Shown here one piece after another: positions 1 through 64,000 of a stretch of 64,000 nt of DNA (position 1 is its first letter; each line of letters begins with the position of its first letter). The stretch spans positions 1,922,001 to 1,986,000 of the forward strand of contig NZ_CP011504.1 of assembly GCF_001028665.1 (NCBI RefSeq), read 5' to 3'. Made by a program: the position numbers and the translations under genes. The notes beneath the pieces were generated by a model that saw only the letters and a program-made list of their open reading frames with translations, was not told the DNA's origin and searched no databases. Origin of the DNA: Burkholderia pyrrocinia. GTDB lineage: Bacteria; Pseudomonadota; Gammaproteobacteria; Burkholderiales; Burkholderiaceae.

Positions 1-2
1 CG

Positions 3-281
3 CAGATCGACGTCTGCGGCAACCTCGCCGCGCAACTGCATCGGGGGGAGCGCGCGATCGTGGGCGTGATGATCGAGTCGTTCCTCGTCGAGGGGCGGCA
101 GGACCTGGTGCCGGGCACGCCGCCGGTGTTCGGCCAAAGCATTACCGACGCATGTCTCGGCTGGAATCACACGGCCGAGCTCGTCGAGCAGTTGGCTGCC
201 GCGGCGGTTGCGCGGCGGCGTTCGCCAGCCGGCTTCATCGCGCACGGCGCCGCCGTCGCGATGCAGGCCGTTTCCTACTGA
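3..281 (+). CDS. DAHP synthase, class I (3' end only)
   Basis: This is the C-terminal ~92 residues of a class I 3-deoxy-D-arabino-heptulosonate-7-phosphate synthase, the first enzyme of the shikimate pathway (PEP + erythrose 4-phosphate). The visible part carries the family's C-terminal signatures GVMIESFLVEGRQDL and GQSITDACLGW, including the Glu of the metal site in VMIES. The gene runs off the left edge. It ends 13 bp before the Rieske oxygenase gene, so the two are probably co-transcribed. A DAHP synthase beside a second shikimate kinase and a prephenate dehydratase suggests dedicated precursor supply for the adjacent biosynthetic genes rather than housekeeping aro function (inference). 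Confidence 0.9.
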   Translation, partial: QIDVCGNLAAQLHRGERAIVGVMIESFLVEGRQDLVPGTPPVFGQSITDACLGWNHTAELVEQLAAAAVARRRSPAGFIAHGAAVAMQAVSY

Positions 282-294
282 AAGAGGAGCTCTC

Positions 295-1554
295 TTGAAC
301 TCACCCATCGACATCGCCCGCGCGCTCGACTGGAAAGGCGACGGCGCCAGCCGCACGCCATACGAGGCGTACACGAGTGAAGCGCTGTACCAGCGCGAAC
401 TCGAGCGCCTGTTCTACGCGAATCACTGGTGCTACATCGGCCTCGAAGCCGAAGTGCCGTCTCCCGGCGATTTCCAGCGCACGGAAGTCGGCGAGCGATC
501 CGTCGTGATGACGCGCACGGAGGACGGCGAAATCGTCGTCTTCGAAAACGCGTGCGCGCACCGCGGCATGCAGTTCTGCCGCGAGCGCTCGGGGAAAGCG
601 AAGGATTTCCACTGCCCGTATCACCAGTGGAACTACGACCTGAAGGGTAACCTGATCGGCGTGCCGTTCCGGCGCGGCGTGCGTCAGGGCGGCACGATCA
701 ACGGCGGCATGCCGGCGGATTTCGATCCGGGCAAGCATGCGCTGCGGCGCCTGCGCGTGTCGACGCGCGGCGGTGCCGTGTTCGCGTCGTTCGACGAGAA
801 CGTCGAGTCGTTCGAGGATTTCCTCGGCCCGCGCATCCTGCCTTATTACGATCGCCTGTTCCACGGCCCGAAGCTGACCGTGCTCGGCTACACGCGGCAG
901 CGCGTGCCGAGCAACTGGAAGCTGATGGTCGAGAACATCAAGGATCCGTATCACGCCGGGCTGCTGCATACCTGGTTCGTCAACTTCGGCCTGTGGCGCG
1001 CGGACAATCCCGCCAAGCTCGTGACCGACGCGCATCACCGGCATGGCGCGATGGTGTCGATCCGCAGCGGCGGCGGCGGCGGCGAGGTGACCCACAACGT
1101 GACGAGCTTCAAGGATCGCATGACGCTGCACGACGACCGCTTCCTCGATGTCGTGCACGAACCGTGGTGGGGCGATCCGACCGTCGTGATGCTCACGCTG
1201 ATGCCGAGCGTCATCATCCAGCAGCAGGTCAATGCGCTGTCGACGCGCCGCATCCGGCCGATCAGCCCGGGCGTGTTCGACTACGTGTGGACGCATTTCG
1301 GTTTCGAGACCGACACCGAGGAGATGACGCGGCGCCGTCTGCGCCAGGCCAATCTGTTCGGGCCGGCCGGCTTCGTGTCGGCGGACGACGGCGAGGTCAT
1401 CGAATGCGTGCAGCAGAGCTTCGAGCAGATCCAGCACGGCAACGTCTACAACGAACTCGGCGGCCGGCAGATCGACGAGCAAACCGACCATATGGTCAGC
1501 GAAACGCTGGTGCGCGGCATGTACCAGTACTGGCGCCAAGTGATGGAGGCCTGA
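295..1554 (+). CDS. Rieske oxygenase large subunit (salicylate 5-hydroxylase / anthranilate dioxygenase type)
   Basis: 419-aa alpha subunit of a Rieske non-heme iron aromatic-ring hydroxylase. The [2Fe-2S] motif is C87-X-H89-X17-C107-X2-H110. The mononuclear-iron segment is [10 protein letters not shown] (H220, H225). Stretches such as [19 protein letters not shown] are characteristic of the NagG/AndAc subgroup, which hydroxylates ortho-substituted benzoates such as salicylate or anthranilate. I chose TTG at 295 because a strong GAGGAG Shine-Dalgarno lies at 284-289 and the protein then starts like the family. The small subunit follows at once. The substrate is unknown; a hydroxylated aromatic or tropone intermediate is possible given the shikimate and ACAD genes nearby. 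Confidence 0.9.
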
Positions 1555-2082
1555 ATGAGCACGATCACGACACGAACGGGCCGTCCGGCCGCCGAGCCGC
1601 ACGCGGGCGGCGCGAGCTTCGAGGATTTCTATTCACTCGTCCAGCTCAACGCGCGGTATGCGGCCGTGCTCGACGGCGGCGACTGGGATGCGTGGCCGGA
1701 ATTCTTCGTCGAGCAATGCCGGTACACGGTGGTGCCGCGCGAGAACCACGAGCGCAACCTGCCGCTCGCGGTGATGGATTTCGAGAGCAAGGGCATGCTG
1801 AAGGATCGCGTCTACGGGATCAAGGAGACGCTGTTCTTCGACCCGTACTACCAGCGCCACGTGATCGGGCTGCCGCTCGTCACGTATCTCGACGACACGG
1901 CGATCGAGGCGGAGACGAACTACGCGGTGCTGCGCACGAAGACCGAGCAGATGAGCGACGTGTACAACACGGGGCGCTACCTGGACCGGATCGTGCGCAC
2001 GCCGCAGGGGCTGCGTTTCGAGTCGCGCATCTGCGTCTACGACAGCGAGATGATTCCGAACTCGCTGATTTTCCCGATCTGA
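1555..2082 (+). CDS. Rieske oxygenase small (beta) subunit
   Basis: 175-aa beta subunit with the NTF2-like cone fold that packs against the alpha subunit in heteromeric ring hydroxylases. It has no cofactor of its own. The segment [18 protein letters not shown] near the N-terminus and the [25 protein letters not shown] region are typical of the family. The ATG directly follows the TGA of the large-subunit gene, indicating translational coupling. Length is normal for NagH/AndAd-like subunits (~160-180 aa). Confidence 0.9.
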
Positions 2083-2096
2083 ACGAGGTGCCGAAA

Positions 2097-2447
2097 GTGA
2101 CTATGGAATGGATCGATGCGGTCGCGCCGGAAGCGGTGCGCACCGACGGAATACTCGGCGTCTGGGTGGGCGGCCGCGACATCGCGCTGTATGCGGTCGG
2201 CGACGAGATCTTCGCGACCGAGAACCAGTGCACGCACGGCGACGCGCGACTGAGCGACGGCTTCCTGCTCGACGACGAGATCGAATGCCCGCTGCATCAG
2301 GGGCGCTTCAGCGTGCGGACCGGCATTGCGCTGTGCGCGCCGCTGACGACGTGCGTGCGTACCTATCCGGTGAAGATCGAGAACGGCCGCGTGTTCGTAC
2401 AACTCGCGCCGGCCGATGCGGCGGCGCCGGCGGAGGCGCGATCATGA
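2097..2447 (+). CDS. Rieske-type ferredoxin of the oxygenase
   Basis: 116-aa [2Fe-2S] ferredoxin that would pass electrons to the oxygenase. Rieske ligands are C45-X-H47 (CTH) and C64-X2-H67 (CPLH). I prefer GTG 2097 because AGGTG at 2086-2090 is well spaced; ATG 2103 is the alternative. No ferredoxin reductase is encoded in this operon or elsewhere in the window, so the reductase must lie to the left of the window or be shared from another system. The stop overlaps the next start (ATGA). Confidence 0.88.
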
Positions 2448-2755
2448 GCGCGTACGTGGTGTTCGATATCGACGTGCACGACGTCGACGCATACCAGGCG
2501 TACCGCCGGCTCGGCGCGCCGACGGTGGCCGCGTACGGCGGGCGCTTCCTGGTGCGCGGCGCGGAAGTCGAGACGCTGGAAGGAGACTGGGCACCGAAGC
2601 GCGTCGTCGTGCTCGAATTCGAGTCGGCGGAGCGCGCCCGCGAGTGGTATCGGTCGGAAGGCTATCAGGCGGCGAAGCGGCTGCGCGAGCCGGCCGCGCG
2701 GACGATCGGCATCCTCGCCGACGGCTACGTGCCGGCCGCCGGCGATCCGCGTTAA
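2444..2755 (+). CDS. DUF1330 family protein
   Basis: 103-aa protein of the DUF1330 family (dimeric alpha/beta ferredoxin-like barrel). It shows [18 protein letters not shown] at the N-terminus, then [18 protein letters not shown] and [19 protein letters not shown]. Family members are small and of unknown enzymatic role, often placed in catabolic or biosynthetic operons. The start codon overlaps the ferredoxin stop (ATGA), so it belongs to the Rieske operon and may act on the unstable product (inference). It is the last gene before a strong terminator. Confidence 0.85.
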
Positions 2756-2769
2756 GCGGTGCAGGTGAA

Positions 2770-2809
2770 GGGGCGCCGCGCCGTGTCGATCGGCGCGGCG
2801 CCCCTTTTT
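2770..2809. terminator. Rho-independent terminator between convergent operons
   Basis: Perfect 13-bp G+C-rich stem (2770-2782 with 2792-2804), 9-nt loop, then five T on the + strand (2805-2809). It follows the DUF1330 stop by 14 bp and terminates the Rieske operon. The stem can also serve the convergent efflux operon, although the A/T tail on that side is poor. Confidence 0.9.
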
Positions 2810-2817
2810 CATTTGCG

Positions 2818-4356
2818 TCACGCGTGGCGGTAGCGGATCGACCAGACCGTCAGCAGCGTCGCGCCGAACAGCAGCAGGCAGCCGAACGAGAAGTCGTTCA
2901 GCGCGAGCATGTGCGCTTCGACGTCGATCGCATGCGAGACCGACGCGAGCGCGCCGGACGGCGACAGCCCCGCGTGATCGAGCCGCGCGAACCAGTCGCC
3001 GGACGCGAAATCGTACGGCGTGATGTGGTCGACGAGATAGGTGTTGTGCACGCGGGAGCGGCGCTCGAAGTAGGTCGGCGCAACCGACGTCGCGACGCTG
3101 GTGCCGATCCGCCGCAGCGCGTTCTGCAGCCCGGATGCCGCGGGCAGCCGCTCGCGGGGCAGCCCGGCGAGCGAAAGCGACACGAGCGGCGTGATGAAGA
3201 ACGCGGTGGCGGCGCCCATCAGCAGCGAATTGGCGGCGATGTCGCCGACCGTCACGTCGCTGTTGAAATGCATGCGCCAGAACGACGCGGCGCCCCAGCC
3301 GACGAGCGCGACGGTCGCGAGCAGGCGCGGGTCGGTGCGGCCCTGGAAGCGGCCGAGCAGCGGCGCGATCACGATCCCCGCGAGACCGAGCGGCGCGGTG
3401 GCGATGCCGGCCCAGGTGGCCGTGTATCCCTGCTGGGTCTGCAGCCACAGCGGCACGAGCACCAGCGCGCCGAAGTAGAGCCCGAAGCCGACCGTGATCG
3501 CGAGCGTGCTCGTCGTGAAGTTGCGGTCCGCGAACAACCGCAGGTCGACGATCGGGTGGCTGTCGGTCAGCTCCCAGAGGATCAGCGCGACGAACGACGC
3601 GGCGCCCACGACCGCCAGCATGCGGATTTCGTCGGAGGCGAACCAGTCGAGGTTCTGGCCGCGGTCGAGCAGCAGCTGGAACGAACCGAACGCGGCGGTG
3701 AGCAGCAGCAGCCCGACGACGTCGACCGGCAGCCGCCGCGTCGCGTTGTCGCGTCCCGCCAGCAGCCGCGCGAGCACGCCCAGCACGAGCACGCCCGGCG
3801 GCACGTTCACGTAGAAGATGTACGGCCAGCTCAGGTTGTCGGTGATCCAGCCGCCGGCGATCGGCCCGAGCACCGGCGCGACGAACGTCGTGGTCTGCCA
3901 CACGGCCAGTGCGACGTGGCGGCGCGTCGACGGGAACACCGCGAGCAGCAGCGCCTGGGACAGCGCGGTGATCGGGCCCGACGCGGCGCCCTGGAGCGCG
4001 CGAAACAGCAGCAGCGACTCGAAGTTCGGCGCCATCCCGCACAGGACCGACGTGAGCACGAACAGCAGCACCGACACGCGGAACAGCCGCACCTGGCCGA
4101 AGCGCTGCGTGAGCCAGCCGGTGAGCGGCAGCGTGATCGCGAGCGGCGTCGCGAACGAGGTCAGCATCCACGTGCCCATGTCCGGTGCGACGCCGAGATC
4201 GCCCGCGATGGTCGGGACGGCGACGTTCGCGATCGTCAGGTCGAGCGTCTGCATGAAATTCGCGACGCTGACCGCGATCGCGACGAGCGCCAGCGGCATG
4301 CCGGCGAGCGGTTCCAGCGGCAGTTTCGGCGCCGCGTTCCGGGCGAAGAAGCGCAT
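2818..4356 (-). CDS. EmrB/QacA-type MFS drug exporter (DHA2)
   Basis: 512-aa, 14-TM inner-membrane proton antiporter of the DHA2 family. Motif A-like DxxGRR region, LDLTIANVAVPTIAGDLG in TM1 and the motif C region (GPIAGGWITDNLSW) are visible. It lies 2 bp downstream of the HlyD adaptor and completes a tripartite pump with the outer-membrane factor. The position beside a biosynthetic cluster suggests export of, and self-resistance to, its product. It could also be a general drug pump. Confidence 0.9.
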   Translation of the reverse strand: MRFFARNAAPKLPLEPLAGMPLALVAIAVSVANFMQTLDLTIANVAVPTIAGDLGVAPDMGTWMLTSFATPLAITLPLTGWLTQRFGQVRLFRVSVLLFVLTSVLCGMAPNFESLLLFRALQGAASGPITALSQALLLAVFPSTRRHVALAVWQTTTFVAPVLGPIAGGWITDNLSWPYIFYVNVPPGVLVLGVLARLLAGRDNATRRLPVDVVGLLLLTAAFGSFQLLLDRGQNLDWFASDEIRMLAVVGAASFVALILWELTDSHPIVDLRLFADRNFTTSTLAITVGFGLYFGALVLVPLWLQTQQGYTATWAGIATAPLGLAGIVIAPLLGRFQGRTDPRLLATVALVGWGAASFWRMHFNSDVTVGDIAANSLLMGAATAFFITPLVSLSLAGLPRERLPAASGLQNALRRIGTSVATSVAPTYFERRSRVHNTYLVDHITPYDFASGDWFARLDHAGLSPSGALASVSHAIDVEAHMLALNDFSFGCLLLFGATLLTVWSIRYRHA

Positions 4357-4358
4357 CG

Positions 4359-5558
4359 TCAGGCTCCCGGTGCGAGCGGGCGCGCGCCGCTGTTCGCGCG
4401 AATCGTCTCGGCGACGAGCGCATCGCCCGCTTCGTCGTCGTCACGATAGATCGACGTGGCGTCGATCGACCGGCGCGCCTCGGGCGGACGGGCGGGCGGC
4501 GACGCCGATGCGGTGCCGGGGCCGTGATCGACCGGCACCGATGCCGTCATCGACAGGCCGATGCGCAGCGGGTGCGCTTGCAGCTCGGCGGGATCGAGCG
4601 CGATCCGGACCGGCACGCGCTGGACGACCTTGATCCAGTTGCCGGTCGCGTTCTGCGCGGGCACGGCCGCGAAGGCGGCGCCGGTGCCGGCTTCGAGCCC
4701 GACGACGCGCCCGTGGAACACCACGCCGCTGCCGTACAGGTCCGAGAACAGGTCGACCGGCTGCCCGGCGCGCATGCCGCGCAGTTGCGATTCCTTGAAG
4801 TTGGCTTCGACCCACACGTGATCGAGCGGCACGAGCGCCAGCGACGGCGTGCCGGGCGACACGTGCTGGCCGACCTGCACGACCCGGCGCGTGACGAGCC
4901 CGCCGAGCGGTGCGCGTATTTCGGTGCGGCGCAGCGCGAGCGCCGCGCTGCGGACCCGGGACGCCGCCGCGCGCACGAGCGGATTCGTGTCGATCGACGT
5001 GCCGTCGGTGTGCGCGAGCGTCGCGTCGTACGCGGCCTGCTGCGCGTTCAGCGCGGCCGCCGCGCCGTCCATCGTATCCCGCGCGTGGCGCAGATCCTCG
5101 CGCGACACGCCGCCGTCTTGCGCGAGGCTCAGCCGGCGCTGCAGGTCGTCGTTCGCCTTGGACCATTCGGTGCGCCGCACCCGGATCTGCGCTTCTTCGC
5201 GCACCGCGTCCGCATGCGCGGTGCGGTATTGGCGCACCGCGTGCGCGAGTTGCGCGACCGCTTCGTCCAGCGCGAGCCGGGCATCGGTCTTGTCGACGCT
5301 GAACAGCAGGTCGCCCGGACGGACCCAGTCGGCGTTCTGCACGCGCACTGCGTCGACGGTGCCGCCGATCTGCGGCGAGATCTGCACGACGTCGCCGGAC
5401 ACGTACGCATCGTCGGTCGTCTCGGTGCCGCGCGTGGTGGCCCACGCGGCGGCGGCGAGGCCGGCCGCGCCGGCGAGCGCGATGAAGAACCAGCGGAAGT
5501 AGCGCCGGCGCGCGCGTTGCAGCGACGGCCCGGCGGCGGGGGATTCAGGACGGTTCAT
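4359..5558 (-). CDS. HlyD/EmrA membrane fusion protein
   Basis: 399-aa periplasmic adaptor. One N-terminal TM helix (about residues 22-42, FFIALAGAAGLAAAAW) is followed by TTDDAYVSGDVVQISPQIGGTVDAV, the hallmark start of the EmrA barrel. An alpha-helical hairpin (~90-200) and a second biotinyl-lipoyl half with beta-barrel (ALALRRTEIRAPLGGLV, GNWIKVVQRVPVRI) follow. Its ATG overlaps the stop of the outer-membrane-factor gene (ATGA). It connects the EmrB-like exporter to the outer-membrane channel. Confidence 0.92.
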   Translation of the reverse strand: MNRPESPAAGPSLQRARRRYFRWFFIALAGAAGLAAAAWATTRGTETTDDAYVSGDVVQISPQIGGTVDAVRVQNADWVRPGDLLFSVDKTDARLALDEAVAQLAHAVRQYRTAHADAVREEAQIRVRRTEWSKANDDLQRRLSLAQDGGVSREDLRHARDTMDGAAAALNAQQAAYDATLAHTDGTSIDTNPLVRAAASRVRSAALALRRTEIRAPLGGLVTRRVVQVGQHVSPGTPSLALVPLDHVWVEANFKESQLRGMRAGQPVDLFSDLYGSGVVFHGRVVGLEAGTGAAFAAVPAQNATGNWIKVVQRVPVRIALDPAELQAHPLRIGLSMTASVPVDHGPGTASASPPARPPEARRSIDATSIYRDDDEAGDALVAETIRANSGARPLAPGA

Positions 5559-7000
5559 TGCGTGACTCCAGTGGAAGGGGTGCCGCCGAGCGCGGCGATC
5601 AGGCGGGCATGCTCGATCGCGAACGACGCATCCGCACGGGCGACCGACGCGCGATCCTCGAGCAGCCGGCCTTCCGCGAGCAGGACGTCGAGGTAGCCGG
5701 AAATGCCTTTCCGATAGCGCTGCGTCTCGATGGCGTAGGTCTGTTGCGCGCGCGACAGCGCCTCGCGCTGAAGCGCGCGCTGCCGGCCGAGCGTGTCGAT
5801 CTGGACGAGGGTGTCGCCGACCTGCGCGAGCGCGTTGACGACCGTGTCGTCGTACACCGCGACGGCGGCGTTGTAGGCGGCGGTTTGCGCGCGCAGGCCG
5901 GCGCGCAGGCGCCCGCCCTCGAAAATCGGCAGCGTGATCGCGGGGCCCGCGCCGAACGTGCCGCTGTTGCCGTGGAACAGCGCGCGGAAGCCGAAGCTCT
6001 GCACGCCGGCGAAGGCCAGCAGGTTGACGTCCGGATAGAACGCGGCGCGCGCCGCGTCGATGTTCGCCGCTTCGGCTTCGACCCGGTAGCGCGCGGCCAG
6101 CACGTCCGGCCGACGGCCGACCAGCGCCGCGGGCAGGACGGCCGGCATCGGCAGCTCGGCCGCCGGCGGCGCGGCGGGCGTCAGCGCATCGGCGTAACCG
6201 GGCCCCCGGCCGACGAGCGCGGCGAGCCGGTGGCGCAGCCGGGCCGACGCGGCCGCATGCGTGTTGATGTCGGCCTGCGCGTGCGGGATGGGTTCGCTCG
6301 CCCGGAGCACGGCGACCTGCATGTCGAGACCGGCGTCGGCGCGTTGCGACGTGAGGCGGAGCAGATAGCTGTGCTGCTGCAGCGTATCGCGCGCGATCGC
6401 GAGCAGTTGCTGTTCGAGCGCGAGCTGCAGATAGGTTTCGACGATCGCCGCCTGCAGCGACACGGTGGCCGCGTGCTCGAGCGCGCGCTGCTGGTCCGCG
6501 CGCAGCGCGGCGGCGCGCGCCAGCGCGTGCTGCCGGCCGGCGAGGTCGAGATCCCACGACGCGCCGAGGAGCGCCTGCGCGTCGACCTGCCAGTGTCCGG
6601 CCGCGGGCGGCGGCGTCCGGTAGCTGCCGGGCAGGCGCGTCGGCACCGCGCTCGCCGTCGCGCCGAGTTGCGGCAGCAGCGCGGCGTTTTCGACGTCGGC
6701 GTCGGCCAGCGCCTGCGCGACGCGTTCGCGCTGCGCCTGCAGCGTCGGTGCGCCGGCCAGCGCATCGTCGACGAGGCGATCCAGCTGCGCATCGCCGAAC
6801 GCGGTCCACCAGCGCTCGGCGATCGTCGGCGAGCCGGCGCCGGCGGAGCGGATCGCGGCGCCCGCATCGAGCTGCTCGACGGGCGTGATCCGGGCCGCCG
6901 GGAGTTGCGGGCCGAACGGGGCGCAGCCGGCGATCGCGAGCGCGGCGAGCGCGGGAACCAGGCGGCGGGCGCCGCGCGCTCGGTCGAAGAGGAAGGGCAT
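5555..7000 (-). CDS. NodT/OprM-type outer-membrane efflux lipoprotein
   Basis: 481-aa TolC-like outer-membrane factor with a lipoprotein signal peptide; the lipobox LAIAGC lies near residue 25. Two OEP repeats are visible: TLQAQRERVAQALADADVENAALLPQ in the first and PDVNLLAFAGVQSFGF with FEGGRLRAGL in the second. ATG 7000 has AGGAAA upstream. First gene of a three-gene efflux operon (OMF-adaptor-exporter), reading away from the shikimate kinase gene. An AT-rich palindrome 36-59 bp upstream is a likely operator. Confidence 0.92.
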   Translation of the reverse strand: MPFLFDRARGARRLVPALAALAIAGCAPFGPQLPAARITPVEQLDAGAAIRSAGAGSPTIAERWWTAFGDAQLDRLVDDALAGAPTLQAQRERVAQALADADVENAALLPQLGATASAVPTRLPGSYRTPPPAAGHWQVDAQALLGASWDLDLAGRQHALARAAALRADQQRALEHAATVSLQAAIVETYLQLALEQQLLAIARDTLQQHSYLLRLTSQRADAGLDMQVAVLRASEPIPHAQADINTHAAASARLRHRLAALVGRGPGYADALTPAAPPAAELPMPAVLPAALVGRRPDVLAARYRVEAEAANIDAARAAFYPDVNLLAFAGVQSFGFRALFHGNSGTFGAGPAITLPIFEGGRLRAGLRAQTAAYNAAVAVYDDTVVNALAQVGDTLVQIDTLGRQRALQREALSRAQQTYAIETQRYRKGISGYLDVLLAEGRLLEDRASVARADASFAIEHARLIAALGGTPSTGVTQ

Positions 7001-7035
7001 GGTCGGTTTCCTGTGACGCGATGGCGAACGATTTG

Positions 7036-7059
7036 TATCTAAAAATATATCTTTAGATA
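7036..7059. promoter_or_regulatory. AT-rich operator-like inverted repeat upstream of the efflux operon
   Basis: Perfect inverted repeat TATCTAAA-N8-TTTAGATA in an island of very low G+C inside DNA that is otherwise over 65% G+C by eye. A second overlapping palindrome, ATATCT-TT-AGATAT, lies at 7047-7060. It sits 36-59 bp ahead of the outer-membrane-factor start. MarR-family repressors of EmrAB pumps bind sites of this kind; no marR gene is in the window, so the regulator is unknown. Confidence 0.55.
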
Positions 7060-7153
7060 TTATTTGACGATCGGCAACTGGTAGAAATGGCAGTTCGGCC
7101 GAACCGGCCGGCATCGTTGAAACCGCTGAAGGGGACCGATAAGGTCGCGCGGG

Positions 7154-7678
7154 TTACGCGATCGCGAGCGCGTCGAGCGCTGCCGCGAGCGTTTGGGCGA
7201 CGGACTGGCCCGAGGTATCGATGCGGCAGTGCGCGCAGGCGTGGTACAGCGATTCGCGCGCGTCGTGCAGCGCGGCGAGCGCCGCGCGCGGGTCGGCGAC
7301 GTTCAGCAGCGGGCGGGACGCGTCGTCGCGCGTGCGGTGCCACAGGGTGTCGAGATCGCTCGCGAGGTGGATCACGAAACAGCGCTGGCCGAGCCGGGCG
7401 CGCGTATCGGCGCGCAGCACGGCGCCGCCGCCGGTCGCGAGCACGAGCGCCGGCCCGCGCGTCAGCGCGTCGATGACGTCGGCTTCGCGTGCGCGGAAGT
7501 CGCCCGCATGGAATTGCGCCGCGACGGGCGCGCCGAAGCGCCGTTCGAGTTCGCGGTCGGCGTCGACGAACGGCAGCGCGAGCGCGCGGGCCAGTGCGCC
7601 GCCGAGGGTCGTCTTGCCGGCGCCGGGCATGCCGACGAGCGCGATGCGCGTCGGGCCGGCCTGCGGGCGCGGGCTCAC
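7154..7678 (-). CDS. Shikimate kinase (cluster paralogue)
   Basis: 174-aa P-loop kinase that phosphorylates shikimate at O3. Walker A GMPGAGKT at about residues 14-21, the shikimate-binding DADRELERRFG and FRAREADVI segments, ATGGGAVL, and the lid/RPLL region are all present. The start is GTG 7678 overlapping the previous stop (GTGA), placing it last in the pheA-type operon. Divergence from housekeeping AroK (GDFRAREA instead of GExxFRxxE) and its location suggest a dedicated copy that boosts chorismate supply (inference). Confidence 0.88.
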   Translation of the reverse strand: MSPRPQAGPTRIALVGMPGAGKTTLGGALARALALPFVDADRELERRFGAPVAAQFHAGDFRAREADVIDALTRGPALVLATGGGAVLRADTRARLGQRCFVIHLASDLDTLWHRTRDDASRPLLNVADPRAALAALHDARESLYHACAHCRIDTSGQSVAQTLAAALDALAIA

Positions 7679-8346
7679 AGGCGGCTCCGCAGCGACGGGG
7701 CGCGGCGTGTCACGGCGGCGATGCGCTGCATCCGGACGTAATTGGCGAGCGGGTCCAGCGCATCGGTGATGAAGGTGTGAGGCGCGCCGGGGGCCGTGTC
7801 CAGCGCGATGCCGGCGACCACGAGCGAGCCGTCGCACAGTGCGTCGGCGAGCGCGCCGATCCGGGCGCCAAGCGCCGGCGACGCAGCGCCGAGATCGGCA
7901 ACGACGCGGCGCGAGCGCGGCCAGTCGACCGGCTCGGCCGGGCGTGCCGGCCAGCGCGCCAGCAGGCCGCCGGGCAGCGGCGCCGCGGCCCGTGCCGCGG
8001 ACGTTTCGAGCACCCGCCAGGTCAGCGGCGCCGCGGGCAGGCACGCGCGCCAGCGGCCATAGGCGGTCGCCGCGGTGTCGCCGATCGCCACCGCCGGAAG
8101 CTGGAGCCGCGCGCAGCGCAGCAGCAGGCTCGCGGTGCCGGCGGCGTCGGGCGTGCCGCGCACGAACGGCAGCAGCTCCAGTTCGTCGTCGTATTCGGCG
8201 CGCAGCGCGCGCAGCCATCGTCCGGCGGCGAGCGGCAGGCATCCCGCCGCGGCGATGCCGCACAGCACGAGCAGGCGATCGTCGCGACCGTCGCGAATCG
8301 CGAGCAGCCGGGCGGCGACGCGGGACGAAGCGGGCGCCGTCGTCAT
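7675..8346 (-). CDS. Truncated, catalytically dead DAHP-synthase-like protein
   Basis: 223-aa protein that aligns by eye with class I DAHP synthase (~350 aa). GRDDRLLVLCG matches GNDDRLLVVIG, YDDELELLPFVR matches KDELEIVMRVY, LETSAARAAAPLPGGLLAR matches the [23 protein letters not shown] region, and FITDALDPLANYVRMQRIA matches SITDACIGW...LLRQLA. The metal/PEP motif GPCSIHD has become GIAAAGC, the KNGT lysine is gone, and about 120 residues are missing. Synthase activity is therefore unlikely. It sits between the prephenate dehydratase and shikimate kinase genes with overlapping stop/start codons on both sides. A regulatory or scaffold role is possible. Homology is my reading, not a search result. 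Confidence 0.6.
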   Translation of the reverse strand: MTTAPASSRVAARLLAIRDGRDDRLLVLCGIAAAGCLPLAAGRWLRALRAEYDDELELLPFVRGTPDAAGTASLLLRCARLQLPAVAIGDTAATAYGRWRACLPAAPLTWRVLETSAARAAAPLPGGLLARWPARPAEPVDWPRSRRVVADLGAASPALGARIGALADALCDGSLVVAGIALDTAPGAPHTFITDALDPLANYVRMQRIAAVTRRAPSLRSRL

Positions 8347-9485
8347 CACGCGGCCGGGCCGTCGGTGTGCCCGTCGGTGCCGCCCGCGGCACGCGGATAG
8401 GCGCCGAGGACGCGCAGTTCGGAAGCGGCGAGCGCAATCTCGTCGAGCGCCGCGCGCACGTTCGGATCGAGCGGGTGCCCGCCGAAGTCGACGCAGTACC
8501 GGTACGCATGGCCGGCGCCCCGTGCCGGGCGCACGTCGACCCACAGCAGCGGTGCGCGGTGGTGGGCGAGCGCATCGAATACGCGCGCGAGCGCGTCGGG
8601 CGCATCGGTCGGCCGCAGCACGATGCTGGTGCGGTCGTGGCCGGTCGGGGCGGGCGGCTGGCCGCCGACGATCATGAAGCGCGTGCGGTTGTCCGGGTGA
8701 TCCTGGATCGCGCTTGAGACGATTCGCAGTCCGTAAAGCGCGGCCGCCGGTTCGCCGGCGATCGCCGCGCAGTCGTACAGGTGCGCGGCCTCGCGCGCGG
8801 CCACCGCGTTGCTGGACACCGGGATGCGGCGCAGGCCGGGCGCATGCGCGTCGAGCCACGCACGGCATTGCGCGAGCGCCTGCGGATGGCCGACCACGCT
8901 GTCGACGCCGGCGAGCGATCCGCTGGCGCTCAGCAGGCAATGCGCGACCGGCAGTTCGATCTCGCCCGTGACGGGCGCCGCTTGCGCGATCAGCAGGTCG
9001 AGCGTGCGGGTCACGCTGCCTTCGGAGGAATTCTCGACCGGCACGACCGCGCATTCCGCGTCGCCGCGCGCGAGCGCTTCGAATACCGCGTCGATCGTTT
9101 CGTGCGCCTGCCCACGGGCGAATTCGCCGAAGTGACGCAGCATCGCGGTTTCGGTGTAGGTTCCCGACGGGCCGAGGAACGCGACGGTCGGCAGCGATTG
9201 CGCGTCACGGCTCGCGCTGAACAGCGTCTGCCAGATGGCTCGCAGGTCGCGGTCGCGCAGCCCCCACGGCGCGCGCGTGCACAGCGCGGCGACGATCGAC
9301 GCTTCGCGGGCAGGCTGCCGCACCGTGAGCCCTGCATGCCGCTTGAGATGACCGATCTCGGTGGCGTGAACGATGCGCTGGCCGATCAGCTCGAGAAGCT
9401 GGTCGTCGATCACGTCGATCTGCGCGCGGCGGCGCGCGATCGCATCGTCGACGGACGACGGGGCGGCAAGTTCGGACGGCGTCAT
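8346..9485 (-). CDS. pheA: Bifunctional chorismate mutase / prephenate dehydratase
   Basis: 379-aa P-protein converting chorismate to prephenate and then phenylpyruvate. An AroQ-type chorismate mutase domain (residues ~15-95, RRAQIDVIDDQLLELIGQR) is followed by a prephenate dehydratase domain (~105-285, FLGPSGTYTETA, VPVENSSEGSVTRTLDLL, DNRTRFMIVG) and an ACT domain (~297-365, RTSIVLRPTDAPDALARVFDAL). The ACT domain usually mediates phenylalanine feedback. Start ATG 9485 overlaps the upstream stop and the stop overlaps the next ATG. Placement suggests it directs flux to phenylpyruvate/phenylacetate for the cluster. Confidence 0.92.
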   Translation of the reverse strand: MTPSELAAPSSVDDAIARRRAQIDVIDDQLLELIGQRIVHATEIGHLKRHAGLTVRQPAREASIVAALCTRAPWGLRDRDLRAIWQTLFSASRDAQSLPTVAFLGPSGTYTETAMLRHFGEFARGQAHETIDAVFEALARGDAECAVVPVENSSEGSVTRTLDLLIAQAAPVTGEIELPVAHCLLSASGSLAGVDSVVGHPQALAQCRAWLDAHAPGLRRIPVSSNAVAAREAAHLYDCAAIAGEPAAALYGLRIVSSAIQDHPDNRTRFMIVGGQPPAPTGHDRTSIVLRPTDAPDALARVFDALAHHRAPLLWVDVRPARGAGHAYRYCVDFGGHPLDPNVRAALDEIALAASELRVLGAYPRAAGGTDGHTDGPAA

Positions 9486-10501
9486 GGCGTGTCGATCCGT
9501 GAAGTCGGGGAAACGGACGGGCGGCGTGCGGCGACGTGCGCGGCCGCGCGCGGCTGCACGCGCGCGACGGCGCGGTGGTATTCGGCCTCGAGCCGCTCGA
9601 CGATCTCGGCGACGCTGAGTACCGCGTCCATCGCGCCGACGCCCTGACCGGCCCCCCAGATGTCGCGCCACTGCTTTGCGCCGCCGTCCGGCGAGAAATC
9701 GAGCTGCGCGCCGTCGACCCGCGCGAGCCGGCGCGCGTCGAGCCCGGCCGCTTCGATGCTCTGGCGCAGGTAGTTGCCGTGGACCCCGGTGAACGCGTCG
9801 GTGTAGATGATGTCGGCCGCGTTGGCTTCGACGATCGTGTCCTTGTAGCGCTGCACCACGTTCGCTTCGTGCGACGCCAGGAAGCGCGTCCCGATGTACG
9901 CGAAGTCGGCGCCGAGCGCGCGCGCGGCGGCGATGGCGTCGCCTGTCGCGATCGCACCGGACAGCGCGATGAAGCCGTCGTAGAAGCGCCGCACTTCCGT
10001 GACCAGCGCGAACGGCGACAGCGTGCCGGCGTGGCCGCCCGCACCCGCCGCGACGAGAACGAGGCCGTCGACGCCGGCTTCCAGCGCCTTCTGCGCGTGC
10101 CGCACCGTCGTGACGTCGTGCAGCACGATCCCGCCGTAGGCGTGGATCGCATCGACGACGTCGCGCGACGGCGCGCGCAGGCTCGTGATCATCAGCGGCA
10201 CGCGCCGGTCGATGCAGATGCGCAGATCCTGTTCGACGCGCGGATTCGACGGATGGCAGATATGGTTGACCGCGTACGGGCCGACCGGCGCATCGGGATG
10301 GGCATCCCGGTACGCGCGCAGCGTGCCGTCGATCGTGTCGATCCAGTCGCCGAGTTGCGCGCTGAGCCGCGCGTTGAGCGCCGGAAATGCGCCGACGATC
10401 CCGCTCTTGCACTGGGCGAGCACCATCTCGGGATAGCTCGCGATCAGCATCGGAGACGCAATCACCGGCAGCCGGAGACCCTGCAGAGGAAGCGGAATCA
10501 T
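9482..10501 (-). CDS. Nitronate monooxygenase / 2-nitropropane dioxygenase-like FMN enzyme
   Basis: 339-aa TIM-barrel flavoprotein of the NPD/NMO family. N-terminal LRLPVIASPMLIASYPEMVLAQCKSGIVG, the phosphate-binding LVLVAAGAGGHAG segment and FALVTEVRRFYDGFIALSGAI...GADFAYIGTRF are typical. Family members oxidise alkyl nitronates, but many act on other substrates or as quinone reductases. Overlapping stop/start codons link it to the pheA gene, and 17 bp separate it from the upstream fusion gene. Its part in the pathway is unknown; an oxidative step on a ring intermediate is possible. Confidence 0.85.
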   Translation of the reverse strand: MIPLPLQGLRLPVIASPMLIASYPEMVLAQCKSGIVGAFPALNARLSAQLGDWIDTIDGTLRAYRDAHPDAPVGPYAVNHICHPSNPRVEQDLRICIDRRVPLMITSLRAPSRDVVDAIHAYGGIVLHDVTTVRHAQKALEAGVDGLVLVAAGAGGHAGTLSPFALVTEVRRFYDGFIALSGAIATGDAIAAARALGADFAYIGTRFLASHEANVVQRYKDTIVEANAADIIYTDAFTGVHGNYLRQSIEAAGLDARRLARVDGAQLDFSPDGGAKQWRDIWGAGQGVGAMDAVLSVAEIVERLEAEYHRAVARVQPRAAAHVAARRPSVSPTSRIDTP

Positions 10502-10518
10502 GGTCGGGCTCCGGCTCG

Positions 10519-12108
10519 TCAGCGCGCGAGCGCCGCGCTGTCGCGCCGCTCGTCCAGGCGGCGGTGGAAGCCGTCGCGGCTGACGGCGCAGCGCGTATGC
10601 ACGCCTTCGCCGACGACGCCCACCGCGTCGCGCACCTCGACCCGGTACGTCATCATGCGGCCGTCGACCTCGATCAGTTCGGCGTCGATCGTCACGTCCC
10701 ATTCGGGCGGCGTCGGTGCGAGGTGCTTGATCTCGAAGTTGTAGCCGACCGTCATCTGCCCGGCCGGCAGCAGATGGTCGGTCGCCTGCATGCAGGTCTG
10801 TTCGATGAAGATGATCATGATCGGGCTCGCGAGCGCGTGCGCTTCGCCTCCCCATTGATCGGCGAGCGAAATCGTGTCGACGCGGTGGGTGGCGCGGGCG
10901 CGCAGGCCAGTCTGGATAGTCAAGGTCAGCTCCTGAAGGGGGGATGGAAGGGTGAGCGGGTACGCCGCGCGCGCCGTGGCGGCCGCGCGTCGTTGCATCT
11001 GGCTGAAGATGTTCCGGTAATGCATTTCCTCGGTGCCGCCGGCCGAGCCCATCGCGAGCGCGTCGGCGACGAAGGTGGCGAGCGGGCCGCGCCGGTAGCC
11101 GTCGCTGCCGTGAATCGCGAGCAGGTGCAGCGCGGCCTGCGCGAGATCGCGCGCGCCCGCGAGCTTCGCGATCGAGCAGTTCGCGAGCGCTTCGGGACGT
11201 TGCCCGACGAGTTGATCGAGCGCTGCGCGCGCCGTCCAGCGCGTGCGTTCGATGCCGACCTGGACGTCGACCAGCCGGCGCTGCACGTGCTGATGGGCGT
11301 CCAGCGCGACGCCGAGCGTCTTGCGGGCGCCGGCGTGCGCGAGCGCGTCGGCGAGGAACGGCTGGGTGACGTTCGCGCACAGCAGGCCGAACAGCGCGCG
11401 ATTCATCGACGCGATGTCCATCAGCAGGCGCAGCCCGTCGCCGGGCGCGCCGAGCAGTTCGTCGGCGTCGACGCGCACGCCGGACAGCGCGAGATCGCCG
11501 ATCGGAAGATCCGCGACGCCGAGCGTCGCCTGCGGCGCGCTGCGCTGCACGCCCGAGCGTTCGGGATCGATCAGCACCAGCGCGGTGGCAGGCTTGGCGT
11601 CGCCGGTCAGGGTCGCGACGATCATCATCAGGCGCGCTTCGGGTGCGTGGCTGATGTTGTACTTGTGGCCGTCGAGCCGGTAGTGGTCGCCGTCGCGAAC
11701 GAGGCACGTTTCGAGCGCACGCACTTCGGTGCCGGTGCCTTTCTCCGAGATCGCCGTGGCGCCGATCGCGCCGGACAGCAGCGGCGGCAGATGCCGCGCG
11801 CGCTGCGCGTCGGAACCGTATGCGACGATCGCGCGAATCAGCGTCGCCTGGTTGGCGAGCGCCATCGCGAAGCCGACGGAGCGCAGCGCTGCGGCGACCG
11901 CTTCGAATGCATCGACGAAGTCGTGCCACGTGCGCCCGGCGCCGCCGAGTTCGCGCGGTACGGGCAGGCGCCACAGTCCCGCGTCGGACAATGCATCCCA
12001 TGCATCGCGATGGAACGCGCCGGCAGGGGCGGACCGTGCATGGCGTTCGGCGATATCCCGGTACGTGGCGGTCGTCGTGGGCTGTGCTTCGCTGGCAGTG
12101 AGAGTCAT
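10519..12108 (-). CDS. Acyl-CoA-dehydrogenase-like flavoprotein fused to FlK-type hotdog thioesterase
   Basis: 529-aa two-domain protein. Residues 1-~385 form an acyl-CoA dehydrogenase fold: LGGAGRTWHDFVDAFE, ATAISEKGTGTEVRA for FAD/substrate, KYNISHAPEARLMMIVA, and C-terminal AMGSAGGTEEMHYRNIF, where the usual catalytic Glu of YEGT is absent. Residues ~396-529 are a hotdog thioesterase of the COG5496/FlK group, with candidate catalytic Glu in IFIEQTC and His in KHLAPTPP. In tropodithietic acid and tropolone pathways an ACAD-like flavoprotein (TdaE) and a thioesterase (TdaD) act on a CoA-bound ring, normally as separate proteins. The frame is open throughout. ATG 12108 was chosen for family fit; first gene of the (-) operon. 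Confidence 0.88.
   Translation of the reverse strand: MTLTASEAQPTTTATYRDIAERHARSAPAGAFHRDAWDALSDAGLWRLPVPRELGGAGRTWHDFVDAFEAVAAALRSVGFAMALANQATLIRAIVAYGSDAQRARHLPPLLSGAIGATAISEKGTGTEVRALETCLVRDGDHYRLDGHKYNISHAPEARLMMIVATLTGDAKPATALVLIDPERSGVQRSAPQATLGVADLPIGDLALSGVRVDADELLGAPGDGLRLLMDIASMNRALFGLLCANVTQPFLADALAHAGARKTLGVALDAHQHVQRRLVDVQVGIERTRWTARAALDQLVGQRPEALANCSIAKLAGARDLAQAALHLLAIHGSDGYRRGPLATFVADALAMGSAGGTEEMHYRNIFSQMQRRAAATARAAYPLTLPSPLQELTLTIQTGLRARATHRVDTISLADQWGGEAHALASPIMIIFIEQTCMQATDHLLPAGQMTVGYNFEIKHLAPTPPEWDVTIDAELIEVDGRMMTYRVEVRDAVGVVGEGVHTRCAVSRDGFHRRLDERRDSAALAR
10921..10934 (-). promoter_or_regulatory. Internal ribosome-binding site and TTG at the domain junction
   Basis: Within the fusion gene, AGGAGC (complement of 10929-10934) lies 5 nt before an in-frame TTG (complement of 10921-10923). 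That TTG is codon 396, exactly where the thioesterase domain begins. It could allow separate translation of a 134-aa free thioesterase, or be the relic of a formerly separate gene. Sequence match only. Confidence 0.45.
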
Positions 12109-12635
12109 GTCGATGAGCGGGACCTTGCATGGATCGTGTCGCCAATCTAATGAAAAGCCCCCGGACGAGAAACTGTCAGTTATCGCACTCGAGTGCGACG
12201 CGCATCGGCGAACGATCCGGGCGAAATGCACGATGTGACGAGCGGCGGAACACGCTTGCCGAGCGGGGTCGTGACGCTCGTCGCACGTATCGTTGCGAAG
12301 GATGGCTGACGGGGGATAGCCGGACGGTTCCGGTCACGGCGTGCCGTCGCGGCCAGGGTCGAGTCGCTGCGGCGACGGGAAAGGATTGCGCGCCGACTGG
12401 TGAAGACGCTGTCGCGCGTCGATCGTGACAGCGCGCGGGCCTGCTCGGAGGACGGGCGGTCCAGTGGACGGGTGCCCGCCTATCGCCTTGACCAATTGAA
12501 CCGCAATGGCCCTGATTCATGCAGATCAAAAGGGCGATGTCGAGCGTCTCAAGCGTTGTCCCATCCGTGGCAAAATGCAACTGCCAGCACGCTGTTCGGG
12601 CGGCGCTTGTGTCGAAGGCGAGAGGGAGTCTGTCC
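12109..12635. other. Intergenic region between divergent operons
   Basis: 527 bp between the flavoprotein-thioesterase gene (-) and the ECF41 sigma factor gene (+). It should carry both promoters. The only clear structure is the 16-bp palindrome listed at 12183-12198. Short reading frames here lack ribosome-binding sites and family similarity, so I call no gene. Confidence 0.6.
12183..12198. promoter_or_regulatory. 16-bp perfect palindrome, candidate operator of the biosynthetic operon
   Basis: TCGCACTCGAGTGCGA is a perfect palindrome 75-90 bp upstream of the fusion-gene start. The position suits a transcription-factor operator near the promoter. The regulator is unknown and is not obviously encoded in this part of the window. 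Confidence 0.45.
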
Positions 12636-13517
12636 ATGGACGACGACGCGCATTCCTTTAACGGGATCCGCCCCCGATTGCAGAAGATTGCCTATCGAAT
12701 GCTGGGGTCGGTGGCCGAAGCCGAAGATATCGTGCAGGACGTCTGGCTGCGTTGGCATGCGGCGGCCCGCGAGCGCATCGATAACGCGGAAGCGTGGCTC
12801 GTCGCGGTCACGACACGGATGTCCATCGACCGTCTGCGCGCCGCGAAGATTCAGCGCGAACACTACACGGGCATCTGGTTGCCCGAGCCGCTGATGACCG
12901 AGTCACCGGCCACACCCGAGGAGGTCACGGAGCGCGCAGACGACGTCTCCGTGGCATTTCTGAAGCTGCTCGAGCGGCTGACGCCGGAAGCGCGGGCAGC
13001 CTTCCTGCTGCGCGAGGTGTTCGACGCGGACTACGGCGAAGTCGCTGAGGCCATCGGCAAGACGGAGGCGGCGTGCCGGCAACTGGTAAGCCGTGCAAAA
13101 GCGCAACTACGCGACGAACGCCCGCGTTACGAAGTGTCGCGCGAGACGCATCTTCGCCTGCTGCGAACCTTCGCGCAGGCGCTGGAGGGCGGCGACTTCC
13201 ATGCGATCAACGCGTTGCTGGCCGAAGACGCGATGCTGATTGGCGACGGCGGCGGCAAAGTCCCGAGCGCCCCACAACCGATGGTGGGGGGGCGGCGCAT
13301 CGCGCAGCTTTTCTACGCGCCGTCGCTGCGTTATGGCAGCGAACTCAGCGTCAAGCTCGTCGTGCTCAACGGTCAATGGGCGCTGCTGCGCTTTATCGAA
13401 GGCAAGCTCGAATCGGCACAGTCGTTTGAGACGGACGGCGAGCGCATCGTGCGTATCCATCTACAGCGCAACCCTGACAAGCTCGTACGCATCGCGGCCG
13501 CACACGCCAAAGGTTGA
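12636..13517 (+). CDS. ECF41-type RNA polymerase sigma factor (SigJ-like)
   Basis: 293-aa extracytoplasmic-function sigma factor. Sigma region 2 (RLQKIAYRMLGSVAEAEDIVQDVWLRW, residues ~10-36) and region 4 (LLERLTPEARAAFLLREVFD...EVAEAIGKTEAACRQLVSRAK, ~108-155) are followed by a SnoaL/NTF2-like C-terminal domain (~165-290) containing a degenerate DGGGKV motif. This architecture defines ECF41, whose extension replaces a classical anti-sigma factor. ATG 12636 has GAGGGAG upstream. ECF41 factors usually control a neighbouring small oxidoreductase or AhpD/cupin-type gene; here the next gene is a cupin. Confidence 0.9.
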   Translation: MDDDAHSFNGIRPRLQKIAYRMLGSVAEAEDIVQDVWLRWHAAARERIDNAEAWLVAVTTRMSIDRLRAAKIQREHYTGIWLPEPLMTESPATPEEVTERADDVSVAFLKLLERLTPEARAAFLLREVFDADYGEVAEAIGKTEAACRQLVSRAKAQLRDERPRYEVSRETHLRLLRTFAQALEGGDFHAINALLAEDAMLIGDGGGKVPSAPQPMVGGRRIAQLFYAPSLRYGSELSVKLVVLNGQWALLRFIEGKLESAQSFETDGERIVRIHLQRNPDKLVRIAAAHAKG

Positions 13518-13703
13518 ACGACGATCACTCCCGGGCGCGGACGCGCCTCGACGCGTCGATTGGTGCCTCACGTACAACACGGCGAGTCCGTGCGCACGGC
13601 TACCACGAAACGTCACGCCCACCTACGATGACTTCCCGCGGCCGATGGTCGCCAACAGCGCCCGCGAAGCCCGGGCGCTCACGCATCGTAGCCAGGAGAA
13701 ATC

Positions 13704-14101
13704 ATGACGCAACGTATCGACTCGTGGCCGTCGTTGCCTGCGCATTGATGGCCGAGACCCGCGCCGCACCGCCGGCAGCCAGCGTCGCGCCATTGATGAC
13801 GAAGCCGCTCGACGACTATCCGGGCAAGGAAACCTTGATGATCACCGTCGTCTATCCGCCGGGTGCCGTCGATCCTGTCCATCGACATCATGCGCACGCG
13901 TTCGCCTATGTGCCGGAAGGGTCGATCGTGATGCAAGTCAAGGGCGGCAAGGAAGTCACGCTGACGCCCGGACAGACCTTCTATGAGGGCCCGAACGATA
14001 TTCATACAGTCGGACGCAACGCAAGCCAGACTCGACCGGCAAAGTTCGTCGTGCTGCTGCTGAAGGACACGGGGGCGCCCATTCTGGTGCCGGAGAAGTA
14101 A
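13704..14101 (+). CDS. Exported cupin-domain protein with a probable 1-bp frameshift in its signal peptide
   Basis: The cupin domain (PPGAVDPVHRHHAHAFAYV, metal-binding His cluster; TPGQTFYEGPNDIHTVGRN) is intact and reads to 14101. A good start with AGGAGAA (ATG 13704) lies in another frame and stops after 14 codons. Adding one base near 13714 would join it to RLVAVVACALMAETRAA, an ideal signal peptide. As sequenced, translation would need GTG 13724 or ATG 13748, the latter without an export signal. It is the likely ECF41 target. The frameshift may be real or a sequencing error. Confidence 0.7.
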
Positions 14102-14210
14102 GCCCGAGCGCATGCCCACGATTCCGTCCTCAATAGAAACCGACGGACCCTGTCACAAATGGCGGCGCTCGTACGTCTAGCCGTGCATGTACTCCACGAC
14201 TCGCGCTTTC

Positions 14211-14631
14211 ATGTCAGATTACCCATCACGCCACCTCGTTGTCGGCGCGGACGATCCGTTCGCAAGCTGCTTTGCGACCAGTTACGCCTGCGTCGTTTCC
14301 TTTCTGGCCGTCGCCAATGAAGGCAGCTTTGCCCGCGCGGGTGATCGCCTTGGCATCGGCCGATCCGCGGTCAGCCGCAACGTGCAGAAACTCGAGGCTC
14401 AGCTCGATGCGCGTCTGTTCCAGCGCACAACGCGCAGCACGTCGCTCACGCGCGAGGGAGAGCTTTTCTACGCGAACTGTCAGCCGGGCATGGAGCGCAT
14501 CGTCCAGGCGCTCGAGGACATGCGGGAGCTGCGCAGTGGGCCTCCTTGCGAAAGCGCAAAGCGACGATTCACAAAGCGAACTCGTCGAATTGCTTGGCAA
14601 GCTGAAATCGAAGATCTATCGTCTGGGCTGA
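14211..14631 (+). pseudogene. Truncated LysR-family regulator (HTH only)
   Basis: The first ~110 residues are a clear LysR winged-helix domain (FLAVANEGSFARAGDRLGIGRSAVSRNVQKLE...LFQRTTRSTSLTREGE) up to MRELRSGPP near 14546, where the effector domain should start. Instead the frame continues into unrelated sequence. In the other frame an unrelated tail (LLAKAQSDDSQSELVELLGKLK) ends at 14631. This looks like a deletion or recombination junction rather than a working regulator. Confidence 0.7.
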
Positions 14632-15310
14632 CCACTTGGGCGTTGGCTCGGCGTCTTTGGTCTGTAGAAGAATTCCGATGTGCCCCGTCCCGTCCGCTCC
14701 GTGGAGTCATATACGGCGAAAATGGACGGCGGACAATCGTTATCTACCTACACCTATCTGCCGTGAGAAAACACTCGCGGACGCCTTCTCCGGGTCGGAT
14801 ACTGCCTAACGCCCCGGAAACGGACGTTCTTCGGCAATATCGCGCTATGGCAAGCGTCCGCAACGGTCGACTTGTTGTCCGTGAGTGGCGGTACCGAGCG
14901 ACTACTCGATTCTGATACCTGCCGTTGCGTCTCTGATGGCCCGACTGGCAGCAATGGGTTGCGGATTCAACCCGTCGATGCAACGAATTGATGAAAGCGT
15001 TCAGAGTCGTTCGCTGTCGCGTACAAGTCCTGACGTCGGGATGATCGCGCCAGCAAGAAAGGGAACCTTATCACCATGGCGCGATGGTCGGTTCAAACTC
15101 AGGTTCCGCATACCGCGTGGTTGCTGATGCCAGCGTTCCAGGGAAGTTGACACTGCTCTTCGCGACTCTGGGCTCGGTGACAATACGGTGACCGGACGTC
15201 CTCCGGCGGGCCAGAATTGACGCGTAATATATTGGACTGGCTTTGCTTGGGCGATCGCCCGAGCACGATATCGCTTTGCTGGCGTTCGACAAATTTTCCA
15301 AGACTCCCAC
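14632..15310. other. Gene-poor stretch after the LysR fragment
   Basis: About 680 bp without a supportable gene. Reading frames are short and lack ribosome-binding sites or recognisable families. Together with the LysR fragment this looks like a scar of past rearrangement. The promoter of the GcvA-type regulator must lie at its right end. Confidence 0.55.
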
Positions 15311-16210
15311 ATGCGTATCCCTCCGCTCAAGGCAATCATTGCGTTCGAAAGCGTGGCCCGGACCAGAAGCGTCAACCGTGCGGCGGAAGAACTGGGCCTG
15401 ACCGCGTCCGCGGTGAGCCACCAGCTCAGCAACCTCGAATCGCAGATCGGCCAGCCGTTGTTCCAGCGATTAGGACGGGGACTGGTCCTCACGCCGACCG
15501 GAGAACGCTATCTGGCCGACGTGACGGGCTCGCTCGCCGACCTGAGCCGCGCGACCGAGCGCGCGTCGAGCCGCAACGAAGTCGATATCCTGCGCGTGCA
15601 TACGAGCCCGAGCTTCGGGCTGATGTGGCTGCTGCCGCGGCTGTCGTCGTTTCAGGAGGCGAACGGCGATATCCAACTGAACCTCGCGTGCTCCTACGAA
15701 AACGTATCGTTTTCGAGCGGCTTCTACGATATCGACGTCCGGCACGGCTACGGCAACTGGGACAATCTCGAGGTGAAGACGGTGCGCGGCGAGTTCATCG
15801 CGCCGCTCGCGTCGCCGCGGTACCTCGAACGGCATCCGGTGCGCGCGCCGGAAGAACTGCTCGAACATCGTCTTATCTATTCCGAAACGCCGCTGGTGCA
15901 GTGGAAGCAGTGGTTCGGCCGGACGGGCGTGCCGCTTGCCGCACAGAAGACGTTCGACTTCTCGTTCGACCGGTCGTACATGTCGCTCGAAACGGCCGCC
16001 CTCGGCCTCGGCATCGCGCTCGAAAGCCTGATGCTCGCGTCGGTGAAGATTCGTGAAGGACTGCTGGTGCCGGTGTTCGGCGAGAGCCATGCGGTCGAAG
16101 TCGGTGCGCATCATCTCGTTTACCCGCGGCAGAACGCGGAGTTGCCGCGCGTGAAGCGCTTCCTGGCGTGGATCGAGCGGGAAGTCGCTGCCCACCAGCA
16201 CGCGGGTTGA
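15311..16210 (+). CDS. LysR-family regulator, GcvA subgroup
   Basis: 299-aa transcription factor. N-terminal HTH (PPLKAIIAFESVARTRSVNRAAEELGLTASAVSHQLSNLE) and a GcvA-type effector domain (LWLLPRL, IDVRHGYGNW, TAALGLGIAL). It lies upstream of, and on the same strand as, the SDR/transporter/transketolase operon, 157 bp away. It probably regulates that operon in response to its substrate. The start was taken at the ATG preceding RIPPLKA; no strong Shine-Dalgarno is visible. Confidence 0.9.
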   Translation: MRIPPLKAIIAFESVARTRSVNRAAEELGLTASAVSHQLSNLESQIGQPLFQRLGRGLVLTPTGERYLADVTGSLADLSRATERASSRNEVDILRVHTSPSFGLMWLLPRLSSFQEANGDIQLNLACSYENVSFSSGFYDIDVRHGYGNWDNLEVKTVRGEFIAPLASPRYLERHPVRAPEELLEHRLIYSETPLVQWKQWFGRTGVPLAAQKTFDFSFDRSYMSLETAALGLGIALESLMLASVKIREGLLVPVFGESHAVEVGAHHLVYPRQNAELPRVKRFLAWIEREVAAHQHAG

Positions 16211-16367
16211 CCGCGCCGTCCGGCGGCGCGTCCCGCGATATTGCGCTGCAGCACCAGCCGCGCGTCGTCATCTGAAATTTTTTCAACTATGGCTGAGCGT
16301 TTCCGCGTTGATGCGGGTGCCCGGTGAGCCGACACTCCGGACAACACATCAACACAGGAGACAAGCG

Positions 16368-17117
16368 ATGTTGCTCGACAACAGGACCATCATCGTGACC
16401 GGCGCCGCGTCGCCGCGCGGGATCGGCAAGGCCACGGCCCGCGCGCTGGCTGCGCAAGGCGCACGCGTGGCGATCCTCGACCTTCGCCGCGAGGATGCGG
16501 AAACGGCCGCGGCCGAACTCGGCGCCGGCCATCTCGGCCTCGCGTGCGACGTGACGGACCGCGACGCATGCGCGGCGGCCTCCCGTGCGACGCTGGAGCA
16601 CTTCGGCCGCATCGACGGGCTCGTGAACAACGCCGGCATCACGCAACCCGTGCGCACGCTCGATATCTCGGCGCGCGACTTCGATGCGATCGTCGACGTG
16701 AACCTGCGCGGCACGCTGTACATGTCGCAAGCGGTGCTGCCCGCGATGAAGGCGCAGCGTGGCGGCAGCATCGTCTGCATGTCGTCGGTCTCCGCGCAAC
16801 GCGGCGGCGGCATTTTTGGCGGCCCGCATTACAGCGCCGCCAAGGCCGGCGTGCTCGGCCTCGGGAAGGCGATGGCGCGCGAATTCGGCGCCGACCGGAT
16901 CCGCGTCAATTCGATCACACCGGGCCTGATACAGACCGACATTACCGGCGACAAGCTGACACCCGCGATGCGCGAGGACATCATCAAGGGGATTCCGCTC
17001 GGTCGCCTCGGCGATGCCGACGACGTGGCAAACGCGTGCTTGTTCCTGCTGAGCGACCTGTCGAGCTACCTGACGGGCATCACGCTCGACGTCAATGGCG
17101 GGATGCTGATCCACTGA
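16368..17117 (+). CDS. SDR-family oxidoreductase
   Basis: 249-aa classical short-chain dehydrogenase. The NAD(P) motif is TGAASPRGIG (residues 11-20), followed by NNAGI, Ser in MSSVSAQ, YSAAKAG (catalytic Tyr and Lys) and PGLIQTDI. Asp in AILDLRR suggests NAD preference. ATG 16368 follows AGGAGACAAGCG. First gene of an operon with an ACS transporter and a two-subunit transketolase, so it probably oxidises an imported polyol or sugar-acid to the ketose used by the transketolase (inference). Confidence 0.9.
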   Translation: MLLDNRTIIVTGAASPRGIGKATARALAAQGARVAILDLRREDAETAAAELGAGHLGLACDVTDRDACAAASRATLEHFGRIDGLVNNAGITQPVRTLDISARDFDAIVDVNLRGTLYMSQAVLPAMKAQRGGSIVCMSSVSAQRGGGIFGGPHYSAAKAGVLGLGKAMAREFGADRIRVNSITPGLIQTDITGDKLTPAMREDIIKGIPLGRLGDADDVANACLFLLSDLSSYLTGITLDVNGGMLIH

Positions 17118-17191
17118 CAACGGTGCCGCGACACGCGCGGCGCCGCCCATCATGCACCCGGGACAACCCGGGGCCATGGCAGGAGACAAAC

Positions 17192-18517
17192 ATGAGAACA
17201 AAGTTCCCCGCACCGCCGGTCCAGGGCGAGACGCTGCCACGGGACGATGCGCAGACGTTTGAAGCGGCCACCTACGCGAAGGTTGCGCGACGCCTGATCC
17301 CGTTCCTGATGTTGTGCTATCTCGGCGCGTATCTCGACCGCGTCAACGTCGGCTTCGCGAAACTGCAGATGCTCAACGACCTCCGTTTCAGCGAGACGGT
17401 CTACGGGATGGGCGCCGGCATCTTCTTCCTCGGCTACTTCCTGTTCGAAGTGCCGAGCAACCTGATCCTGCATCGCGTCGGCGCGCGCCGCTGGCTCGCC
17501 CGCATCATGCTGACGTGGGCAGTCATTTCGGCGAGCTTCGTGTTCGTCAGGTCGCCCACCGCATTCTATGTGCTGCGGTTTCTGCTCGGCGTCGCCGAAG
17601 CGGGCTTCGCACCGGGCGTGATCCTGTACCTCACGTACTGGTTCCCGTCGGCGCGCCGCGCGAAGGCGCTGTCGCTGTTCTTCATGGCGATTCCGCTGGC
17701 GGGGATCATCGGCGGGCCGCTGTCGGGCGCGATCATGCATTCGCTGCACGGCACGATGTCGATGGCGGGCTGGAAGTGGTTGTTCCTGCTCGAGGCGCTG
17801 CCTTCGTTCGTGCTGGGTTTTGCGATCCTGCTGTATCTCGATGACGGCATTGCCGGCGCGAAATGGCTGACCGATGCCGAAAAAGCCTTGCTGGCGCGCA
17901 ACGTGTCGGCCGACGCCGAGCACACTACCGCCCACCTGTCGATTCGTGCGTTCGTCGCCGACCGCCGCCTGTGGCTGATGGCCGCGATCTACTTCTGCGT
18001 CGTGCTCGGTCAGTACGGCCTCACGTTCTGGCTGCCCACGATCATTCGCAAGGCCGGGGTTGCCGATCCGCTGTGGGTCGGCCTGTTCACCGCGATCCCG
18101 TATGCGTGCGCAATCATCGCGCTGCCGCTGATCGGCATGAGCGCGGATCGCCGCCGCGAGCGCCGCTTCCATCTCGCGGTGCCGATGCTGATCGCGGCGG
18201 CGGGCTTCGCGACTTTGCCGACGCTCGGCAGCGTCAGTGCGTCGATCGTGTGCCTGAGCATTGCGTCCGCCGGCATCCTCGCGTCGTCGGCGCAATTCTG
18301 GTCGCTGCCCACGGCGCTGCTCGGCGGGATGTCGGCGGCGGCGGGCATCGCCGCGGTCAACTGCTTTGCCAATCTCGCGGGCTTCTTCTCGCCGGCGATC
18401 GTCGGCTGGCTGAACGACCTGACCGGCAAATCCACTGCGGGACTGCTCTTCATCTCCGTCGCGATCACGGTCGGCGCTCTGCTGGTGTTCCTGGTGCCCC
18501 GATCCGTCAATCGCTGA
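17192..18517 (+). CDS. MFS transporter, anion:cation symporter (ACS) family
   Basis: 441-aa, 12-TM permease. YLGAYLDRVNVGFAKLQML in TM1 is the signature of the ACS family (tartrate, galactarate, hexuronate, phthalate transporters), together with RFLLGVAEAGFAPGVILYLTYWFP. ATG 17192 has AGGAGACAAAC upstream. It lies between the SDR and transketolase genes and likely imports the carboxylated sugar-like substrate of this operon. Confidence 0.9.
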   Translation: MRTKFPAPPVQGETLPRDDAQTFEAATYAKVARRLIPFLMLCYLGAYLDRVNVGFAKLQMLNDLRFSETVYGMGAGIFFLGYFLFEVPSNLILHRVGARRWLARIMLTWAVISASFVFVRSPTAFYVLRFLLGVAEAGFAPGVILYLTYWFPSARRAKALSLFFMAIPLAGIIGGPLSGAIMHSLHGTMSMAGWKWLFLLEALPSFVLGFAILLYLDDGIAGAKWLTDAEKALLARNVSADAEHTTAHLSIRAFVADRRLWLMAAIYFCVVLGQYGLTFWLPTIIRKAGVADPLWVGLFTAIPYACAIIALPLIGMSADRRRERRFHLAVPMLIAAAGFATLPTLGSVSASIVCLSIASAGILASSAQFWSLPTALLGGMSAAAGIAAVNCFANLAGFFSPAIVGWLNDLTGKSTAGLLFISVAITVGALLVFLVPRSVNR

Positions 18518-18557
18518 TTCGATTTGCATTCCTTCCGAAACAATACTGGAGCTATCG

Positions 18558-19403
18558 ATGGATACCGAAACCATCCATGAAGCGGTCACGCTCGCCGAGC
18601 GCGCGTACCGTATCCGAAGAAACGCCGTGCTGATGGGCGAAGTCCAGGGGCAGGGCTATGTCGGCCAGGCGCTCGACATCGCCGACGTGCTGGCCGTCGC
18701 GTATTTCGGCGCGATGCGCTATCGCCCCGACGACTCCGAGTGGGAAGGGCGCGACCGGTTCCTGCTGTCGAACGGCCACTACGCGATCGCGCTGTACGCG
18801 GCGCTGTTCGAAGCCGGCATCCTGCCGGCCGAGGAACTCGAAACCTACGGCAGCGACGACAGTCGTCTGCCGATGTCGGGGATGGCGAGCTACACGCCCG
18901 GCATGGAAATGTCCGGCGGTTCGCTCGGGCAGGGCCTGACGATCGCCGTCGGTCGTTGCCTGGGCCTCAAGCGCAAGGGCTCGGATGCCTTCGTCTATAC
19001 GCTCTTTTCGGATGGCGAGCTCGACGAAGGTGCGATCTGGGAAGGGCTCATGTCGGCCGCGCACTGGAAGCTCGACAACCTGATCGCGATCGTCGACGTG
19101 AACAACCAGCAGGCCGATGGCCCGTCGACGCAAGTCATGGCGTTCGAGCCGCTGGTCGACAAGCTCGAAGCATTCGGCTGGTATACGCAGCGGGTCGACG
19201 GCAACGACATCGACGCGGTAAAGCTTGCGTTCGACAACGCGCGCCGACATGACAAGCCGCAGCCGCGGATCATCGTCTGCGACACGAAGATGGGGCGCGG
19301 CGTGCCGTTCCTCGAAGCACGCGAGAAGAGCCATTTCATCCGCGTCGATGCGCACGAGTGGAAGCTCGCGCTCGACGCACTCGAAGCAGGGAGACACGCA
19401 TGA
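18558..19403 (+). CDS. Transketolase, N-terminal (TPP-binding) subunit
   Basis: 281-aa protein equal to the pyrophosphate domain of transketolase. The TPP motif SDGELDEGAIWEGLMSAAHWKLDNLIAIVDVN, substrate/TPP segments LLSNGHYAIALYAAL and GGSLGQGL, and a C-terminal KMGRGVPFLE are present. Split transketolases pair with a separate C-terminal subunit, encoded immediately downstream with ATGA overlap. They occur in dedicated sugar pathways (for example apulose-4-phosphate transketolase in apiose use) rather than in the housekeeping pentose-phosphate pathway. Substrate here unknown. Confidence 0.9.
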   Translation: MDTETIHEAVTLAERAYRIRRNAVLMGEVQGQGYVGQALDIADVLAVAYFGAMRYRPDDSEWEGRDRFLLSNGHYAIALYAALFEAGILPAEELETYGSDDSRLPMSGMASYTPGMEMSGGSLGQGLTIAVGRCLGLKRKGSDAFVYTLFSDGELDEGAIWEGLMSAAHWKLDNLIAIVDVNNQQADGPSTQVMAFEPLVDKLEAFGWYTQRVDGNDIDAVKLAFDNARRHDKPQPRIIVCDTKMGRGVPFLEAREKSHFIRVDAHEWKLALDALEAGRHA

Positions 19404-20398
19404 GCACCGTCGACAACAAGCCGCGCCTGAAGACTTCCGCGATGATCGCGTCCATCGCGGCCGAGGGGCAGGCGACCCGCGCTGCGCCGTTCGGCCATGC
19501 GCTCGCGGAGCTCGCGCGCACGAACGACAACGTGATCGGCATGACGGCCGATCTCGGCAAGTACACCGACCTGCACATCTTCGCGAAGGAATTTCCCGAA
19601 CGCTATTACCAGATGGGGATGGCCGAGCAACTGCTGATGGGCGCCGCCGCGGGCTTCGCGCACGAAGGAGCGCAGCCGTTCGTCACCACCTATGCGGTGT
19701 TCGCGACGCGCCGCGCGTACGACTTCATCCATCAGGCTATCGCCGAGGACAATCTCGACGTGAAGCTCGTGTGCGCGTTGCCGGGCCTCACGACCGGTTA
19801 CGGGCCGAGTCACCAGGCCGCCGAAGATCTGGCGCTGATGCGTGCAATGCCGAACATGACGGTGATCGACCCGTGCGATGCGCTGGATATCGAGCAGATG
19901 GTGCCGGCCATTGCTGCGCACAAGGGGCCGGTATACGCACGACTGCTGCGTGGAAACGTGCCGGCCGTGCTCGATGAATACGATTACCGTTTCGAACTCG
20001 GCAAGGCCAAGCTGCTGCGCGACGGTAACGACGTGCTGCTGATCTCGTCCGGGATCATGACGATGCGCGCGCTCGAGGTTGCGAAGGCACTTGAAGCCGA
20101 TCGCGTCGATGTGGCCGTGCTGCATGTGCCGACGATCAAGCCGCTCGATACGGCAACCATCGTTCGCGAGGCGGCGCGCAAGGGACGCATGGTGATCGTC
20201 GCCGAGAACCATACGGTGATCGGCGGGCTCGGCGAAGCGGTGGCGACCGTACTGCTGGCGGCCGGCGTTGCCGTGCCGTTCCGGCAGATCGGGCTACCCG
20301 ATGCGTATCTCGCTGCGGGTGCGTTGCCGACGTTGCACGACCGTTACGGGATCTCGGTAGGCGCTATGCGAGCGAAGATCAGGTCTTGGCTCGGATGA
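19400..20398 (+). CDS. Transketolase, C-terminal (Pyr) subunit
   Basis: 332-aa partner subunit with the pyrimidine-binding domain (ADLGKYTDLHIFAKEFPERYYQMGMAEQLLMGAAAGFAHEG, containing the catalytic Glu in MAEQ) and the transketolase C-terminal domain (IVAENHTVIGGLGEAVATVL). Start ATG 19400 overlaps the upstream stop. It ends the operon; no clear terminator was found downstream. Confidence 0.9.
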   Translation: MSTVDNKPRLKTSAMIASIAAEGQATRAAPFGHALAELARTNDNVIGMTADLGKYTDLHIFAKEFPERYYQMGMAEQLLMGAAAGFAHEGAQPFVTTYAVFATRRAYDFIHQAIAEDNLDVKLVCALPGLTTGYGPSHQAAEDLALMRAMPNMTVIDPCDALDIEQMVPAIAAHKGPVYARLLRGNVPAVLDEYDYRFELGKAKLLRDGNDVLLISSGIMTMRALEVAKALEADRVDVAVLHVPTIKPLDTATIVREAARKGRMVIVAENHTVIGGLGEAVATVLLAAGVAVPFRQIGLPDAYLAAGALPTLHDRYGISVGAMRAKIRSWLG

Positions 20399-20593
20399 CG
20401 GACCGGAATCGCGGGTATGCCGGGAGAATGGTATCTCGCGCTTCGACGTTATTGCGGCTGCTTTCCTGATCCGGCCAAATGCTCCCGGGCAAGTCAGCGG
20501 TTTGCTTGGGAGAGCCGATGCGACCAGACATCGACGGCTTGGATATCACATTTTCAGCGATGTTGCGTGGGTTTTCGGCGGCGCCGCGCCATG
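20399..20593. other. Intergenic sequence downstream of the transketolase operon
   Basis: No gene, hairpin terminator or repeat is evident. It leads into the decayed SDR sequence. Confidence 0.5.
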
Positions 20594-20817
20594 TTAAAGC
20601 GATGCGCCGCCGCACATGACGATCTGTTGCCCGGTAATTGCGTTTGCGCCGGGTCTCAGCAAAAAGCCGGTTAGCGTGGCGACTTCGTCGGACGTGAAGA
20701 AGCTTCCGATCAGTGGCAGGCGGGAAGGTATTGCTGCACGAGCAGGAACGGCGTGTCGGTCGCGTCGGGGACGACGACATTGACGGTGATGCCTCTCGGC
20801 TTCGGTGCACTCGCCGC
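20594..20817 (-). pseudogene. Remnant of an SDR-family oxidoreductase gene
   Basis: Two fragments in different frames on the minus strand align with the C-terminal third of a short-chain dehydrogenase. PRGITVNVVVPDATDTPFL matches the usual PRGITVNVVAPGATDT segment. FFTSDEVATLTGFLLRPGAN followed by AITGQQIVMCGGASL is a typical SDR C-terminus, ending at TAA 20594-20596. The N-terminal nucleotide-binding half is missing and a frameshift separates the fragments. Confidence 0.7.
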
Positions 20818-21199
20818 ACCGCCCGTCGACCAGCTTGCGCGCGGCATCGGCATCTCGCTTGGCTATGCGGTGAATCCCGCGGCCGACTTGCCGCTGCGCC
20901 TGTCCGACTTCCGACGATGCGGTTTGTGCCTCTCAAGTCAGAGGAACAGATGGATGTCCAGCCTTCGAGGCGCTCTTTGCTGTGAATGGTCTTGGTACAG
21001 AACCGCGCTCGGAGGTCCGTTGTGGGGTGCTAAGCCGACCTTCGGAAGTCAGGATAAGAGCGCGAGCTGACGTCTGCAGTTGGCCGAACCTGGTCGGTTG
21101 CCGTCCCGGCGGTCCGCGACGGCCTCAAACCGACCCGTTTCGGTCGTCTCACCTATTTTGGCGAACTGCCGATATCGATCGCCAACCGGTCAGCGGCTC
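20818..21199. other. Decayed sequence without an intact gene
   Basis: About 380 bp. A plus-strand frame near 20836-20915 reads ARGIGISLGYAVNPAADLPLRL, which resembles the second NPA-box half of a MIP-family channel (usual GYAVNPARDLGPRL). The match is short and I do not call a gene. Nothing else is recognisable. Confidence 0.35.
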
Positions 21200-22174
21200 C
21201 TACAAGTTGCGCAAGAACTCGATCAAGGCATCGTTGACGTGGTCGGGGGCTTCTTGCTGCAGCCAGTGTCCCGCTCGCGGAATGATTCGGGAGTCGCGAA
21301 GATTGGGGACGAGCTTCGGCATGGCGCCGATAATGTCGAGCATGCCTGGAATTGCCAGCCCGGGATCATGCTCGCCGACAAGATACAGGGCAGGAATTTG
21401 GACGAGAAGGCCGTTGAACACCGCCTGCAACTCCCAGTTGCGATCCAGATTACGGTAATAGTTCAGGCCACCCCGAAAACCCGACGCCTTGAATGCGCTC
21501 ACGAAAGTATCGAAGTCAGCGCCGTCGAGCCACCCGGGTAATGACGCGGGTTCGGGCAAGGCGTCGAGGAACCCCGTCTCACGCGAAACAAGCCCGAAAG
21601 GATTGGGGGTCTTGTCGTCACGCGGGCCGGCCTCGCCTGATGCCCAAAAATAAACTTTTCGCAGTGTAGCGGCGACATCACGCTCGAATTCGTTCTCGGC
21701 CTGCCCCGCCTGGGAAAAGTAATGCGTGTAAAACCACGCCTGCCTGGTTAGCGGAAAAAGCCGACTTGGAGTTATCGGGGGCCGGCGCATCATGGGCACC
21801 CCGAGGGCAACAACGGCGCGAAAGCGATCGGGGCGCAGCTCTGCGGCTTGCCATGCGATGGTTGCCCCCCAATCGTTTCCGACCACCACCGCGTCGGATT
21901 CTCCGAGCGTGTCCAAGATCCCCACGAGGTCGCCAACGATGTCCAGGGTCGAGTACTGCTGTGGATTCATCGGGCAATCGCTGGCACCGTAGCCGCGCAG
22001 GTCCGGTGCAACTGCGCGGAACCCGGCACTCGACAAGGCTGCCAGTTGGTGCCGCCACGCGTACGATGTCTCGGGGAACCCGTGAAGCAGCAATACCAGC
22101 GGTCCGGCACCCTGGGCGGCGACGTTCAGGCGAATGCCGTTGGCTTCGATAAAAGACTGAGTGAATGCAGACAC
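21200..22174 (-). CDS. Epoxide-hydrolase-type alpha/beta hydrolase
   Basis: 324-aa alpha/beta hydrolase. Oxyanion-hole HGFPETSYAWRHQ, nucleophile Asp in GNDWGATIAW, acidic residue in VGEHDPG and catalytic His in RAGHWLQQEAPD form an epoxide-hydrolase triad; the Tyr-containing lid (FYTHYFSQ, NYYRNLDRNW) fits. GTG 22174 is preferred because CGGAG lies 7 nt upstream and the protein then begins SAFTQSFIEANGIRLN as in homologues; ATGs at 22204 and 22219 would overlap the putative operator. It is divergent from an Rrf2 regulator. Confidence 0.85.
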   Translation of the reverse strand: MSAFTQSFIEANGIRLNVAAQGAGPLVLLLHGFPETSYAWRHQLAALSSAGFRAVAPDLRGYGASDCPMNPQQYSTLDIVGDLVGILDTLGESDAVVVGNDWGATIAWQAAELRPDRFRAVVALGVPMMRRPPITPSRLFPLTRQAWFYTHYFSQAGQAENEFERDVAATLRKVYFWASGEAGPRDDKTPNPFGLVSRETGFLDALPEPASLPGWLDGADFDTFVSAFKASGFRGGLNYYRNLDRNWELQAVFNGLLVQIPALYLVGEHDPGLAIPGMLDIIGAMPKLVPNLRDSRIIPRAGHWLQQEAPDHVNDALIEFLRNL

Positions 22175-22212
22175 GATCGCGCTCCGAGGTTTGCTTAAAG
22201 TCATGCGAAATC

Positions 22213-22229
22213 GTAACATTAAATGTCAC
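22213..22229. promoter_or_regulatory. Palindromic operator between the epoxide hydrolase and rrf2-type genes
   Basis: GTAACATTAAATGTCAC is a 17-bp palindrome with one mismatch. It lies 20 bp before the Rrf2 start (22250) and about 40 bp before the hydrolase start. This fits a shared autoregulatory site for the Rrf2-type repressor. Confidence 0.5.
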
Positions 22230-22249
22230 GAATTTCCTCCTCTAAGAAT

Positions 22250-22672
22250 ATGCAACGAGATACGCGGCTGGCCCGGCTTCTTCACGTGCTCATTCATATG
22301 CATCTGCGCGGCGGTACGACCACTTCCGAAACGATCGCGCAAATGCTGCACACGCAGCCGTCACTCGTTCGGCGCACCATGGCCGCGCTGCGTGAAGCCG
22401 GTTATGTAGAGTCGATTGCCGGCCCCAAGGGGGGCTGGGCTCTTCGTCGCGAACTGGGTGATCTAACGGTGCAAGACATCTACGCCGCGATCGCGCATAA
22501 GAGTGCGTTTGCGATCGGTGTGGCGAATGACAATCCGGCCTGCCCCGTAGAAGCGGCTGTCAACCACGTCCTCGACGATGCGCTGCGTTCGGCGGAGGAG
22601 GCGTTGCTCCGGCATCTTGCGAAAATACGTCTTTCCGACTTGGCGCGGCGTGTGAAAGCATCGACAGACTGA
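22250..22672 (+). CDS. Rrf2-family transcriptional regulator
   Basis: 140-aa winged-helix regulator. RLARLLHVLIHMHLRGG...TSETIAQMLHTQPSLVRRTMAALREAGYV is the HTH and GPKGGWALRRELGDLTVQDIYAAI the wing and dimerisation helix. Only one Cys (PACPVEA) is present in the region where IscR/NsrR have three, so an Fe-S cluster is unlikely. ATG 22250 gives the usual short N-terminus; the upstream ATG 22223 falls inside the palindrome. It probably represses the divergent epoxide hydrolase and itself. Confidence 0.88.
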   Translation: MQRDTRLARLLHVLIHMHLRGGTTTSETIAQMLHTQPSLVRRTMAALREAGYVESIAGPKGGWALRRELGDLTVQDIYAAIAHKSAFAIGVANDNPACPVEAAVNHVLDDALRSAEEALLRHLAKIRLSDLARRVKASTD

Positions 22673-23078
22673 GTGGCGCCTGCCTTCGGTGCATTAGGAG
22701 CCATCCGGTTTCGGGCGGTGAACGACGGGTTCTGGTCGGAAGCCGTCAGTAGCAGCCGAGAGGTCACCGCGCATACAGCCCTTCAGGGCGTGTCCGGGGC
22801 CCGGCGTCGTAGCTGAATGATTCGGATACCGAGAGTCGGATATAAATCATGCCTCTACGGTCGTGCAGAAGAGTGCGAGGCGAATTGACGACTTTGCTTC
22901 GGACGTAGACGAAGTGACGACATTATTTCGGCGAGACTGTCGATAAAGTCGTCAACTCAGGCGTCGAGCGCCTTGCGCGACGGGAATCGCGTGTTGACAT
23001 CTTTAACTTGCCCTACGCGACGCGGGTTGCATTTCAATGGCGTATGCCGTACGCGCATCTAAAAAAGAGGAGAAACCG
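22673..23078. other. Intergenic region with no evident gene
   Basis: About 400 bp, lower G+C than the flanks. I see no gene, tRNA or clear hairpin. A TTGACA-like sequence at 22994-22999 could be a -35 element for the small reading frame at 23079. Confidence 0.45.
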
Positions 23079-23321
23079 ATGAGACTCGAAGCTCCGGAAG
23101 TGTTGGAAGGATATTTTGGGCGGCCGGGTGACGCCGAGCAGTTGAGTGCAGGGGGCGTTCGTGCGTTATGTTCCTCCGCCGGCGATCGAGCTGGCCGTGC
23201 CCGGCTTGCGCATCGGATTCAAATTCCGGTGGACCGCCCTCGGTGGTGGTGTAGCGACCGAGGCGAAAATCACGCAGCAAGCCCGCATGACGATCACGCC
23301 CGACCTGCCGCTGCCGTTTGA
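23079..23321 (+). CDS. Small hypothetical protein, possibly a frameshifted gene
   Basis: 80-aa frame opening with MRLEAPEVLEGYFGRPGDAE behind a strong AGAGGAG Shine-Dalgarno (23066-23072). After ~30 residues the composition turns into arginine-rich antisense-like sequence. A second frame (23146-23472) carries more protein-like sequence (VRYVPPPAIELAVPGLRIGFKFRW and LPFDAQAAAKIGGLVIVISG, hydrophobic). A single indel may have split a membrane protein gene. No family recognised with confidence. Confidence 0.3.
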   Translation: MRLEAPEVLEGYFGRPGDAEQLSAGGVRALCSSAGDRAGRARLAHRIQIPVDRPRWWCSDRGENHAASPHDDHARPAAAV

Positions 23322-23490
23322 CGCGCAAGCCGCCGCAAAGATCGGCGGATTGGTTATTGTGATCTCAGGCGCCTCTTGTCGTCATGCTCACTTTCGCACT
23401 GGGCGGCTGTTGAAATTCGGAGCGGTGACCTGGCCCACTCGATCAATCGCGCTGGCTGCGCGTTTTAGGTAGCATGCCGTGGAAGCAATG

Positions 23491-23542
23491 AAAAAGGGCT
23501 CCAACGGCATAAGCGATGGTCGCTTCACTGCCGCTGGAGCCC
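23491..23542 (-). terminator. Rho-independent terminator of the tautomerase gene
   Basis: On the minus strand a long hairpin (GGGCTCCAGCGGCA pairing with TGCCGTTGGAGCCC, with an inner AAGCGA/TCGCTT stem) is followed by TTTTTC. It lies just downstream of the tautomerase stop. Confidence 0.85.
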
Positions 23543-23558
23543 GTTCAGTGCCAGCCAG

Positions 23559-23777
23559 TTACAGGCCTGCGGCCAGTGCCTTAACCCTCTCGGTTGTTAG
23601 TGCGTTGCCGGCAATGCCCCAGTCACCGCTCTTTACTTCTTCAACGATGACCCAGGTAACGGGCCGCATGTTTTCGCCCTCGATCGACACCATGGCGTCG
23701 GTAAGGGTAGAAATGATCTTTTCCTTGTCGGCTGCGGAGAAAACGCCTTCGATGACTTTTACGTTAATGAGCGGCAT
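23559..23777 (-). CDS. 4-oxalocrotonate tautomerase family protein
   Basis: 72-aa tautomerase. Catalytic Pro1 after Met removal (MPLINVKVIEG), followed by FSAADKEKIISTLTDAMVSIEGENMRPVTWVIVEEV, the standard beta-alpha-beta unit. Typical substrates are 2-hydroxymuconate-type enols, but many paralogues are promiscuous. ATG 23777 follows AAGGAAC. It is 58 bp downstream of the PatB-type gene and probably in its transcript; a terminator follows. Confidence 0.88.
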   Translation of the reverse strand: MPLINVKVIEGVFSAADKEKIISTLTDAMVSIEGENMRPVTWVIVEEVKSGDWGIAGNALTTERVKALAAGL

Positions 23778-23835
23778 AAGTGTTCCTTGGGTTCGTTTGA
23801 ATTGATGCTGCTGTCTTGCCTTACGTCGGCTTGAT

Positions 23836-25044
23836 TCAATGGTATTGCTTCACAATTGCATCTCGGATTCGTTCGAGGGACAGCCGAAGCTGCGCCCGCG
23901 GACACGCAAGATTGAGGCGCACTCTGCGGTCGCCGTTCTCGACGAACATCTCTCCGCCTTCCAGAACGACGCCTGATTTTTCAAGAAAGAAACGCGTGAG
24001 GTTGACTGAATCGTCGAAATAGGTCCGTAGGTCGATCCACGCCAGATAAGTCGCTTCCGGAACGCGAAATTTTGCTTTTGGCAAGTGATCGCTCAGAAAG
24101 CGTTGAGTCAGGGCGAAGTTCTCGTCCAGATACAGCCGCAGCGCATCCAACCACGGAGCGCCATCGCGGTACGCACCGATGGCGGCGGCGAGACTGAGCG
24201 GGTTCACGAACGGGTAGTGGCGCCGTTTCCATTCTGAGCGCAATTCCGGATCCGGGATGATGACGGTCGCGATCATCATTCCTGCCAGATTGAACGTCTT
24301 GCTAACGGCCATGCACGTGATGATGTCCGGGCTACCCGGGAACAACTTCGCCAACGGCGTGTGTGCATTTCCGGTTCTTAGCAAGTCGCAATGGATCTCG
24401 TCAGAAACAATCTTCACACCGTTTGCGATGCAGAGTTCACCCATTCGGCGCAGCTCGTCGCTTGTCCAGATCCGGCCGGTCGGATTGTGGGGGTGGCAGA
24501 GGAAAAAGAGCTTCACCGCCGGATCGCTAACTTTCGCTTCGAAGTCCTCAAAGTCGATCGAGTACTTGCCGTCGTCGGATGCGAGCATGCGCGACGTCAC
24601 GAATTCGCGATCGCGCTGAAGCGCCGCGTGTTTGAAGTATCCATAGGCCGGCGTCAGACTAAGCACTTTGTCGCCAGGGCGGCACACATATTCTACGAGC
24701 GCGAAGAGGGCAGGTATGACGCCGAGTGAGACCTGCATTTCCTCGCGAGCGAAATGCCAGCTGTATCGTTGCGCACACCAGGAGCGGAAAGCCTGATAGA
24801 GCTGCTCGTCCAGGTCCGCCGTGTAGCCGAAGATGGGATGTTTGAGGCGCTCGGTAATGGCGTCGATGGCGGCTTCGGGGGCGGCGAATTGCATGTCGGC
24901 GACCCACATCGATATCAGCTCTTCTCTCGGCATCTCGAGTGCAAGTGCAGGTGCATCCGCTCCGAACAGATAATTCGCGAAACCCTCCTCCGCCATTGCA
25001 TTTGTGTTGCGGCGGGAGATCGAGCGATCAAAGTTATAGCCCAT
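23836..25044 (-). CDS. PatB/MalY-type C-S lyase (PLP aminotransferase fold)
   Basis: 402-aa fold-type I PLP enzyme. MWVADMQFAAPEAAIDAI at the N-terminus, LCHPHNPTGRIW, SDEIHCDL and the PLP lysine in SKTFNLAG identify the MalY/PatB cystathionine beta-lyase group, which cleaves cysteine S-conjugates to thiols, pyruvate and ammonia. ATG 25044 has GGAGAATCC upstream. PatB homologues feed sulfur into tropodithietic acid in other bacteria, but this gene lies 13 kb from the biosynthetic cluster and more likely serves methionine or conjugate metabolism. Confidence 0.9.
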   Translation of the reverse strand: MGYNFDRSISRRNTNAMAEEGFANYLFGADAPALALEMPREELISMWVADMQFAAPEAAIDAITERLKHPIFGYTADLDEQLYQAFRSWCAQRYSWHFAREEMQVSLGVIPALFALVEYVCRPGDKVLSLTPAYGYFKHAALQRDREFVTSRMLASDDGKYSIDFEDFEAKVSDPAVKLFFLCHPHNPTGRIWTSDELRRMGELCIANGVKIVSDEIHCDLLRTGNAHTPLAKLFPGSPDIITCMAVSKTFNLAGMMIATVIIPDPELRSEWKRRHYPFVNPLSLAAAIGAYRDGAPWLDALRLYLDENFALTQRFLSDHLPKAKFRVPEATYLAWIDLRTYFDDSVNLTRFFLEKSGVVLEGGEMFVENGDRRVRLNLACPRAQLRLSLERIRDAIVKQYH

Positions 25045-25421
25045 ACTGGATTCTCCATGTACGAGATCAAGCGTTCAACGAGCCTCGCGCGATGCAGCTG
25101 TTGGTCTATCGCACCGACGGACGACGGCATAGCTTGACCTTTCGGTCCCATGACGCGCAACAGCTTCGAAGGCCTGCATTGACGTCGATGGGGAGTCTGA
25201 ATGTGGCATGCAACCTGAGGCGACGCGTCGGCCGGTCCGGATCATGGTCGGCCGGCCAAGTTTCGCCAGATCTTCTGATGCTATTAAATGCCGATGGGAA
25301 GCACTTCGAACGACTTGGAAAAGTTGATTCGGAGACTTCCCATGCAAGCAGTCCGAGCCCGCCGTACCTCATCTCGCGTTTATGTCGGGGACCGGAATGA
25401 TGCGTCGGCATTTCAGTCCGA
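25045..25421. other. Intergenic region with no evident gene
   Basis: 377 bp between two minus-strand genes. It must hold the PatB-type promoter. I find no convincing hairpin, repeat or small gene. Confidence 0.5.
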
Positions 25422-26531
25422 TTACGCGGTTTCCTGCTCGAAAGTCGGATAATCGGTGTAGCCCTTGGCACCAATGACGCCATAGAAGGTCGACCGATCG
25501 GGCTCCGTGAGCGGCCAACCGTTCTTCATCCGCTCCACCAAATCGGGGTTGGAAATGAAGGCCGTGCCGAACGCGATCAGGTCAAGTTCTCCCTTCGCCA
25601 GTTCAGCTTCGGCGAGCTCTTGCGTGAAGCCGCCGGCGCCGATCAGCGTGCCTTGGTAGGCCTTGCGGAAGGCCGCACCAAAGCCATCCGGAGTACCTGC
25701 TGCCGAAATGGTCGTCTGATAGTTCAGGTGCACGAACGCCAGCTTCCTTTCGTTCAAGGCAGAGGCCATGCTCGCCCACGCATCCGCTTCCCCTTCGAAG
25801 GCCTCCATATCGTAGATGCGCCCGAACGGCGAGACCCGCACGCCCACCTTTTCACCGCCAATGGCGTCCGCCAGGGCGTCGATCGTCTCCAGCAAAAAGC
25901 GCTGACGATTAGCGATGGAACCGCCATATTGGTCGGTGCGGGTGTTCAGCGCGCTGCTCAGGAACTGGTCGAACAGGAAGGCATTGGCCGCCATCACTTC
26001 CACGCCGTCGAAGCCTGCGTCCATCGCCCGACGCGCGGATGCAACGAAGTCCTGAGTGACACGTTGCACTTCGTCCGTGGTCAGCGCACGCGGCACACTC
26101 GGGAAGACCGGGCCCTCCTTGCCGGGTTCTACCCACGCGTAGACCATGGTCGTGGTCGCCGGCACTTCGCCCGACGACACCGGAGCCGCATTGCCAGGCT
26201 GGATGGAAACGTGGGACAGCCGGCCAACGTGCCAGAGCTGGGCAAAGATTTTGCCGCCCTTTTTGTGCACGGCGTCGGTGACCTTCCGCCATCCTTCCGT
26301 CTGCTCGTCGGTGTACAGACCCGGCGTATACAGATAGCCTCGGCCCTCTTCGGACACCGGAAGACCTTCGGTGATGATCAAGCCGGCGGAAGCACGCTGC
26401 GCGTAGTAGAGCGCGGTGAGATCGTTGGGAATGTTATCGGGCGTACGCGTGCGCGTCATCGGTGCCATGACGACGCGGTTGGCGAGCTGCGTCCCGGAGA
26501 GATCGTAGGGCGTAAACAATTTACTCATCAT
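25422..26531 (-). CDS. Old Yellow Enzyme family ene-reductase with atypical active site
   Basis: 369-aa FMN TIM-barrel protein of the NemA/OPR class. LANRVVMAPMTRTR, FAQLWHVGRLSHVSIQPG and RVSPFGRIYDM are conserved. The catalytic loop reads VMAANAFLFDQFLSS where OYE normally has H-x-x-N-G-Y: the ligand-binding His is Met, Gly is Ala, and the proton-donor Tyr is Phe. It may bind enones poorly, act on nitro compounds or quinones, or use another proton donor. Start ATG 26531 or 26528 is uncertain. It lies downstream of the FrnE and AhpD-like genes. Confidence 0.9.
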   Translation of the reverse strand: MMSKLFTPYDLSGTQLANRVVMAPMTRTRTPDNIPNDLTALYYAQRASAGLIITEGLPVSEEGRGYLYTPGLYTDEQTEGWRKVTDAVHKKGGKIFAQLWHVGRLSHVSIQPGNAAPVSSGEVPATTTMVYAWVEPGKEGPVFPSVPRALTTDEVQRVTQDFVASARRAMDAGFDGVEVMAANAFLFDQFLSSALNTRTDQYGGSIANRQRFLLETIDALADAIGGEKVGVRVSPFGRIYDMEAFEGEADAWASMASALNERKLAFVHLNYQTTISAAGTPDGFGAAFRKAYQGTLIGAGGFTQELAEAELAKGELDLIAFGTAFISNPDLVERMKNGWPLTEPDRSTFYGVIGAKGYTDYPTFEQETA

Positions 26532-26683
26532 GTTGCTCAAAATGTAGGTGCGCCAGGGCGCTGGTGAGTGTCGGGTTAAATGCGAAATGAAACGGATGGC
26601 TATCTAACAGCCGGGAATCTGCTTCACGCGCATTTCGGTCAGTCCGGAAAGAATCGATACCTTGTGAATGGGGGGCTGCCTGC

Positions 26684-27364
26684 CTAGTGAGCGCACCCGT
26701 CAATGCTGCAGCTCATGCCTCCGGTGTCTTCGCTTTCGTCCGGTACGTTCTCGGCGGAGTCGAACAACGCTTTTTCGAACACGGCGACTTCACGTGCGCC
26801 CGAGAGGTACGTTCGGTTGTTGAAGACAAACAGCGGAACGCCATTTGCGATTCGATTTGCCTCTGCTTCATCTCGCGCGATTTCGGACACCATCTCGCGA
26901 TCGTCGAAGGAGAGCGACGCAGCAGAAATGCCGATGCTCTTCGCAAGGTCGATGAGCGCGGCTCTATCGAAGATGTCAATCCCGTCGGTCGTCGCGGCCC
27001 GGTAGATCGCTTCGATCATCCGTTGTTTGTCTTCGGGCGTTTGGACACTTTTGACGAGTAGGTGCGCGTCGCTCGTATCGCCAAAGCGCATGGTCTCGAA
27101 TCGGTAGTTCAGACCTTCCTGGGCTCCGGCCGAGCACACCGCATCCATCATTCTTTGCGCTGCTGTCGCGTTTCCGAACTTGGCATAAAGCGCGTCTGTA
27201 AAGCCAGTCGGAACCATGCCTCGCGCAAGACGGTAGGACTTGTGTGTCACGACCACGTCGACGTGCTGCGTCACGCCTTCTATCGCTTTTTCCAGGCGTC
27301 GTTTTGCGATCCAGCACCAGGGGCAGACAAAGTCCGACCACACTTCTACATTGACCCGCTTCAT
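26684..27364 (-). CDS. FrnE-like DsbA-family thiol oxidoreductase
   Basis: 226-aa cytoplasmic DsbA-fold protein (no signal peptide). N-terminal VEVWSDFVCPWCWIAKRRLE carries the CPWC active site; GVPLFVFNNRTYLSGAR has the cis-Pro loop. The C-terminus ends with CSIDGC (CX4C), a second cysteine pair like the one known in Deinococcus FrnE, an oxidative-stress disulfide isomerase. It lies between the AhpD-like gene (69 bp upstream) and the OYE gene (152 bp downstream), all on the minus strand, and is probably part of a redox-stress operon. Confidence 0.88.
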   Translation of the reverse strand: MKRVNVEVWSDFVCPWCWIAKRRLEKAIEGVTQHVDVVVTHKSYRLARGMVPTGFTDALYAKFGNATAAQRMMDAVCSAGAQEGLNYRFETMRFGDTSDAHLLVKSVQTPEDKQRMIEAIYRAATTDGIDIFDRAALIDLAKSIGISAASLSFDDREMVSEIARDEAEANRIANGVPLFVFNNRTYLSGAREVAVFEKALFDSAENVPDESEDTGGMSCSIDGCAH

Positions 27365-27433
27365 GTTTCATCCTCAGCTAGAAATTGCTGCCTAGTGGCG
27401 CTCCGCTCGCAGCGGTAGCGCCGGGTAGGACAT

Positions 27434-27775
27434 TTACTCGCGACCGAGATGGTCCAGCGCGTCGAGCACATGAGTGCTATAGACCACAGCGGCGCCGGCA
27501 TTGAGATTGATGGCGACACCAAGTGCTTCTGCAACTTCTTCCTTCGTCACACCAAGCTTGTTGGCTTCTGCCGCGTGAAAAGCGATGCAGCCGTCGCAGC
27601 GTGTTGTGACAGCGACTGCCAACGCAATCAGCTCTCGCGTCTTTGCGTCGAGATGATTTGTCTTGGCGCCGGCGGCACCGAGCAAACCAACGCCTTTGAG
27701 CGTGTCCGGGGTGTACCGTGCGAGTTCATGCACGCGACGGGTGACGGCGCCGATTGTTTCAGTCCAGTTTTCCAT
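27434..27775 (-). CDS. AhpD-like carboxymuconolactone decarboxylase family protein
   Basis: 113-aa alpha-helical CMD protein with the redox motif CDGCIAFHAAEA (CXXC plus His), typical of AhpD-type peroxidase reductants. Downstream is EALGVAINLNAGAAVVYSTHVLDAL. ATG 27775 follows GGAGAAAA. The TetR-type palindrome is centred 25 bp upstream, so it should be directly repressed. It is likely the first gene of an AhpD-FrnE-OYE transcript. Confidence 0.9.
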   Translation of the reverse strand: MENWTETIGAVTRRVHELARYTPDTLKGVGLLGAAGAKTNHLDAKTRELIALAVAVTTRCDGCIAFHAAEANKLGVTKEEVAEALGVAINLNAGAAVVYSTHVLDALDHLGRE

Positions 27776-27793
27776 GGTTTTCTCCAAATAACA

Positions 27794-27807
27794 ACCAACT
27801 AGTTGGT
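27794..27807. promoter_or_regulatory. TetR-type operator, copy 1
   Basis: ACCAACTAGTTGGT is a perfect 14-bp palindrome 19 bp before the AhpD-like start codon. The same sequence recurs with one mismatch each at 28530-28543 and 28751-28764. Confidence 0.75.
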
Positions 27808-27901
27808 AGGGTAAATACTCAAATAAAAGAGCCATGTTCACGCGGAAAACGGCTCTGGCGCTGGGTGCAACGATGAATCGTTTGGGGAAGCGATCCCCTT
27901 T

Positions 27902-28465
27902 TTATGCTGCGGAGACGATGAGTCGAATGATGCCGCGGTCGAGCGTTTCGCCGTTCTTCATGGCCCACTCGACAAAGCTGGCTCCCTCTAGAACGCTCAA
28001 TACCTGATACGCCTTCTGGCAGCTCCCCACACCGGCGGCGATCTCGCCGTCGCTGATGCCCTTGTCGATGACCCTGGTCAGCCAGCGCAGTTGCAGCTCG
28101 AAAAACCGGTGCGTGAGCTTTTGCAGTTCGGGCGGCAAAGCAGCCATCTCGGCGGCAAGCGCACCGCAGAGCGGGAGCAGGCTTCCATCACTGCTGGCGC
28201 GAAAGGTATCGAAAAATCCGTTCAAGCGGCCCCAGAAGTCCTCATTCTCGCGGTCGATTCGCTCGAACGCTTCCATCACTCTCGCGACATAGGCTTCCAC
28301 AATCGCAACGCCCAGATCTTCCTTCGTCGGGAAGTGATGGTGAATGCTTGCCTTCCGGATGCCAACGGTTTCGGCCAGATCCGCATAACTGAAGGCGGCA
28401 TAACCCCTCGAGCGCATCAGGCCTTCTGCAGCTTGAACCAACGCGTCGCGCGTACCTACTGCCAT
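27902..28465 (-). CDS. TetR-family transcriptional repressor
   Basis: 187-aa regulator. N-terminal HTH (RDALVQAAEGLMRSRGYAAFSYADLAETVGIRKASIHHHFPTKEDL) and an all-helical ligand domain with a TetR_C-like segment (LPLCGALAAEMAALPPELQ). ATG 28465 follows GGAGG. One palindrome copy lies 65-78 bp upstream of its own start, implying autorepression. Flanking genes (AhpD, FrnE, OYE, OsmC, SDR) point to electrophile or quinone sensing similar in logic to NemR, though this protein is not recognisably NemR. Confidence 0.9.
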   Translation of the reverse strand: MAVGTRDALVQAAEGLMRSRGYAAFSYADLAETVGIRKASIHHHFPTKEDLGVAIVEAYVARVMEAFERIDRENEDFWGRLNGFFDTFRASSDGSLLPLCGALAAEMAALPPELQKLTHRFFELQLRWLTRVIDKGISDGEIAAGVGSCQKAYQVLSVLEGASFVEWAMKNGETLDRGIIRLIVSAA

Positions 28466-28529
28466 GCATCCTCCGGCACACTGCCATCTTCAATTGAACG
28501 AACCCAGCGAATCACTGCAAGCGCAGTCT

Positions 28530-28543
28530 ACCTACTAGTTGGT
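28530..28543. promoter_or_regulatory. TetR-type operator, copy 2
   Basis: ACCTACTAGTTGGT differs from copy 1 at one base. It lies upstream of the tetR-type gene itself. Confidence 0.7.
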
Positions 28544-28750
28544 TTTTTGTCAAGCATGACAGCGCATCTCGTCTTCGCAGCGGGCCAACCTTGCAGGGAC
28601 GCCCCGCAAGCAGATGGTAGAGGAACGTGTCCCCAATTGCACTAACCGACCTCGTGCATTTTTTCATTGAGCGGGCAGCGCCGCAAATTCGTCCGATCAA
28701 TCTCGAAGGAGCGTCACGACTACAAGGACGAGAAATGCCCTTGTGAAGCT
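28544..28750. other. Divergent promoter region between tetR-type and osmC-type genes
   Basis: Part of a 358-bp gene-free interval (28466-28823). It holds no supportable gene. Operator copies 2 and 3 stand near its ends, one for each direction of transcription. Confidence 0.6.
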
Positions 28751-28764
28751 ACCAACTAGATGGT
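28751..28764. promoter_or_regulatory. TetR-type operator, copy 3
   Basis: ACCAACTAGATGGT has one mismatch to copy 1 and extends as TACC/GGTA arms. It lies 60 bp upstream of the OsmC-type gene, so that gene is predicted to share the TetR control. Confidence 0.7.
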
Positions 28765-28823
28765 AGGCTTGCCGCGTGTTTGAACTTTTCCCTGCGCGAG
28801 AGCGCTCCTAGGAGGACCAGCAG

Positions 28824-29378
28824 ATGACTACCCACCCGAACGGAATCGATGTGCCGGCTTTGCAGCAATTCGCGCAAGAAGTCGCCACGGACCCCACGAA
28901 GCGAAACGCGCGCTTCAACGTCAAGACGAAATGGGAACACCAGACGCGTTCCGTGGCGACTGTCAGCCACTATGAGCTGGGCGGGGTGACTCACCAGCGG
29001 CATTTCGAAATCGCAGCGGACGAACCCACCCAGCTTTTGGGCATGAATAGCGCGCCTAATCCGCAAGAGCTGCTCATGGCCGCGCTCAACGCTTGTTTGA
29101 CGGTCGGATACGTGGTCAACGCCGCCGCGATGGGGATCACTGTCCACAGTCTGGAAATCGAGACCGATGGTGAGCTGGACTTGCGCGGTTTCCTCGGGCT
29201 CGACGAGAGCGTGAACCCGGGATACGACGAAGTGAGCTATGTCGTTCGCCTGCACACGGACGCTTCGCGCGAGCGTGTCGAGGAGTTGCACCGGGTCGTG
29301 ACGAAAACTTCGGTCAACCTCGCGAATTTCTCGAAGGCGATCCGCATGGTCTCGACTCTCGAAGTCCGCGAAGGCTAA
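28824..29378 (+). CDS. OsmC-family protein
   Basis: 184-aa OsmC/Ohr-fold protein. The central helix SAPNPQELLMAALNACLTVGYVVNAAAMG contains a single conserved Cys; the second peroxidatic Cys position is not evident. OsmC/Ohr proteins reduce organic hydroperoxides with thiols, whereas one-Cys YhfA-like members have unclear activity. Strong AGGAGG at 28810-28815. Its promoter carries TetR operator copy 3. Confidence 0.88.
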   Translation: MTTHPNGIDVPALQQFAQEVATDPTKRNARFNVKTKWEHQTRSVATVSHYELGGVTHQRHFEIAADEPTQLLGMNSAPNPQELLMAALNACLTVGYVVNAAAMGITVHSLEIETDGELDLRGFLGLDESVNPGYDEVSYVVRLHTDASRERVEELHRVVTKTSVNLANFSKAIRMVSTLEVREG

Positions 29379-29523
29379 CCAGCGGAGGTGCTTGCGATAC
29401 CGGCCGCGTTCTGCGTTCTCCGCGAGGCGAGCTGATTCATGGACGCGGCAAGACGAGTAATGTCCGCGTTGGCGCGGACGCGCATGCGGAACTGATCCAG
29501 ACATTTAAATTAAGGAAGCCAAA

Positions 29524-30294
29524 ATGAACGATTTTTCCGGTAAGAAACTTCTTGTCGTCGGTGGCACCAGCGGTATCGGGCTCGCAACGGCCAAACAAGT
29601 GCTGAAAAGCGGCGGTAGCGTCGTCTTGACGGGAAACAGGAAAGACAAAGCTGAAGCGGTCCGTGCCGAACTGAGCGGGCTCGGTCCGGTCTCCGTGATT
29701 GCGGCGAACCTCATGACAGAGGAAGGCATGAACGCCATTCGCTCGGAGATCAACGCGAATCACAAAGATATTTCGCTTCTGGTGAATTCTGCGGGCATCT
29801 TTGCTCCGAAGGCCTTCATCGACCACGAAGAATCTGATTACGACATGTACCTGTCGCTCAATCGTGCCACTTTCTTCATTACGCGGGACGTGGTCAGGAA
29901 CATGCTCGCTGCGAAGCTCCAAGGCGCTATCGTGAACGTCGGGTCGATCGGAGCCCAGGTAGCGCTGGGCGACTCCGCGGCATCGGCGTATTCCATGGCA
30001 AAAGCAGGTCTGCACGCGCTCACGCGCAATCTCGCGATTGAACTTGCCGATGCGGGTATCCGAGTGAATGCTGTCTCGCCGGCGATCGTACAGACGTCGA
30101 TTTATGAAGGCTTCATGGCGAAGGAAGACATTGCCGGTGCGATGAAAGCGCTGGAGTCGTTTCATCCGCTCGGACGCGTTGGTACGCCCGAAGACGTTGC
30201 AAACACGATCGTCTTCCTTCTTTCAGACAAGACCTCGTGGGTAACCGGTGCCATCTGGAATGTGGATGCGGGGGTGATGGCGGTGCGCAAATGA
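29524..30294 (+). CDS. SDR-family oxidoreductase
   Basis: 256-aa classical SDR. VGGTSGIGLATAK (cofactor), NSAGIFAPK, Ser in VGSIGAQ, YSMAKAG (Tyr/Lys) and PEDVANTIVFLLSDKTSWVTG are visible. AAGGAAG precedes the ATG. It lies 145 bp after the OsmC-type gene on the same strand and may belong to the same stress regulon; substrate unknown. Confidence 0.9.
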   Translation: MNDFSGKKLLVVGGTSGIGLATAKQVLKSGGSVVLTGNRKDKAEAVRAELSGLGPVSVIAANLMTEEGMNAIRSEINANHKDISLLVNSAGIFAPKAFIDHEESDYDMYLSLNRATFFITRDVVRNMLAAKLQGAIVNVGSIGAQVALGDSAASAYSMAKAGLHALTRNLAIELADAGIRVNAVSPAIVQTSIYEGFMAKEDIAGAMKALESFHPLGRVGTPEDVANTIVFLLSDKTSWVTGAIWNVDAGVMAVRK

Positions 30295-30438
30295 TGGCTG
30301 TTTGGATGTGCGCGCGCTAGCAGTACATGGGCGACGGAAACGTGATGAAGGAGGGGCTACCGCTGCCTCCAGCGGTGGTCCAACAGGACATTGAAGGCGT
30401 AGTCGACGACTTCATGGACGGCGAGCAAGGAGTGTGCG

Positions 30439-31311
30439 ATGCGATTTGCAGTCTATAAAAAGGATGGGCACCGCGGCATCGCGGTGGAGCACGGCGGGCG
30501 ATGGTTCGGGCTGACCGCCGAGGACACCGCCTATCCGGGCGATCTGGATGCGCTGCTGGCGCACGGCGCTGATCTTGCCGAAGTGGGCGCGCTTCTCGCG
30601 CGCGGCGCGCCGGTCGATCTCGAGGCGGTGCGCTTGCTGCCGCCGTTCGGACGGTCCGGCAAGATCGTCTGTGTCGGATTGAACTACCTCGACCACTCGA
30701 CCGAGACCGGGTTTGCGAAGCAGGCCTATCCGACCGTGTTCGCGCGGTTTGCGTCGAGCCTGATCGGCCATGGCGACCCGATCGCGCTGCCGGCGCAATC
30801 GTCCCAACTCGACTACGAGGGCGAACTAGTGGCGGTGATCGGCAAGGGCGGACGCAGCATCGTGCGCGAGCGGGCGCTCGATCATGTTGCCGGCTATTCG
30901 ATTTTCAACGACGCCACGCTGCGTGATTACCAGTTCCGCACGCCGCAATGGACGATGGGTAAGAACTTCGACGGGACGGGGGCATTCGGGCCGTGGTTCG
31001 TCACGGCCGACGAACTGCCGCGCGGCTGCAAGGGGCTGAAGATCCAGACGCGCTTGAACGGTGCGGTCGTGCAGGAGGCATCGACGTCGGACATGATTTT
31101 CGATGTCGAGACGCTGGTCGTGCTGCTGAGTGACGTGATGACGCTGCAGGCCGGCGATGTGATCGTCACGGGCACGCCTGCCGGTATCGGGATGGCGCGC
31201 GAACCGCAGCTCTGGATGAAAGCCGGAGACGTGTGCGAAGTCGAGATCGAGCGGCTCGGCGTGTTGCGCAACCCGGTCGCGTACGTGGGGATGGTCCGGC
31301 GCGACGCTTGA
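30439..31311 (+). CDS. Fumarylacetoacetate hydrolase (FAH) family protein
   Basis: 290-aa FAH-fold metal-dependent hydrolase or decarboxylase. IVCVGLNYLDHSTETG, the metal-binding YEGELVAVIGKGGR, YSIFNDATLRDYQ and FGPWFVTADEL followed by IVTGTPAGIG are hallmark segments. Such enzymes act on 2,4-diketones, oxaloacetate or 2-hydroxymuconate-type diacids in aromatic breakdown. GCAAGGAG precedes the ATG. It is adjacent to an amidase/transport/AraC group on the other strand, possibly the same catabolic unit. Confidence 0.9.
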   Translation: MRFAVYKKDGHRGIAVEHGGRWFGLTAEDTAYPGDLDALLAHGADLAEVGALLARGAPVDLEAVRLLPPFGRSGKIVCVGLNYLDHSTETGFAKQAYPTVFARFASSLIGHGDPIALPAQSSQLDYEGELVAVIGKGGRSIVRERALDHVAGYSIFNDATLRDYQFRTPQWTMGKNFDGTGAFGPWFVTADELPRGCKGLKIQTRLNGAVVQEASTSDMIFDVETLVVLLSDVMTLQAGDVIVTGTPAGIGMAREPQLWMKAGDVCEVEIERLGVLRNPVAYVGMVRRDA

Positions 31312-31601
31312 CTGACGAGCATGGTGCCCTGCGCCCGGCTCGCAGGCGTTGTCAGGCAGGTTCTCTACATGCGAGGAGAGGCGGACGCACGCGTAGGGTG
31401 CCGTGATCGTGAGCGTGACAACAGATAGAGGTGCCTGTCACGTTCGGACAGTCTTCTGAGATTTTAAGTGGGACGTCCGATGCGGTTATGCTGGTGATTT
31501 AGTCGCAGGCGAAGGATGATTACCCGTCGACGCAAAGAAGTCTGCTGGCTCGTCCGGCTTGGCGAAGTGCCTCCCGTATCTGAAAGATCGACTACAAGAG
31601 C
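31312..31601. other. Intergenic region with no evident gene
   Basis: 290 bp between the FAH gene and the LivK-like remnant. No recognisable gene or regulatory structure. Confidence 0.5.
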
Positions 31602-31709
31602 TTGATCGGTAAAACGCGATTTGATTCCAAGGGCGATCTCCAGAATGCGACGATGACACTCTATACGTTCAAGAACTGGAAACGCGAAAGCCTGCGCGTA
31701 CAACATTGA
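31602..31709 (+). pseudogene. C-terminal remnant of a LivK-type periplasmic binding protein
   Basis: The frame reads LIGKTRFDSKGDLQNATMTL then YTFKNWKRESL, matching the C-terminal strand region of Leu/Ile/Val-type ABC substrate-binding proteins (usual VIGxVRFDAKGD...LYxxKxGK). The rest of the gene is missing. A hairpin follows directly, as at a real gene end. It is a deletion relic, distinct from the split livK at 40.9-44 kb. Confidence 0.65.
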
Positions 31710-31716
31710 ATATCGG

Positions 31717-31744
31717 GACACCCCGACACGACGTTCGGGGTGTC
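31717..31744 (+). terminator. Hairpin terminator after the LivK remnant
   Basis: Perfect 10-bp stem GACACCCCGA/TCGGGGTGTC with 8-nt loop, followed by TGCTTCC. It is a probable rho-independent terminator inherited from the lost binding-protein gene, and may now also end the convergent amidase transcript. Confidence 0.65.
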
Positions 31745-31814
31745 TGCTTCCTCTCTGGTCAAACGCGCCCGTGCGCTCAGTCGCCTGCAGCCAGGAAGTT
31801 CACCGGACCGTCAG

Positions 31815-33257
31815 TCAAACGCTAAGCGGGGGGATCCGATCCGCCCACGGTGCAGCGCGCTCAAGCTGCGCGGCGAGCGAGAACAGCAGCGACTCTGCGC
31901 CGAACGCCCCCGCGAAATGGCTGCCGATCGGCAGGCCTTGCTCGTCCCAGTAAAGCGGCACCGACATCGCGGGCTGACCGGTCGCGTTGAACCATGCCGT
32001 GAACGGAGAAAACCGATGCGCTCGATCGATGACTTCGCTCAACGACTGCGTGTCGTCCGCGGTCGCAAGTTCGGCCGGCGCAAGCGGCGGCATTGCGAGC
32101 GTCGGCGTTAGCAGCACGTCGTAGCGCTCCATCAACCGGCCGAACGTCCGGCCCAATGCATGGATCCAGTCGACGGCGCTCGCGTATTCGGCGCCGCTTG
32201 CATTGCCTTTCTCCCGCAGGATGATACGGGTGCGGGCCTCGATTTCGCCGTCGCGCACCGGAAGTCCGCGCTGGTTGCCTATCATGTCGACCAGCGCACG
32301 CGTTTGTGCGCCGATGATCGTGAATACACGGTCATAGAACGCCTCCGAATCGACCGGACTATCGAGCGGCTCGACGTGGTGTCCGAGCGAGCGCAGCAAC
32401 GCGACGGTATGTGCGAGTGCGGGTCGGCAGGCCGGATGAAGCGGCCACGGTGGCGCTTGCTCGATCACGGCGATTTTTAGCGGCCGCGGATCGCGCTGCG
32501 TGGCCGCGAGAAACGTCTCCGGTTGGCATGGCGCCGCATAGGGCGCGCCGGTATCGGCGCCCGCGGTCAGGTCCAGCAGGGCGGCGCTGTCGCGAACCGA
32601 GCGCGTGATCGCGTGGTTGATGGCCATGCCGGCCCATCCTTCGCCGATCATCGGGCCATTCGGCGTTCGACCGCGTGTCGGCTTCAATCCGAACACGCCG
32701 CAGCAGGACGCGGGCACCCTCAGCGAGCCACCGCCGTCGTTGCCGTGCGCGAACGGCAGCACGCGCGCGGCGACAAGCGCTGCCGCGGCGCCGCTCGATC
32801 CGCCGGCGCTCACATGCGGATTCCACGGATTGCGTGTGACGCCGAAACGCGCTGAGGAGGTGCAAAACGACGTGCCCAGTTCGGGCGACAGCGAGGTTCC
32901 AGCGATCGGTATGCCCGCGCGCCGTAGGCGCCCCACGAGTTCGCCGTCGAAGTCGGGCCGGTAGTCGCCGAACAGGAACGATCCGTTCGCCATGCGTGCG
33001 CCGCGCACCGGCATGAAAAGGTCCTTGATGAGTGTCGGGACACCGGCGAGTACGCTCTCGTGGCCAGTGATGGTCGATGCGGCTAGTCTGGCCGTTTCGT
33101 CGAGGCGCTCTGCGACGGCATTCAGCGAGGGGTTGATCGCGTCGAGACTGGCGAGGACGGCGTCCAGCAGTTCCGTCGGCGTTACTTCTTTCTCGCGAAC
33201 GAGCGCCGCGAGCGCGATGCCATCATGCGTGGCGATGAGCGTTTGGAAATCTTTCAT
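31815..33257 (-). CDS. Amidase signature family amidase
   Basis: 480-aa Ser-cisSer-Lys amidase. Lys in TLIKDLFMPV, the signature AGGSSGAAAALVAARVLPFAHG, and GNDGGGSLRVPASCCGVFGLKPTRGR provide the triad. It hydrolyses a carboxamide to acid and ammonia; 6-aminohexanoate-cyclic-dimer hydrolase and aryl-amidase members are related. ATG 33257 (KDFQTL) is preferred to TTG 33278, though neither has a strong Shine-Dalgarno. It lies downstream of an MFS importer, a MetA-like porin and an AraC regulator on the same strand. Confidence 0.88.
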   Translation of the reverse strand: MKDFQTLIATHDGIALAALVREKEVTPTELLDAVLASLDAINPSLNAVAERLDETARLAASTITGHESVLAGVPTLIKDLFMPVRGARMANGSFLFGDYRPDFDGELVGRLRRAGIPIAGTSLSPELGTSFCTSSARFGVTRNPWNPHVSAGGSSGAAAALVAARVLPFAHGNDGGGSLRVPASCCGVFGLKPTRGRTPNGPMIGEGWAGMAINHAITRSVRDSAALLDLTAGADTGAPYAAPCQPETFLAATQRDPRPLKIAVIEQAPPWPLHPACRPALAHTVALLRSLGHHVEPLDSPVDSEAFYDRVFTIIGAQTRALVDMIGNQRGLPVRDGEIEARTRIILREKGNASGAEYASAVDWIHALGRTFGRLMERYDVLLTPTLAMPPLAPAELATADDTQSLSEVIDRAHRFSPFTAWFNATGQPAMSVPLYWDEQGLPIGSHFAGAFGAESLLFSLAAQLERAAPWADRIPPLSV

Positions 33258-33293
33258 AGGTCTATCGTTCGAGAACAAGAAAATGGGAGTGGA

Positions 33294-34523
33294 TCAATCG
33301 TCGCCGCGGCTACGAAATGCCGGCTGCAACCACAGCAGTGCCGTGGCGGCTGTACCGGACGCGATGGAGACGATTGCGGGACGCAGTCCGCCGAACGCCT
33401 GTGCACATCCGAGCACGACCAACGGGCTGAGGAACTGGCCCAAATAGAGCGCGGCTGTGAAACCGCCTAGGGCGCGGCCACGAATCGCGAGCGATAGCCT
33501 GCGCATCAGCGGCAGGATTGCGTTTGGGACCAGCATGCCGCCGCCGAAGCCGTGAATCACGACCGCCACGACGATGGCCGGCACCGTATTGGCGCTCGCA
33601 AGCAGATACAGACCCACCGCAAGCAGCACAAGGAGCGCGACATTGACGAAGCGCCGGCCGAGCGAGTCGCGCAACCATGGCCATGCGATGGAGCCGGCCA
33701 GCGTCGATAGCAAACCGATACCCGAGACCGCACCGATCATCGTCGACGAGTGCTGCCCGATGTCGATCATCAGCTGCGGCATCTGCACCGGGACCACGAA
33801 GGAACTGACCATTCCGACGCAGATCAGCAGATAGCCAATGGCGAGCGTCGACGCGAGCTTGCCGCCGGACAGCGGCGTGCCGCCGTCGCCCGGCTCGGCG
33901 GGCCGACCATGACGCAGCGGCTCCCACAGCAGGGCGGCAATCGCAGGTATGAGCAGGATCGGCAGCAGGTAAAGATAGAACGGATAGCGCCATGCGTGCT
34001 CGCCGGCCGCGCCGCCGAGCACGAAAAAAATCGTGCCGACGACACCGATCGTGACGACCTGCCGGTTCACGTAGCGCACCCGTTGTTCACCGTGCCAGTA
34101 GTCGCCGATTAACGTCGTGCAGCACGTCATCACGCACGCTTCCGCGGCGCCGAGCGCGAACCGGCAGACGAGGATCGCGGTGAAACTGTCGAGCCATGCC
34201 GGCGCAGCGCCGACCAGCCCGTACACGAGCGTTGCTAGCAAAAACAGCATCTTGCGTCCGACGCGATCGGCAAGCCAGCCGGCGAGCGGCGCGCACAGCG
34301 CGATCGCAAGGGCGGGGCCCGTCGCGACGAGCGGCACGAGTGCGGCGAGGCGCGGGTTGGCTGGCACGAAGTCCGCCGCGAGTTTCGGCAGGATCGGCGC
34401 GATCATGACTGCGCCCATTACGGTGAGACTGCTGCCGAGCAGCAGCACAGCACCCTGGCTGGCGCCGGCTTGCCTAGCGGCACGTGAATATGGCGCGGTA
34501 TGCGTGGAAGAAAGCGGATTCAT
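33294..34523 (-). CDS. MFS transporter
   Basis: 409-aa, 12-TM major facilitator. LSSTHTAPYSRAARQAG leader, LTVMGAVMIAPILPKLAADF in TM1, motif A GWLADRVGRK (about residue 85) and RFALGAAEACVMT are visible. ATG 34523 has GGGAGCAG upstream. Between the amidase and the MetA-like outer-membrane protein, it probably imports an aromatic or amide substrate, but DHA1-type export is possible. Confidence 0.88.
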   Translation of the reverse strand: MNPLSSTHTAPYSRAARQAGASQGAVLLLGSSLTVMGAVMIAPILPKLAADFVPANPRLAALVPLVATGPALAIALCAPLAGWLADRVGRKMLFLLATLVYGLVGAAPAWLDSFTAILVCRFALGAAEACVMTCCTTLIGDYWHGEQRVRYVNRQVVTIGVVGTIFFVLGGAAGEHAWRYPFYLYLLPILLIPAIAALLWEPLRHGRPAEPGDGGTPLSGGKLASTLAIGYLLICVGMVSSFVVPVQMPQLMIDIGQHSSTMIGAVSGIGLLSTLAGSIAWPWLRDSLGRRFVNVALLVLLAVGLYLLASANTVPAIVVAVVIHGFGGGMLVPNAILPLMRRLSLAIRGRALGGFTAALYLGQFLSPLVVLGCAQAFGGLRPAIVSIASGTAATALLWLQPAFRSRGDD

Positions 34524-34545
34524 CGACTGCTCCCGAATCAGAACA

Positions 34546-35484
34546 TCAGAACGACAGCGCGGCACGCAGCGCGATTTGGTACCCCTGCGCGTGGTTTTGC
34601 GCACCGAATTCCTTGTAGACGTGCAGCCATACCGCCGGCTTTCCCGGTTCGACATAGCTGATCGCCGGGCCCAGCGCGTTCACGTGCGCGCGGTTGCCGT
34701 CGACATTCGGGCCGTGGTCGTTGCTCAGTTGCCGCTCGATGTAGCCGCCGAGGCCGGCGGTGAACGGGCCGATGTGCTGTCCGAGCGCGAATTCCTGGCG
34801 GAACCCGGTGCCGCTTCGATAGTTCGTTGCACGGTTCGTCGTGTTCTGATCGACCTCGATGCTGGTCGAGATTTCGAATCCGCTGTCGGTGATGTACGTT
34901 GCGCCGATGATCGGCGAGAAGGTCCAGTGGTTGACGCCAGGATTGAAAAGTCGAGTGGCCCGATAGGCTCCCGTTGGCGCCTGCACTTGGAGTGCGACGT
35001 TGACGAACAGTCTAGGCAAAGTCCACGCGAGAATCAGCGGCTGGAAATCCGCATCGCCGATATTGGTCGGATCGGCCGACATTGCGAGCGTTCCCGCGGG
35101 CGTCGGTACGTTCACGTGCCCGTTCAGATTCAGGAACGGCACGATCGCGCCGAAGCCGACGTTCGCGCCGAACAGCCTCGCGTTTGTCATTCTGATGTAT
35201 GCGAGGCTCCACGACGCGGCTGTTAATGAGAAGTCGGCATTGCCGCCGTTGCGCATCGTGTGCGTCGAGTAGTACGCGAAGCGTGTGGCGAGCGTGCCGT
35301 TGGGCGTGGGTGGCGGCGTCATCCCCGCGCCGAAATCGAACACGCCGAACGGCGTGATCGGGCCGTCGTTTTCAAGCGCGCCAGCGCTCTGACATGCGAG
35401 CGTTGCCGCCAATGTGCCGATCGCGACGACGGTGGTGCGTGTGCGACAGTGCCGCGCGCCATGCGGGCGTCTGAGGACTTTCAT
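34546..35484 (-). CDS. MetA-pathway-of-phenol-degradation outer-membrane protein (SphX-like)
   Basis: 312-aa outer-membrane beta-barrel of the Phenol_MetA_deg (COG4313) family. A signal peptide (about residues 1-36, ending in SAGA) is followed by alternating amphipathic strands, FLNLNGHVNVPTPAG, LQVQAPTGAYR, HWTFSPIIGATYITDSGFEISTS and a C-terminal Phe (AALSF*). Such proteins are linked to aromatic hydrocarbon uptake. It lies 22 bp upstream of the MFS gene, in the same operon. Confidence 0.9.
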   Translation of the reverse strand: MKVLRRPHGARHCRTRTTVVAIGTLAATLACQSAGALENDGPITPFGVFDFGAGMTPPPTPNGTLATRFAYYSTHTMRNGGNADFSLTAASWSLAYIRMTNARLFGANVGFGAIVPFLNLNGHVNVPTPAGTLAMSADPTNIGDADFQPLILAWTLPRLFVNVALQVQAPTGAYRATRLFNPGVNHWTFSPIIGATYITDSGFEISTSIEVDQNTTNRATNYRSGTGFRQEFALGQHIGPFTAGLGGYIERQLSNDHGPNVDGNRAHVNALGPAISYVEPGKPAVWLHVYKEFGAQNHAQGYQIALRAALSF

Positions 35485-35562
35485 CGTGCCGTTCCCCGTA
35501 CAGTTGAAATGTGTACAGAGTCTAGGAACGTCAAAATCCGGCGCGTTATCCGCTTTTGGTAA

Positions 35563-36552
35563 TTATCGTGGGGGGCGTTTGAGCGTATCGGACGGCAGTT
35601 CGCCGAACAGTTCCCGGTAGTGCGACGCGAATCGGCTCAGGTGCCAGAAGCCCCAGCGCGCAGCCACAGCGCCGATGCACGTAGAACCGGGGAGCGCGCA
35701 CCGCAGTTCGCGACGGACCGCGTTGAGCCGCAGCGCACGTACGTAGTGTGCGGGGTGCGTGTCGAGCATCTGCTCAAAGCAGTATTGCAGCTTGCGCCGG
35801 CTTGCTCCGACGGTTGTGCACAGGTCCAGTACCGTGGGCGGCGAGTCGGGATGGGCCAGCACGTGGTCGCGCACGCGCTCGACGATACGCCGGCGCGCGG
35901 TGCCGTCTAGACGCATCACGTCGCGCTCGGTATACGCGAGCGATAAGAGCTCGAGCACGATCGAGTCGTGCAGCGTCTTGCGCACTTGAGGATGGTCGAT
36001 TAGCGTCGGATCGGCTCGAAGTGCGCGGAAGGTGTCGGCCAGTGCCTGTTGCAATCGGGCACGGCGCGGCGCGTCAAGACCAATCAATCTCGGTTCCCGC
36101 GGCTGAGGTTTCCCCTCGGACACCAGCTCGGCCAGCCCGCTCAGCAGAGTGGCAGGGAGCGCCGCCACAACTATCTCGTGGGACGACGGCGTGCGCAACT
36201 CGGGCAGACATTCGCCGTCGGTCACGAGCAGGGCGCTGTGTTCGAGCGCGTTGCCAGCCAGATGGGCAGTACCGTTGATGTGAAGCGGGATGCTGAAAGT
36301 AAGCGAACCGACCCACGCGGCACCACGCTTGAGGACTGCTCGATTCATACGCTCATGAAAGAGCTGCAAGGTATCGACGCGTATTTCACTCAGTTCGCTT
36401 TGAAACTTCCCTGGCGAAAATTGATCGACGGTTAAATGCCATCCATGCATCGCGCTGGCGTGCTGATCGACGTCGCTGCAAGCGACATGTCGAACCTGGC
36501 CCTCGCGCGCGGCTTCGACGGTCGGCAGAGCAATAGCGGCAGGCTCGGACAT
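35563..36552 (-). CDS. AraC/XylS-family transcriptional regulator
   Basis: 329-aa regulator. N-terminal ligand-binding AraC_binding_2-like domain (SDVDQHASAMHGWHLTVDQF) and C-terminal double HTH (PPTVLDLCTTVGASRRKLQYCFEQML... and IGAVAARWGFWHLSRFASHYRELFGELPSDTL). ATG 36552 with AAGGAGCG is chosen over the upstream ATG 36654. It directly precedes the MetA/MFS/amidase operon on the same strand and is its likely activator. Confidence 0.9.
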   Translation of the reverse strand: MSEPAAIALPTVEAAREGQVRHVACSDVDQHASAMHGWHLTVDQFSPGKFQSELSEIRVDTLQLFHERMNRAVLKRGAAWVGSLTFSIPLHINGTAHLAGNALEHSALLVTDGECLPELRTPSSHEIVVAALPATLLSGLAELVSEGKPQPREPRLIGLDAPRRARLQQALADTFRALRADPTLIDHPQVRKTLHDSIVLELLSLAYTERDVMRLDGTARRRIVERVRDHVLAHPDSPPTVLDLCTTVGASRRKLQYCFEQMLDTHPAHYVRALRLNAVRRELRCALPGSTCIGAVAARWGFWHLSRFASHYRELFGELPSDTLKRPPR

Positions 36553-37004
36553 CGGCGCTCCTTTGGTCGGCGCACTACCGTAAGTAGCCAAAATTGCGTC
36601 GGCAATCCGGGTTGTTGCGGACAGGCAGCAGTCTGCATCGGAGTTGGCATTCAACGCCGAAGAATTACTCGGGTACGTATCGAATTGCCAATTTGTGATA
36701 ACCGCAGGCGCTCTTTTTCAGACTTATGGGCTTGTGGTGGCGATATCGTACTTCGTGATCGGTAAGATGACGGATCAAAGTAGGAGTGATGTTGCCTCTG
36801 GTGTGGCAACCTGCAAAGTATTGCTCTGCCTTAAGATATTGGATTGGTTAATATGTCGGGAATTGGTGAATCGTAATATTTGCAACCTTGCGTGTGCCAG
36901 CGATTCCGCCTGCCAGGCTCGTCTGACCGCTCTTACGCAGCTATCGCTGGAAGGCCTCTTGCGGGCATACTGTCGGCTCGCGTGACGGCTAATCCTGGTA
37001 GCCT
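36553..37004. other. AT-richer intergenic region with no evident gene
   Basis: About 450 bp upstream of the AraC gene, with lower G+C than the flanking genes. No family is recognised in any frame. Probable acquired or decayed DNA next to transposase remnants. Confidence 0.5.
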
Positions 37005-37316
37005 TTACGAGCACCACGTCCTGAAGGGAGGGACGCATCCAAGATTCAGATAGTACCCGAGTGAAATTGCTGCACGGTGATTCAATAATAGATCGAACGT
37101 CGCTGATTTTAATTTAACTTCAATCATATCAACGGTCCCGTCAATTTCACGATTGAGCCGCAAATACTTCAGTGCCTTTTCGAATTGTGAGCGTTTTTTT
37201 TCAAAGAGTCGCGCCACGTAATTTACACACGGCCATAACGATTTTTCGTCGAATCGAACGCTCAGGCGTTGACCGCTGAATTGGCATGCATAGATGAAGG
37301 TCTGGAACTGGGTCAT
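37005..37316 (-). CDS. Hypothetical protein, low G+C
   Basis: 103-aa frame (MTQFQTFIYACQFSGQRL...) with balanced amino-acid composition and lower G+C than neighbours, as seen in laterally acquired genes. No recognised motif, weak ribosome-binding site. It may be genuine or a chance frame in AT-rich DNA. Confidence 0.35.
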   Translation of the reverse strand: MTQFQTFIYACQFSGQRLSVRFDEKSLWPCVNYVARLFEKKRSQFEKALKYLRLNREIDGTVDMIEVKLKSATFDLLLNHRAAISLGYYLNLGCVPPFRTWCS

Positions 37317-37347
37317 TTCAACGTGACCTGAGTAAGCGAGTTGAGTG

Positions 37348-37876
<529 letters not shown>

Positions 37877-37895
37877 TTCCTATTTTGAGTAGGTA
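37877..37895. promoter_or_regulatory. CCTA-N7-TAGG motif upstream of the amino-acid permease
   Basis: TTCCTATTTTGAGTAGGTA matches the motif at 56364-56382 (gabT/MHS intergenic) at 17 of 19 positions and contains the CCTA-N7-TAGG core also found at 53235-53253. Candidate PucR-type operator, 218 bp ahead of the permease start. Confidence 0.5.
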
Positions 37896-38113
37896 TCGGC
37901 CAAATTCTGTCATTCCTAAGATGGACTCTCTCGATGATCTCGAGGCACGCAGTTCGTTCGTCTCCGTCTTAACGGCTCTTCGCGTGCAGATGCCGTACGG
38001 AACGTGGTTTCGAACGTGCTCAAGGTACTGGGTCTGGCACTGACACCGCATACCCTGCGAGATCATCGACAGTTGGAGATTCAGGATCAGGGTACGTCGC
38101 TATTGGAGGAGAC

Positions 38114-39517
38114 ATGGAAGTAAGAACAGAGTCGGGGCTGAGCAATGGCCTCAAGCAGCGTCATGTCACCATGATGTCGATTGCCGGTGTGATCGGCGCA
38201 GGATTGTTCGTCGGCTCGGGCCACGCAATCGCGTCCGCGGGACCGGCGGCAGTCATTGCCTACGCGATTACCGGCGCCCTCATTGTCCTCGTGATGAGAA
38301 TGTTGGGCGAGATGGCCACGGCTCAACCAGACAGCGGATCGTTCTCGACCTATGCAGATCGAGCCATCGGCCATTGGGCGGGCTTTACGATCGGCTGGCT
38401 GTACTGGTGGTTCTGGGTGCTCGTGATCCCAATCGAGGCGACGGCAGCTGCAACGATCCTGAACGCGTGGTTTCCCTCTGTTGCGACGTGGATCTTTGCT
38501 CTTGGTATCACGACCGTACTGACCGTCACCAATCTGTTCTCGGTCAAAAACTACGGCGAGTTCGAGTTCTGGTTTGCGCTGATCAAGGTTGTTGCGATTA
38601 TCGTGTTTTTATGCATCGGTGCCGCGGCGATTGTGGGAATTTTCCCGCACTCGAACGTATCTGGCGCAGCGCGTCTCTTCAACAATGGCGGCTTTATGCC
38701 GAACGGGATCGGCGCGGTATTCGCAGCGATGCTCACGGTGATGTTCTCTTTCATGGGGACCGAGATCGTCACCATCGCAGCGGCCGAATCAGACGACCCG
38801 CAGAACCAAATCGTACGCGCGACCAACTCGGTGATCTGGCGGATTTCGCTGTTCTATCTGGGCTCCATTCTGGTTGTCACGTCGATCGTGCCGTGGAACG
38901 ACGCTCTGCTGTCTTCGCACGGGTCATACCAGCGCGCAATGGAATTGATCGGTATTCCGCATGCCAAGGCAATCATCGACATCGTTGTTCTCGTGTCGGT
39001 CGCGAGCTGTCTGAACTCCGCGTTGTACACCGCCTCACGGATGATCTTCTCGTTATCCAAGCGAGGGGACGCGCCTGCGTTTTTGCGCAAAACGGATGCC
39101 GCTGGTACGCCGCGCGCGGCAGTGTTCGCGTCCACCGCATTCGGGTTTCTCACGGTGATCGCGAACTATCTGATGCCGGACTACGTGTTCAACTTTCTCC
39201 TCGCGACATCGGGTGCTATCGCGTTGTTGGTCTATCTCGTGATTGCAGTGTCGCAACTGAGGATGCGTGAGACGCTCGAGGCGGGCGGCGCGCGCATCCA
39301 GCTGAAGATGTGGTGCTTCCCGTGGTTGACGTGGCTCGTCATCGTGTTCATTTGCGGCTTGCTGATCGCGATGCTGCTCCGAGATGCACAAAGAATGGAG
39401 GTTGCCGCAACCGGGGCATTGGCGACGATCGTCGTTGCGGCGTCCTGGCTGAATCAGGCGCGTCGGAAGCGGGAAGACTTGCCCGCACCCGTACGGGTAT
39501 CTGTGAGTTCCCGATGA
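38114..39517 (+). CDS. Amino-acid permease (APC superfamily, GabP/AAT type)
   Basis: 467-aa, 12-TM permease. LKQRHVTMMSIAGVIGAGLFVGSGHAIASAGPAA is the AAT-family TM1 signature, with PDSGSFSTYADRAIGHWAGF next. This group imports GABA, proline, aromatic or basic amino acids. GGAGGAGAC precedes the ATG. The promoter carries the motif shared with the gab-type locus, suggesting GABA or another omega-amino acid as substrate (inference). Confidence 0.9.
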   Translation: MEVRTESGLSNGLKQRHVTMMSIAGVIGAGLFVGSGHAIASAGPAAVIAYAITGALIVLVMRMLGEMATAQPDSGSFSTYADRAIGHWAGFTIGWLYWWFWVLVIPIEATAAATILNAWFPSVATWIFALGITTVLTVTNLFSVKNYGEFEFWFALIKVVAIIVFLCIGAAAIVGIFPHSNVSGAARLFNNGGFMPNGIGAVFAAMLTVMFSFMGTEIVTIAAAESDDPQNQIVRATNSVIWRISLFYLGSILVVTSIVPWNDALLSSHGSYQRAMELIGIPHAKAIIDIVVLVSVASCLNSALYTASRMIFSLSKRGDAPAFLRKTDAAGTPRAAVFASTAFGFLTVIANYLMPDYVFNFLLATSGAIALLVYLVIAVSQLRMRETLEAGGARIQLKMWCFPWLTWLVIVFICGLLIAMLLRDAQRMEVAATGALATIVVAASWLNQARRKREDLPAPVRVSVSSR

Positions 39518-39680
39518 GGGAACCCGGTCGAAGCACGCATCGCGACGCGCGGAGCGGTTTGCTTCGAGCGCCACGGGTACTGCCAGCGGTGTCCGTGGCG
39601 GCGCAGAGCTCTACAGGCTATGGCATCGCGATCCTCATGCGGCGTATCCAGTCGAACACACGCAAGGCGGCGATTTTGCA

Positions 39681-40613
39681 ATGAAGAAGGTATTTCTCGA
39701 CTGTACTGCTGACCTGCGCGCGGTGATCGACGCTCAGGGTTTGCGGATTCCCGAAGGCATGGAGATACGGGACGGCTCATTCGATAGCCGTCAGATCTCG
39801 GAATGGTGCAGGGGAGCGGCCATCGTTCTGGTCGAGCATACGGCGATTCCGGACGAGGTTCTGATCAACAACACCTCGCTGCGCGAGATCGTCTTTATGG
39901 GAACGGGCGCGGCGAGCTACGTCAATCTGGAACTCGCCGAACGGGCCGGAATCTCGGTTTCGACCGTGTCGGAATATGCCGACCGTGCGGTGGCGGAACA
40001 TACCATCGCGCTGATGTTCGCCGGCGCTCGGCGAGTGGCCGATATGGACCGTGACATTCGGCTTGGTCAATGGGCACCGCTGTCGGGGATGCAGTTGCAG
40101 GGCAAGCGTCTTGCCGTAATTGGTCTTGGTGGAATCGGGACGGCTGTTGCGCAGCTTGCCGAAGCGATCGGCATGCAGGTATCCGGCTGGAATCGAACCG
40201 CACGCAACGTCAGCTTCTACTGCCCGGACATCCGACAAGTGCTGCAGGGCGCTGAGGTTGTGACCGTCCACGTTACCCTGAATGAGCAGACTCGCGGTTT
40301 CCTTGACCGCGAACTGCTGTCGTTGCCGAAGCGGGGCTTCCTCCTCGTCAATACAGCGCGGGCCGCTATTCTCGATCACCTTGCCTTCCGGGGCGGGCTG
40401 GCCAGCGGGCAGATCGGCTACGCTTCCGTCGATGTGTTTGACGAAGAACCACTACCGTCCGGAGACTGGTTACGTTCACAGCCCAACGTCACGATGACCG
40501 CCCATGCCGCATATATGACAACAGAAGCGTATTGCAGTCTGTGGCGCAAGACATTGGCTCACGTGGACCGGATTGAAGCATCCGGCGCCGCGTCGCCACC
40601 ATCGCCTCGCTAG
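39681..40613 (+). CDS. D-2-hydroxyacid dehydrogenase family protein
   Basis: 310-aa NAD-dependent 2-hydroxyacid dehydrogenase. Rossmann motif GLGGIGTAVAQLAEAIG (about residues 149-165), catalytic Arg in NTARAAILD, Glu in DVFDEEPLP and His in MTAHAAYMT. Cofactor-tail residue after beta2 (WNRTARN) suggests NADP tolerance. It follows the permease by 163 bp. Substrate unknown. Confidence 0.88.
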   Translation: MKKVFLDCTADLRAVIDAQGLRIPEGMEIRDGSFDSRQISEWCRGAAIVLVEHTAIPDEVLINNTSLREIVFMGTGAASYVNLELAERAGISVSTVSEYADRAVAEHTIALMFAGARRVADMDRDIRLGQWAPLSGMQLQGKRLAVIGLGGIGTAVAQLAEAIGMQVSGWNRTARNVSFYCPDIRQVLQGAEVVTVHVTLNEQTRGFLDRELLSLPKRGFLLVNTARAAILDHLAFRGGLASGQIGYASVDVFDEEPLPSGDWLRSQPNVTMTAHAAYMTTEAYCSLWRKTLAHVDRIEASGAASPPSPR

Positions 40614-40992
40614 CTTCGAGGCCTGTTCTCCGCCCGGATTCGAAGAGCTGGGTAGGTTTGCACGCGGTGTGGACGCCATCGCGGTGTCAGTCCGGTCATC
40701 TCGATTCAACTGACAATTTCCACCGCGTCGCGTGTTGCTACATGCGATACCGAAAGCTTCCCCGGTTTTCATATGTCGTAGAGGATGGTTCGCCGAAATT
40801 GGCTACCTATGCTCGGAGCCGCTGGACGATGCGACCTCAGCCATGTCAGGAAAGGAGGCGCGTGAGCCAGCTTTCCCTTGATGAGGTGAGGTAGCTAATG
40901 AAAATGCAACTCAAATCCGTATTTGCACTGTCGGCGCTCGCATTTGCCGTCGCAGCGCATGCAGAAGTGGTCAAGATCGGCGTGGCAGGCCC

Positions 40993-40996
40993 GCTG
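40993..40996. repeat. 4-bp target-site duplication (left)
   Basis: GCTG immediately left of the IS; the same GCTG lies at 42954-42957 on the right. A 4-bp duplication is usual for IS21-family insertion. Confidence 0.85.
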
Positions 40997-41088
40997 TGTT
41001 GGGCGCAAAGTAATAATGAGCCACTTCGCGCGAAGTAAATCTAAGCCACCTTTCAGTACAGTCAGCCTTTTGCGCGCAAAGGCTGGCG

Positions 41089-42887
<1,799 letters not shown>

Positions 42888-43980
42888 CGACTGGCTCAGT
42901 TTTACTTTGCGCGATCAGGCGCGAAGTGGCTCAGATTTCAAATGCGTTTGACAGCTGACCGGTGCGCAGGCGCTGTTCGGGAAGGATAACGAGCGCGGTG
43001 TGAGGCTGGCGATCGACGACCTCAACGCCTCGAACCTCAAGATCAACGGACAACCCGTCAAGTTCGAGTTGCTCTCGGAAGACGATCAAGCGGATCCCAA
43101 GACCGGGATGTCGATTGCCCAGAAGCTCGTCGATTCGGGCGTCAAGGCCGTGATTGGGCACTACAACTCCGGCGTGATGATCCCTGCCGACAGCATCTAT
43201 AACAACGCGCACATTCCGGTAATTACCGGCGCCGCCTCGAATCCGGCCATCACGGCGGCCGGCCTGCCGTACGTTTTTCGCCTGGCAGCGAACGACAACG
43301 TGATGGGCGCGCGGATGGCTGAGTTCGCACACGACCAGCTCAAGGCGAAGAAGGTCGCGGTGATTGACGACCGGACCGCGTACGGATCGGGCGTCGCGGA
43401 TGTTTTCGTGGCAACGGCGAAGAAGCTGGGGATGACTGTCACGACTCGCGAGTTCGCGACCGATAAATCGGTCGACTTTACTGCGATCCTGAACAAGATC
43501 AAGGGAACGAAGCCGGACGCGGTCTTCTATGGCGGCTACTACGCGCAAGCAGCGACCGTCGGCCGCCAGTCGCGGCAACTTGCGTTCGATGCTCCGATCC
43601 TTGGCGGCGATGGGATCTGCTCGGTCGAACTGCCCAAGCTGGCCGGCGGCGCACTGGACGGGCGGGGCTATTGCGCTCAAGGCGGTTTGCCGCTCGAGCA
43701 GCTTGCGAAGGGCCCGGAGTTCGCTGCTCGTTACACCAAGGAGTTTGGTGGCAAAGCCGACATCTACTCACCCGCCTTTTACTCCGCCACGATGCTCGTT
43801 GCCGATGCCATGAAGCGAGCCAACTCGACAGACCCCGAGAAATTCGTTCCGCTGTTGAAGAAGGATGCTTTCTCGACGCTCGTCGGGACGGTACGTTTCG
43901 ACTCGTCTGGTGAATGGGTTAACGCGCCGGTTACGCTCTACAAGATCGTCGACGGCAAGTTGAACCAGATCCGTCAGTAG

Positions 43981-44585
43981 CGAGCGTTCGTCGCGCGGAG
44001 CGCGAAACAGGGCCTTTGAGTACCGGCGGCGGTCGGCGTGGACACGATCTCGATCACGGAGCCGTCCATTCTCGACAAGTCCGAGAATTCGATTAGCTGA
44101 CCAGCACATCTTCGAGACGCTGGGTCGCCGCCGGTACAGCATACCCATTTGAGACTTAGCGGGGGATTTGCCGCACAGCCGTCGGTCGCGCGTCCTGAAG
44201 CCTAACAACGGGACGCGACTGTTCCCGAGACGGTCTGCCGTCCCCGATCCACCGTTACCGTGGCGTGCACTGGCCTCCCTTGGGGCGTATGTGGTCTGCA
44301 TGAGTGCCTGAGGAATCCAGCTACCCGCGATTGGGTAATTTTCTTTCAAGATCATTGGGTTATTGAGCTCGCATTCCAGTCGGGCTGGCTCGTCAGGACG
44401 ATAGGGAGCGGTGACGTGGGCAGTTTCAAGCCCGCCTGCTACCTCGCGCATAACGCAGCAGCAGATTCTGCTGATCGAGCATTTTCAGGCAACAGAGAGT
44501 GCTGACGCCGGGGCCAACATAAGTAACGGTTACTGAGCAGGCTCAATAGACTATGTCTTACTCACTAACCAACAGGAGGAGTACC
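43981..44585. other. Intergenic region with no evident gene
   Basis: About 600 bp between the split livK gene and the first HAD gene. Frames are short and unrecognisable on both strands. A promoter for the HAD gene is expected near the right end, where AGGAGGA (44574-44580) serves as its ribosome-binding site. Confidence 0.5.
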
Positions 44586-45311
44586 GTGAAACTGACCGAC
44601 TTCGATACTTTGACGTTCGACTGCTACGGCACGCTGATCGACTGGGAAACCGGCATCTTCGAGGGGCTGCGCTCCCTGCTGGAGCGCGTCAAACCGGCGC
44701 TGACGCGCGATCAGGTGCTCGAGGCGCATGCACGTCACGAGTCGTCGCAGCAGCTCTACACGCCGGCGAAACGCTATCAGGACCTGCTCCCGATCGTGTA
44801 CAAGCGCCTGGCAGAGGAATGGGGCGTGCCGTTCACGCACGAAGAGTGCGTGGCATACGGCAAGTCGGTGCAAAACTGGCCGGCGTTCGAGGATTCGCCG
44901 GGCGCGCTGCAGTACCTGAAGAAGTACTACAAGCTCGTGATTCTCTCGAACATTGACAACGACAGCTTCACGTACAGCAACGCGAAGCTTCAGGTCGAAT
45001 TCGACGCGATCCTCACCGCCGAGGACGTCGGCTCGTACAAGCCGTCGCCGCGGAACTTCGAATACATGCTGGACAAGCTCGGCGCCCGCGGCATCAAGTC
45101 GGAGAAGATCCTGCACACTGCGGAAAGCCTGTTCCACGATCACAAGCCTGCGAACGCATTCGGACTTGCTTCGTGCTGGATCTATCGTCGCCACTCGCAG
45201 CCTGGCTTCGGTGCGACGATGAACCCGGGTGAGCAGCCGACGGTGAATTTCCGCTTCAACAGCATGGCGGAACTCGCGAAGGCGCACCAGGAAGCGCTGC
45301 TGCAAAAGTAA
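44586..45311 (+). CDS. HAD-superfamily type II (S)-2-haloacid dehalogenase-like hydrolase, copy 1
   Basis: 241-aa haloacid-dehalogenase-fold hydrolase. Motif [12 protein letters not shown] (Asp nucleophile, residue ~9), motif [10 protein letters not shown], motif III Lys in [10 protein letters not shown] and acidic motif in [11 protein letters not shown] 44586 is chosen because AGGAGGA is 5 nt upstream and the start then equals that of the paralogue. True dehalogenase activity is not proven; many relatives are phosphatases or act in amino-acid pathways. It is followed by a second copy 125 bp away. Confidence 0.9.
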
Positions 45312-45435
45312 GCAGTCGCGTCACCAGCCGGCGTCCATGTCGGCATGACCCACCTTCGCGCCGATCTTGGCGCGGAGGCATTTCCGGACGTGGTATTGTC
45401 CGCGTGAACCGGAATATCCAGCTAAGGAGTCGTTC

Positions 45436-46155
45436 ATGCGGCTGACCGATTTCAAGGCCCTGACATTCGACTGTTACGGCACCTTGATCGACTGGGAGTC
45501 AGGCATCGTTGCTGGCCTGGCGTCGTTGACTTCGTCACTTGACCAGCCATTGACCCGTGACGAAATACTTGAAGCGCACGCTCGGCACGAGTCTTACCAG
45601 CAGATCTCAACTCCGGACATGCCGTACAATCGGCTGCTCGAAGTGGTTTACAAGAGACTCGCCGAGGAATGGGGGCTGAGTTATACGCACGAACAGGCAG
45701 TCGCATATGGGCGTTCGGTGCGTGATTGGCCGGCTTTTCCGGATTCAGCAAGCACCCTTCAGTATCTGAAGAAGTACTTCAAGCTTGTCGTGATATCCAA
45801 CGTCGACAACGACAACTTTGCTTTCAGTCACGCCAAGCTTCACGTGCCGTTCGATGCCATCGTGACGGCTGAGGATGTCGGCAGCTACAAGCCGTCGAAC
45901 CGAAATTTCGAATACATGCTCGACGTGCTGACTACGCTCGGTGTGCAGAAGGATGAAATTCTGCATGTCGCAGACAGCATGTACCATGATCACGAGCCAG
46001 CGAATCGGCTCGATATCCGTTCGTGCTGGATTCACAGGCGATTCGAGCAACGCGGACTTGGCGCGACGGCGCGCACGCTTGCGGAGCCGACGGTCGACTT
46101 CAAGTTCACCAGCATGGCACAGTTCGTCAAGGCGCATCACGAAGAACTTTCGTGA
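45436..46155 (+). CDS. HAD-superfamily type II dehalogenase-like hydrolase, copy 2
   Basis: 239-aa paralogue of the preceding gene, similar along its whole length ([56 protein letters not shown]). All catalytic motifs are kept. AAGGAGT precedes ATG 45436. A tandem duplication of this kind may have let the copies diverge in substrate. An Lrp-type regulator follows. Confidence 0.9.
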   Translation: MRLTDFKALTFDCYGTLIDWESGIVAGLASLTSSLDQPLTRDEILEAHARHESYQQISTPDMPYNRLLEVVYKRLAEEWGLSYTHEQAVAYGRSVRDWPAFPDSASTLQYLKKYFKLVVISNVDNDNFAFSHAKLHVPFDAIVTAEDVGSYKPSNRNFEYMLDVLTTLGVQKDEILHVADSMYHDHEPANRLDIRSCWIHRRFEQRGLGATARTLAEPTVDFKFTSMAQFVKAHHEELS

Positions 46156-46202
46156 ACCCGACAGGAAGTGCGGTTCGCACGCCGACTCGAGACCAGCACG
46201 AT

Positions 46203-46694
46203 ATGAGTAACCGAACCAAACTCGACCGGATCGACATCAAAATCCTCGCGGAGCTGCAGAGGAACGGCAACATCACAAATGCGAACCTCGCAGCTGCTGT
46301 AGGCCTATCGGCCAGCCCATGCTTGCAACGCGTCAAACGGCTTGAGGCCACGGGTGTGATTTCTGGGTACGGCGCTCACGTAAACGTCACGAAGCTGACG
46401 AGTACAGTGTCTGTATTTACGGAAATCATGTTGCACGATCACCGGCGCGAGGACTTCGTCCGATTCGAGGCGAATCTCCGTGATTTCGACGAAATCACCG
46501 AATGTCATTTGGTGAGTGGCGGATACGACTATCTTCTCAAATTCGTCGTCAAGGACATCGGGCACTACCAGGACGTGATTGAGCGGTTGCTCGATCGTAA
46601 CCTCGGCATTGAGAAGTACTTCAGCTACATCGTGATTCGCTCGCCATTTGTAAAGCACGGCGTACCGCTCGAGAAGCTTCTATCGGACGAGTAG
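46203..46694 (+). CDS. Lrp/AsnC-family transcriptional regulator
   Basis: 163-aa regulator. HTH_AsnC (KLDRIDIKILAELQRNGNITNANLAAAVGLSASPCLQRVKRLEATGVI) and RAM/AsnC ligand domain (ITECHLVSGGYDYLLKFVVKD). It lies 47 bp downstream of the second HAD gene on the same strand. Lrp-type proteins here often control amino-acid or keto-acid catabolism, possibly the adjacent gabD and aminotransferase genes. Confidence 0.92.
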   Translation: MSNRTKLDRIDIKILAELQRNGNITNANLAAAVGLSASPCLQRVKRLEATGVISGYGAHVNVTKLTSTVSVFTEIMLHDHRREDFVRFEANLRDFDEITECHLVSGGYDYLLKFVVKDIGHYQDVIERLLDRNLGIEKYFSYIVIRSPFVKHGVPLEKLLSDE

Positions 46695-47003
46695 ACGATA
46701 CAGTTAGCCAGTACGTCGGCAGACTGCGCCACAGGGCGTCTTATCGACGCTTCAATCCGGGTAGCGGCTCGAGCTCACGCCGGCTCGGCGAAGACGGTCA
46801 AGCGCCACTGCCTTGCACGGGTCAACTCTCGTGAGATGGTTAGTGTGACAGGCTCTCTATCGATTCACTCGGTCATGCGTTAGCGCTGGCTTGCTCCACA
46901 AGCAGTTGTTGCTCGGGATGGCATATGTGTCGCCCTTGAGCACTCCCATCGAATCGACCCGCGAGTCAGCATCCGGCCGGCGTTCGGACTGAGGAAGAGA
47001 GAA
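46695..47003. other. Intergenic region with no evident gene
   Basis: About 310 bp between convergent genes. Nothing recognisable apart from the hairpin at its right end. Confidence 0.5.
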
Positions 47004-47030
47004 GGCCATCGTCCCTGTGGGACGATGGCC
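47004..47030 (-). terminator. Terminator hairpin after gabD
   Basis: Perfect 12-bp stem GGCCATCGTCCC/GGGACGATGGCC with a 3-nt loop. On the minus strand it is followed by a pyrimidine-rich TTCTCTCTTCC tail, 21 bp beyond the gabD stop. It probably terminates the gabD transcript. Confidence 0.75.
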
Positions 47031-47050
47031 TCACGGTCGACGGAAATGCG

Positions 47051-48523
47051 TTACTCGAGACCGCCTTGACAGATGTACTTGATGGACAGATAGTCGTCGA
47101 GACCGTACTTCGATCCTTCGCGACCATAGCCCGATTCTTTGACGCCGCCGAACGGTGCAGCTTCGCTTGCAACCGCCCCCTCATTCAGCCCGACAACGCC
47201 GGCCTCGAGTTGGCGCGACACGCGATCGGCACGCCGCATGTCTTGCGTGTAGAAGTAAGCCGCGAGACCGAACGGGGTGTCATTTGCCAAACGCACGACT
47301 TCCTCCTCGGTTTCGAAACGATACAGCGGCGCCACAGGCCCGAAGGTCTCTTCGCAGGTGACGAGCATTTCGCTGTTCGCATTCGCGATAACCGTCGGAG
47401 CGTAGTAGTTCGGCCCGATCTCGGTCAGGCGCTTGCCGCCGGTCAGAACCGTGGCACCCTTTGAAACCGCATCGGTAACGTGGCGGTCGATCTTGTCGAT
47501 TGCCTTCGTGTTGATCATCGGACCGATTTGCGCCTGCGGGTCGGTTGCCGGGGCGACCTTGAGCGCGCCCACGCGAGCCGCCAGCAGCGCGGCAAACTTG
47601 TCGAATACGCCCGCTTGCACGTAGATCCGGTTCGGGCACACGCACGTCTGGCCGCCATTGCGGAACTTCGCCGCCATCAGGCCTGCGACGGCCGCTTCGA
47701 GGTCCGCATCGTCGAAGACGATGAAGGGAGCGTTACCCCCCAGTTCCAGTGACAGCTTCTTGAGCGTGCCGGCAGACTCGCGGGCGAGATACTTCCCGAC
47801 CGCCGTGGAACCCGTGAACGTGATTTTACGGACGCGGTCATCGGCCAGCCAGTCGCCCACCGCTTCGATGCCTTGATCGCGCGATGCGCTGAGCATGTTG
47901 AGAACCCCAGCGGGAACACCTGCTTCTTGAGCGAGTGCAGCGAGAGCAAGCGCCGTGAGCGGCGTGTCTTCGGCGGGCTTTCCGACGACGGTACAGCCGG
48001 CCGCCAGAGCGGGAGCAATCTTGCGCGCAATCATCGCGAGCGGGAAGTTCCACGGCGTGATGGCCGCGACGATCCCGACGGGTTCTTTGATGGCGCGCAT
48101 CTGCTTGCCACGCTGTGCTTGCGGAATGATGTCGCCGTAGATGCGCGTTGCCTCATCTGCGAACCAGGCAACATAGGACGCACCGTAAGCCACTTCGCCA
48201 AGGCTCTCCGCCATCGGCTTGCCCTGTTCCATGGACATGATTGTTGCGAGGTCCTCCGTGTTCGCGACAATCAGTCCGTGCCACCGCCGGAGAATCTCTG
48301 CTCGCTCGCGGGGCAGGCGTTCACGCCATTCCTGGGCTGCCTTCGCCGCTGCGTCCGTTGCCGCGCGCGCGTCAGCTTTTCCGCTGTTGGCAACCTCGAC
48401 GATGAGTTCGCCGGTAGCCGGATCCGTGACAGGGTAGCGGGCGCTATTGACCGCATCCGTCCATTCGCCGCCAATCAGGTTCTGGAAGCGCAGGAGTTCT
48501 TGGCGTTTCAGTTTCAGTTCCAT
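47051..48523 (-). CDS. gabD: NAD(P)-dependent succinate-semialdehyde dehydrogenase
   Basis: 490-aa aldehyde dehydrogenase of the GabD group. ITPWNFPLAMIARKIAPALAAGC (Asn), FTGSTAVGK, LELGGNAPFIVFDDADL (general-base Glu), RNGGQTCVCPNRIYV (nucleophile Cys with the adjacent Cys seen in GabD) and PFGGVKESGYGREG at the C-terminus. It oxidises succinate semialdehyde to succinate, the last step of GABA use. It lies 59 bp downstream of a class III aminotransferase, forming a transamination/oxidation pair. Confidence 0.93.
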   Translation of the reverse strand: MELKLKRQELLRFQNLIGGEWTDAVNSARYPVTDPATGELIVEVANSGKADARAATDAAAKAAQEWRERLPRERAEILRRWHGLIVANTEDLATIMSMEQGKPMAESLGEVAYGASYVAWFADEATRIYGDIIPQAQRGKQMRAIKEPVGIVAAITPWNFPLAMIARKIAPALAAGCTVVGKPAEDTPLTALALAALAQEAGVPAGVLNMLSASRDQGIEAVGDWLADDRVRKITFTGSTAVGKYLARESAGTLKKLSLELGGNAPFIVFDDADLEAAVAGLMAAKFRNGGQTCVCPNRIYVQAGVFDKFAALLAARVGALKVAPATDPQAQIGPMINTKAIDKIDRHVTDAVSKGATVLTGGKRLTEIGPNYYAPTVIANANSEMLVTCEETFGPVAPLYRFETEEEVVRLANDTPFGLAAYFYTQDMRRADRVSRQLEAGVVGLNEGAVASEAAPFGGVKESGYGREGSKYGLDDYLSIKYICQGGLE

Positions 48524-48582
48524 ACTTGATACCTTTGGAGAATATGCTGCTTTTTATCCGTGCGGAGCACGGTAACGGGGCG

Positions 48583-49965
48583 TTAGCCTTTCATTGCGCG
48601 GCGTACGTCCGGGCTTTCCAGGACCTCGTCGAGCGTCTTGCGGACCCGCTCGACCATTTGCTCGATATCGCCTTCCGAGAAACAGAGGGCGGGTGCGAAG
48701 CCGAGGATGTTGTCGCCGAATGCTCGGAAAATGATCTTGTTGCGATACGCGGCTTCGAAGATTCGATTCGCGAGATCGAGCGACGGATCGAAGCGCGTGC
48801 GATTCGCTTTGTCGGAGACGAGCTCGACTGCGCCGAGCAGGCCGCGATGTCGGGAGTCGCCGACGAGCGGATGATCGAGAAGACTGTCGAGCCCCGCAGC
48901 GAAACGGGGCGCTTGCGCAACACCGTTCGCGAGCAATCCACCTTCCGTATACAGGCGAAGTACCTCAAGCCCGATGGCGGCGCTGACGGGGTGTGCGGAA
49001 TAGGTTTGACCGTGTCCGACTGCGTCGGACCGCTTGCCGCCGTCCGCGATTCCCTGGTAGACCTGATCCGACATCAATACGGCGCCCATGGGCGCGTAGC
49101 CAGCGGTGAGGCCCTTGGCAACGGTCATGAGGTCGGGCTCGACGTCTTCTGCCTCACACGCGAACATCGGGCCAGTGCGGCCGAATGCGGTGATCACTTC
49201 GTCCGCAACGAACAGAATGTCCAGTTCGCGGCACGCCTTGCGCATTGCCTTCAACCAGCCCTTCGGCGGCACAATCACTCCGCCGGATCCTTGCACGGGC
49301 TCGCAGAAGAAGGCCGCGACGTTGTTGGGGCCGATCTCTGCCACTTTGGCCTGGAGCGCGGCGACCGACGCGGCAATGATTGCTGCCGGATCGTCAGGCG
49401 TGCCGCTGCGATAGGGATACGGCGACGGAATGTGATGTTGAACCGCGAGCGGCACATCGAAGTTCCGATGGAAGCTGGCGATGGCAGTGAGGCCTGCACC
49501 GATCGAGGAAGATCCGTGGTACCCGCGCTCGAGCGCGATGAAGTGCTTCTTCGTCGGGCGACCGATTGCGTTGTAGTAGTGGGTAATGAACCGGATGGCC
49601 GAATCGACTGCGTCGGAGCCACCGAGCGAAAAATAGACGTGCTTGAGCGATGCGGGAGTCAGATCGACCAGTCGCTGGGCCAGCGCGATCGCGGGTTCGG
49701 AGGCGAAATGGAAATAGCCGGTCGCGTAGGGCAGGCGCGTCATCTGCTCCATCGCCACCTTGACGATGCTTTCCTGGCCATAGCCCGTGTTCACACACCA
49801 CAGACCCGCGAACGCATCGAGCAGTTCGTTGCCGTCGGCGTCGCGAAGCCAAGCGCCGTTGCCCGATTCGAGAATCGTGGCGCCGCGTGCTTCATGTGCG
49901 CGATAGTTGACGACCGGATGAATCAGGTGCTTGCGGTCCGATTCGATGAGTGCCGAGATTGACAT
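48583..49965 (-). CDS. Class III omega-aminotransferase
   Basis: 460-aa PLP enzyme of the omega-amino acid:pyruvate / GABA:pyruvate transaminase type. DGNELLDAFAGLWCVNTGYG, SLGGSDAVDSAIRFITHYYNAIGRP, GYHGSSSIG, FVADEVITAFGRTG and PLP lysine in TVAKGLTAGYAPMGAV are visible. It removes the terminal amino group of an omega-amino acid and hands the semialdehyde to GabD next door. It is distinct from the GabT-like enzyme at 56.4 kb. Confidence 0.92.
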   Translation of the reverse strand: MSISALIESDRKHLIHPVVNYRAHEARGATILESGNGAWLRDADGNELLDAFAGLWCVNTGYGQESIVKVAMEQMTRLPYATGYFHFASEPAIALAQRLVDLTPASLKHVYFSLGGSDAVDSAIRFITHYYNAIGRPTKKHFIALERGYHGSSSIGAGLTAIASFHRNFDVPLAVQHHIPSPYPYRSGTPDDPAAIIAASVAALQAKVAEIGPNNVAAFFCEPVQGSGGVIVPPKGWLKAMRKACRELDILFVADEVITAFGRTGPMFACEAEDVEPDLMTVAKGLTAGYAPMGAVLMSDQVYQGIADGGKRSDAVGHGQTYSAHPVSAAIGLEVLRLYTEGGLLANGVAQAPRFAAGLDSLLDHPLVGDSRHRGLLGAVELVSDKANRTRFDPSLDLANRIFEAAYRNKIIFRAFGDNILGFAPALCFSEGDIEQMVERVRKTLDEVLESPDVRRAMKG

Positions 49966-50134
49966 GATGTACCTAGTAAAAGATGGTGGCGGCTATGTGT
50001 TCAATGTTATGCAACGACGGCGGCGGAAACACCGTGTGAAATCATGTACCTGCAAGCAGAAACAGCTGAATTGGAGGTTTGGCGCAGCACTTCCTTCGGT
50101 CACGTCGGGTGCCATGCATGGGGCGCTCTGCGAC

Positions 50135-53104
50135 TCATACCTGCTCCGTTTTTCCGACGCGCTCCAATGAGGCGACCGCTTCGGACGTGGTAGCGCGTTC
50201 ATCCAGCCATTGCGCCAGATGAATAGCCTTCTTCCCGGTCGTATTGCGAATCTGCGACCGACAGCTGAATCCGTCGCTGATGACAACCGCCTCGTTATCG
50301 AGCGCGTTGATAGCCGGAACGAGTTCGGATGCGGCAACCGATTTCGCGATGTCCGCGGTGCGGGTGTGGTAGCCGTAGGCACCGGCCATTCCGCAGCAGC
50401 CCGTGGCGAGAACAGTTCCCGAATGGGTCGCTTGCTTCAGCAGTTGGGATTCCGCCTGCATTCCGCCACATGCCTTCTGGTGACAGTGGCCGTGCACATG
50501 GACGTCCTCGTCGAATCGCGGAATATCCACGCCCTTCGACTGCAGCAGCTCGGCAAGCGTCTTGACGGATGCGGAAAGCGCCTTGGCCCGTTCATCGTTG
50601 GGGAACAACGCACGAAGTTCGTCGCGGAACACGGAAAGGCAGCTGGGTTCGAGAACGACTACGGGGATGCGCGAGGCGATCACGTCAGACAGACCTTTCA
50701 TGATTGCCTCGATGTTGCGCCGAGCCAGGTCGAGAAGTCCCGAGTCGTAAAGCGGGCGGCCGCAGCAAACGTGTTTGCGGAGCAACCGAACATCGAATCC
50801 CTGCGACTCGAGAACCCGGACCGCGGCTTCGAGTACTTCGGGCGAAAAGCCGTTGTTGAATGTATCGGTCCACAGCAGTACCGGAGTCCGGCTGGCGCGA
50901 TCGTCAGGTGCACGCCCGGAAAGGAGCAACCGAGCCGTGTTGCTGTTTCGGAAACTGGTCCGGGCAATCGCGGGGAAGCGGACATCGGGTGCCAAACCAG
51001 CGCTCGCGCCGACCTTGCGGAATGCGCGGTTGCGCATCAGCATGTTGGCAATCCCGCTGAAGTGGGTGGCGACAGGCAGCCACGTGCCGATGCGCCCGAT
51101 CATGGCATCCATGAGCGGACGCCGCTTTTTCCTGAAGTACTCGTACAGGAACTGGCTCTTGTACTTCGCGATATCCACATGGGTGGGGCAGTCGCTGCGA
51201 CAACCTTTGCACGCGAGACAGTGATCCAGCGAATCCTTTACGGCCTCGCTTTGCCAGCCGTCCTCGATGACTTCTCCCTTGAGCAGTTCGAACAGGAGCC
51301 GAGCGCGACCGCGCGTTGAATACTTCTCTTCTCGTGTTGCACGGAAGCTCGGGCACATCGTGCCGCCTTCCAGCGAGCGGCATTTCCCCATACCGATACA
51401 GCGTTCCGTTGCGCGTGCGAACGTGTCGGGGCGCGCATTGTCGCCGAAGCTCATCGGACTGGCGTGGTCCACACGTCGGTAGGTCGGGCCAAGGCGGAGA
51501 TTCTGATCGACGGGCATCGCATCGATGAGCTTGCCGGGATTCATCCTGCCGCGCGGATCCCAGATGGCCTTGAACTCTCGGAATGCCTCCATCAACTCAG
51601 GGGAGTACATCAGCGACAGCAGTTCGCCCTTCGCTTGCCCGTCTCCGTGCTCGCCAGACAGTGAACCCTCGTATTTGACAACCAGCTGGGCTGCCTCGAC
51701 AAGGAAGCGACGCCAGGTTTGAACACCTTCGGCATTGCGCAAGTCGAACGTGATGCGCGAATGAATGCAACCGTCGCCGAAGTGACCGTAGAGATTGGTC
51801 GTATAGCCGTACCGGTCGACGAGTGCGGAGAATTCGCGCAGGTATGCGCCCAGCAAATGCGGTTCGACCGCCGCGTCTTCCCAGCCGACCACCGGATCAG
51901 GCTTGGAAGGATCGTTGCCAATCGACGTTGCGGATGCGCCGATCTCACGAATCGACCACAGTCGACGCATCAACTGTGAATCGGCGACCACGCGGACGGC
52001 AGGCTGGCCGGAGAACGTCGACGCAAGCGAGGCTGCGCGTTCGGCGAGTGTGATGCATTCATTGGCGTCGGTCGAGCCGAACTCGACCATCAACCACGCG
52101 CTTCCGGCCGGCAGTTCGGCGATGTCGTTGAGCGCGAGACCGCGTTCGGTCAGGCCACCAATGATGCCAGTATCCAACCCTTCCATCGCGATCGGTCCGA
52201 GCGGAAGAAGTTGCGGAACGCAGTCCGCCGCATCAAAAATCGTCGGAAAGCCGAATACCGCCAGCACTCGGTGGGTCGGATTCGTCACCAGCTTGGTCGT
52301 CGCGCGCAATACCGTTGCACAGGTACCTTCGGAGCCGACCAGCGCGCGAGCAATGTTGAAGCCGTTCTCGGGCAGCAACTGATCAAGGCTGTAGCCGGAG
52401 ACTCGGCGCTTGAGCTTGGGGAAGCCTTTACGGATCGCGTCGCCGTAGCGATCGACCAGTTCCTTGAGCTGGTTGACGATCTCCGCGCGTCGTCCGCCGG
52501 CGGCGAGGTGTGCATTGAATGCAGACTCATCGGTGGGACCAACCCAGAAGCGCTCACCGTCGTAAGTCAGGATCTCCAGGGATTCGATGTTCTCGGCAGT
52601 CTTGCCCGCCATCACCGAATGTGCGCCGCACGAGTTATTTCCGATCATCCCGCCGAGCGTGCATCGGCTGTGCGTGGCAGGGTCCGGGCCGAAGGTCAGC
52701 CCAACCTTGGCGGCGGAGTTCTTCAGTTGATCGCAGATGACGCCAGGCTGGATGGTCGCAATGCGGGCATCGGTATCGATCTGTTCGATCGTCGTCAGAT
52801 ACTTCGATGAGTCGATGATCACGGCGTGGTTGACCGATTGGCCACACATCGATGTGCCGGCGCCACGAGGCAGAACGGGAACGTCGGCTGCCGCGCATGC
52901 GCGCATGATCTCGACGACATCATCGATCGAGCGGGGCACGACAACGCCAATCGGCACCTGGCGATAGTTGGATGCCTCCGACGCGTAAGCCGCACGCGAT
53001 CCGGCATCGAAGCGGACTTCAGCCTGTGTCGTGCGCTTGAGCGTTTGTTGCAGAGCGAGGAGAGTATTGAGGTCGTGGCGAGTGGCCGCGGTACCGGAAG
53101 TCAT
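50135..53104 (-). CDS. FAD/Fe-S D-2-hydroxyacid (D-lactate / D-2-hydroxyglutarate) dehydrogenase, YdiJ-like
   Basis: 989-aa fused protein. A VAO-type FAD domain (PRGAGTSMCGQSVNHAVIID near residue 75) and FAD-oxidase C domain (LYGHFGDGCIHSRITFDL) are followed by two cysteine clusters for [4Fe-4S] (CIGMGKC...TMCPS and CLACKGCRSDCPTHVDIAKY) and CCG domains (CCGRPLYDSG, HGHCHQKACGG, GCCGMAGAYGYH). E. coli YdiJ and related proteins oxidise D-2-hydroxyglutarate or D-lactate. ATG 53104 has AGGCG upstream. Placement with gab genes suggests oxidation of a C4-C5 hydroxyacid from GABA-like metabolism. Its promoter holds a CCTA-N7-TAGG motif. Confidence 0.9.
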   Translation of the reverse strand: MTSGTAATRHDLNTLLALQQTLKRTTQAEVRFDAGSRAAYASEASNYRQVPIGVVVPRSIDDVVEIMRACAAADVPVLPRGAGTSMCGQSVNHAVIIDSSKYLTTIEQIDTDARIATIQPGVICDQLKNSAAKVGLTFGPDPATHSRCTLGGMIGNNSCGAHSVMAGKTAENIESLEILTYDGERFWVGPTDESAFNAHLAAGGRRAEIVNQLKELVDRYGDAIRKGFPKLKRRVSGYSLDQLLPENGFNIARALVGSEGTCATVLRATTKLVTNPTHRVLAVFGFPTIFDAADCVPQLLPLGPIAMEGLDTGIIGGLTERGLALNDIAELPAGSAWLMVEFGSTDANECITLAERAASLASTFSGQPAVRVVADSQLMRRLWSIREIGASATSIGNDPSKPDPVVGWEDAAVEPHLLGAYLREFSALVDRYGYTTNLYGHFGDGCIHSRITFDLRNAEGVQTWRRFLVEAAQLVVKYEGSLSGEHGDGQAKGELLSLMYSPELMEAFREFKAIWDPRGRMNPGKLIDAMPVDQNLRLGPTYRRVDHASPMSFGDNARPDTFARATERCIGMGKCRSLEGGTMCPSFRATREEKYSTRGRARLLFELLKGEVIEDGWQSEAVKDSLDHCLACKGCRSDCPTHVDIAKYKSQFLYEYFRKKRRPLMDAMIGRIGTWLPVATHFSGIANMLMRNRAFRKVGASAGLAPDVRFPAIARTSFRNSNTARLLLSGRAPDDRASRTPVLLWTDTFNNGFSPEVLEAAVRVLESQGFDVRLLRKHVCCGRPLYDSGLLDLARRNIEAIMKGLSDVIASRIPVVVLEPSCLSVFRDELRALFPNDERAKALSASVKTLAELLQSKGVDIPRFDEDVHVHGHCHQKACGGMQAESQLLKQATHSGTVLATGCCGMAGAYGYHTRTADIAKSVAASELVPAINALDNEAVVISDGFSCRSQIRNTTGKKAIHLAQWLDERATTSEAVASLERVGKTEQV

Positions 53105-53234
53105 CGAATCACGCCTAATCGGAAGTCGCATTTCAAGGGGCAGACACGGCCGTCATGCTGATACCGAGCAAAAGCCGGTGCATCCGGACGTGTAGCCAGT
53201 CTTCCGTATTAAAGCGTCACGTAACCCCGAAATC

Positions 53235-53253
53235 TTCCTATATCAAATAGGAA
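53235..53253. promoter_or_regulatory. Inverted repeat with CCTA-N7-TAGG core upstream of the YdiJ-like gene
   Basis: TTCCTATATCAAATAGGAA is a perfect 7-5-7 inverted repeat in the interval between the PucR gene end and the YdiJ-like start. Same core as at 56364-56382 and 37877-37895. Confidence 0.6.
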
Positions 53254-53261
53254 AGCGAAGG

Positions 53262-54833
53262 CTATTCTTCGCGAAGTCGATACAGTGCGATCGCGAACTG
53301 CAGCTTGAACCGGGTCTGAGGATCTTCCAGCGACACGTTGAGTGCGCTTTCGATTCGTTCGACCCTGTACCGCAGCGTGCTGATGTGTATGCCGAGCGCT
53401 TTCGCGGTATTTGCAAGCTGGAAACCTTCGTCCGAAAGCGCGCCTAACGTATCGAGTAGCGATTCGCCTCGACGCTTTTCCACCAATGGCAGCACGAGTC
53501 GCTCGACGAGCATGTTCCGCGCGTCTGCTTCGCCCATGAGTGCTCGAGGAAAAAGGATCTCATCGAAGTGATGTAGCCGGCCCGGCCGCAGGGTGGGTAC
53601 CAGAGCCTCGACGTCTTTCGCGCCAGTTGCCATCCCTTGCACGCCGCTATGTACCCGGCTCACTGCCATGGCCGCTCGTCGGTCTGTCACGGCGTCCCAT
53701 AACGCCTCTATCGATGCGTCAGCCGGCAGGATGAATCGAATTTGATTCAACCAGATTGCAAGCATTTCGGGCATGCCTTTCGCACGCAACTGACGCTTTA
53801 TCGCGTCAACCCAGCGTTCGCGGCGCTCGAGACCTTCAGTCGTAAGCGGAATCGGCTCGTCAATGAGTACGAGGCCAACTCGATATGATGCAGCCTCGCT
53901 CCAGCCGCATACCCGAGCACGCTCGAGCGCACTTGCAGACGCGGTAAATTCGCCATCAAGCAGGCTTGCGACGAGAGCATAGCCAAGACGATCTTCCTGT
54001 TGAGCGAGCTGCCGCTGGTGCATCATGTGCAGCGCCGCGACAACGCTCGCGTGTTCGATTGCGCGCACGTCCAGCTCGTCGTTCCCGTCGTCAACGAGAT
54101 CGAGCCAGATGAGCGCAACGACCGTCTCTTGAAGGCGTACGGCATGACAGAGGCGTTGCACAAAGCCATCCGTGACCGGAAATGGGACCTTTGTCGGCCG
54201 GGTCGCCGGGATGCGGTAGTGAGAGTGCAGGTCACTATGGGCCGCATCGACGAATTCCGCTTCCAGTGCGGCGGTTGTGTCAGTGTCGTCGATCGAGCTG
54301 CCAAGCATATGACCGGCCGGGTCGGTAAAGGTCACCGGCCGCCCGAGTAGATTACTGAGCGCGTGCGCGATATCGGACAGGCTTGTTGCCGAAACGGCTG
54401 CGTTGGTGAGTGCCCGGTGCAGTTGCTCCGAGCGTTCGATGAGCTCACCCTGGAAATTGATGATCTTGGCAAGGATCTCGTGGGTGACGTCGCTGAACTG
54501 GATTTCCCATGGAAGCTCCAGAAGCGGCAGCCCGACGCGGTTCGCTTCTTCGACCGCTTCAGGCGGGAAATGCTCGCGAAAGTTCGGCACGGCAAGCACA
54601 ACGCCGGCGAGTCCGATTGCGCTCAGGTCTCGAACAAGCTGGCGCGACGCGTTTTCGTCGGGCGGCCAGTTGTAGCCGGTCGAGAGCAGCAGTTCGCCGG
54701 ATTTCACCCAGTTCACGATGTCCGGGTGATCGACCATGTGCACCCAGGTGATTTCCCGTTGCAGATTCTGCCCACCGGCGACGACGTCGGCATCACGCAG
54801 TACGGTTTCACGAATGGCGGTATCAAGTTTCAT
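53262..54833 (-). CDS. PucR-family transcriptional regulator
   Basis: 523-aa regulator. N-terminal PucR ligand domain (VAGGQNLQREITWVHMVDHPDIVNWVKSGELLLSTGY), a central GGDEF-like CdaR domain (~280-400) and C-terminal Fis-type HTH_30 (LLDTLGALSDEGFQLANTAKALGIHISTLRYRVERIE). ATG 54833 has GGGGAGCC upstream; the frame is open further but lacks a better start. PucR proteins activate purine, GABA or proline catabolism genes in various bacteria. It is flanked by genes whose promoters share the putative operator. Confidence 0.92.
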   Translation of the reverse strand: MKLDTAIRETVLRDADVVAGGQNLQREITWVHMVDHPDIVNWVKSGELLLSTGYNWPPDENASRQLVRDLSAIGLAGVVLAVPNFREHFPPEAVEEANRVGLPLLELPWEIQFSDVTHEILAKIINFQGELIERSEQLHRALTNAAVSATSLSDIAHALSNLLGRPVTFTDPAGHMLGSSIDDTDTTAALEAEFVDAAHSDLHSHYRIPATRPTKVPFPVTDGFVQRLCHAVRLQETVVALIWLDLVDDGNDELDVRAIEHASVVAALHMMHQRQLAQQEDRLGYALVASLLDGEFTASASALERARVCGWSEAASYRVGLVLIDEPIPLTTEGLERRERWVDAIKRQLRAKGMPEMLAIWLNQIRFILPADASIEALWDAVTDRRAAMAVSRVHSGVQGMATGAKDVEALVPTLRPGRLHHFDEILFPRALMGEADARNMLVERLVLPLVEKRRGESLLDTLGALSDEGFQLANTAKALGIHISTLRYRVERIESALNVSLEDPQTRFKLQFAIALYRLREE

Positions 54834-54882
54834 CTCGGCTCCCCGGCTGTACCGCGGCGGGGCGCCGCGATTTCGAATGATG

Positions 54883-56172
54883 TCAGGTGGTGCGTGGCTG
54901 TCGGTAGCCAAAGATCACGCCGAGCAAACTGAAGCCCGCCGCGAACATCACGTAGAACGCGGGTGCCATTGCGGTTCCCGTCTTGCTGATCAACCAGGTC
55001 AGGATCAGCGATGCGAATCCACCGAACGTCATCACCGCAAGGTTGTACGCGATGGACAGGCCGGTCGACAGAACCTTGGTCGGGAACGTTTCGGCAAGCG
55101 CGGCGAGAATCGGGCCGGTATAGATCGCGATCAGCACGCCGAAGACGGCTTGGAACACGCACAAAGTGCCAAGCGACGGCGCTGTCACGATCATCGCAAA
55201 CATCGGCCATGCGAGTGCAAGCATGGCAGCAGACGCCCCACCGAGCAGCCACTTTCTTCCGATAAGGTCCGACCACCAGCCGGTGATGGGCGAGCACACG
55301 GTGATGACTCCGCCGCCCACCATCGCGGCGATGAACGACGCGGATGACGGCAGCTTCAGTACCTTGACCGAGAAAGTCGGCATGTAGAACAAGATGACGT
55401 AGATGCAGACAGTCCAGAGGACGACCATTGCAAAGCTGGCAAATGCTTGCCACGGATAGTCCCGCAGTACGTCTGAAAGAGGCGTCTTCGATTTGTCGGT
55501 CGCGTTCAGGAACACCGGCGTTTCTTCGAGATTCCGCCGGATGAAGAAGCCGATCGGCCCGATCAAGAGACCCGACAGAAACGGAATGCGCCATCCCCAG
55601 CTTTCGACGTCCGCCGACGACAGGCCGAGTGTGAGCCCCGTGCCGAAGCAAGCGCCAAGCAGGACGGCGAAGCCGATGCTCGTCTGAATCCAGCTCGAGT
55701 AGTACGCCTTCTTTCCGGGTGGTGCATGCTCGGTGAGAAAGGCGGTTGCAGTCCCCATCTCGCCGCCGGCGGAGAACCCCTGCAGCAGCCGTGCGAGCAC
55801 GATGAGGCAAGGGGCCGCGATACCGATCTGCGAGTACGTCGGCGCAAGACCAATCAGCGCCGTGCCGGCACACATCAGCAGAATCGTCAGCGAAAGTGCT
55901 GCCTTGCGTCCGGCGCGATCGGCGTAGATCCCGAGCAAGATGCCGCCCAATGGTCGGACGAGAAACCCGACACCGAAAGTCGCGACCGAGAGCATCAACG
56001 ACGTCAGGTCGTTTCCGGTCGGAAAGAACAGCTTCGCGATGGTAATTGCAAAGAAGCCATACACCATGAAATCGAACCACTCGAATCCGTTGCCAAGTAC
56101 GGTTGCAACGATGGCGCGTCGCCGCGCCGATCGGTCCTCTTCGTAGACCGCGGACAGCTGCACGGTATTCAT
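54883..56172 (-). CDS. MFS transporter, metabolite:H+ symporter (MHS) family
   Basis: 429-aa, 12-TM symporter. VLGNGFEWFDFMVYGFFAITIAKLFFP and VRPLGGILLGIYADRAGRKAALSLTI are hallmarks of the MHS family (ProP, ShiA, alpha-ketoglutarate and citrate carriers). AGGAGT lies 8 nt before ATG 56172, which I prefer to 56178. Divergent from gabT; likely imports the omega-amino acid or a related organic acid catabolised here. Confidence 0.9.
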   Translation of the reverse strand: MNTVQLSAVYEEDRSARRRAIVATVLGNGFEWFDFMVYGFFAITIAKLFFPTGNDLTSLMLSVATFGVGFLVRPLGGILLGIYADRAGRKAALSLTILLMCAGTALIGLAPTYSQIGIAAPCLIVLARLLQGFSAGGEMGTATAFLTEHAPPGKKAYYSSWIQTSIGFAVLLGACFGTGLTLGLSSADVESWGWRIPFLSGLLIGPIGFFIRRNLEETPVFLNATDKSKTPLSDVLRDYPWQAFASFAMVVLWTVCIYVILFYMPTFSVKVLKLPSSASFIAAMVGGGVITVCSPITGWWSDLIGRKWLLGGASAAMLALAWPMFAMIVTAPSLGTLCVFQAVFGVLIAIYTGPILAALAETFPTKVLSTGLSIAYNLAVMTFGGFASLILTWLISKTGTAMAPAFYVMFAAGFSLLGVIFGYRQPRTT

Positions 56173-56306
56173 CTCCATTACTCCTGATTCGCATTAATGG
56201 CGACGGCATAAAGCCGGGGCGCGGGTCGCGGTTTCGTGCCCGTTCACAGTCATTGAACTTAGCCACAAATCGCATAACTACCCACAGGAGAGAGGAAGTC
56301 TGAAGG

Positions 56307-56327
56307 CTATCTTCGTATAGAAGATAG
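56307..56327. promoter_or_regulatory. 8-5-8 inverted repeat in the MHS/gabT divergent promoter
   Basis: CTATCTTC-GTATA-GAAGATAG is a perfect inverted repeat in the 263-bp divergent region. It differs from the CCTA-N7-TAGG motif 37 bp away and may be a second operator or the site of another regulator. Confidence 0.5.
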
Positions 56328-56363
56328 GATAAGGCTCGATAAAACGGAAGCAGGATAATGATT

Positions 56364-56382
56364 TTCCTACTTTTAGTAGGTA
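56364..56382. promoter_or_regulatory. CCTA-N7-TAGG motif ahead of gabT
   Basis: TTCCTACTTTTAGTAGGTA contains the palindrome CCTACT-TTT-AGTAGG, 54 bp before the gabT start. Nearly identical to the motif ahead of the permease at 37877-37895. Candidate PucR operator. Confidence 0.6.
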
Positions 56383-56435
56383 TTCGTCCGGGTTCTGGCT
56401 TCCTACCATGAGCGCATTCCAAGGAGGTGAAGCTC

Positions 56436-57737
56436 ATGAGCAGTCGAGAACTGAATGCGACCAGCGAACTGGCCGCGATGCGCCAATCGTACGTGGCACG
56501 CGGCGTGGCAACCGCGCATCCCATTTTTGCCCGGCGTGCGGCTGGCGCTTACCTGTGGGACGAGGAAGGCCGGAAATACCTGGATTTCGTCGGTGGCATC
56601 GGCGTGCTGAACGTCGGCCACAATCATCCGGCTGTAGTTGCCGCGGTCCAGCAGCAACTGGAGTCGTTTTCGCACGTGTGTTTCCAGGTGGCCGGCTACG
56701 AGCCGTACGTTCGTCTCGCAGCGCGCCTGTCCGAGCTTGTTGCTCCGGGCCAGGGCTACAAGGCTGCGTTCTTCACGACGGGTGCCGAAGCTGTCGAGAA
56801 CGCTATCAAGATCGCTCGCGGGTACACGAACCGACCCGGCGTCATTGCGTTCCGTGGAGGCTTCCACGGCCGAACGCTGATGGGTATGACGCTGACCGGT
56901 ATGAGCGCACCGTACAAGCAGAATTTCGGCCCGTTTGCGCCGGATGTTTACCACGCACCGTATCCCAACGCGTATCACGGTGTGTCGTCGGACGACGCGC
57001 TGGCCGCACTCGAGCAGATCTTCGCAACGCAAATTGCAGCGGATCGCGTCGCTGCAATCATTCTCGAGCCGGTGCAGGGTGATGGCGGTTTCCTCGCAGC
57101 GCCGCCCGAGTTCATGCAGGCACTGCGTGCGCTGACGCAAAAGCACGGAATCGTGCTGATCGCGGACGAGATTCAAACCGGCTTCGGTCGTACGGGCCAG
57201 ATGTTCGGCTTCCAGCATTCCGGCATCCAGCCGGACCTCGTTACGGTTGCAAAGAGCCTTGCGGGCGGTCTGCCGATCTCGGGTGTCGTCGGCCGTGCAG
57301 AAATCGTCGATGCTCCGTCGCCCGGTGGCCTCGGTGGCACGTATGGTGGCAATCCGCTTGGTTGCGCAGCTGCGAATGCAGTACTGGACGTGTTCGAGCG
57401 TGAAAACTTGCTGGAGCGCAGCCGGGAGATCGGCGCACAACTGCGTGAAGGACTTCTGGAAATCTCCGAGGTTCACGAAGAAATGGGCGAGGTGCGTCAA
57501 ACCGGCGCGATGGTGGCGGTCGAGTTCGTGACCGACCGTCGGACGAAGGCACCGGAAGCCGCTCTCACGCAGCGTGTTCTCGATGCGGCGCGCGAGGAAG
57601 GCCTGCTGATCATCAAGTGCGGCGTCGAGCGCAACGTGGTTCGCTTCCTTGCGCCTCTCACGACATCGACTCAAGATGTGGCTGACGCGCTGGCGATGTT
57701 CGGGCGTGCTGTCGCTGCAGCGAAGCGTTCTGCCTGA
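56436..57737 (+). CDS. gabT: 4-aminobutyrate aminotransferase (GabT-like)
   Basis: 433-aa class III PLP aminotransferase. GAYLWDEEGRKYLDFVGGIGVLNVGHNHP, FFTTGAEAVENAIKIAR, RGGFHGRTLMGMTLTG, LIADEIQTGFGRTG and PLP lysine in TVAKSLAGGLPISGVVG match GabT/GoaG closely. It converts GABA plus 2-oxoglutarate to succinate semialdehyde plus glutamate. AAGGAGG at 56421-56427 supports ATG 56436 over GTG 56427. First gene of a five-gene operon. Confidence 0.92.
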   Translation: MSSRELNATSELAAMRQSYVARGVATAHPIFARRAAGAYLWDEEGRKYLDFVGGIGVLNVGHNHPAVVAAVQQQLESFSHVCFQVAGYEPYVRLAARLSELVAPGQGYKAAFFTTGAEAVENAIKIARGYTNRPGVIAFRGGFHGRTLMGMTLTGMSAPYKQNFGPFAPDVYHAPYPNAYHGVSSDDALAALEQIFATQIAADRVAAIILEPVQGDGGFLAAPPEFMQALRALTQKHGIVLIADEIQTGFGRTGQMFGFQHSGIQPDLVTVAKSLAGGLPISGVVGRAEIVDAPSPGGLGGTYGGNPLGCAAANAVLDVFERENLLERSREIGAQLREGLLEISEVHEEMGEVRQTGAMVAVEFVTDRRTKAPEAALTQRVLDAAREEGLLIIKCGVERNVVRFLAPLTTSTQDVADALAMFGRAVAAAKRSA

Positions 57738-57740
57738 ACC

Positions 57741-59198
57741 ATGCGTGAAATGCACACCCGTGGGGTGATCCCCAGATGGCAGGCACGTCTCGCGGGTGTG
57801 CTGGACCAGGGTTCCGCGACTTTTCAGGTCACGAACCCCGCCAATGGGCATGTCATCGCGCAAGTATCGGCATGTCGACGACAGCACGTACTCCTCGCGC
57901 TAGAGGCGGCGTGCAGTGTCGAAAATGCCTTGCGTGATGTCGACTCGAAAACGAAGACCGCGTTGCTCAGAACCTGGGCCGCAAAGTTGAGTCACGAGGC
58001 TGATCGCGTCGCGACCACCGTGACGCTCGAGACCGGTAAGCCAATCAGTGAAGCTCGACGCGAAGTTCGCGCGGCGATTAGCGTGATCGAAAGTTACGCG
58101 GCGGCGAGCAGCCAGTCGAAGGTATCGGCAGTCATCGAGCATCGCGACGAATGGCAGCTGAAGCGGCAGTTGCGAGCTATCGGCCCGGTCGTTGCAATTA
58201 CCAACTGGTGTCAGCCGGTGCTGACCGTCGTGCGAAGAGTCGTGCCGGCGCTCGTTGCCGGGTGTCCCGTGATTCTGAAGCCGTCGTCACGTACGCCGCT
58301 GAGCGCATTGACGATTGCGAGCTTGTGGAGCGATGCGGGTGGTCCTGACGGAAGCCTGCAGGTGTTGACGACAGACGATCCGTTAGCGGCCACCGACGTG
58401 TGTCTGGCTGATACGCGCGTTGCGATGGTCTCGTTTACCGGTAGCCGGGATGTCGGTCTGCATCTGGCGCGTATGTGTGCCGATGTCCGTCGAGACACAT
58501 CTCTGGAAGTAGACGGGCAGATGCCATTCATCGTGTTGGCCGATGCGGACGTTGAGCGTGCTGCCGACGCGCTCATCGAAGTCACGTTCATGCGCAATTC
58601 TGGCCAGGACTGTACGAGCGCGAACCGCATTTACGTCGACGAACGCATCGCGAGGCAATTCGTGAGTGCCATCGCGGCACGTGCGTCCGAACTGAAATGC
58701 GGGGATCCGTTGGACGAGCGGACCAAGATTGGCCCTCTGATCGATAGCCTGACGCTTACGATTATCGAGGAGCAGATCGAGGACTCCGTGGCGGACGGCG
58801 CAATTGTCGTTGCTGGCGGTAAGCGTCTGGGCGGCCTTTATTTTGCTCCCACCGTCCTCGATCGCGTGCGGCCTGGCATGCGGGCAGTCGAAGACGCACA
58901 TGCCGGGCCTCTTCTACCCGTGTTGAGATTTACGGAATCTGACGAGTTGCTCGAAATGACCTCATCCAACCGAAGGGGGCAATCCGCATGGATTTGGACC
59001 GACGATGACGGTGCTGCACACCGCTTGGCGTGCAGACTGGGATATCAGCACGTCTGGATCAACGATGCGGGAGAGACATACCCGGACAGACCGGCGACCA
59101 GCGTTGCTTGGGGCGATATGGGAGATGCGGCGCGCTATGTGAGGTCGGTAACGATTGCTTCGAGCGCTTGTGTAACTGAAACGAAGCGAGAAAAATGA
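57741..59198 (+). CDS. Aldehyde dehydrogenase family protein
   Basis: 485-aa NAD(P) aldehyde dehydrogenase, divergent from GabD. Asn in AITNWCQPVL (usual PWNFP), FTGSRDVG, general-base Glu in SLEVDGQMPF and nucleophile Cys in NSGQDCTSANRIYV are retained, but Gly-rich consensus around them is altered (LEVDGQ for LELGGK). It starts 3 bp after gabT and likely oxidises the semialdehyde that GabT makes, or a longer-chain analogue. The unusual residues suggest a different substrate from GabD. Confidence 0.88.
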   Translation: MREMHTRGVIPRWQARLAGVLDQGSATFQVTNPANGHVIAQVSACRRQHVLLALEAACSVENALRDVDSKTKTALLRTWAAKLSHEADRVATTVTLETGKPISEARREVRAAISVIESYAAASSQSKVSAVIEHRDEWQLKRQLRAIGPVVAITNWCQPVLTVVRRVVPALVAGCPVILKPSSRTPLSALTIASLWSDAGGPDGSLQVLTTDDPLAATDVCLADTRVAMVSFTGSRDVGLHLARMCADVRRDTSLEVDGQMPFIVLADADVERAADALIEVTFMRNSGQDCTSANRIYVDERIARQFVSAIAARASELKCGDPLDERTKIGPLIDSLTLTIIEEQIEDSVADGAIVVAGGKRLGGLYFAPTVLDRVRPGMRAVEDAHAGPLLPVLRFTESDELLEMTSSNRRGQSAWIWTDDDGAAHRLACRLGYQHVWINDAGETYPDRPATSVAWGDMGDAARYVRSVTIASSACVTETKREK

Positions 59199-59536
59199 TG
59201 AGTGAAATTTCTGCATATGATGCGTTCAACCAGGTCGACATGCGTGTCGGCAAGGTCGTTCGGGTCGAAATCAATGAAGAGGCGAAGAAGCCGGCGTACA
59301 AGATCTGGATCGATCTCGGTGAACTGGGCGAGCGTACGACGAGTGCTCAGTACACGGCGCTGTATCAGCCGGAGCAACTCGTCGGGAAATCGGTCGTCTG
59401 TGCGGTCAATCTCGGTACGCGTCGAATCGCCGGCTTTAAATCGGAAGTACTGATGCTCGGCGTTGAGCAGACTGAGGGCGCAGTCATTTATCTGACGACC
59501 GAGCGGGATGTTGCACCGGGCACGAAGGTGTTCTGA
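59195..59536 (+). CDS. csaA: CsaA-type tRNA-binding domain protein
   Basis: 113-aa OB-fold protein of the tRNA-binding/CsaA family. VDMRVGKVVRVEINEEAKKPAYKIWIDLG and CAVNLGTRRIAGFKSEVLMLG are diagnostic. In Bacillus CsaA acts as a secretion-related chaperone; its role here is unknown. The start overlaps the aldehyde dehydrogenase stop, so it is co-translated with a catabolic operon, an unexpected place for such a protein. Confidence 0.92.
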   Translation: MMSEISAYDAFNQVDMRVGKVVRVEINEEAKKPAYKIWIDLGELGERTTSAQYTALYQPEQLVGKSVVCAVNLGTRRIAGFKSEVLMLGVEQTEGAVIYLTTERDVAPGTKVF

Positions 59537-59608
59537 CGTCACGTTTCGTGTGGAGATTCGCCGTGTCGCGCGTGCCGCGCCTTGCCTAATACGAGACTGG
59601 GAGCCAAC

Positions 59609-61222
59609 ATGACGGATTCCTCCAGTACCCACATCGAGGTGGGTGAGGAGATGGTGGCAGGCTTTGGCCGAAAAGGGCTCGGGCAACTGCAACCGTCAAC
59701 GACACGGGACCGCGGCGACGGGCCGTTTGCACGGCTCGTCTTACGTGGTGCAACCGTCATTGACGGAACCGGCGCACCCCCGTGGGGACCCGCTGACATT
59801 GTTATCGAAGGCGATCGGATTGCCGCAATTGTCGCCGTAGGTGTGCCGGGTCTGCCGATCAACGACGCGCGACGACCTGCAGCCTGCGAGTCGGAGATCG
59901 ACTGTACCGGCAAATTCATCACGCCAGGTTTTGTCGACAGCCACGCGCACATCGGAACTCCGTTTCACGCGGAGAACGGTCAGATGATGCCGGCCGACTA
60001 CATCTACAAGTTGTGGTTGGCACACGGCGTCACCTCCGTACGCGAAGCGGGCTGCATGAACGGGCTTGCGTGGACGCGCGAGCAAAGAGACGCGGCAGAG
60101 GCGCATCGAATTGCCGCTCCGCGCTTGCATCCGTACGTCTATTTCCCGGCTGTCAACGACTATCTGAAGACCATCTATCGCCCGGACGAGGGGCGGGATT
60201 GGCTGCGAAAAGTACGGGACAAGGGGGCTGAGGGGGTGAAGTTTTTCGGAGCACCGCCTGCGATCATGCAGGCCGCGCTCGACGAATGCGTGAAGCTCGG
60301 GCTGCGAACCTGCTGCCACCATGCGCAACTGTCGGTGGGGCGGATGAATGCCCTGAGAACGGCTAGATGGGGGTTGACCAGCACCGAGCATTCATACGGT
60401 CTTCCCGAGGCGTTATTCGATGGCCGAACACTGCAAGGTTTCGGTGACGAGTACAACTACAACGACGAATATCTCCGATTCGCAACCGCAGGTCAGACGT
60501 TCCTGCAAGCCGCTCGTCCCGGCAGCCAGAAATGGAACGAAGTTCTCGCGGCATTTCTGGAGGTTGGTCATACGTTCGTGCCGACGATGAACGTCTATGA
60601 CACCAATCGGGACCTCATGCGTGCGCGACGAGCTGAATGGCACGATGCATACACGGATAGCACGACGTGGAAGTATTTCCAACCGCAGCGCGGCGGGCAC
60701 GGGGCGTACTTCTATCGATGGTCGGTCAAGAACGAGATTGAATGGCGCGAGAGCTTCCGTATCTGGATGGCGTTCCTGAACGATTACAAGAACCTCGGTG
60801 GTCGTGTATGCGTCGGTAGCGATTCGGGCTTCATGTTCCAGATCTACGGATTCGGCTTCGTTCGTGAACTCGAGTTGCTGCAGGAGGCGGGATTTTCACC
60901 CCTGGAAGTGCTGCGTTCCGCAACCTTGCACGGTGCGGAACTGCTCGGCATCGATGATGACACTGGCACGCTGGAGGTCGGACGGCGTGCGGACTTGCTT
61001 GTGCATGACCAGAACCCGCTGTCGGACTTCAAACTGCTATACGGGACCGGTGCACTGAGGCTGAACGATGAACGTCGCGAGCTGGAGCAACAGCGAGCGC
61101 TGCGGTACACGATCAAGGGTGGCATGGTGTTCGATGTTGCCGAACTGCTCTCGGATGTCCGAGCGATGGTTTCCGAAACCTGGCCGTCCGGCGAGGGGCC
61201 ATTCACAGCCCAGGAAGAGTGA
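59609..61222 (+). CDS. Metal-dependent amidohydrolase
   Basis: 537-aa amidohydrolase-superfamily enzyme. VIDGTGAPPWGPADIVIEGDRIAAI forms the N-terminal beta-sandwich; the metal site is DSHAHIG (HxH), with later His in CCHHAQLS and STEHSYG and catalytic Asp in GSDSGFM; it ends with the C-terminal sandwich GTLEVGRRADLLVHDQNPL. Cyclic amidases, imidazolone hydrolases and acyl-amino-acid hydrolases share this fold. GGGAG precedes ATG 59609. It may release the omega-amino acid for GabT from an amide or lactam (inference). The next gene encodes a metallochaperone. Confidence 0.9.
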   Translation: MTDSSSTHIEVGEEMVAGFGRKGLGQLQPSTTRDRGDGPFARLVLRGATVIDGTGAPPWGPADIVIEGDRIAAIVAVGVPGLPINDARRPAACESEIDCTGKFITPGFVDSHAHIGTPFHAENGQMMPADYIYKLWLAHGVTSVREAGCMNGLAWTREQRDAAEAHRIAAPRLHPYVYFPAVNDYLKTIYRPDEGRDWLRKVRDKGAEGVKFFGAPPAIMQAALDECVKLGLRTCCHHAQLSVGRMNALRTARWGLTSTEHSYGLPEALFDGRTLQGFGDEYNYNDEYLRFATAGQTFLQAARPGSQKWNEVLAAFLEVGHTFVPTMNVYDTNRDLMRARRAEWHDAYTDSTTWKYFQPQRGGHGAYFYRWSVKNEIEWRESFRIWMAFLNDYKNLGGRVCVGSDSGFMFQIYGFGFVRELELLQEAGFSPLEVLRSATLHGAELLGIDDDTGTLEVGRRADLLVHDQNPLSDFKLLYGTGALRLNDERRELEQQRALRYTIKGGMVFDVAELLSDVRAMVSETWPSGEGPFTAQEE

Positions 61223-61227
61223 ATGCG

Positions 61228-62217
61228 ATGAGTGCGCCGACTCAATTGGTGATTCTGGCCGGCATGCTTGGTAGTGGCAAGACGTCGCTGATCGAGGCTC
61301 TGCTTGCTAGCGAAACTGTCGACGTCGCAACGGCGGTGATCGTCAACGAAGTCGGCGCGGTTAACATCGACGGAGCGATACTGTCGCAATCGGCACGTGG
61401 CGCAACGCTGGCGACACTGAGTAACGGGTGTGTTTGTTGCTCTTTGAGCGACGACCTCGTAACGACGATCGACGATTTGGTCTCTACTCGAAAGCTGGCG
61501 TCGCTTCCGCCATTTGAACGCATAGTGCTTGAATGCAGCGGCTTGTCGAAACCCGGACAAGTCGTTCTCGCCCTCAGTCAACTGGCGGCGTTGAGCCTAC
61601 GTGTCCATATCGTCGCGACCTACGATTGCACACGTCCACCTGCTGAGTCCGATGATGCCAACGACGCAATCGCACAGATTGGCGCGGCACACACTATCGT
61701 ACTGACCAAGACGGACTTGGTTGATCACCACCTTCGGTTACTTGCCGCGGATACGGCAAGAGTCCTGAATCCTCTTGCCAGAATCGTCAATGAGCTTTCT
61801 TTCTCGGCCCGTGCGAACGAGTCGTTCCGGCATCTGGACGATCTGACGGGGACCGAGCCACTTCTCATAGACGAGAGTGCGCCAAGACCGCGTGCGCTTC
61901 TGCATCCTCGTGTTCGGGTATATCGCGCCCGGATCGCGTCATGGCCAGACTGGCATGATGTGCTTGACTGGCTCGAGAACGCCGCAGGAACAATGGGGAA
62001 TCGGCTATTGAGAATGAAGGCTATCGTCCCCGGAGGCACGCCGTCACATCAGGTTCTGTTGCAGAGCGTCGGCACGACCTTCGCGGCGCCACGCCAACTT
62101 TCTTCGACAGATGCATTCGAGAATGCGGTGGTCTTCATCGTTCGCGACTTCGCGCTAGATGAGGCCGAGGAAATAGAGTCAGCCTTTCCGGTTGAGTGGA
62201 GCGTGCTGCAGCGTTAG
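61228..62217 (+). CDS. CobW/COG0523 G3E GTPase (metallochaperone)
   Basis: 329-aa G3E GTPase. Walker A AGMLGSGKTSLIEALL, metal-binding GCVCCSL (CXCC), Walker B-like LECSGLSKP, base-recognition TKTD (instead of NKxD) and a C-terminal CobW_C domain (~215-325, LRMKAIVPGG). COG0523 proteins deliver Zn, Co or other metals to client enzymes. AGGAAG supports ATG 61228 rather than GTG 61219. Adjacency and co-transcription make the amidohydrolase the likely client. Confidence 0.9.
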   Translation: MSAPTQLVILAGMLGSGKTSLIEALLASETVDVATAVIVNEVGAVNIDGAILSQSARGATLATLSNGCVCCSLSDDLVTTIDDLVSTRKLASLPPFERIVLECSGLSKPGQVVLALSQLAALSLRVHIVATYDCTRPPAESDDANDAIAQIGAAHTIVLTKTDLVDHHLRLLAADTARVLNPLARIVNELSFSARANESFRHLDDLTGTEPLLIDESAPRPRALLHPRVRVYRARIASWPDWHDVLDWLENAAGTMGNRLLRMKAIVPGGTPSHQVLLQSVGTTFAAPRQLSSTDAFENAVVFIVRDFALDEAEEIESAFPVEWSVLQR

Positions 62218-62392
62218 CTTGCTCCCGGATATTCCAGCGACGAACCTTTCTCGATGTGAAAGCGTGGCCGCTGGAAGATACGACCACGGTCTTCCGGTTA
62301 TAACGTTACGCTGAGGCGGTGTGTACACGCGCTCGAGCGTGAACGACGAGACGGATCATCACGACAACCGCTACGACAATCTCCGACGCTGC
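62218..62392. other. Short intergenic region between convergent genes
   Basis: 175 bp. No clear terminator hairpin found by eye. Confidence 0.4.
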
Positions 62393-63277
62393 CTACTCGG
62401 TGGTTACTCTTTGTGCCGTTGCCGCGGGTCGTGATTTGGCCCGGCCGGTCATAGCAATGGAAATGGTGACTAGCGCAGCCCCCGTCCACGTTAGCGCGGT
62501 GACCGGCTGTTCCTGTTGGGCGCACAGGACAATGGTCGATAGAACGGGAGTCAAGTAGCTGAGCATCGCGACTTTGCCGGGATCGCAACGCTTCATCCCG
62601 TAGTCCCACAGATAGAACGCGGTGCCCATCGGCCCGATGCCCAAGTAAGCCAGTGAAGCCGTCTGTTGCAGTGAAAGACTCGGCCATTGACCCCGTACAG
62701 AGAAAAGGGCAAGGCTGGCGAGACCGGCAACAAGGCAGAACAAGCCGACGGAATGGCTCGAAACCGATTCGTATCGGGGGCCGAGCAGTGAATAGCCAGC
62801 CCAGGCAAAGGCAGATAGCAGGGCCAGCGCATATGCAATGGTTAGCGGTGCGAGTCCCAATGCTGAAGTTGAGCTAGCGGGGTGATGCACGCTGGCGAGG
62901 CAAGCAAGTGCAGCTCCGCCAAATCCGATAAGTATCCCTAGAAGGTGTCGCATTGGCGACGTGTTCGCCCGTCGTGTTGCTGGGGTGAACAGAACGATGA
63001 GCAGTGGCCAGAGATAGTGAATCAGACTCACGCCGACCGGCTCGCCGATCTGCAGGGCGTAGAAATAGAGTGCGTGGTAACCAAACATCGAAGCCGTCCC
63101 AAGCAGCGCCAAGCTGAATGGCATCCGCCATTGTCGGGCCCACGGCAGACCAATGAGGCCACCAATCGTCAGCGCGATTCCATTTACGAGCAGCGTCGGG
63201 ATGTCGTGAAGCGATGCGACGCTCGCGGCCAAGGTACTCCACATCAGTATGGTGATCACGACACCGAAGAGAGCCAT
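62393..63277 (-). CDS. EamA-family (DMT) exporter, YddG-like
   Basis: 294-aa, 10-TM drug/metabolite transporter. ITILMWSTLAASVASL in TM1, IHYLWPLLIVLF, a second EamA repeat (LLSAFAWAGYSLLGPRYE) and LSYLTPVLSTIVL near the end. YddG-type members export aromatic or other amino acids. GGAGAAA precedes ATG 63277. It is divergent from or downstream of a LysR gene and may relieve amino-acid overflow in this locus. Confidence 0.88.
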   Translation of the reverse strand: MALFGVVITILMWSTLAASVASLHDIPTLLVNGIALTIGGLIGLPWARQWRMPFSLALLGTASMFGYHALYFYALQIGEPVGVSLIHYLWPLLIVLFTPATRRANTSPMRHLLGILIGFGGAALACLASVHHPASSTSALGLAPLTIAYALALLSAFAWAGYSLLGPRYESVSSHSVGLFCLVAGLASLALFSVRGQWPSLSLQQTASLAYLGIGPMGTAFYLWDYGMKRCDPGKVAMLSYLTPVLSTIVLCAQQEQPVTALTWTGAALVTISIAMTGRAKSRPAATAQRVTTE

Positions 63278-63477
63278 ATGTTTCTCCAGAAATCCACACA
63301 CTCTGGCACATGGCTTGAGCGAATTCTTCCGAGTTGCAGTAGGAGAAGCCGATGAAAATATCGTAGGAAATGTCGGTCGTCAGATGTGACGTTTGTCCGT
63401 GTAATAAACATCTGGTGACCAGCACTGCCCGGCAGCGCGGATGACAAGGGCAGTGATGCATCAATACGAGCCGGGGG

Positions 63478-64000
63478 CTACGAGCTTTCGCGTTGCCGCT
63501 GCTGACAGTACCGACATTGCCGCATTTCCGATTTTTCGTCTTCAGTGAATGTTCGCCGGGATTGATCGATGTGACGGCACTCGTGGTGCAGCCACTCGCC
63601 GAATCGCTGATAGGTCTTCATGTTGCTGCGCCAGTTAGGCGCGCAGAGGTAGTACCCAAGGGGGCTCTCAAAGCGCTGACCGAACGGCTCGATCAACTGC
63701 CCGCTCGCCAATGCCTCGCTCACGAGGCACGAGGGAACCAGCGCGACACCGAACCCTGAAATGGCTGCCTGGATGATCAGGGTGAAGAGATTGAAACCAG
63801 GGCCGATACGGGCGCTCTTGTGCTCGTCCGTATAGGCAATAAACCAGTCTTCCCAAGCCGACGGGATCTCGTTGTGCTGCAGCAGCGTGCAGTTTTTCAG
63901 GTCGTTGACGTGTTGGATGGCATGCCGGTCTCGATACGCCGGAGAACAGACCACGCTCGTTTCCTTGCCGATCAGATACGTAGCCTCGGCAATCGACCAG
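63478..64000 (-). CDS. LysR-family regulator (3' part only)
   Basis: The window ends inside the gene. The visible 173 codons are a GcvA-type LysR effector domain: EATYLIGKETSVVCSPAY, GPGFNLFTLIIQAAISGFGVALVPSCLVSEAL and RFGEWLHHEC. The C-terminus is unusually rich in Cys/Arg/Gln (CRYCQQRQRESS). Its likely target is the adjacent EamA-type exporter gene, 200 bp downstream on the same strand. Confidence 0.88.
   Translation of the reverse strand, partial: WSIAEATYLIGKETSVVCSPAYRDRHAIQHVNDLKNCTLLQHNEIPSAWEDWFIAYTDEHKSARIGPGFNLFTLIIQAAISGFGVALVPSCLVSEALASGQLIEPFGQRFESPLGYYLCAPNWRSNMKTYQRFGEWLHHECRHIDQSRRTFTEDEKSEMRQCRYCQQRQRESS

Follow-up and report, generated by a model that had tools for sequence, protein, structure and literature searches.

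The window analysed here is a stretch of 64,000 nt from Burkholderia pyrrocinia (NZ_CP011504.1, assembly GCF_001028665.1, forward-strand positions 1,922,001 to 1,986,000). Together with the sequence upstream of it, the window holds a cluster of 16 genes, whose 5' edge lies about 3 kb before the window in the extended locus L007 (L007:18001 is window position 1). The upstream part carries a LysR regulator (L007:15042-15956, +), a TdaD-type thioesterase (L007:16527-16967, -) and the start of a class I DAHP synthase of the AroH type (L007:17175-18281, +; NF009396, 506.9 bits against a cut-off of 463). The DAHP synthase that the original prediction placed in the window is present, but its gene starts 826 bases upstream and only the 3' end (3-281) is inside. 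Next come the α subunit of a Rieske oxygenase of the salicylate 5-hydroxylase (NagG) type (295-1554, +; TTG start preceded by GAGGAG), an AndAd-like β subunit that scored under the AndAd model cut-off (1555-2082, +), a Rieske ferredoxin (2088-2447, +), and a DUF1330 protein (2444-2755, +), whose gene is present twice in several relatives. On the minus strand, a tripartite exporter spans 2818-7114, with an MFS inner-membrane part (2818-4356), a HlyD-type periplasmic adaptor (4359-5552 as the scanned frame, the real start being internal) and an outer-membrane efflux protein (5555-7114). The same strand carries a shikimate kinase (7154-7678), with a GTG start that overlaps the preceding gene's stop; a degenerate class I DAHP synthase (7675-8346), whose start overlaps the stop of the next gene (TGATG); a chorismate mutase/prephenate dehydratase, CM-PDT (8346-9485); an FMN protein of the nitronate monooxygenase (NMO)/FabK family (9482-10501); a FlK-type hotdog thioesterase (10519-10923); and a TdaE-like flavoprotein with the acyl-CoA dehydrogenase (ACAD) fold (10963-12108). 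The DUF1330 gene and the degenerate DAHP synthase, the latter unannotated, were missing from the original prediction. Neither a Rieske reductase nor a PaaZ2/ECH gene was found among the 16, and the window gave no Rfam match at the gathering threshold.

The genes originally named, i.e., the supply enzymes, the Rieske oxygenase, the FMN protein, the exporter, and the ACAD and FlK domains, were all found by profile search, each over at least one Pfam cut-off. The NCBIfam cut-offs are stricter, and several cluster proteins fell under them: the Rieske α subunit reached 380 bits against the 750 required for AndAc, the TdaD/TpoD-type thioesterase accompanying the flavoprotein 44 bits against the 68.7 of TIGR00051, and the shikimate kinase stayed under the cut-off of every NCBIfam model listed. 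The identical 16-gene set was found together in five other loci covered over their whole length, indicating that the grouping is not due to chance. Other loci were partial: L171 and L172 lie near contig ends; L012, L014 and L016 are cut by locus or contig ends; L173 gave no match for CM-PDT, the degenerate DAHP synthase, shikimate kinase, the outer-membrane protein or the flavoprotein; and in L018, L019, L174 and L175 the genes that usually flank the flavoprotein are absent. As Burkholderia, Trinickia and Paraburkholderia all include carriers of the cluster, its product could be sought in environmental strains.

The ACAD and FlK domains had been predicted to be one protein. They do share a single reading frame here, because a stop codon reads TAC (10960-10962, -), but in the aligned close Burkholderia relatives (92-98% group) this position is TAA or TGA and the two are separate genes. 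Despite the joined frame, the FlK part retains an AGGAG of its own, as well as a TTG start codon at 10923. Separate in-frame fusions were observed in Paraburkholderia ribeironis (547 aa) and in a further protein of 539 aa (P0002). Judging from these alignments, the single frame in the window is local and the fusion is not general. In FlK, we take T42, E50 and H76 to form the Thr/Ser-Glu-His triad; window residues S33, E41 and H67, as counted on the alignment, occupy the same positions, so that the triad of a FlK thioesterase is present. The FlK protein is not the TdaD homologue; the TdaD-type protein is the upstream thioesterase, outside the stretch on which the original prediction was based and 59% identical to Phaeobacter inhibens TdaD. 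A 2024 survey pointed to uncharacterised clusters with a thioesterase of this family, B. cepacia among the carriers, but its main text mentions neither Rieske nor nitronate enzymes. An adjacent ACAD and FlK pair (39%) on a Streptomyces rimosus plasmid was set aside, since its ketosynthase and aminotransferase neighbours suggest that it probably belongs to another pathway.

The flavoprotein was 43% identical to P. inhibens TdaE. In the phylogenetic analysis, 42 TdaE-like rows were split from seven ordinary ACADs with support of 100/100, in a tree that included four of the 24 own-genome ACADs with a match and three of the five other ordinary ACADs. Another tree, with 11 of these 24, gave the same grouping with an SH-aLRT of 99; long outgroup branches were flagged for these trees. 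The predicted kinship with TdaE, apart from ordinary acyl-CoA dehydrogenases, thus held. We then compared 47 diagnostic residues, shared by TdaE proteins but absent in ordinary ACADs, in a count that included nine of the 24 own-genome ACADs with a match. The window flavoprotein keeps 29 and differs at 18, against 42-47 kept in the 17 known-side rows and 0-3 in each of 14 ordinary ACADs. Many of the 18 differing residues are uniform throughout its branch. The fork joining this branch to the known TdaE lineages had support of 92/85, under the 95 mark, and the branch may stand either inside or beside them. As the flavoprotein forms a branch of its own, we regard tropone chemistry as no more than likely. 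No entry named as a TdaE structure was present among the best 60 of 92 PDB matches. The branch, with its differing residues, offers natural variants of an unusual flavin dioxygenase.

The protein encoded at 7675-8346 has a shrunken DAHP synthase fold. Its alignments lacked GPCSIHD, PRTTxGWKG and SHGNS, which we take to be the DAHP synthase catalytic motifs. This degenerate protein, encoded beside CM-PDT, is shared with tropolone-type clusters and is likely a regulatory partner, not an enzyme. No paper pairing a DAHP synthase with a pseudoenzyme was found among the open-access papers searched. That such a dead enzyme is conserved in these clusters suggests a means of tuning precursor flux.

Among solved structures, the closest to the Rieske α subunit was salicylate 5-hydroxylase (PDB 7c8z, 643.5 bits), and NagGH's carboxylate-binding Arg is conserved, as is its Met257, both key residues according to PMC9060491. 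A cluster-type α subunit (at least 86% identity) was found in 15 of 398 family genomes, and all 15 also carry this flavoprotein branch, even where the two genes are unlinked. In the remaining 77 family genomes that had a Rieske match, identity was at most 71%, against at least 86% within the group. Within Burkholderia, all 10 genomes with the flavoprotein branch have the cluster-type Rieske protein, which was found in none of the other Burkholderia genomes drawn. Genomes G106 and G120 carry a flavoprotein of this branch but no Rieske protein of the cluster type. In G008 and G015, the α subunit was the best conserved cluster protein, with 93% identity in both and 46-87% for the other 15 proteins. 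The oxygenase is the best candidate for ring hydroxylation, and a seven-membered ring may be its substrate. A Pseudomonas study treats the way in which the tropolone ring gains hydroxyl groups as an unsolved question (PMC11481866), and among the open-access papers searched, the matches for a Rieske enzyme in tropolone biosynthesis concerned other matters, judging by title and the opening of the abstract. The cluster provides a strongly co-inherited candidate for such a step, whose nearest solved relative acts on the benzenoid analogue salicylate.

Most genes of a phenylacetate pathway, on which the original prediction depended, were found elsewhere in the genome: PaaA-E, PaaG, PaaI, PaaK and PaaN_2, a PaaZ-type aldehyde dehydrogenase, were all over the NCBIfam cut-offs, and an oxepin-CoA hydratase was not among the functions assigned. 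No fused paaZ (TIGR02278) exceeded its cut-off, PaaN_2 being there instead. From gene content, protein families, phylogeny, co-inheritance and these paa genes, we infer each of the following reactions and the product. The cluster DAHP synthase, shikimate kinase and CM-PDT would increase phenylpyruvate and hence phenylacetyl-CoA, which the chromosomal paa enzymes would convert into the shunt product dihydrotropone-2-carboxyl-CoA. The flavoprotein would oxidise the ring of this compound, the TdaD-type and/or FlK-type thioesterase would release CoA, and the Rieske oxygenase would act as a hydroxylase on tropolone or on a seven-ring acid resembling salicylate. Export would be by the tripartite pump and regulation by LysR; NMO and DUF1330 have no step in this proposal. 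On balance, we favour a biosynthetic cluster of the TdaE kind whose exported product is a troponoid, probably one carrying an additional hydroxyl on the ring. The originally predicted tropone/tropolone locus is partly supported by the TdaE-like phylogeny, TdaD and paa genes, but weakened by the separate flavoprotein branch and its 18 lost diagnostic residues.

The departures at these 18 positions would also fit a TdaE-derived flavoprotein acting on a different CoA ester and leading to a non-troponoid aromatic, e.g., salicylate- or gentisate-like, with the Rieske enzyme as an ordinary salicylate 5-hydroxylase type. Its closeness to the true salicylate 5-hydroxylase agrees with this, as does a 2024 paper in which many clusters with TpoE-like flavoproteins were considered probably not tropolone producers. 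However, no isochorismate synthase or gentisate gene was detected among the cluster genes scanned, the TdaD-type thioesterase and prephenate dehydratase indicate a phenylacetate route, and the backbone is shared with a tropolone-type cluster; we thus consider this explanation unlikely, though a serious competitor. The shared backbone, seen in the tropolone-type cluster L075, could also mean plain tropolone or ditropolonyl sulfide as in other Burkholderia, with Rieske, NMO and DUF1330 proteins as passengers, and ditropolonyl sulfide is made by B. cepacia-complex isolates according to PMC7912996. This is improbable, given the conservation of the Rieske α subunit and its co-inheritance with the flavoprotein; moreover, the TdaE group read as sulfur-type lies in other loci, and the B. 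pyrrocinia genome has no second TdaE-like protein at E 1e-60. A catabolic island of ordinary aromatic-degrading enzymes, to which a NagG-like Rieske protein and ACAD and thioesterase domains might point, is hardly credible, since the genes feed the shikimate path instead of draining it, an exporter is present, and the flavoprotein stands apart from ordinary ACADs.

Within the favoured troponoid reading, we tentatively propose that the locus represents a third type of TdaE cluster in Burkholderia. Here, a dedicated Rieske monooxygenase akin to salicylate 5-hydroxylase might hydroxylate the seven-membered ring, as a Gram-negative counterpart of Streptomyces TrlE/TrlCD, and a DAHP synthase pseudoenzyme partnering the cluster DAHP synthase or CM-PDT might set the precursor flux. 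B. plantarii is reported to have a tropolone-type tda cluster; this Burkholderia type is represented here by genome G028, whose TdaE (45% identical to the window flavoprotein) is near-identical to P0091 of B. perseverans; both served as stand-ins for B. plantarii TdaE (WP_042624079.1). The G028 cluster shares LysR, DAHP synthase, TdaD, TdaE, CM-PDT, the degenerate DAHP synthase, shikimate kinase, HlyD and the outer-membrane protein with the window cluster, but its 19.9 kb gave no FlK, NMO, Rieske, DUF1330 or MFS match at E 1e-8. Similarly, tropolone-type clusters L075, L081 and L082 and 11 group C loci of Burkholderia had no FlK, NMO, Rieske or DUF1330 match, and the putative iron-sulfur hydroxylase had no counterpart in the related clusters compared here. 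The group C loci (e.g., L074) have a TdaE-like flavoprotein and a tripartite pump, as in the window, but no match for DAHP synthase or TdaD; GST, PatB-like and CitE-like genes were read by eye from protein starts in L074, and these loci are likely of the ditropolonyl sulfide type. The P. inhibens tda cluster for tropodithietic acid shares TdaD and TdaE relatives with the window; its GST and following gene, presumably TdaB and TdaC, had no match in FlK-type loci at E 1e-8, a weak contrast because the GST query misses group C loci too. Unlike the NagGH system, to which its α subunit is homologous, the window Rieske oxygenase stands in a biosynthetic cluster with no adjoining reductase. According to the study of the Pseudomonas tpo cluster for 7-HT and 3,7-dHT (PMC11481866), a TdaE-like flavoprotein with a partner thioesterase is present, as in the window, but an acyl-CoA ligase serves for supply together with a TPP decarboxylase, and the word 'Rieske' is absent from the main text. 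The window cluster includes precursor supply genes (DAHP synthase and prephenate dehydratase, as in Burkholderia), and the Streptomyces trl cluster for 3,7-dHT likewise has its own supply. It differs in its FAD monooxygenases and PaaY-type thioesterase, neither of which, including any TrlE-like FAD monooxygenase, is among the 16 genes of the window cluster. Some relatives of this cluster do carry an additional FAD monooxygenase, and the one tested, from Trinickia (P0179), was closest to NicC and then to tropone 2-monooxygenase (8rqh), in likeness to trl.

The window lies at G000:C2:1922001-1986000, in a genome of 7.96 Mb and four contigs. The original prediction had placed a tropone/tropolone cluster at window 1..12108; the genes are there, but the true start lies earlier, in the preceding strip (L007, position 18001 of which is window position 1), where a LysR regulator, a TdaD-type thioesterase and the 5' part of the DAHP synthase gene were found. 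From L007:15042 to window 12108, profile scans and the reading of both strips gave 16 genes: in the first half, LysR, TdaD-type thioesterase, DAHP synthase, Rieske alpha and beta, ferredoxin, DUF1330 and MFS; and in the second, HlyD, outer-membrane protein, shikimate kinase, an unannotated gene (a degenerate DAHP synthase, 7675-8346, minus strand), chorismate mutase/prephenate dehydratase, a nitronate monooxygenase (NMO)-family protein, the TdaE-like flavoprotein and a thioesterase of the FlK family, which we take to be COG5496. Between the LysR and TdaD-type genes, an 86-aa small ORF (L007:16225-16485, plus strand) resembles, by eye, a LuxR-type DNA-binding domain without signal domain, and is a possible second regulator. 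Immediately past the cluster, a Sigma-70-family (ECF-like) sigma factor is followed by a cupin protein (window 12519-14101). Elsewhere in the window were a transketolase encoded by separate N- and C-half genes, directly preceded by genes for an SDR and an MFS protein (16365-20398), and an adjacent gene pair that resembles, by eye, an IS21-type transposase pair (41089-42887).

The flavoprotein (window 10963-12108, minus strand) had been proposed to group with TdaE, in a genome carrying a paa pathway, and both points were supported. In a 49-row tree, 42 TdaE-like rows, including that of the window, were split from seven ordinary acyl-CoA dehydrogenases (ACADs) with 100/100 support, and PaaA-E, PaaK, PaaI, PaaG and a PaaN_2 aldehyde dehydrogenase were detected in the genome above NCBIfam cut-offs. 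The window branch (20 rows) also had 100/100 support and was joined to the known TdaE lineages, inside or beside them, by a fork with 92/85; a 58-row tree was consistent with this. The nearest named records were from Burkholderia, e.g., B. cepacia LK29 (98%), and identity to TdaE of P. inhibens DSM 17395 (WP_014881725.1) was 43%. We then scored 47 diagnostic columns, picked for residues that barely vary among 17 known-side rows and seldom occur among 14 ordinary ACADs. The window protein, which played no part in the picking, kept 29; the scores of 42-47 for known-side rows and 0-3 for ordinary ACADs are built in, as the columns were picked from these rows. Many of the 18 that differed were uniform across the window branch. 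This pattern indicates, at the sequence level, a TdaE-like flavoprotein with a possible functional change relative to TdaE.

In aligned close Burkholderia relatives, the flavoprotein stop codon is TAA or TGA, and an AGGAG precedes the TTG start codon of FlK. In the window, the stop position reads TAC, so that flavoprotein and FlK (10519-10923, minus strand) form a single open frame; FlK retains its own start signals despite the read-through, and TAC may be a strain-level change or a sequencing error. Separate fusions of both proteins were found in P. ribeironis (547 aa) and in protein P0002 (539 aa), which suggests that the two function together.

The Rieske alpha subunit (window 295-1554, plus strand) matched salicylate 5-hydroxylase (7c8z) with 643 bits, and the next solved relative with 289 bits. 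In PMC9060491, Arg323 of NagGH is described as binding the carboxylate, and Met257 is also cited; under an inferred offset of 19 between the structure chain and the paper numbering, their counterparts in the window alpha are R316 and M251, counting the codon at base 301 as the first residue of the scanned frame. A second NagG-type alpha was absent from the window genome, the next best match being 42%. The flavoprotein branch was present in 10 of 65 genomes of the genus. A draw of 398 genomes from the family may not include all 65; in it, these 10 carried a Rieske alpha of at least 93%, and only two other same-genus matches were found, at 69-70%. Across the draw, 92 genomes had a match, 15 at 86% or more and the others at 71% or less. 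All 15 carried a window-branch flavoprotein (at least 58% identity), assigned by an identity of 58-60% in five genomes of the Trinickia group. This flavoprotein was present in 17 of the 398 genomes, two of them (G106 and G120) without the Rieske form; the counts include related, non-independent genomes. Both genes were about 70 kb apart in G088 and on different contigs in G005 (near a contig end), G146 and G183.

No FAD monooxygenase was found in the window's cluster. A group A flavoprotein lies between the exporter and DUF1330 in G008 (L128) and G088 (L173), and the tail end of one was seen in P. ferrariae. The G088 enzyme (L173:6559-7728) is related to NicC and tropone 2-monooxygenase. For this protein (P0179 from L173), the only such enzyme of a relative compared with solved structures, the closest was 6-hydroxynicotinate 3-monooxygenase (308 bits), followed by 8rqh, 'Tropone 2-monooxygenase' (163 bits).

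All 16 genes were matched in five other loci covered over their entire length (L087, L040 of B. arboris, L085+L127, L071+L128 and L072+L129); in two Trinickia loci (L010/L176 and L017/L178), shikimate kinase was the only gene without a match. The remaining loci were cut or partial. In the same-genus genome G010, only a flavoprotein fragment was detected (C1:114133-114579; residues 75-221, 78%), with no match to other cluster genes in the surrounding 19.9 kb (L060, L083), and it looks like a relic of a lost cluster. On the linear Streptomyces rimosus plasmid pSRP1.2 (L039), a TdaE-like flavoprotein adjoins an FlK-like gene (15496-22852), with ketosynthase III, aminotransferase and MFS genes as neighbors, perhaps an unexplored pathway.

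Among known systems, published articles describe TdaE of B. plantarii and putative clusters in B. plantarii and B. cenocepacia (PMC8283759, JACS 2021), a Streptomyces route (PMC11110157, Chem Sci 2024), and TpoD/TpoE (PMC11481866, mBio 2024). The last also places COG5496 thioesterases in uncharacterized clusters, including B. cepacia, not equated with the window cluster, and treats the hydroxylation steps as open; 'Rieske' and 'nitronate' are absent from its main text. In 11 Burkholderia loci, likely of the ditropolonyl sulfide type, TdaE shared 52-55% identity with the P. inhibens protein, and no TdaD, DAHP synthase, FlK or Rieske match was found. FlK, NMO, Rieske and DUF1330 had no match in the tropolone-type cluster of G028 (L075), which has a backbone in common with the window cluster. 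Collectively, the predicted cluster is real and has a TdaE-like core, but its troponoid product remains putative; it is best read as a predicted hydroxylated-troponoid cluster of a new subtype.
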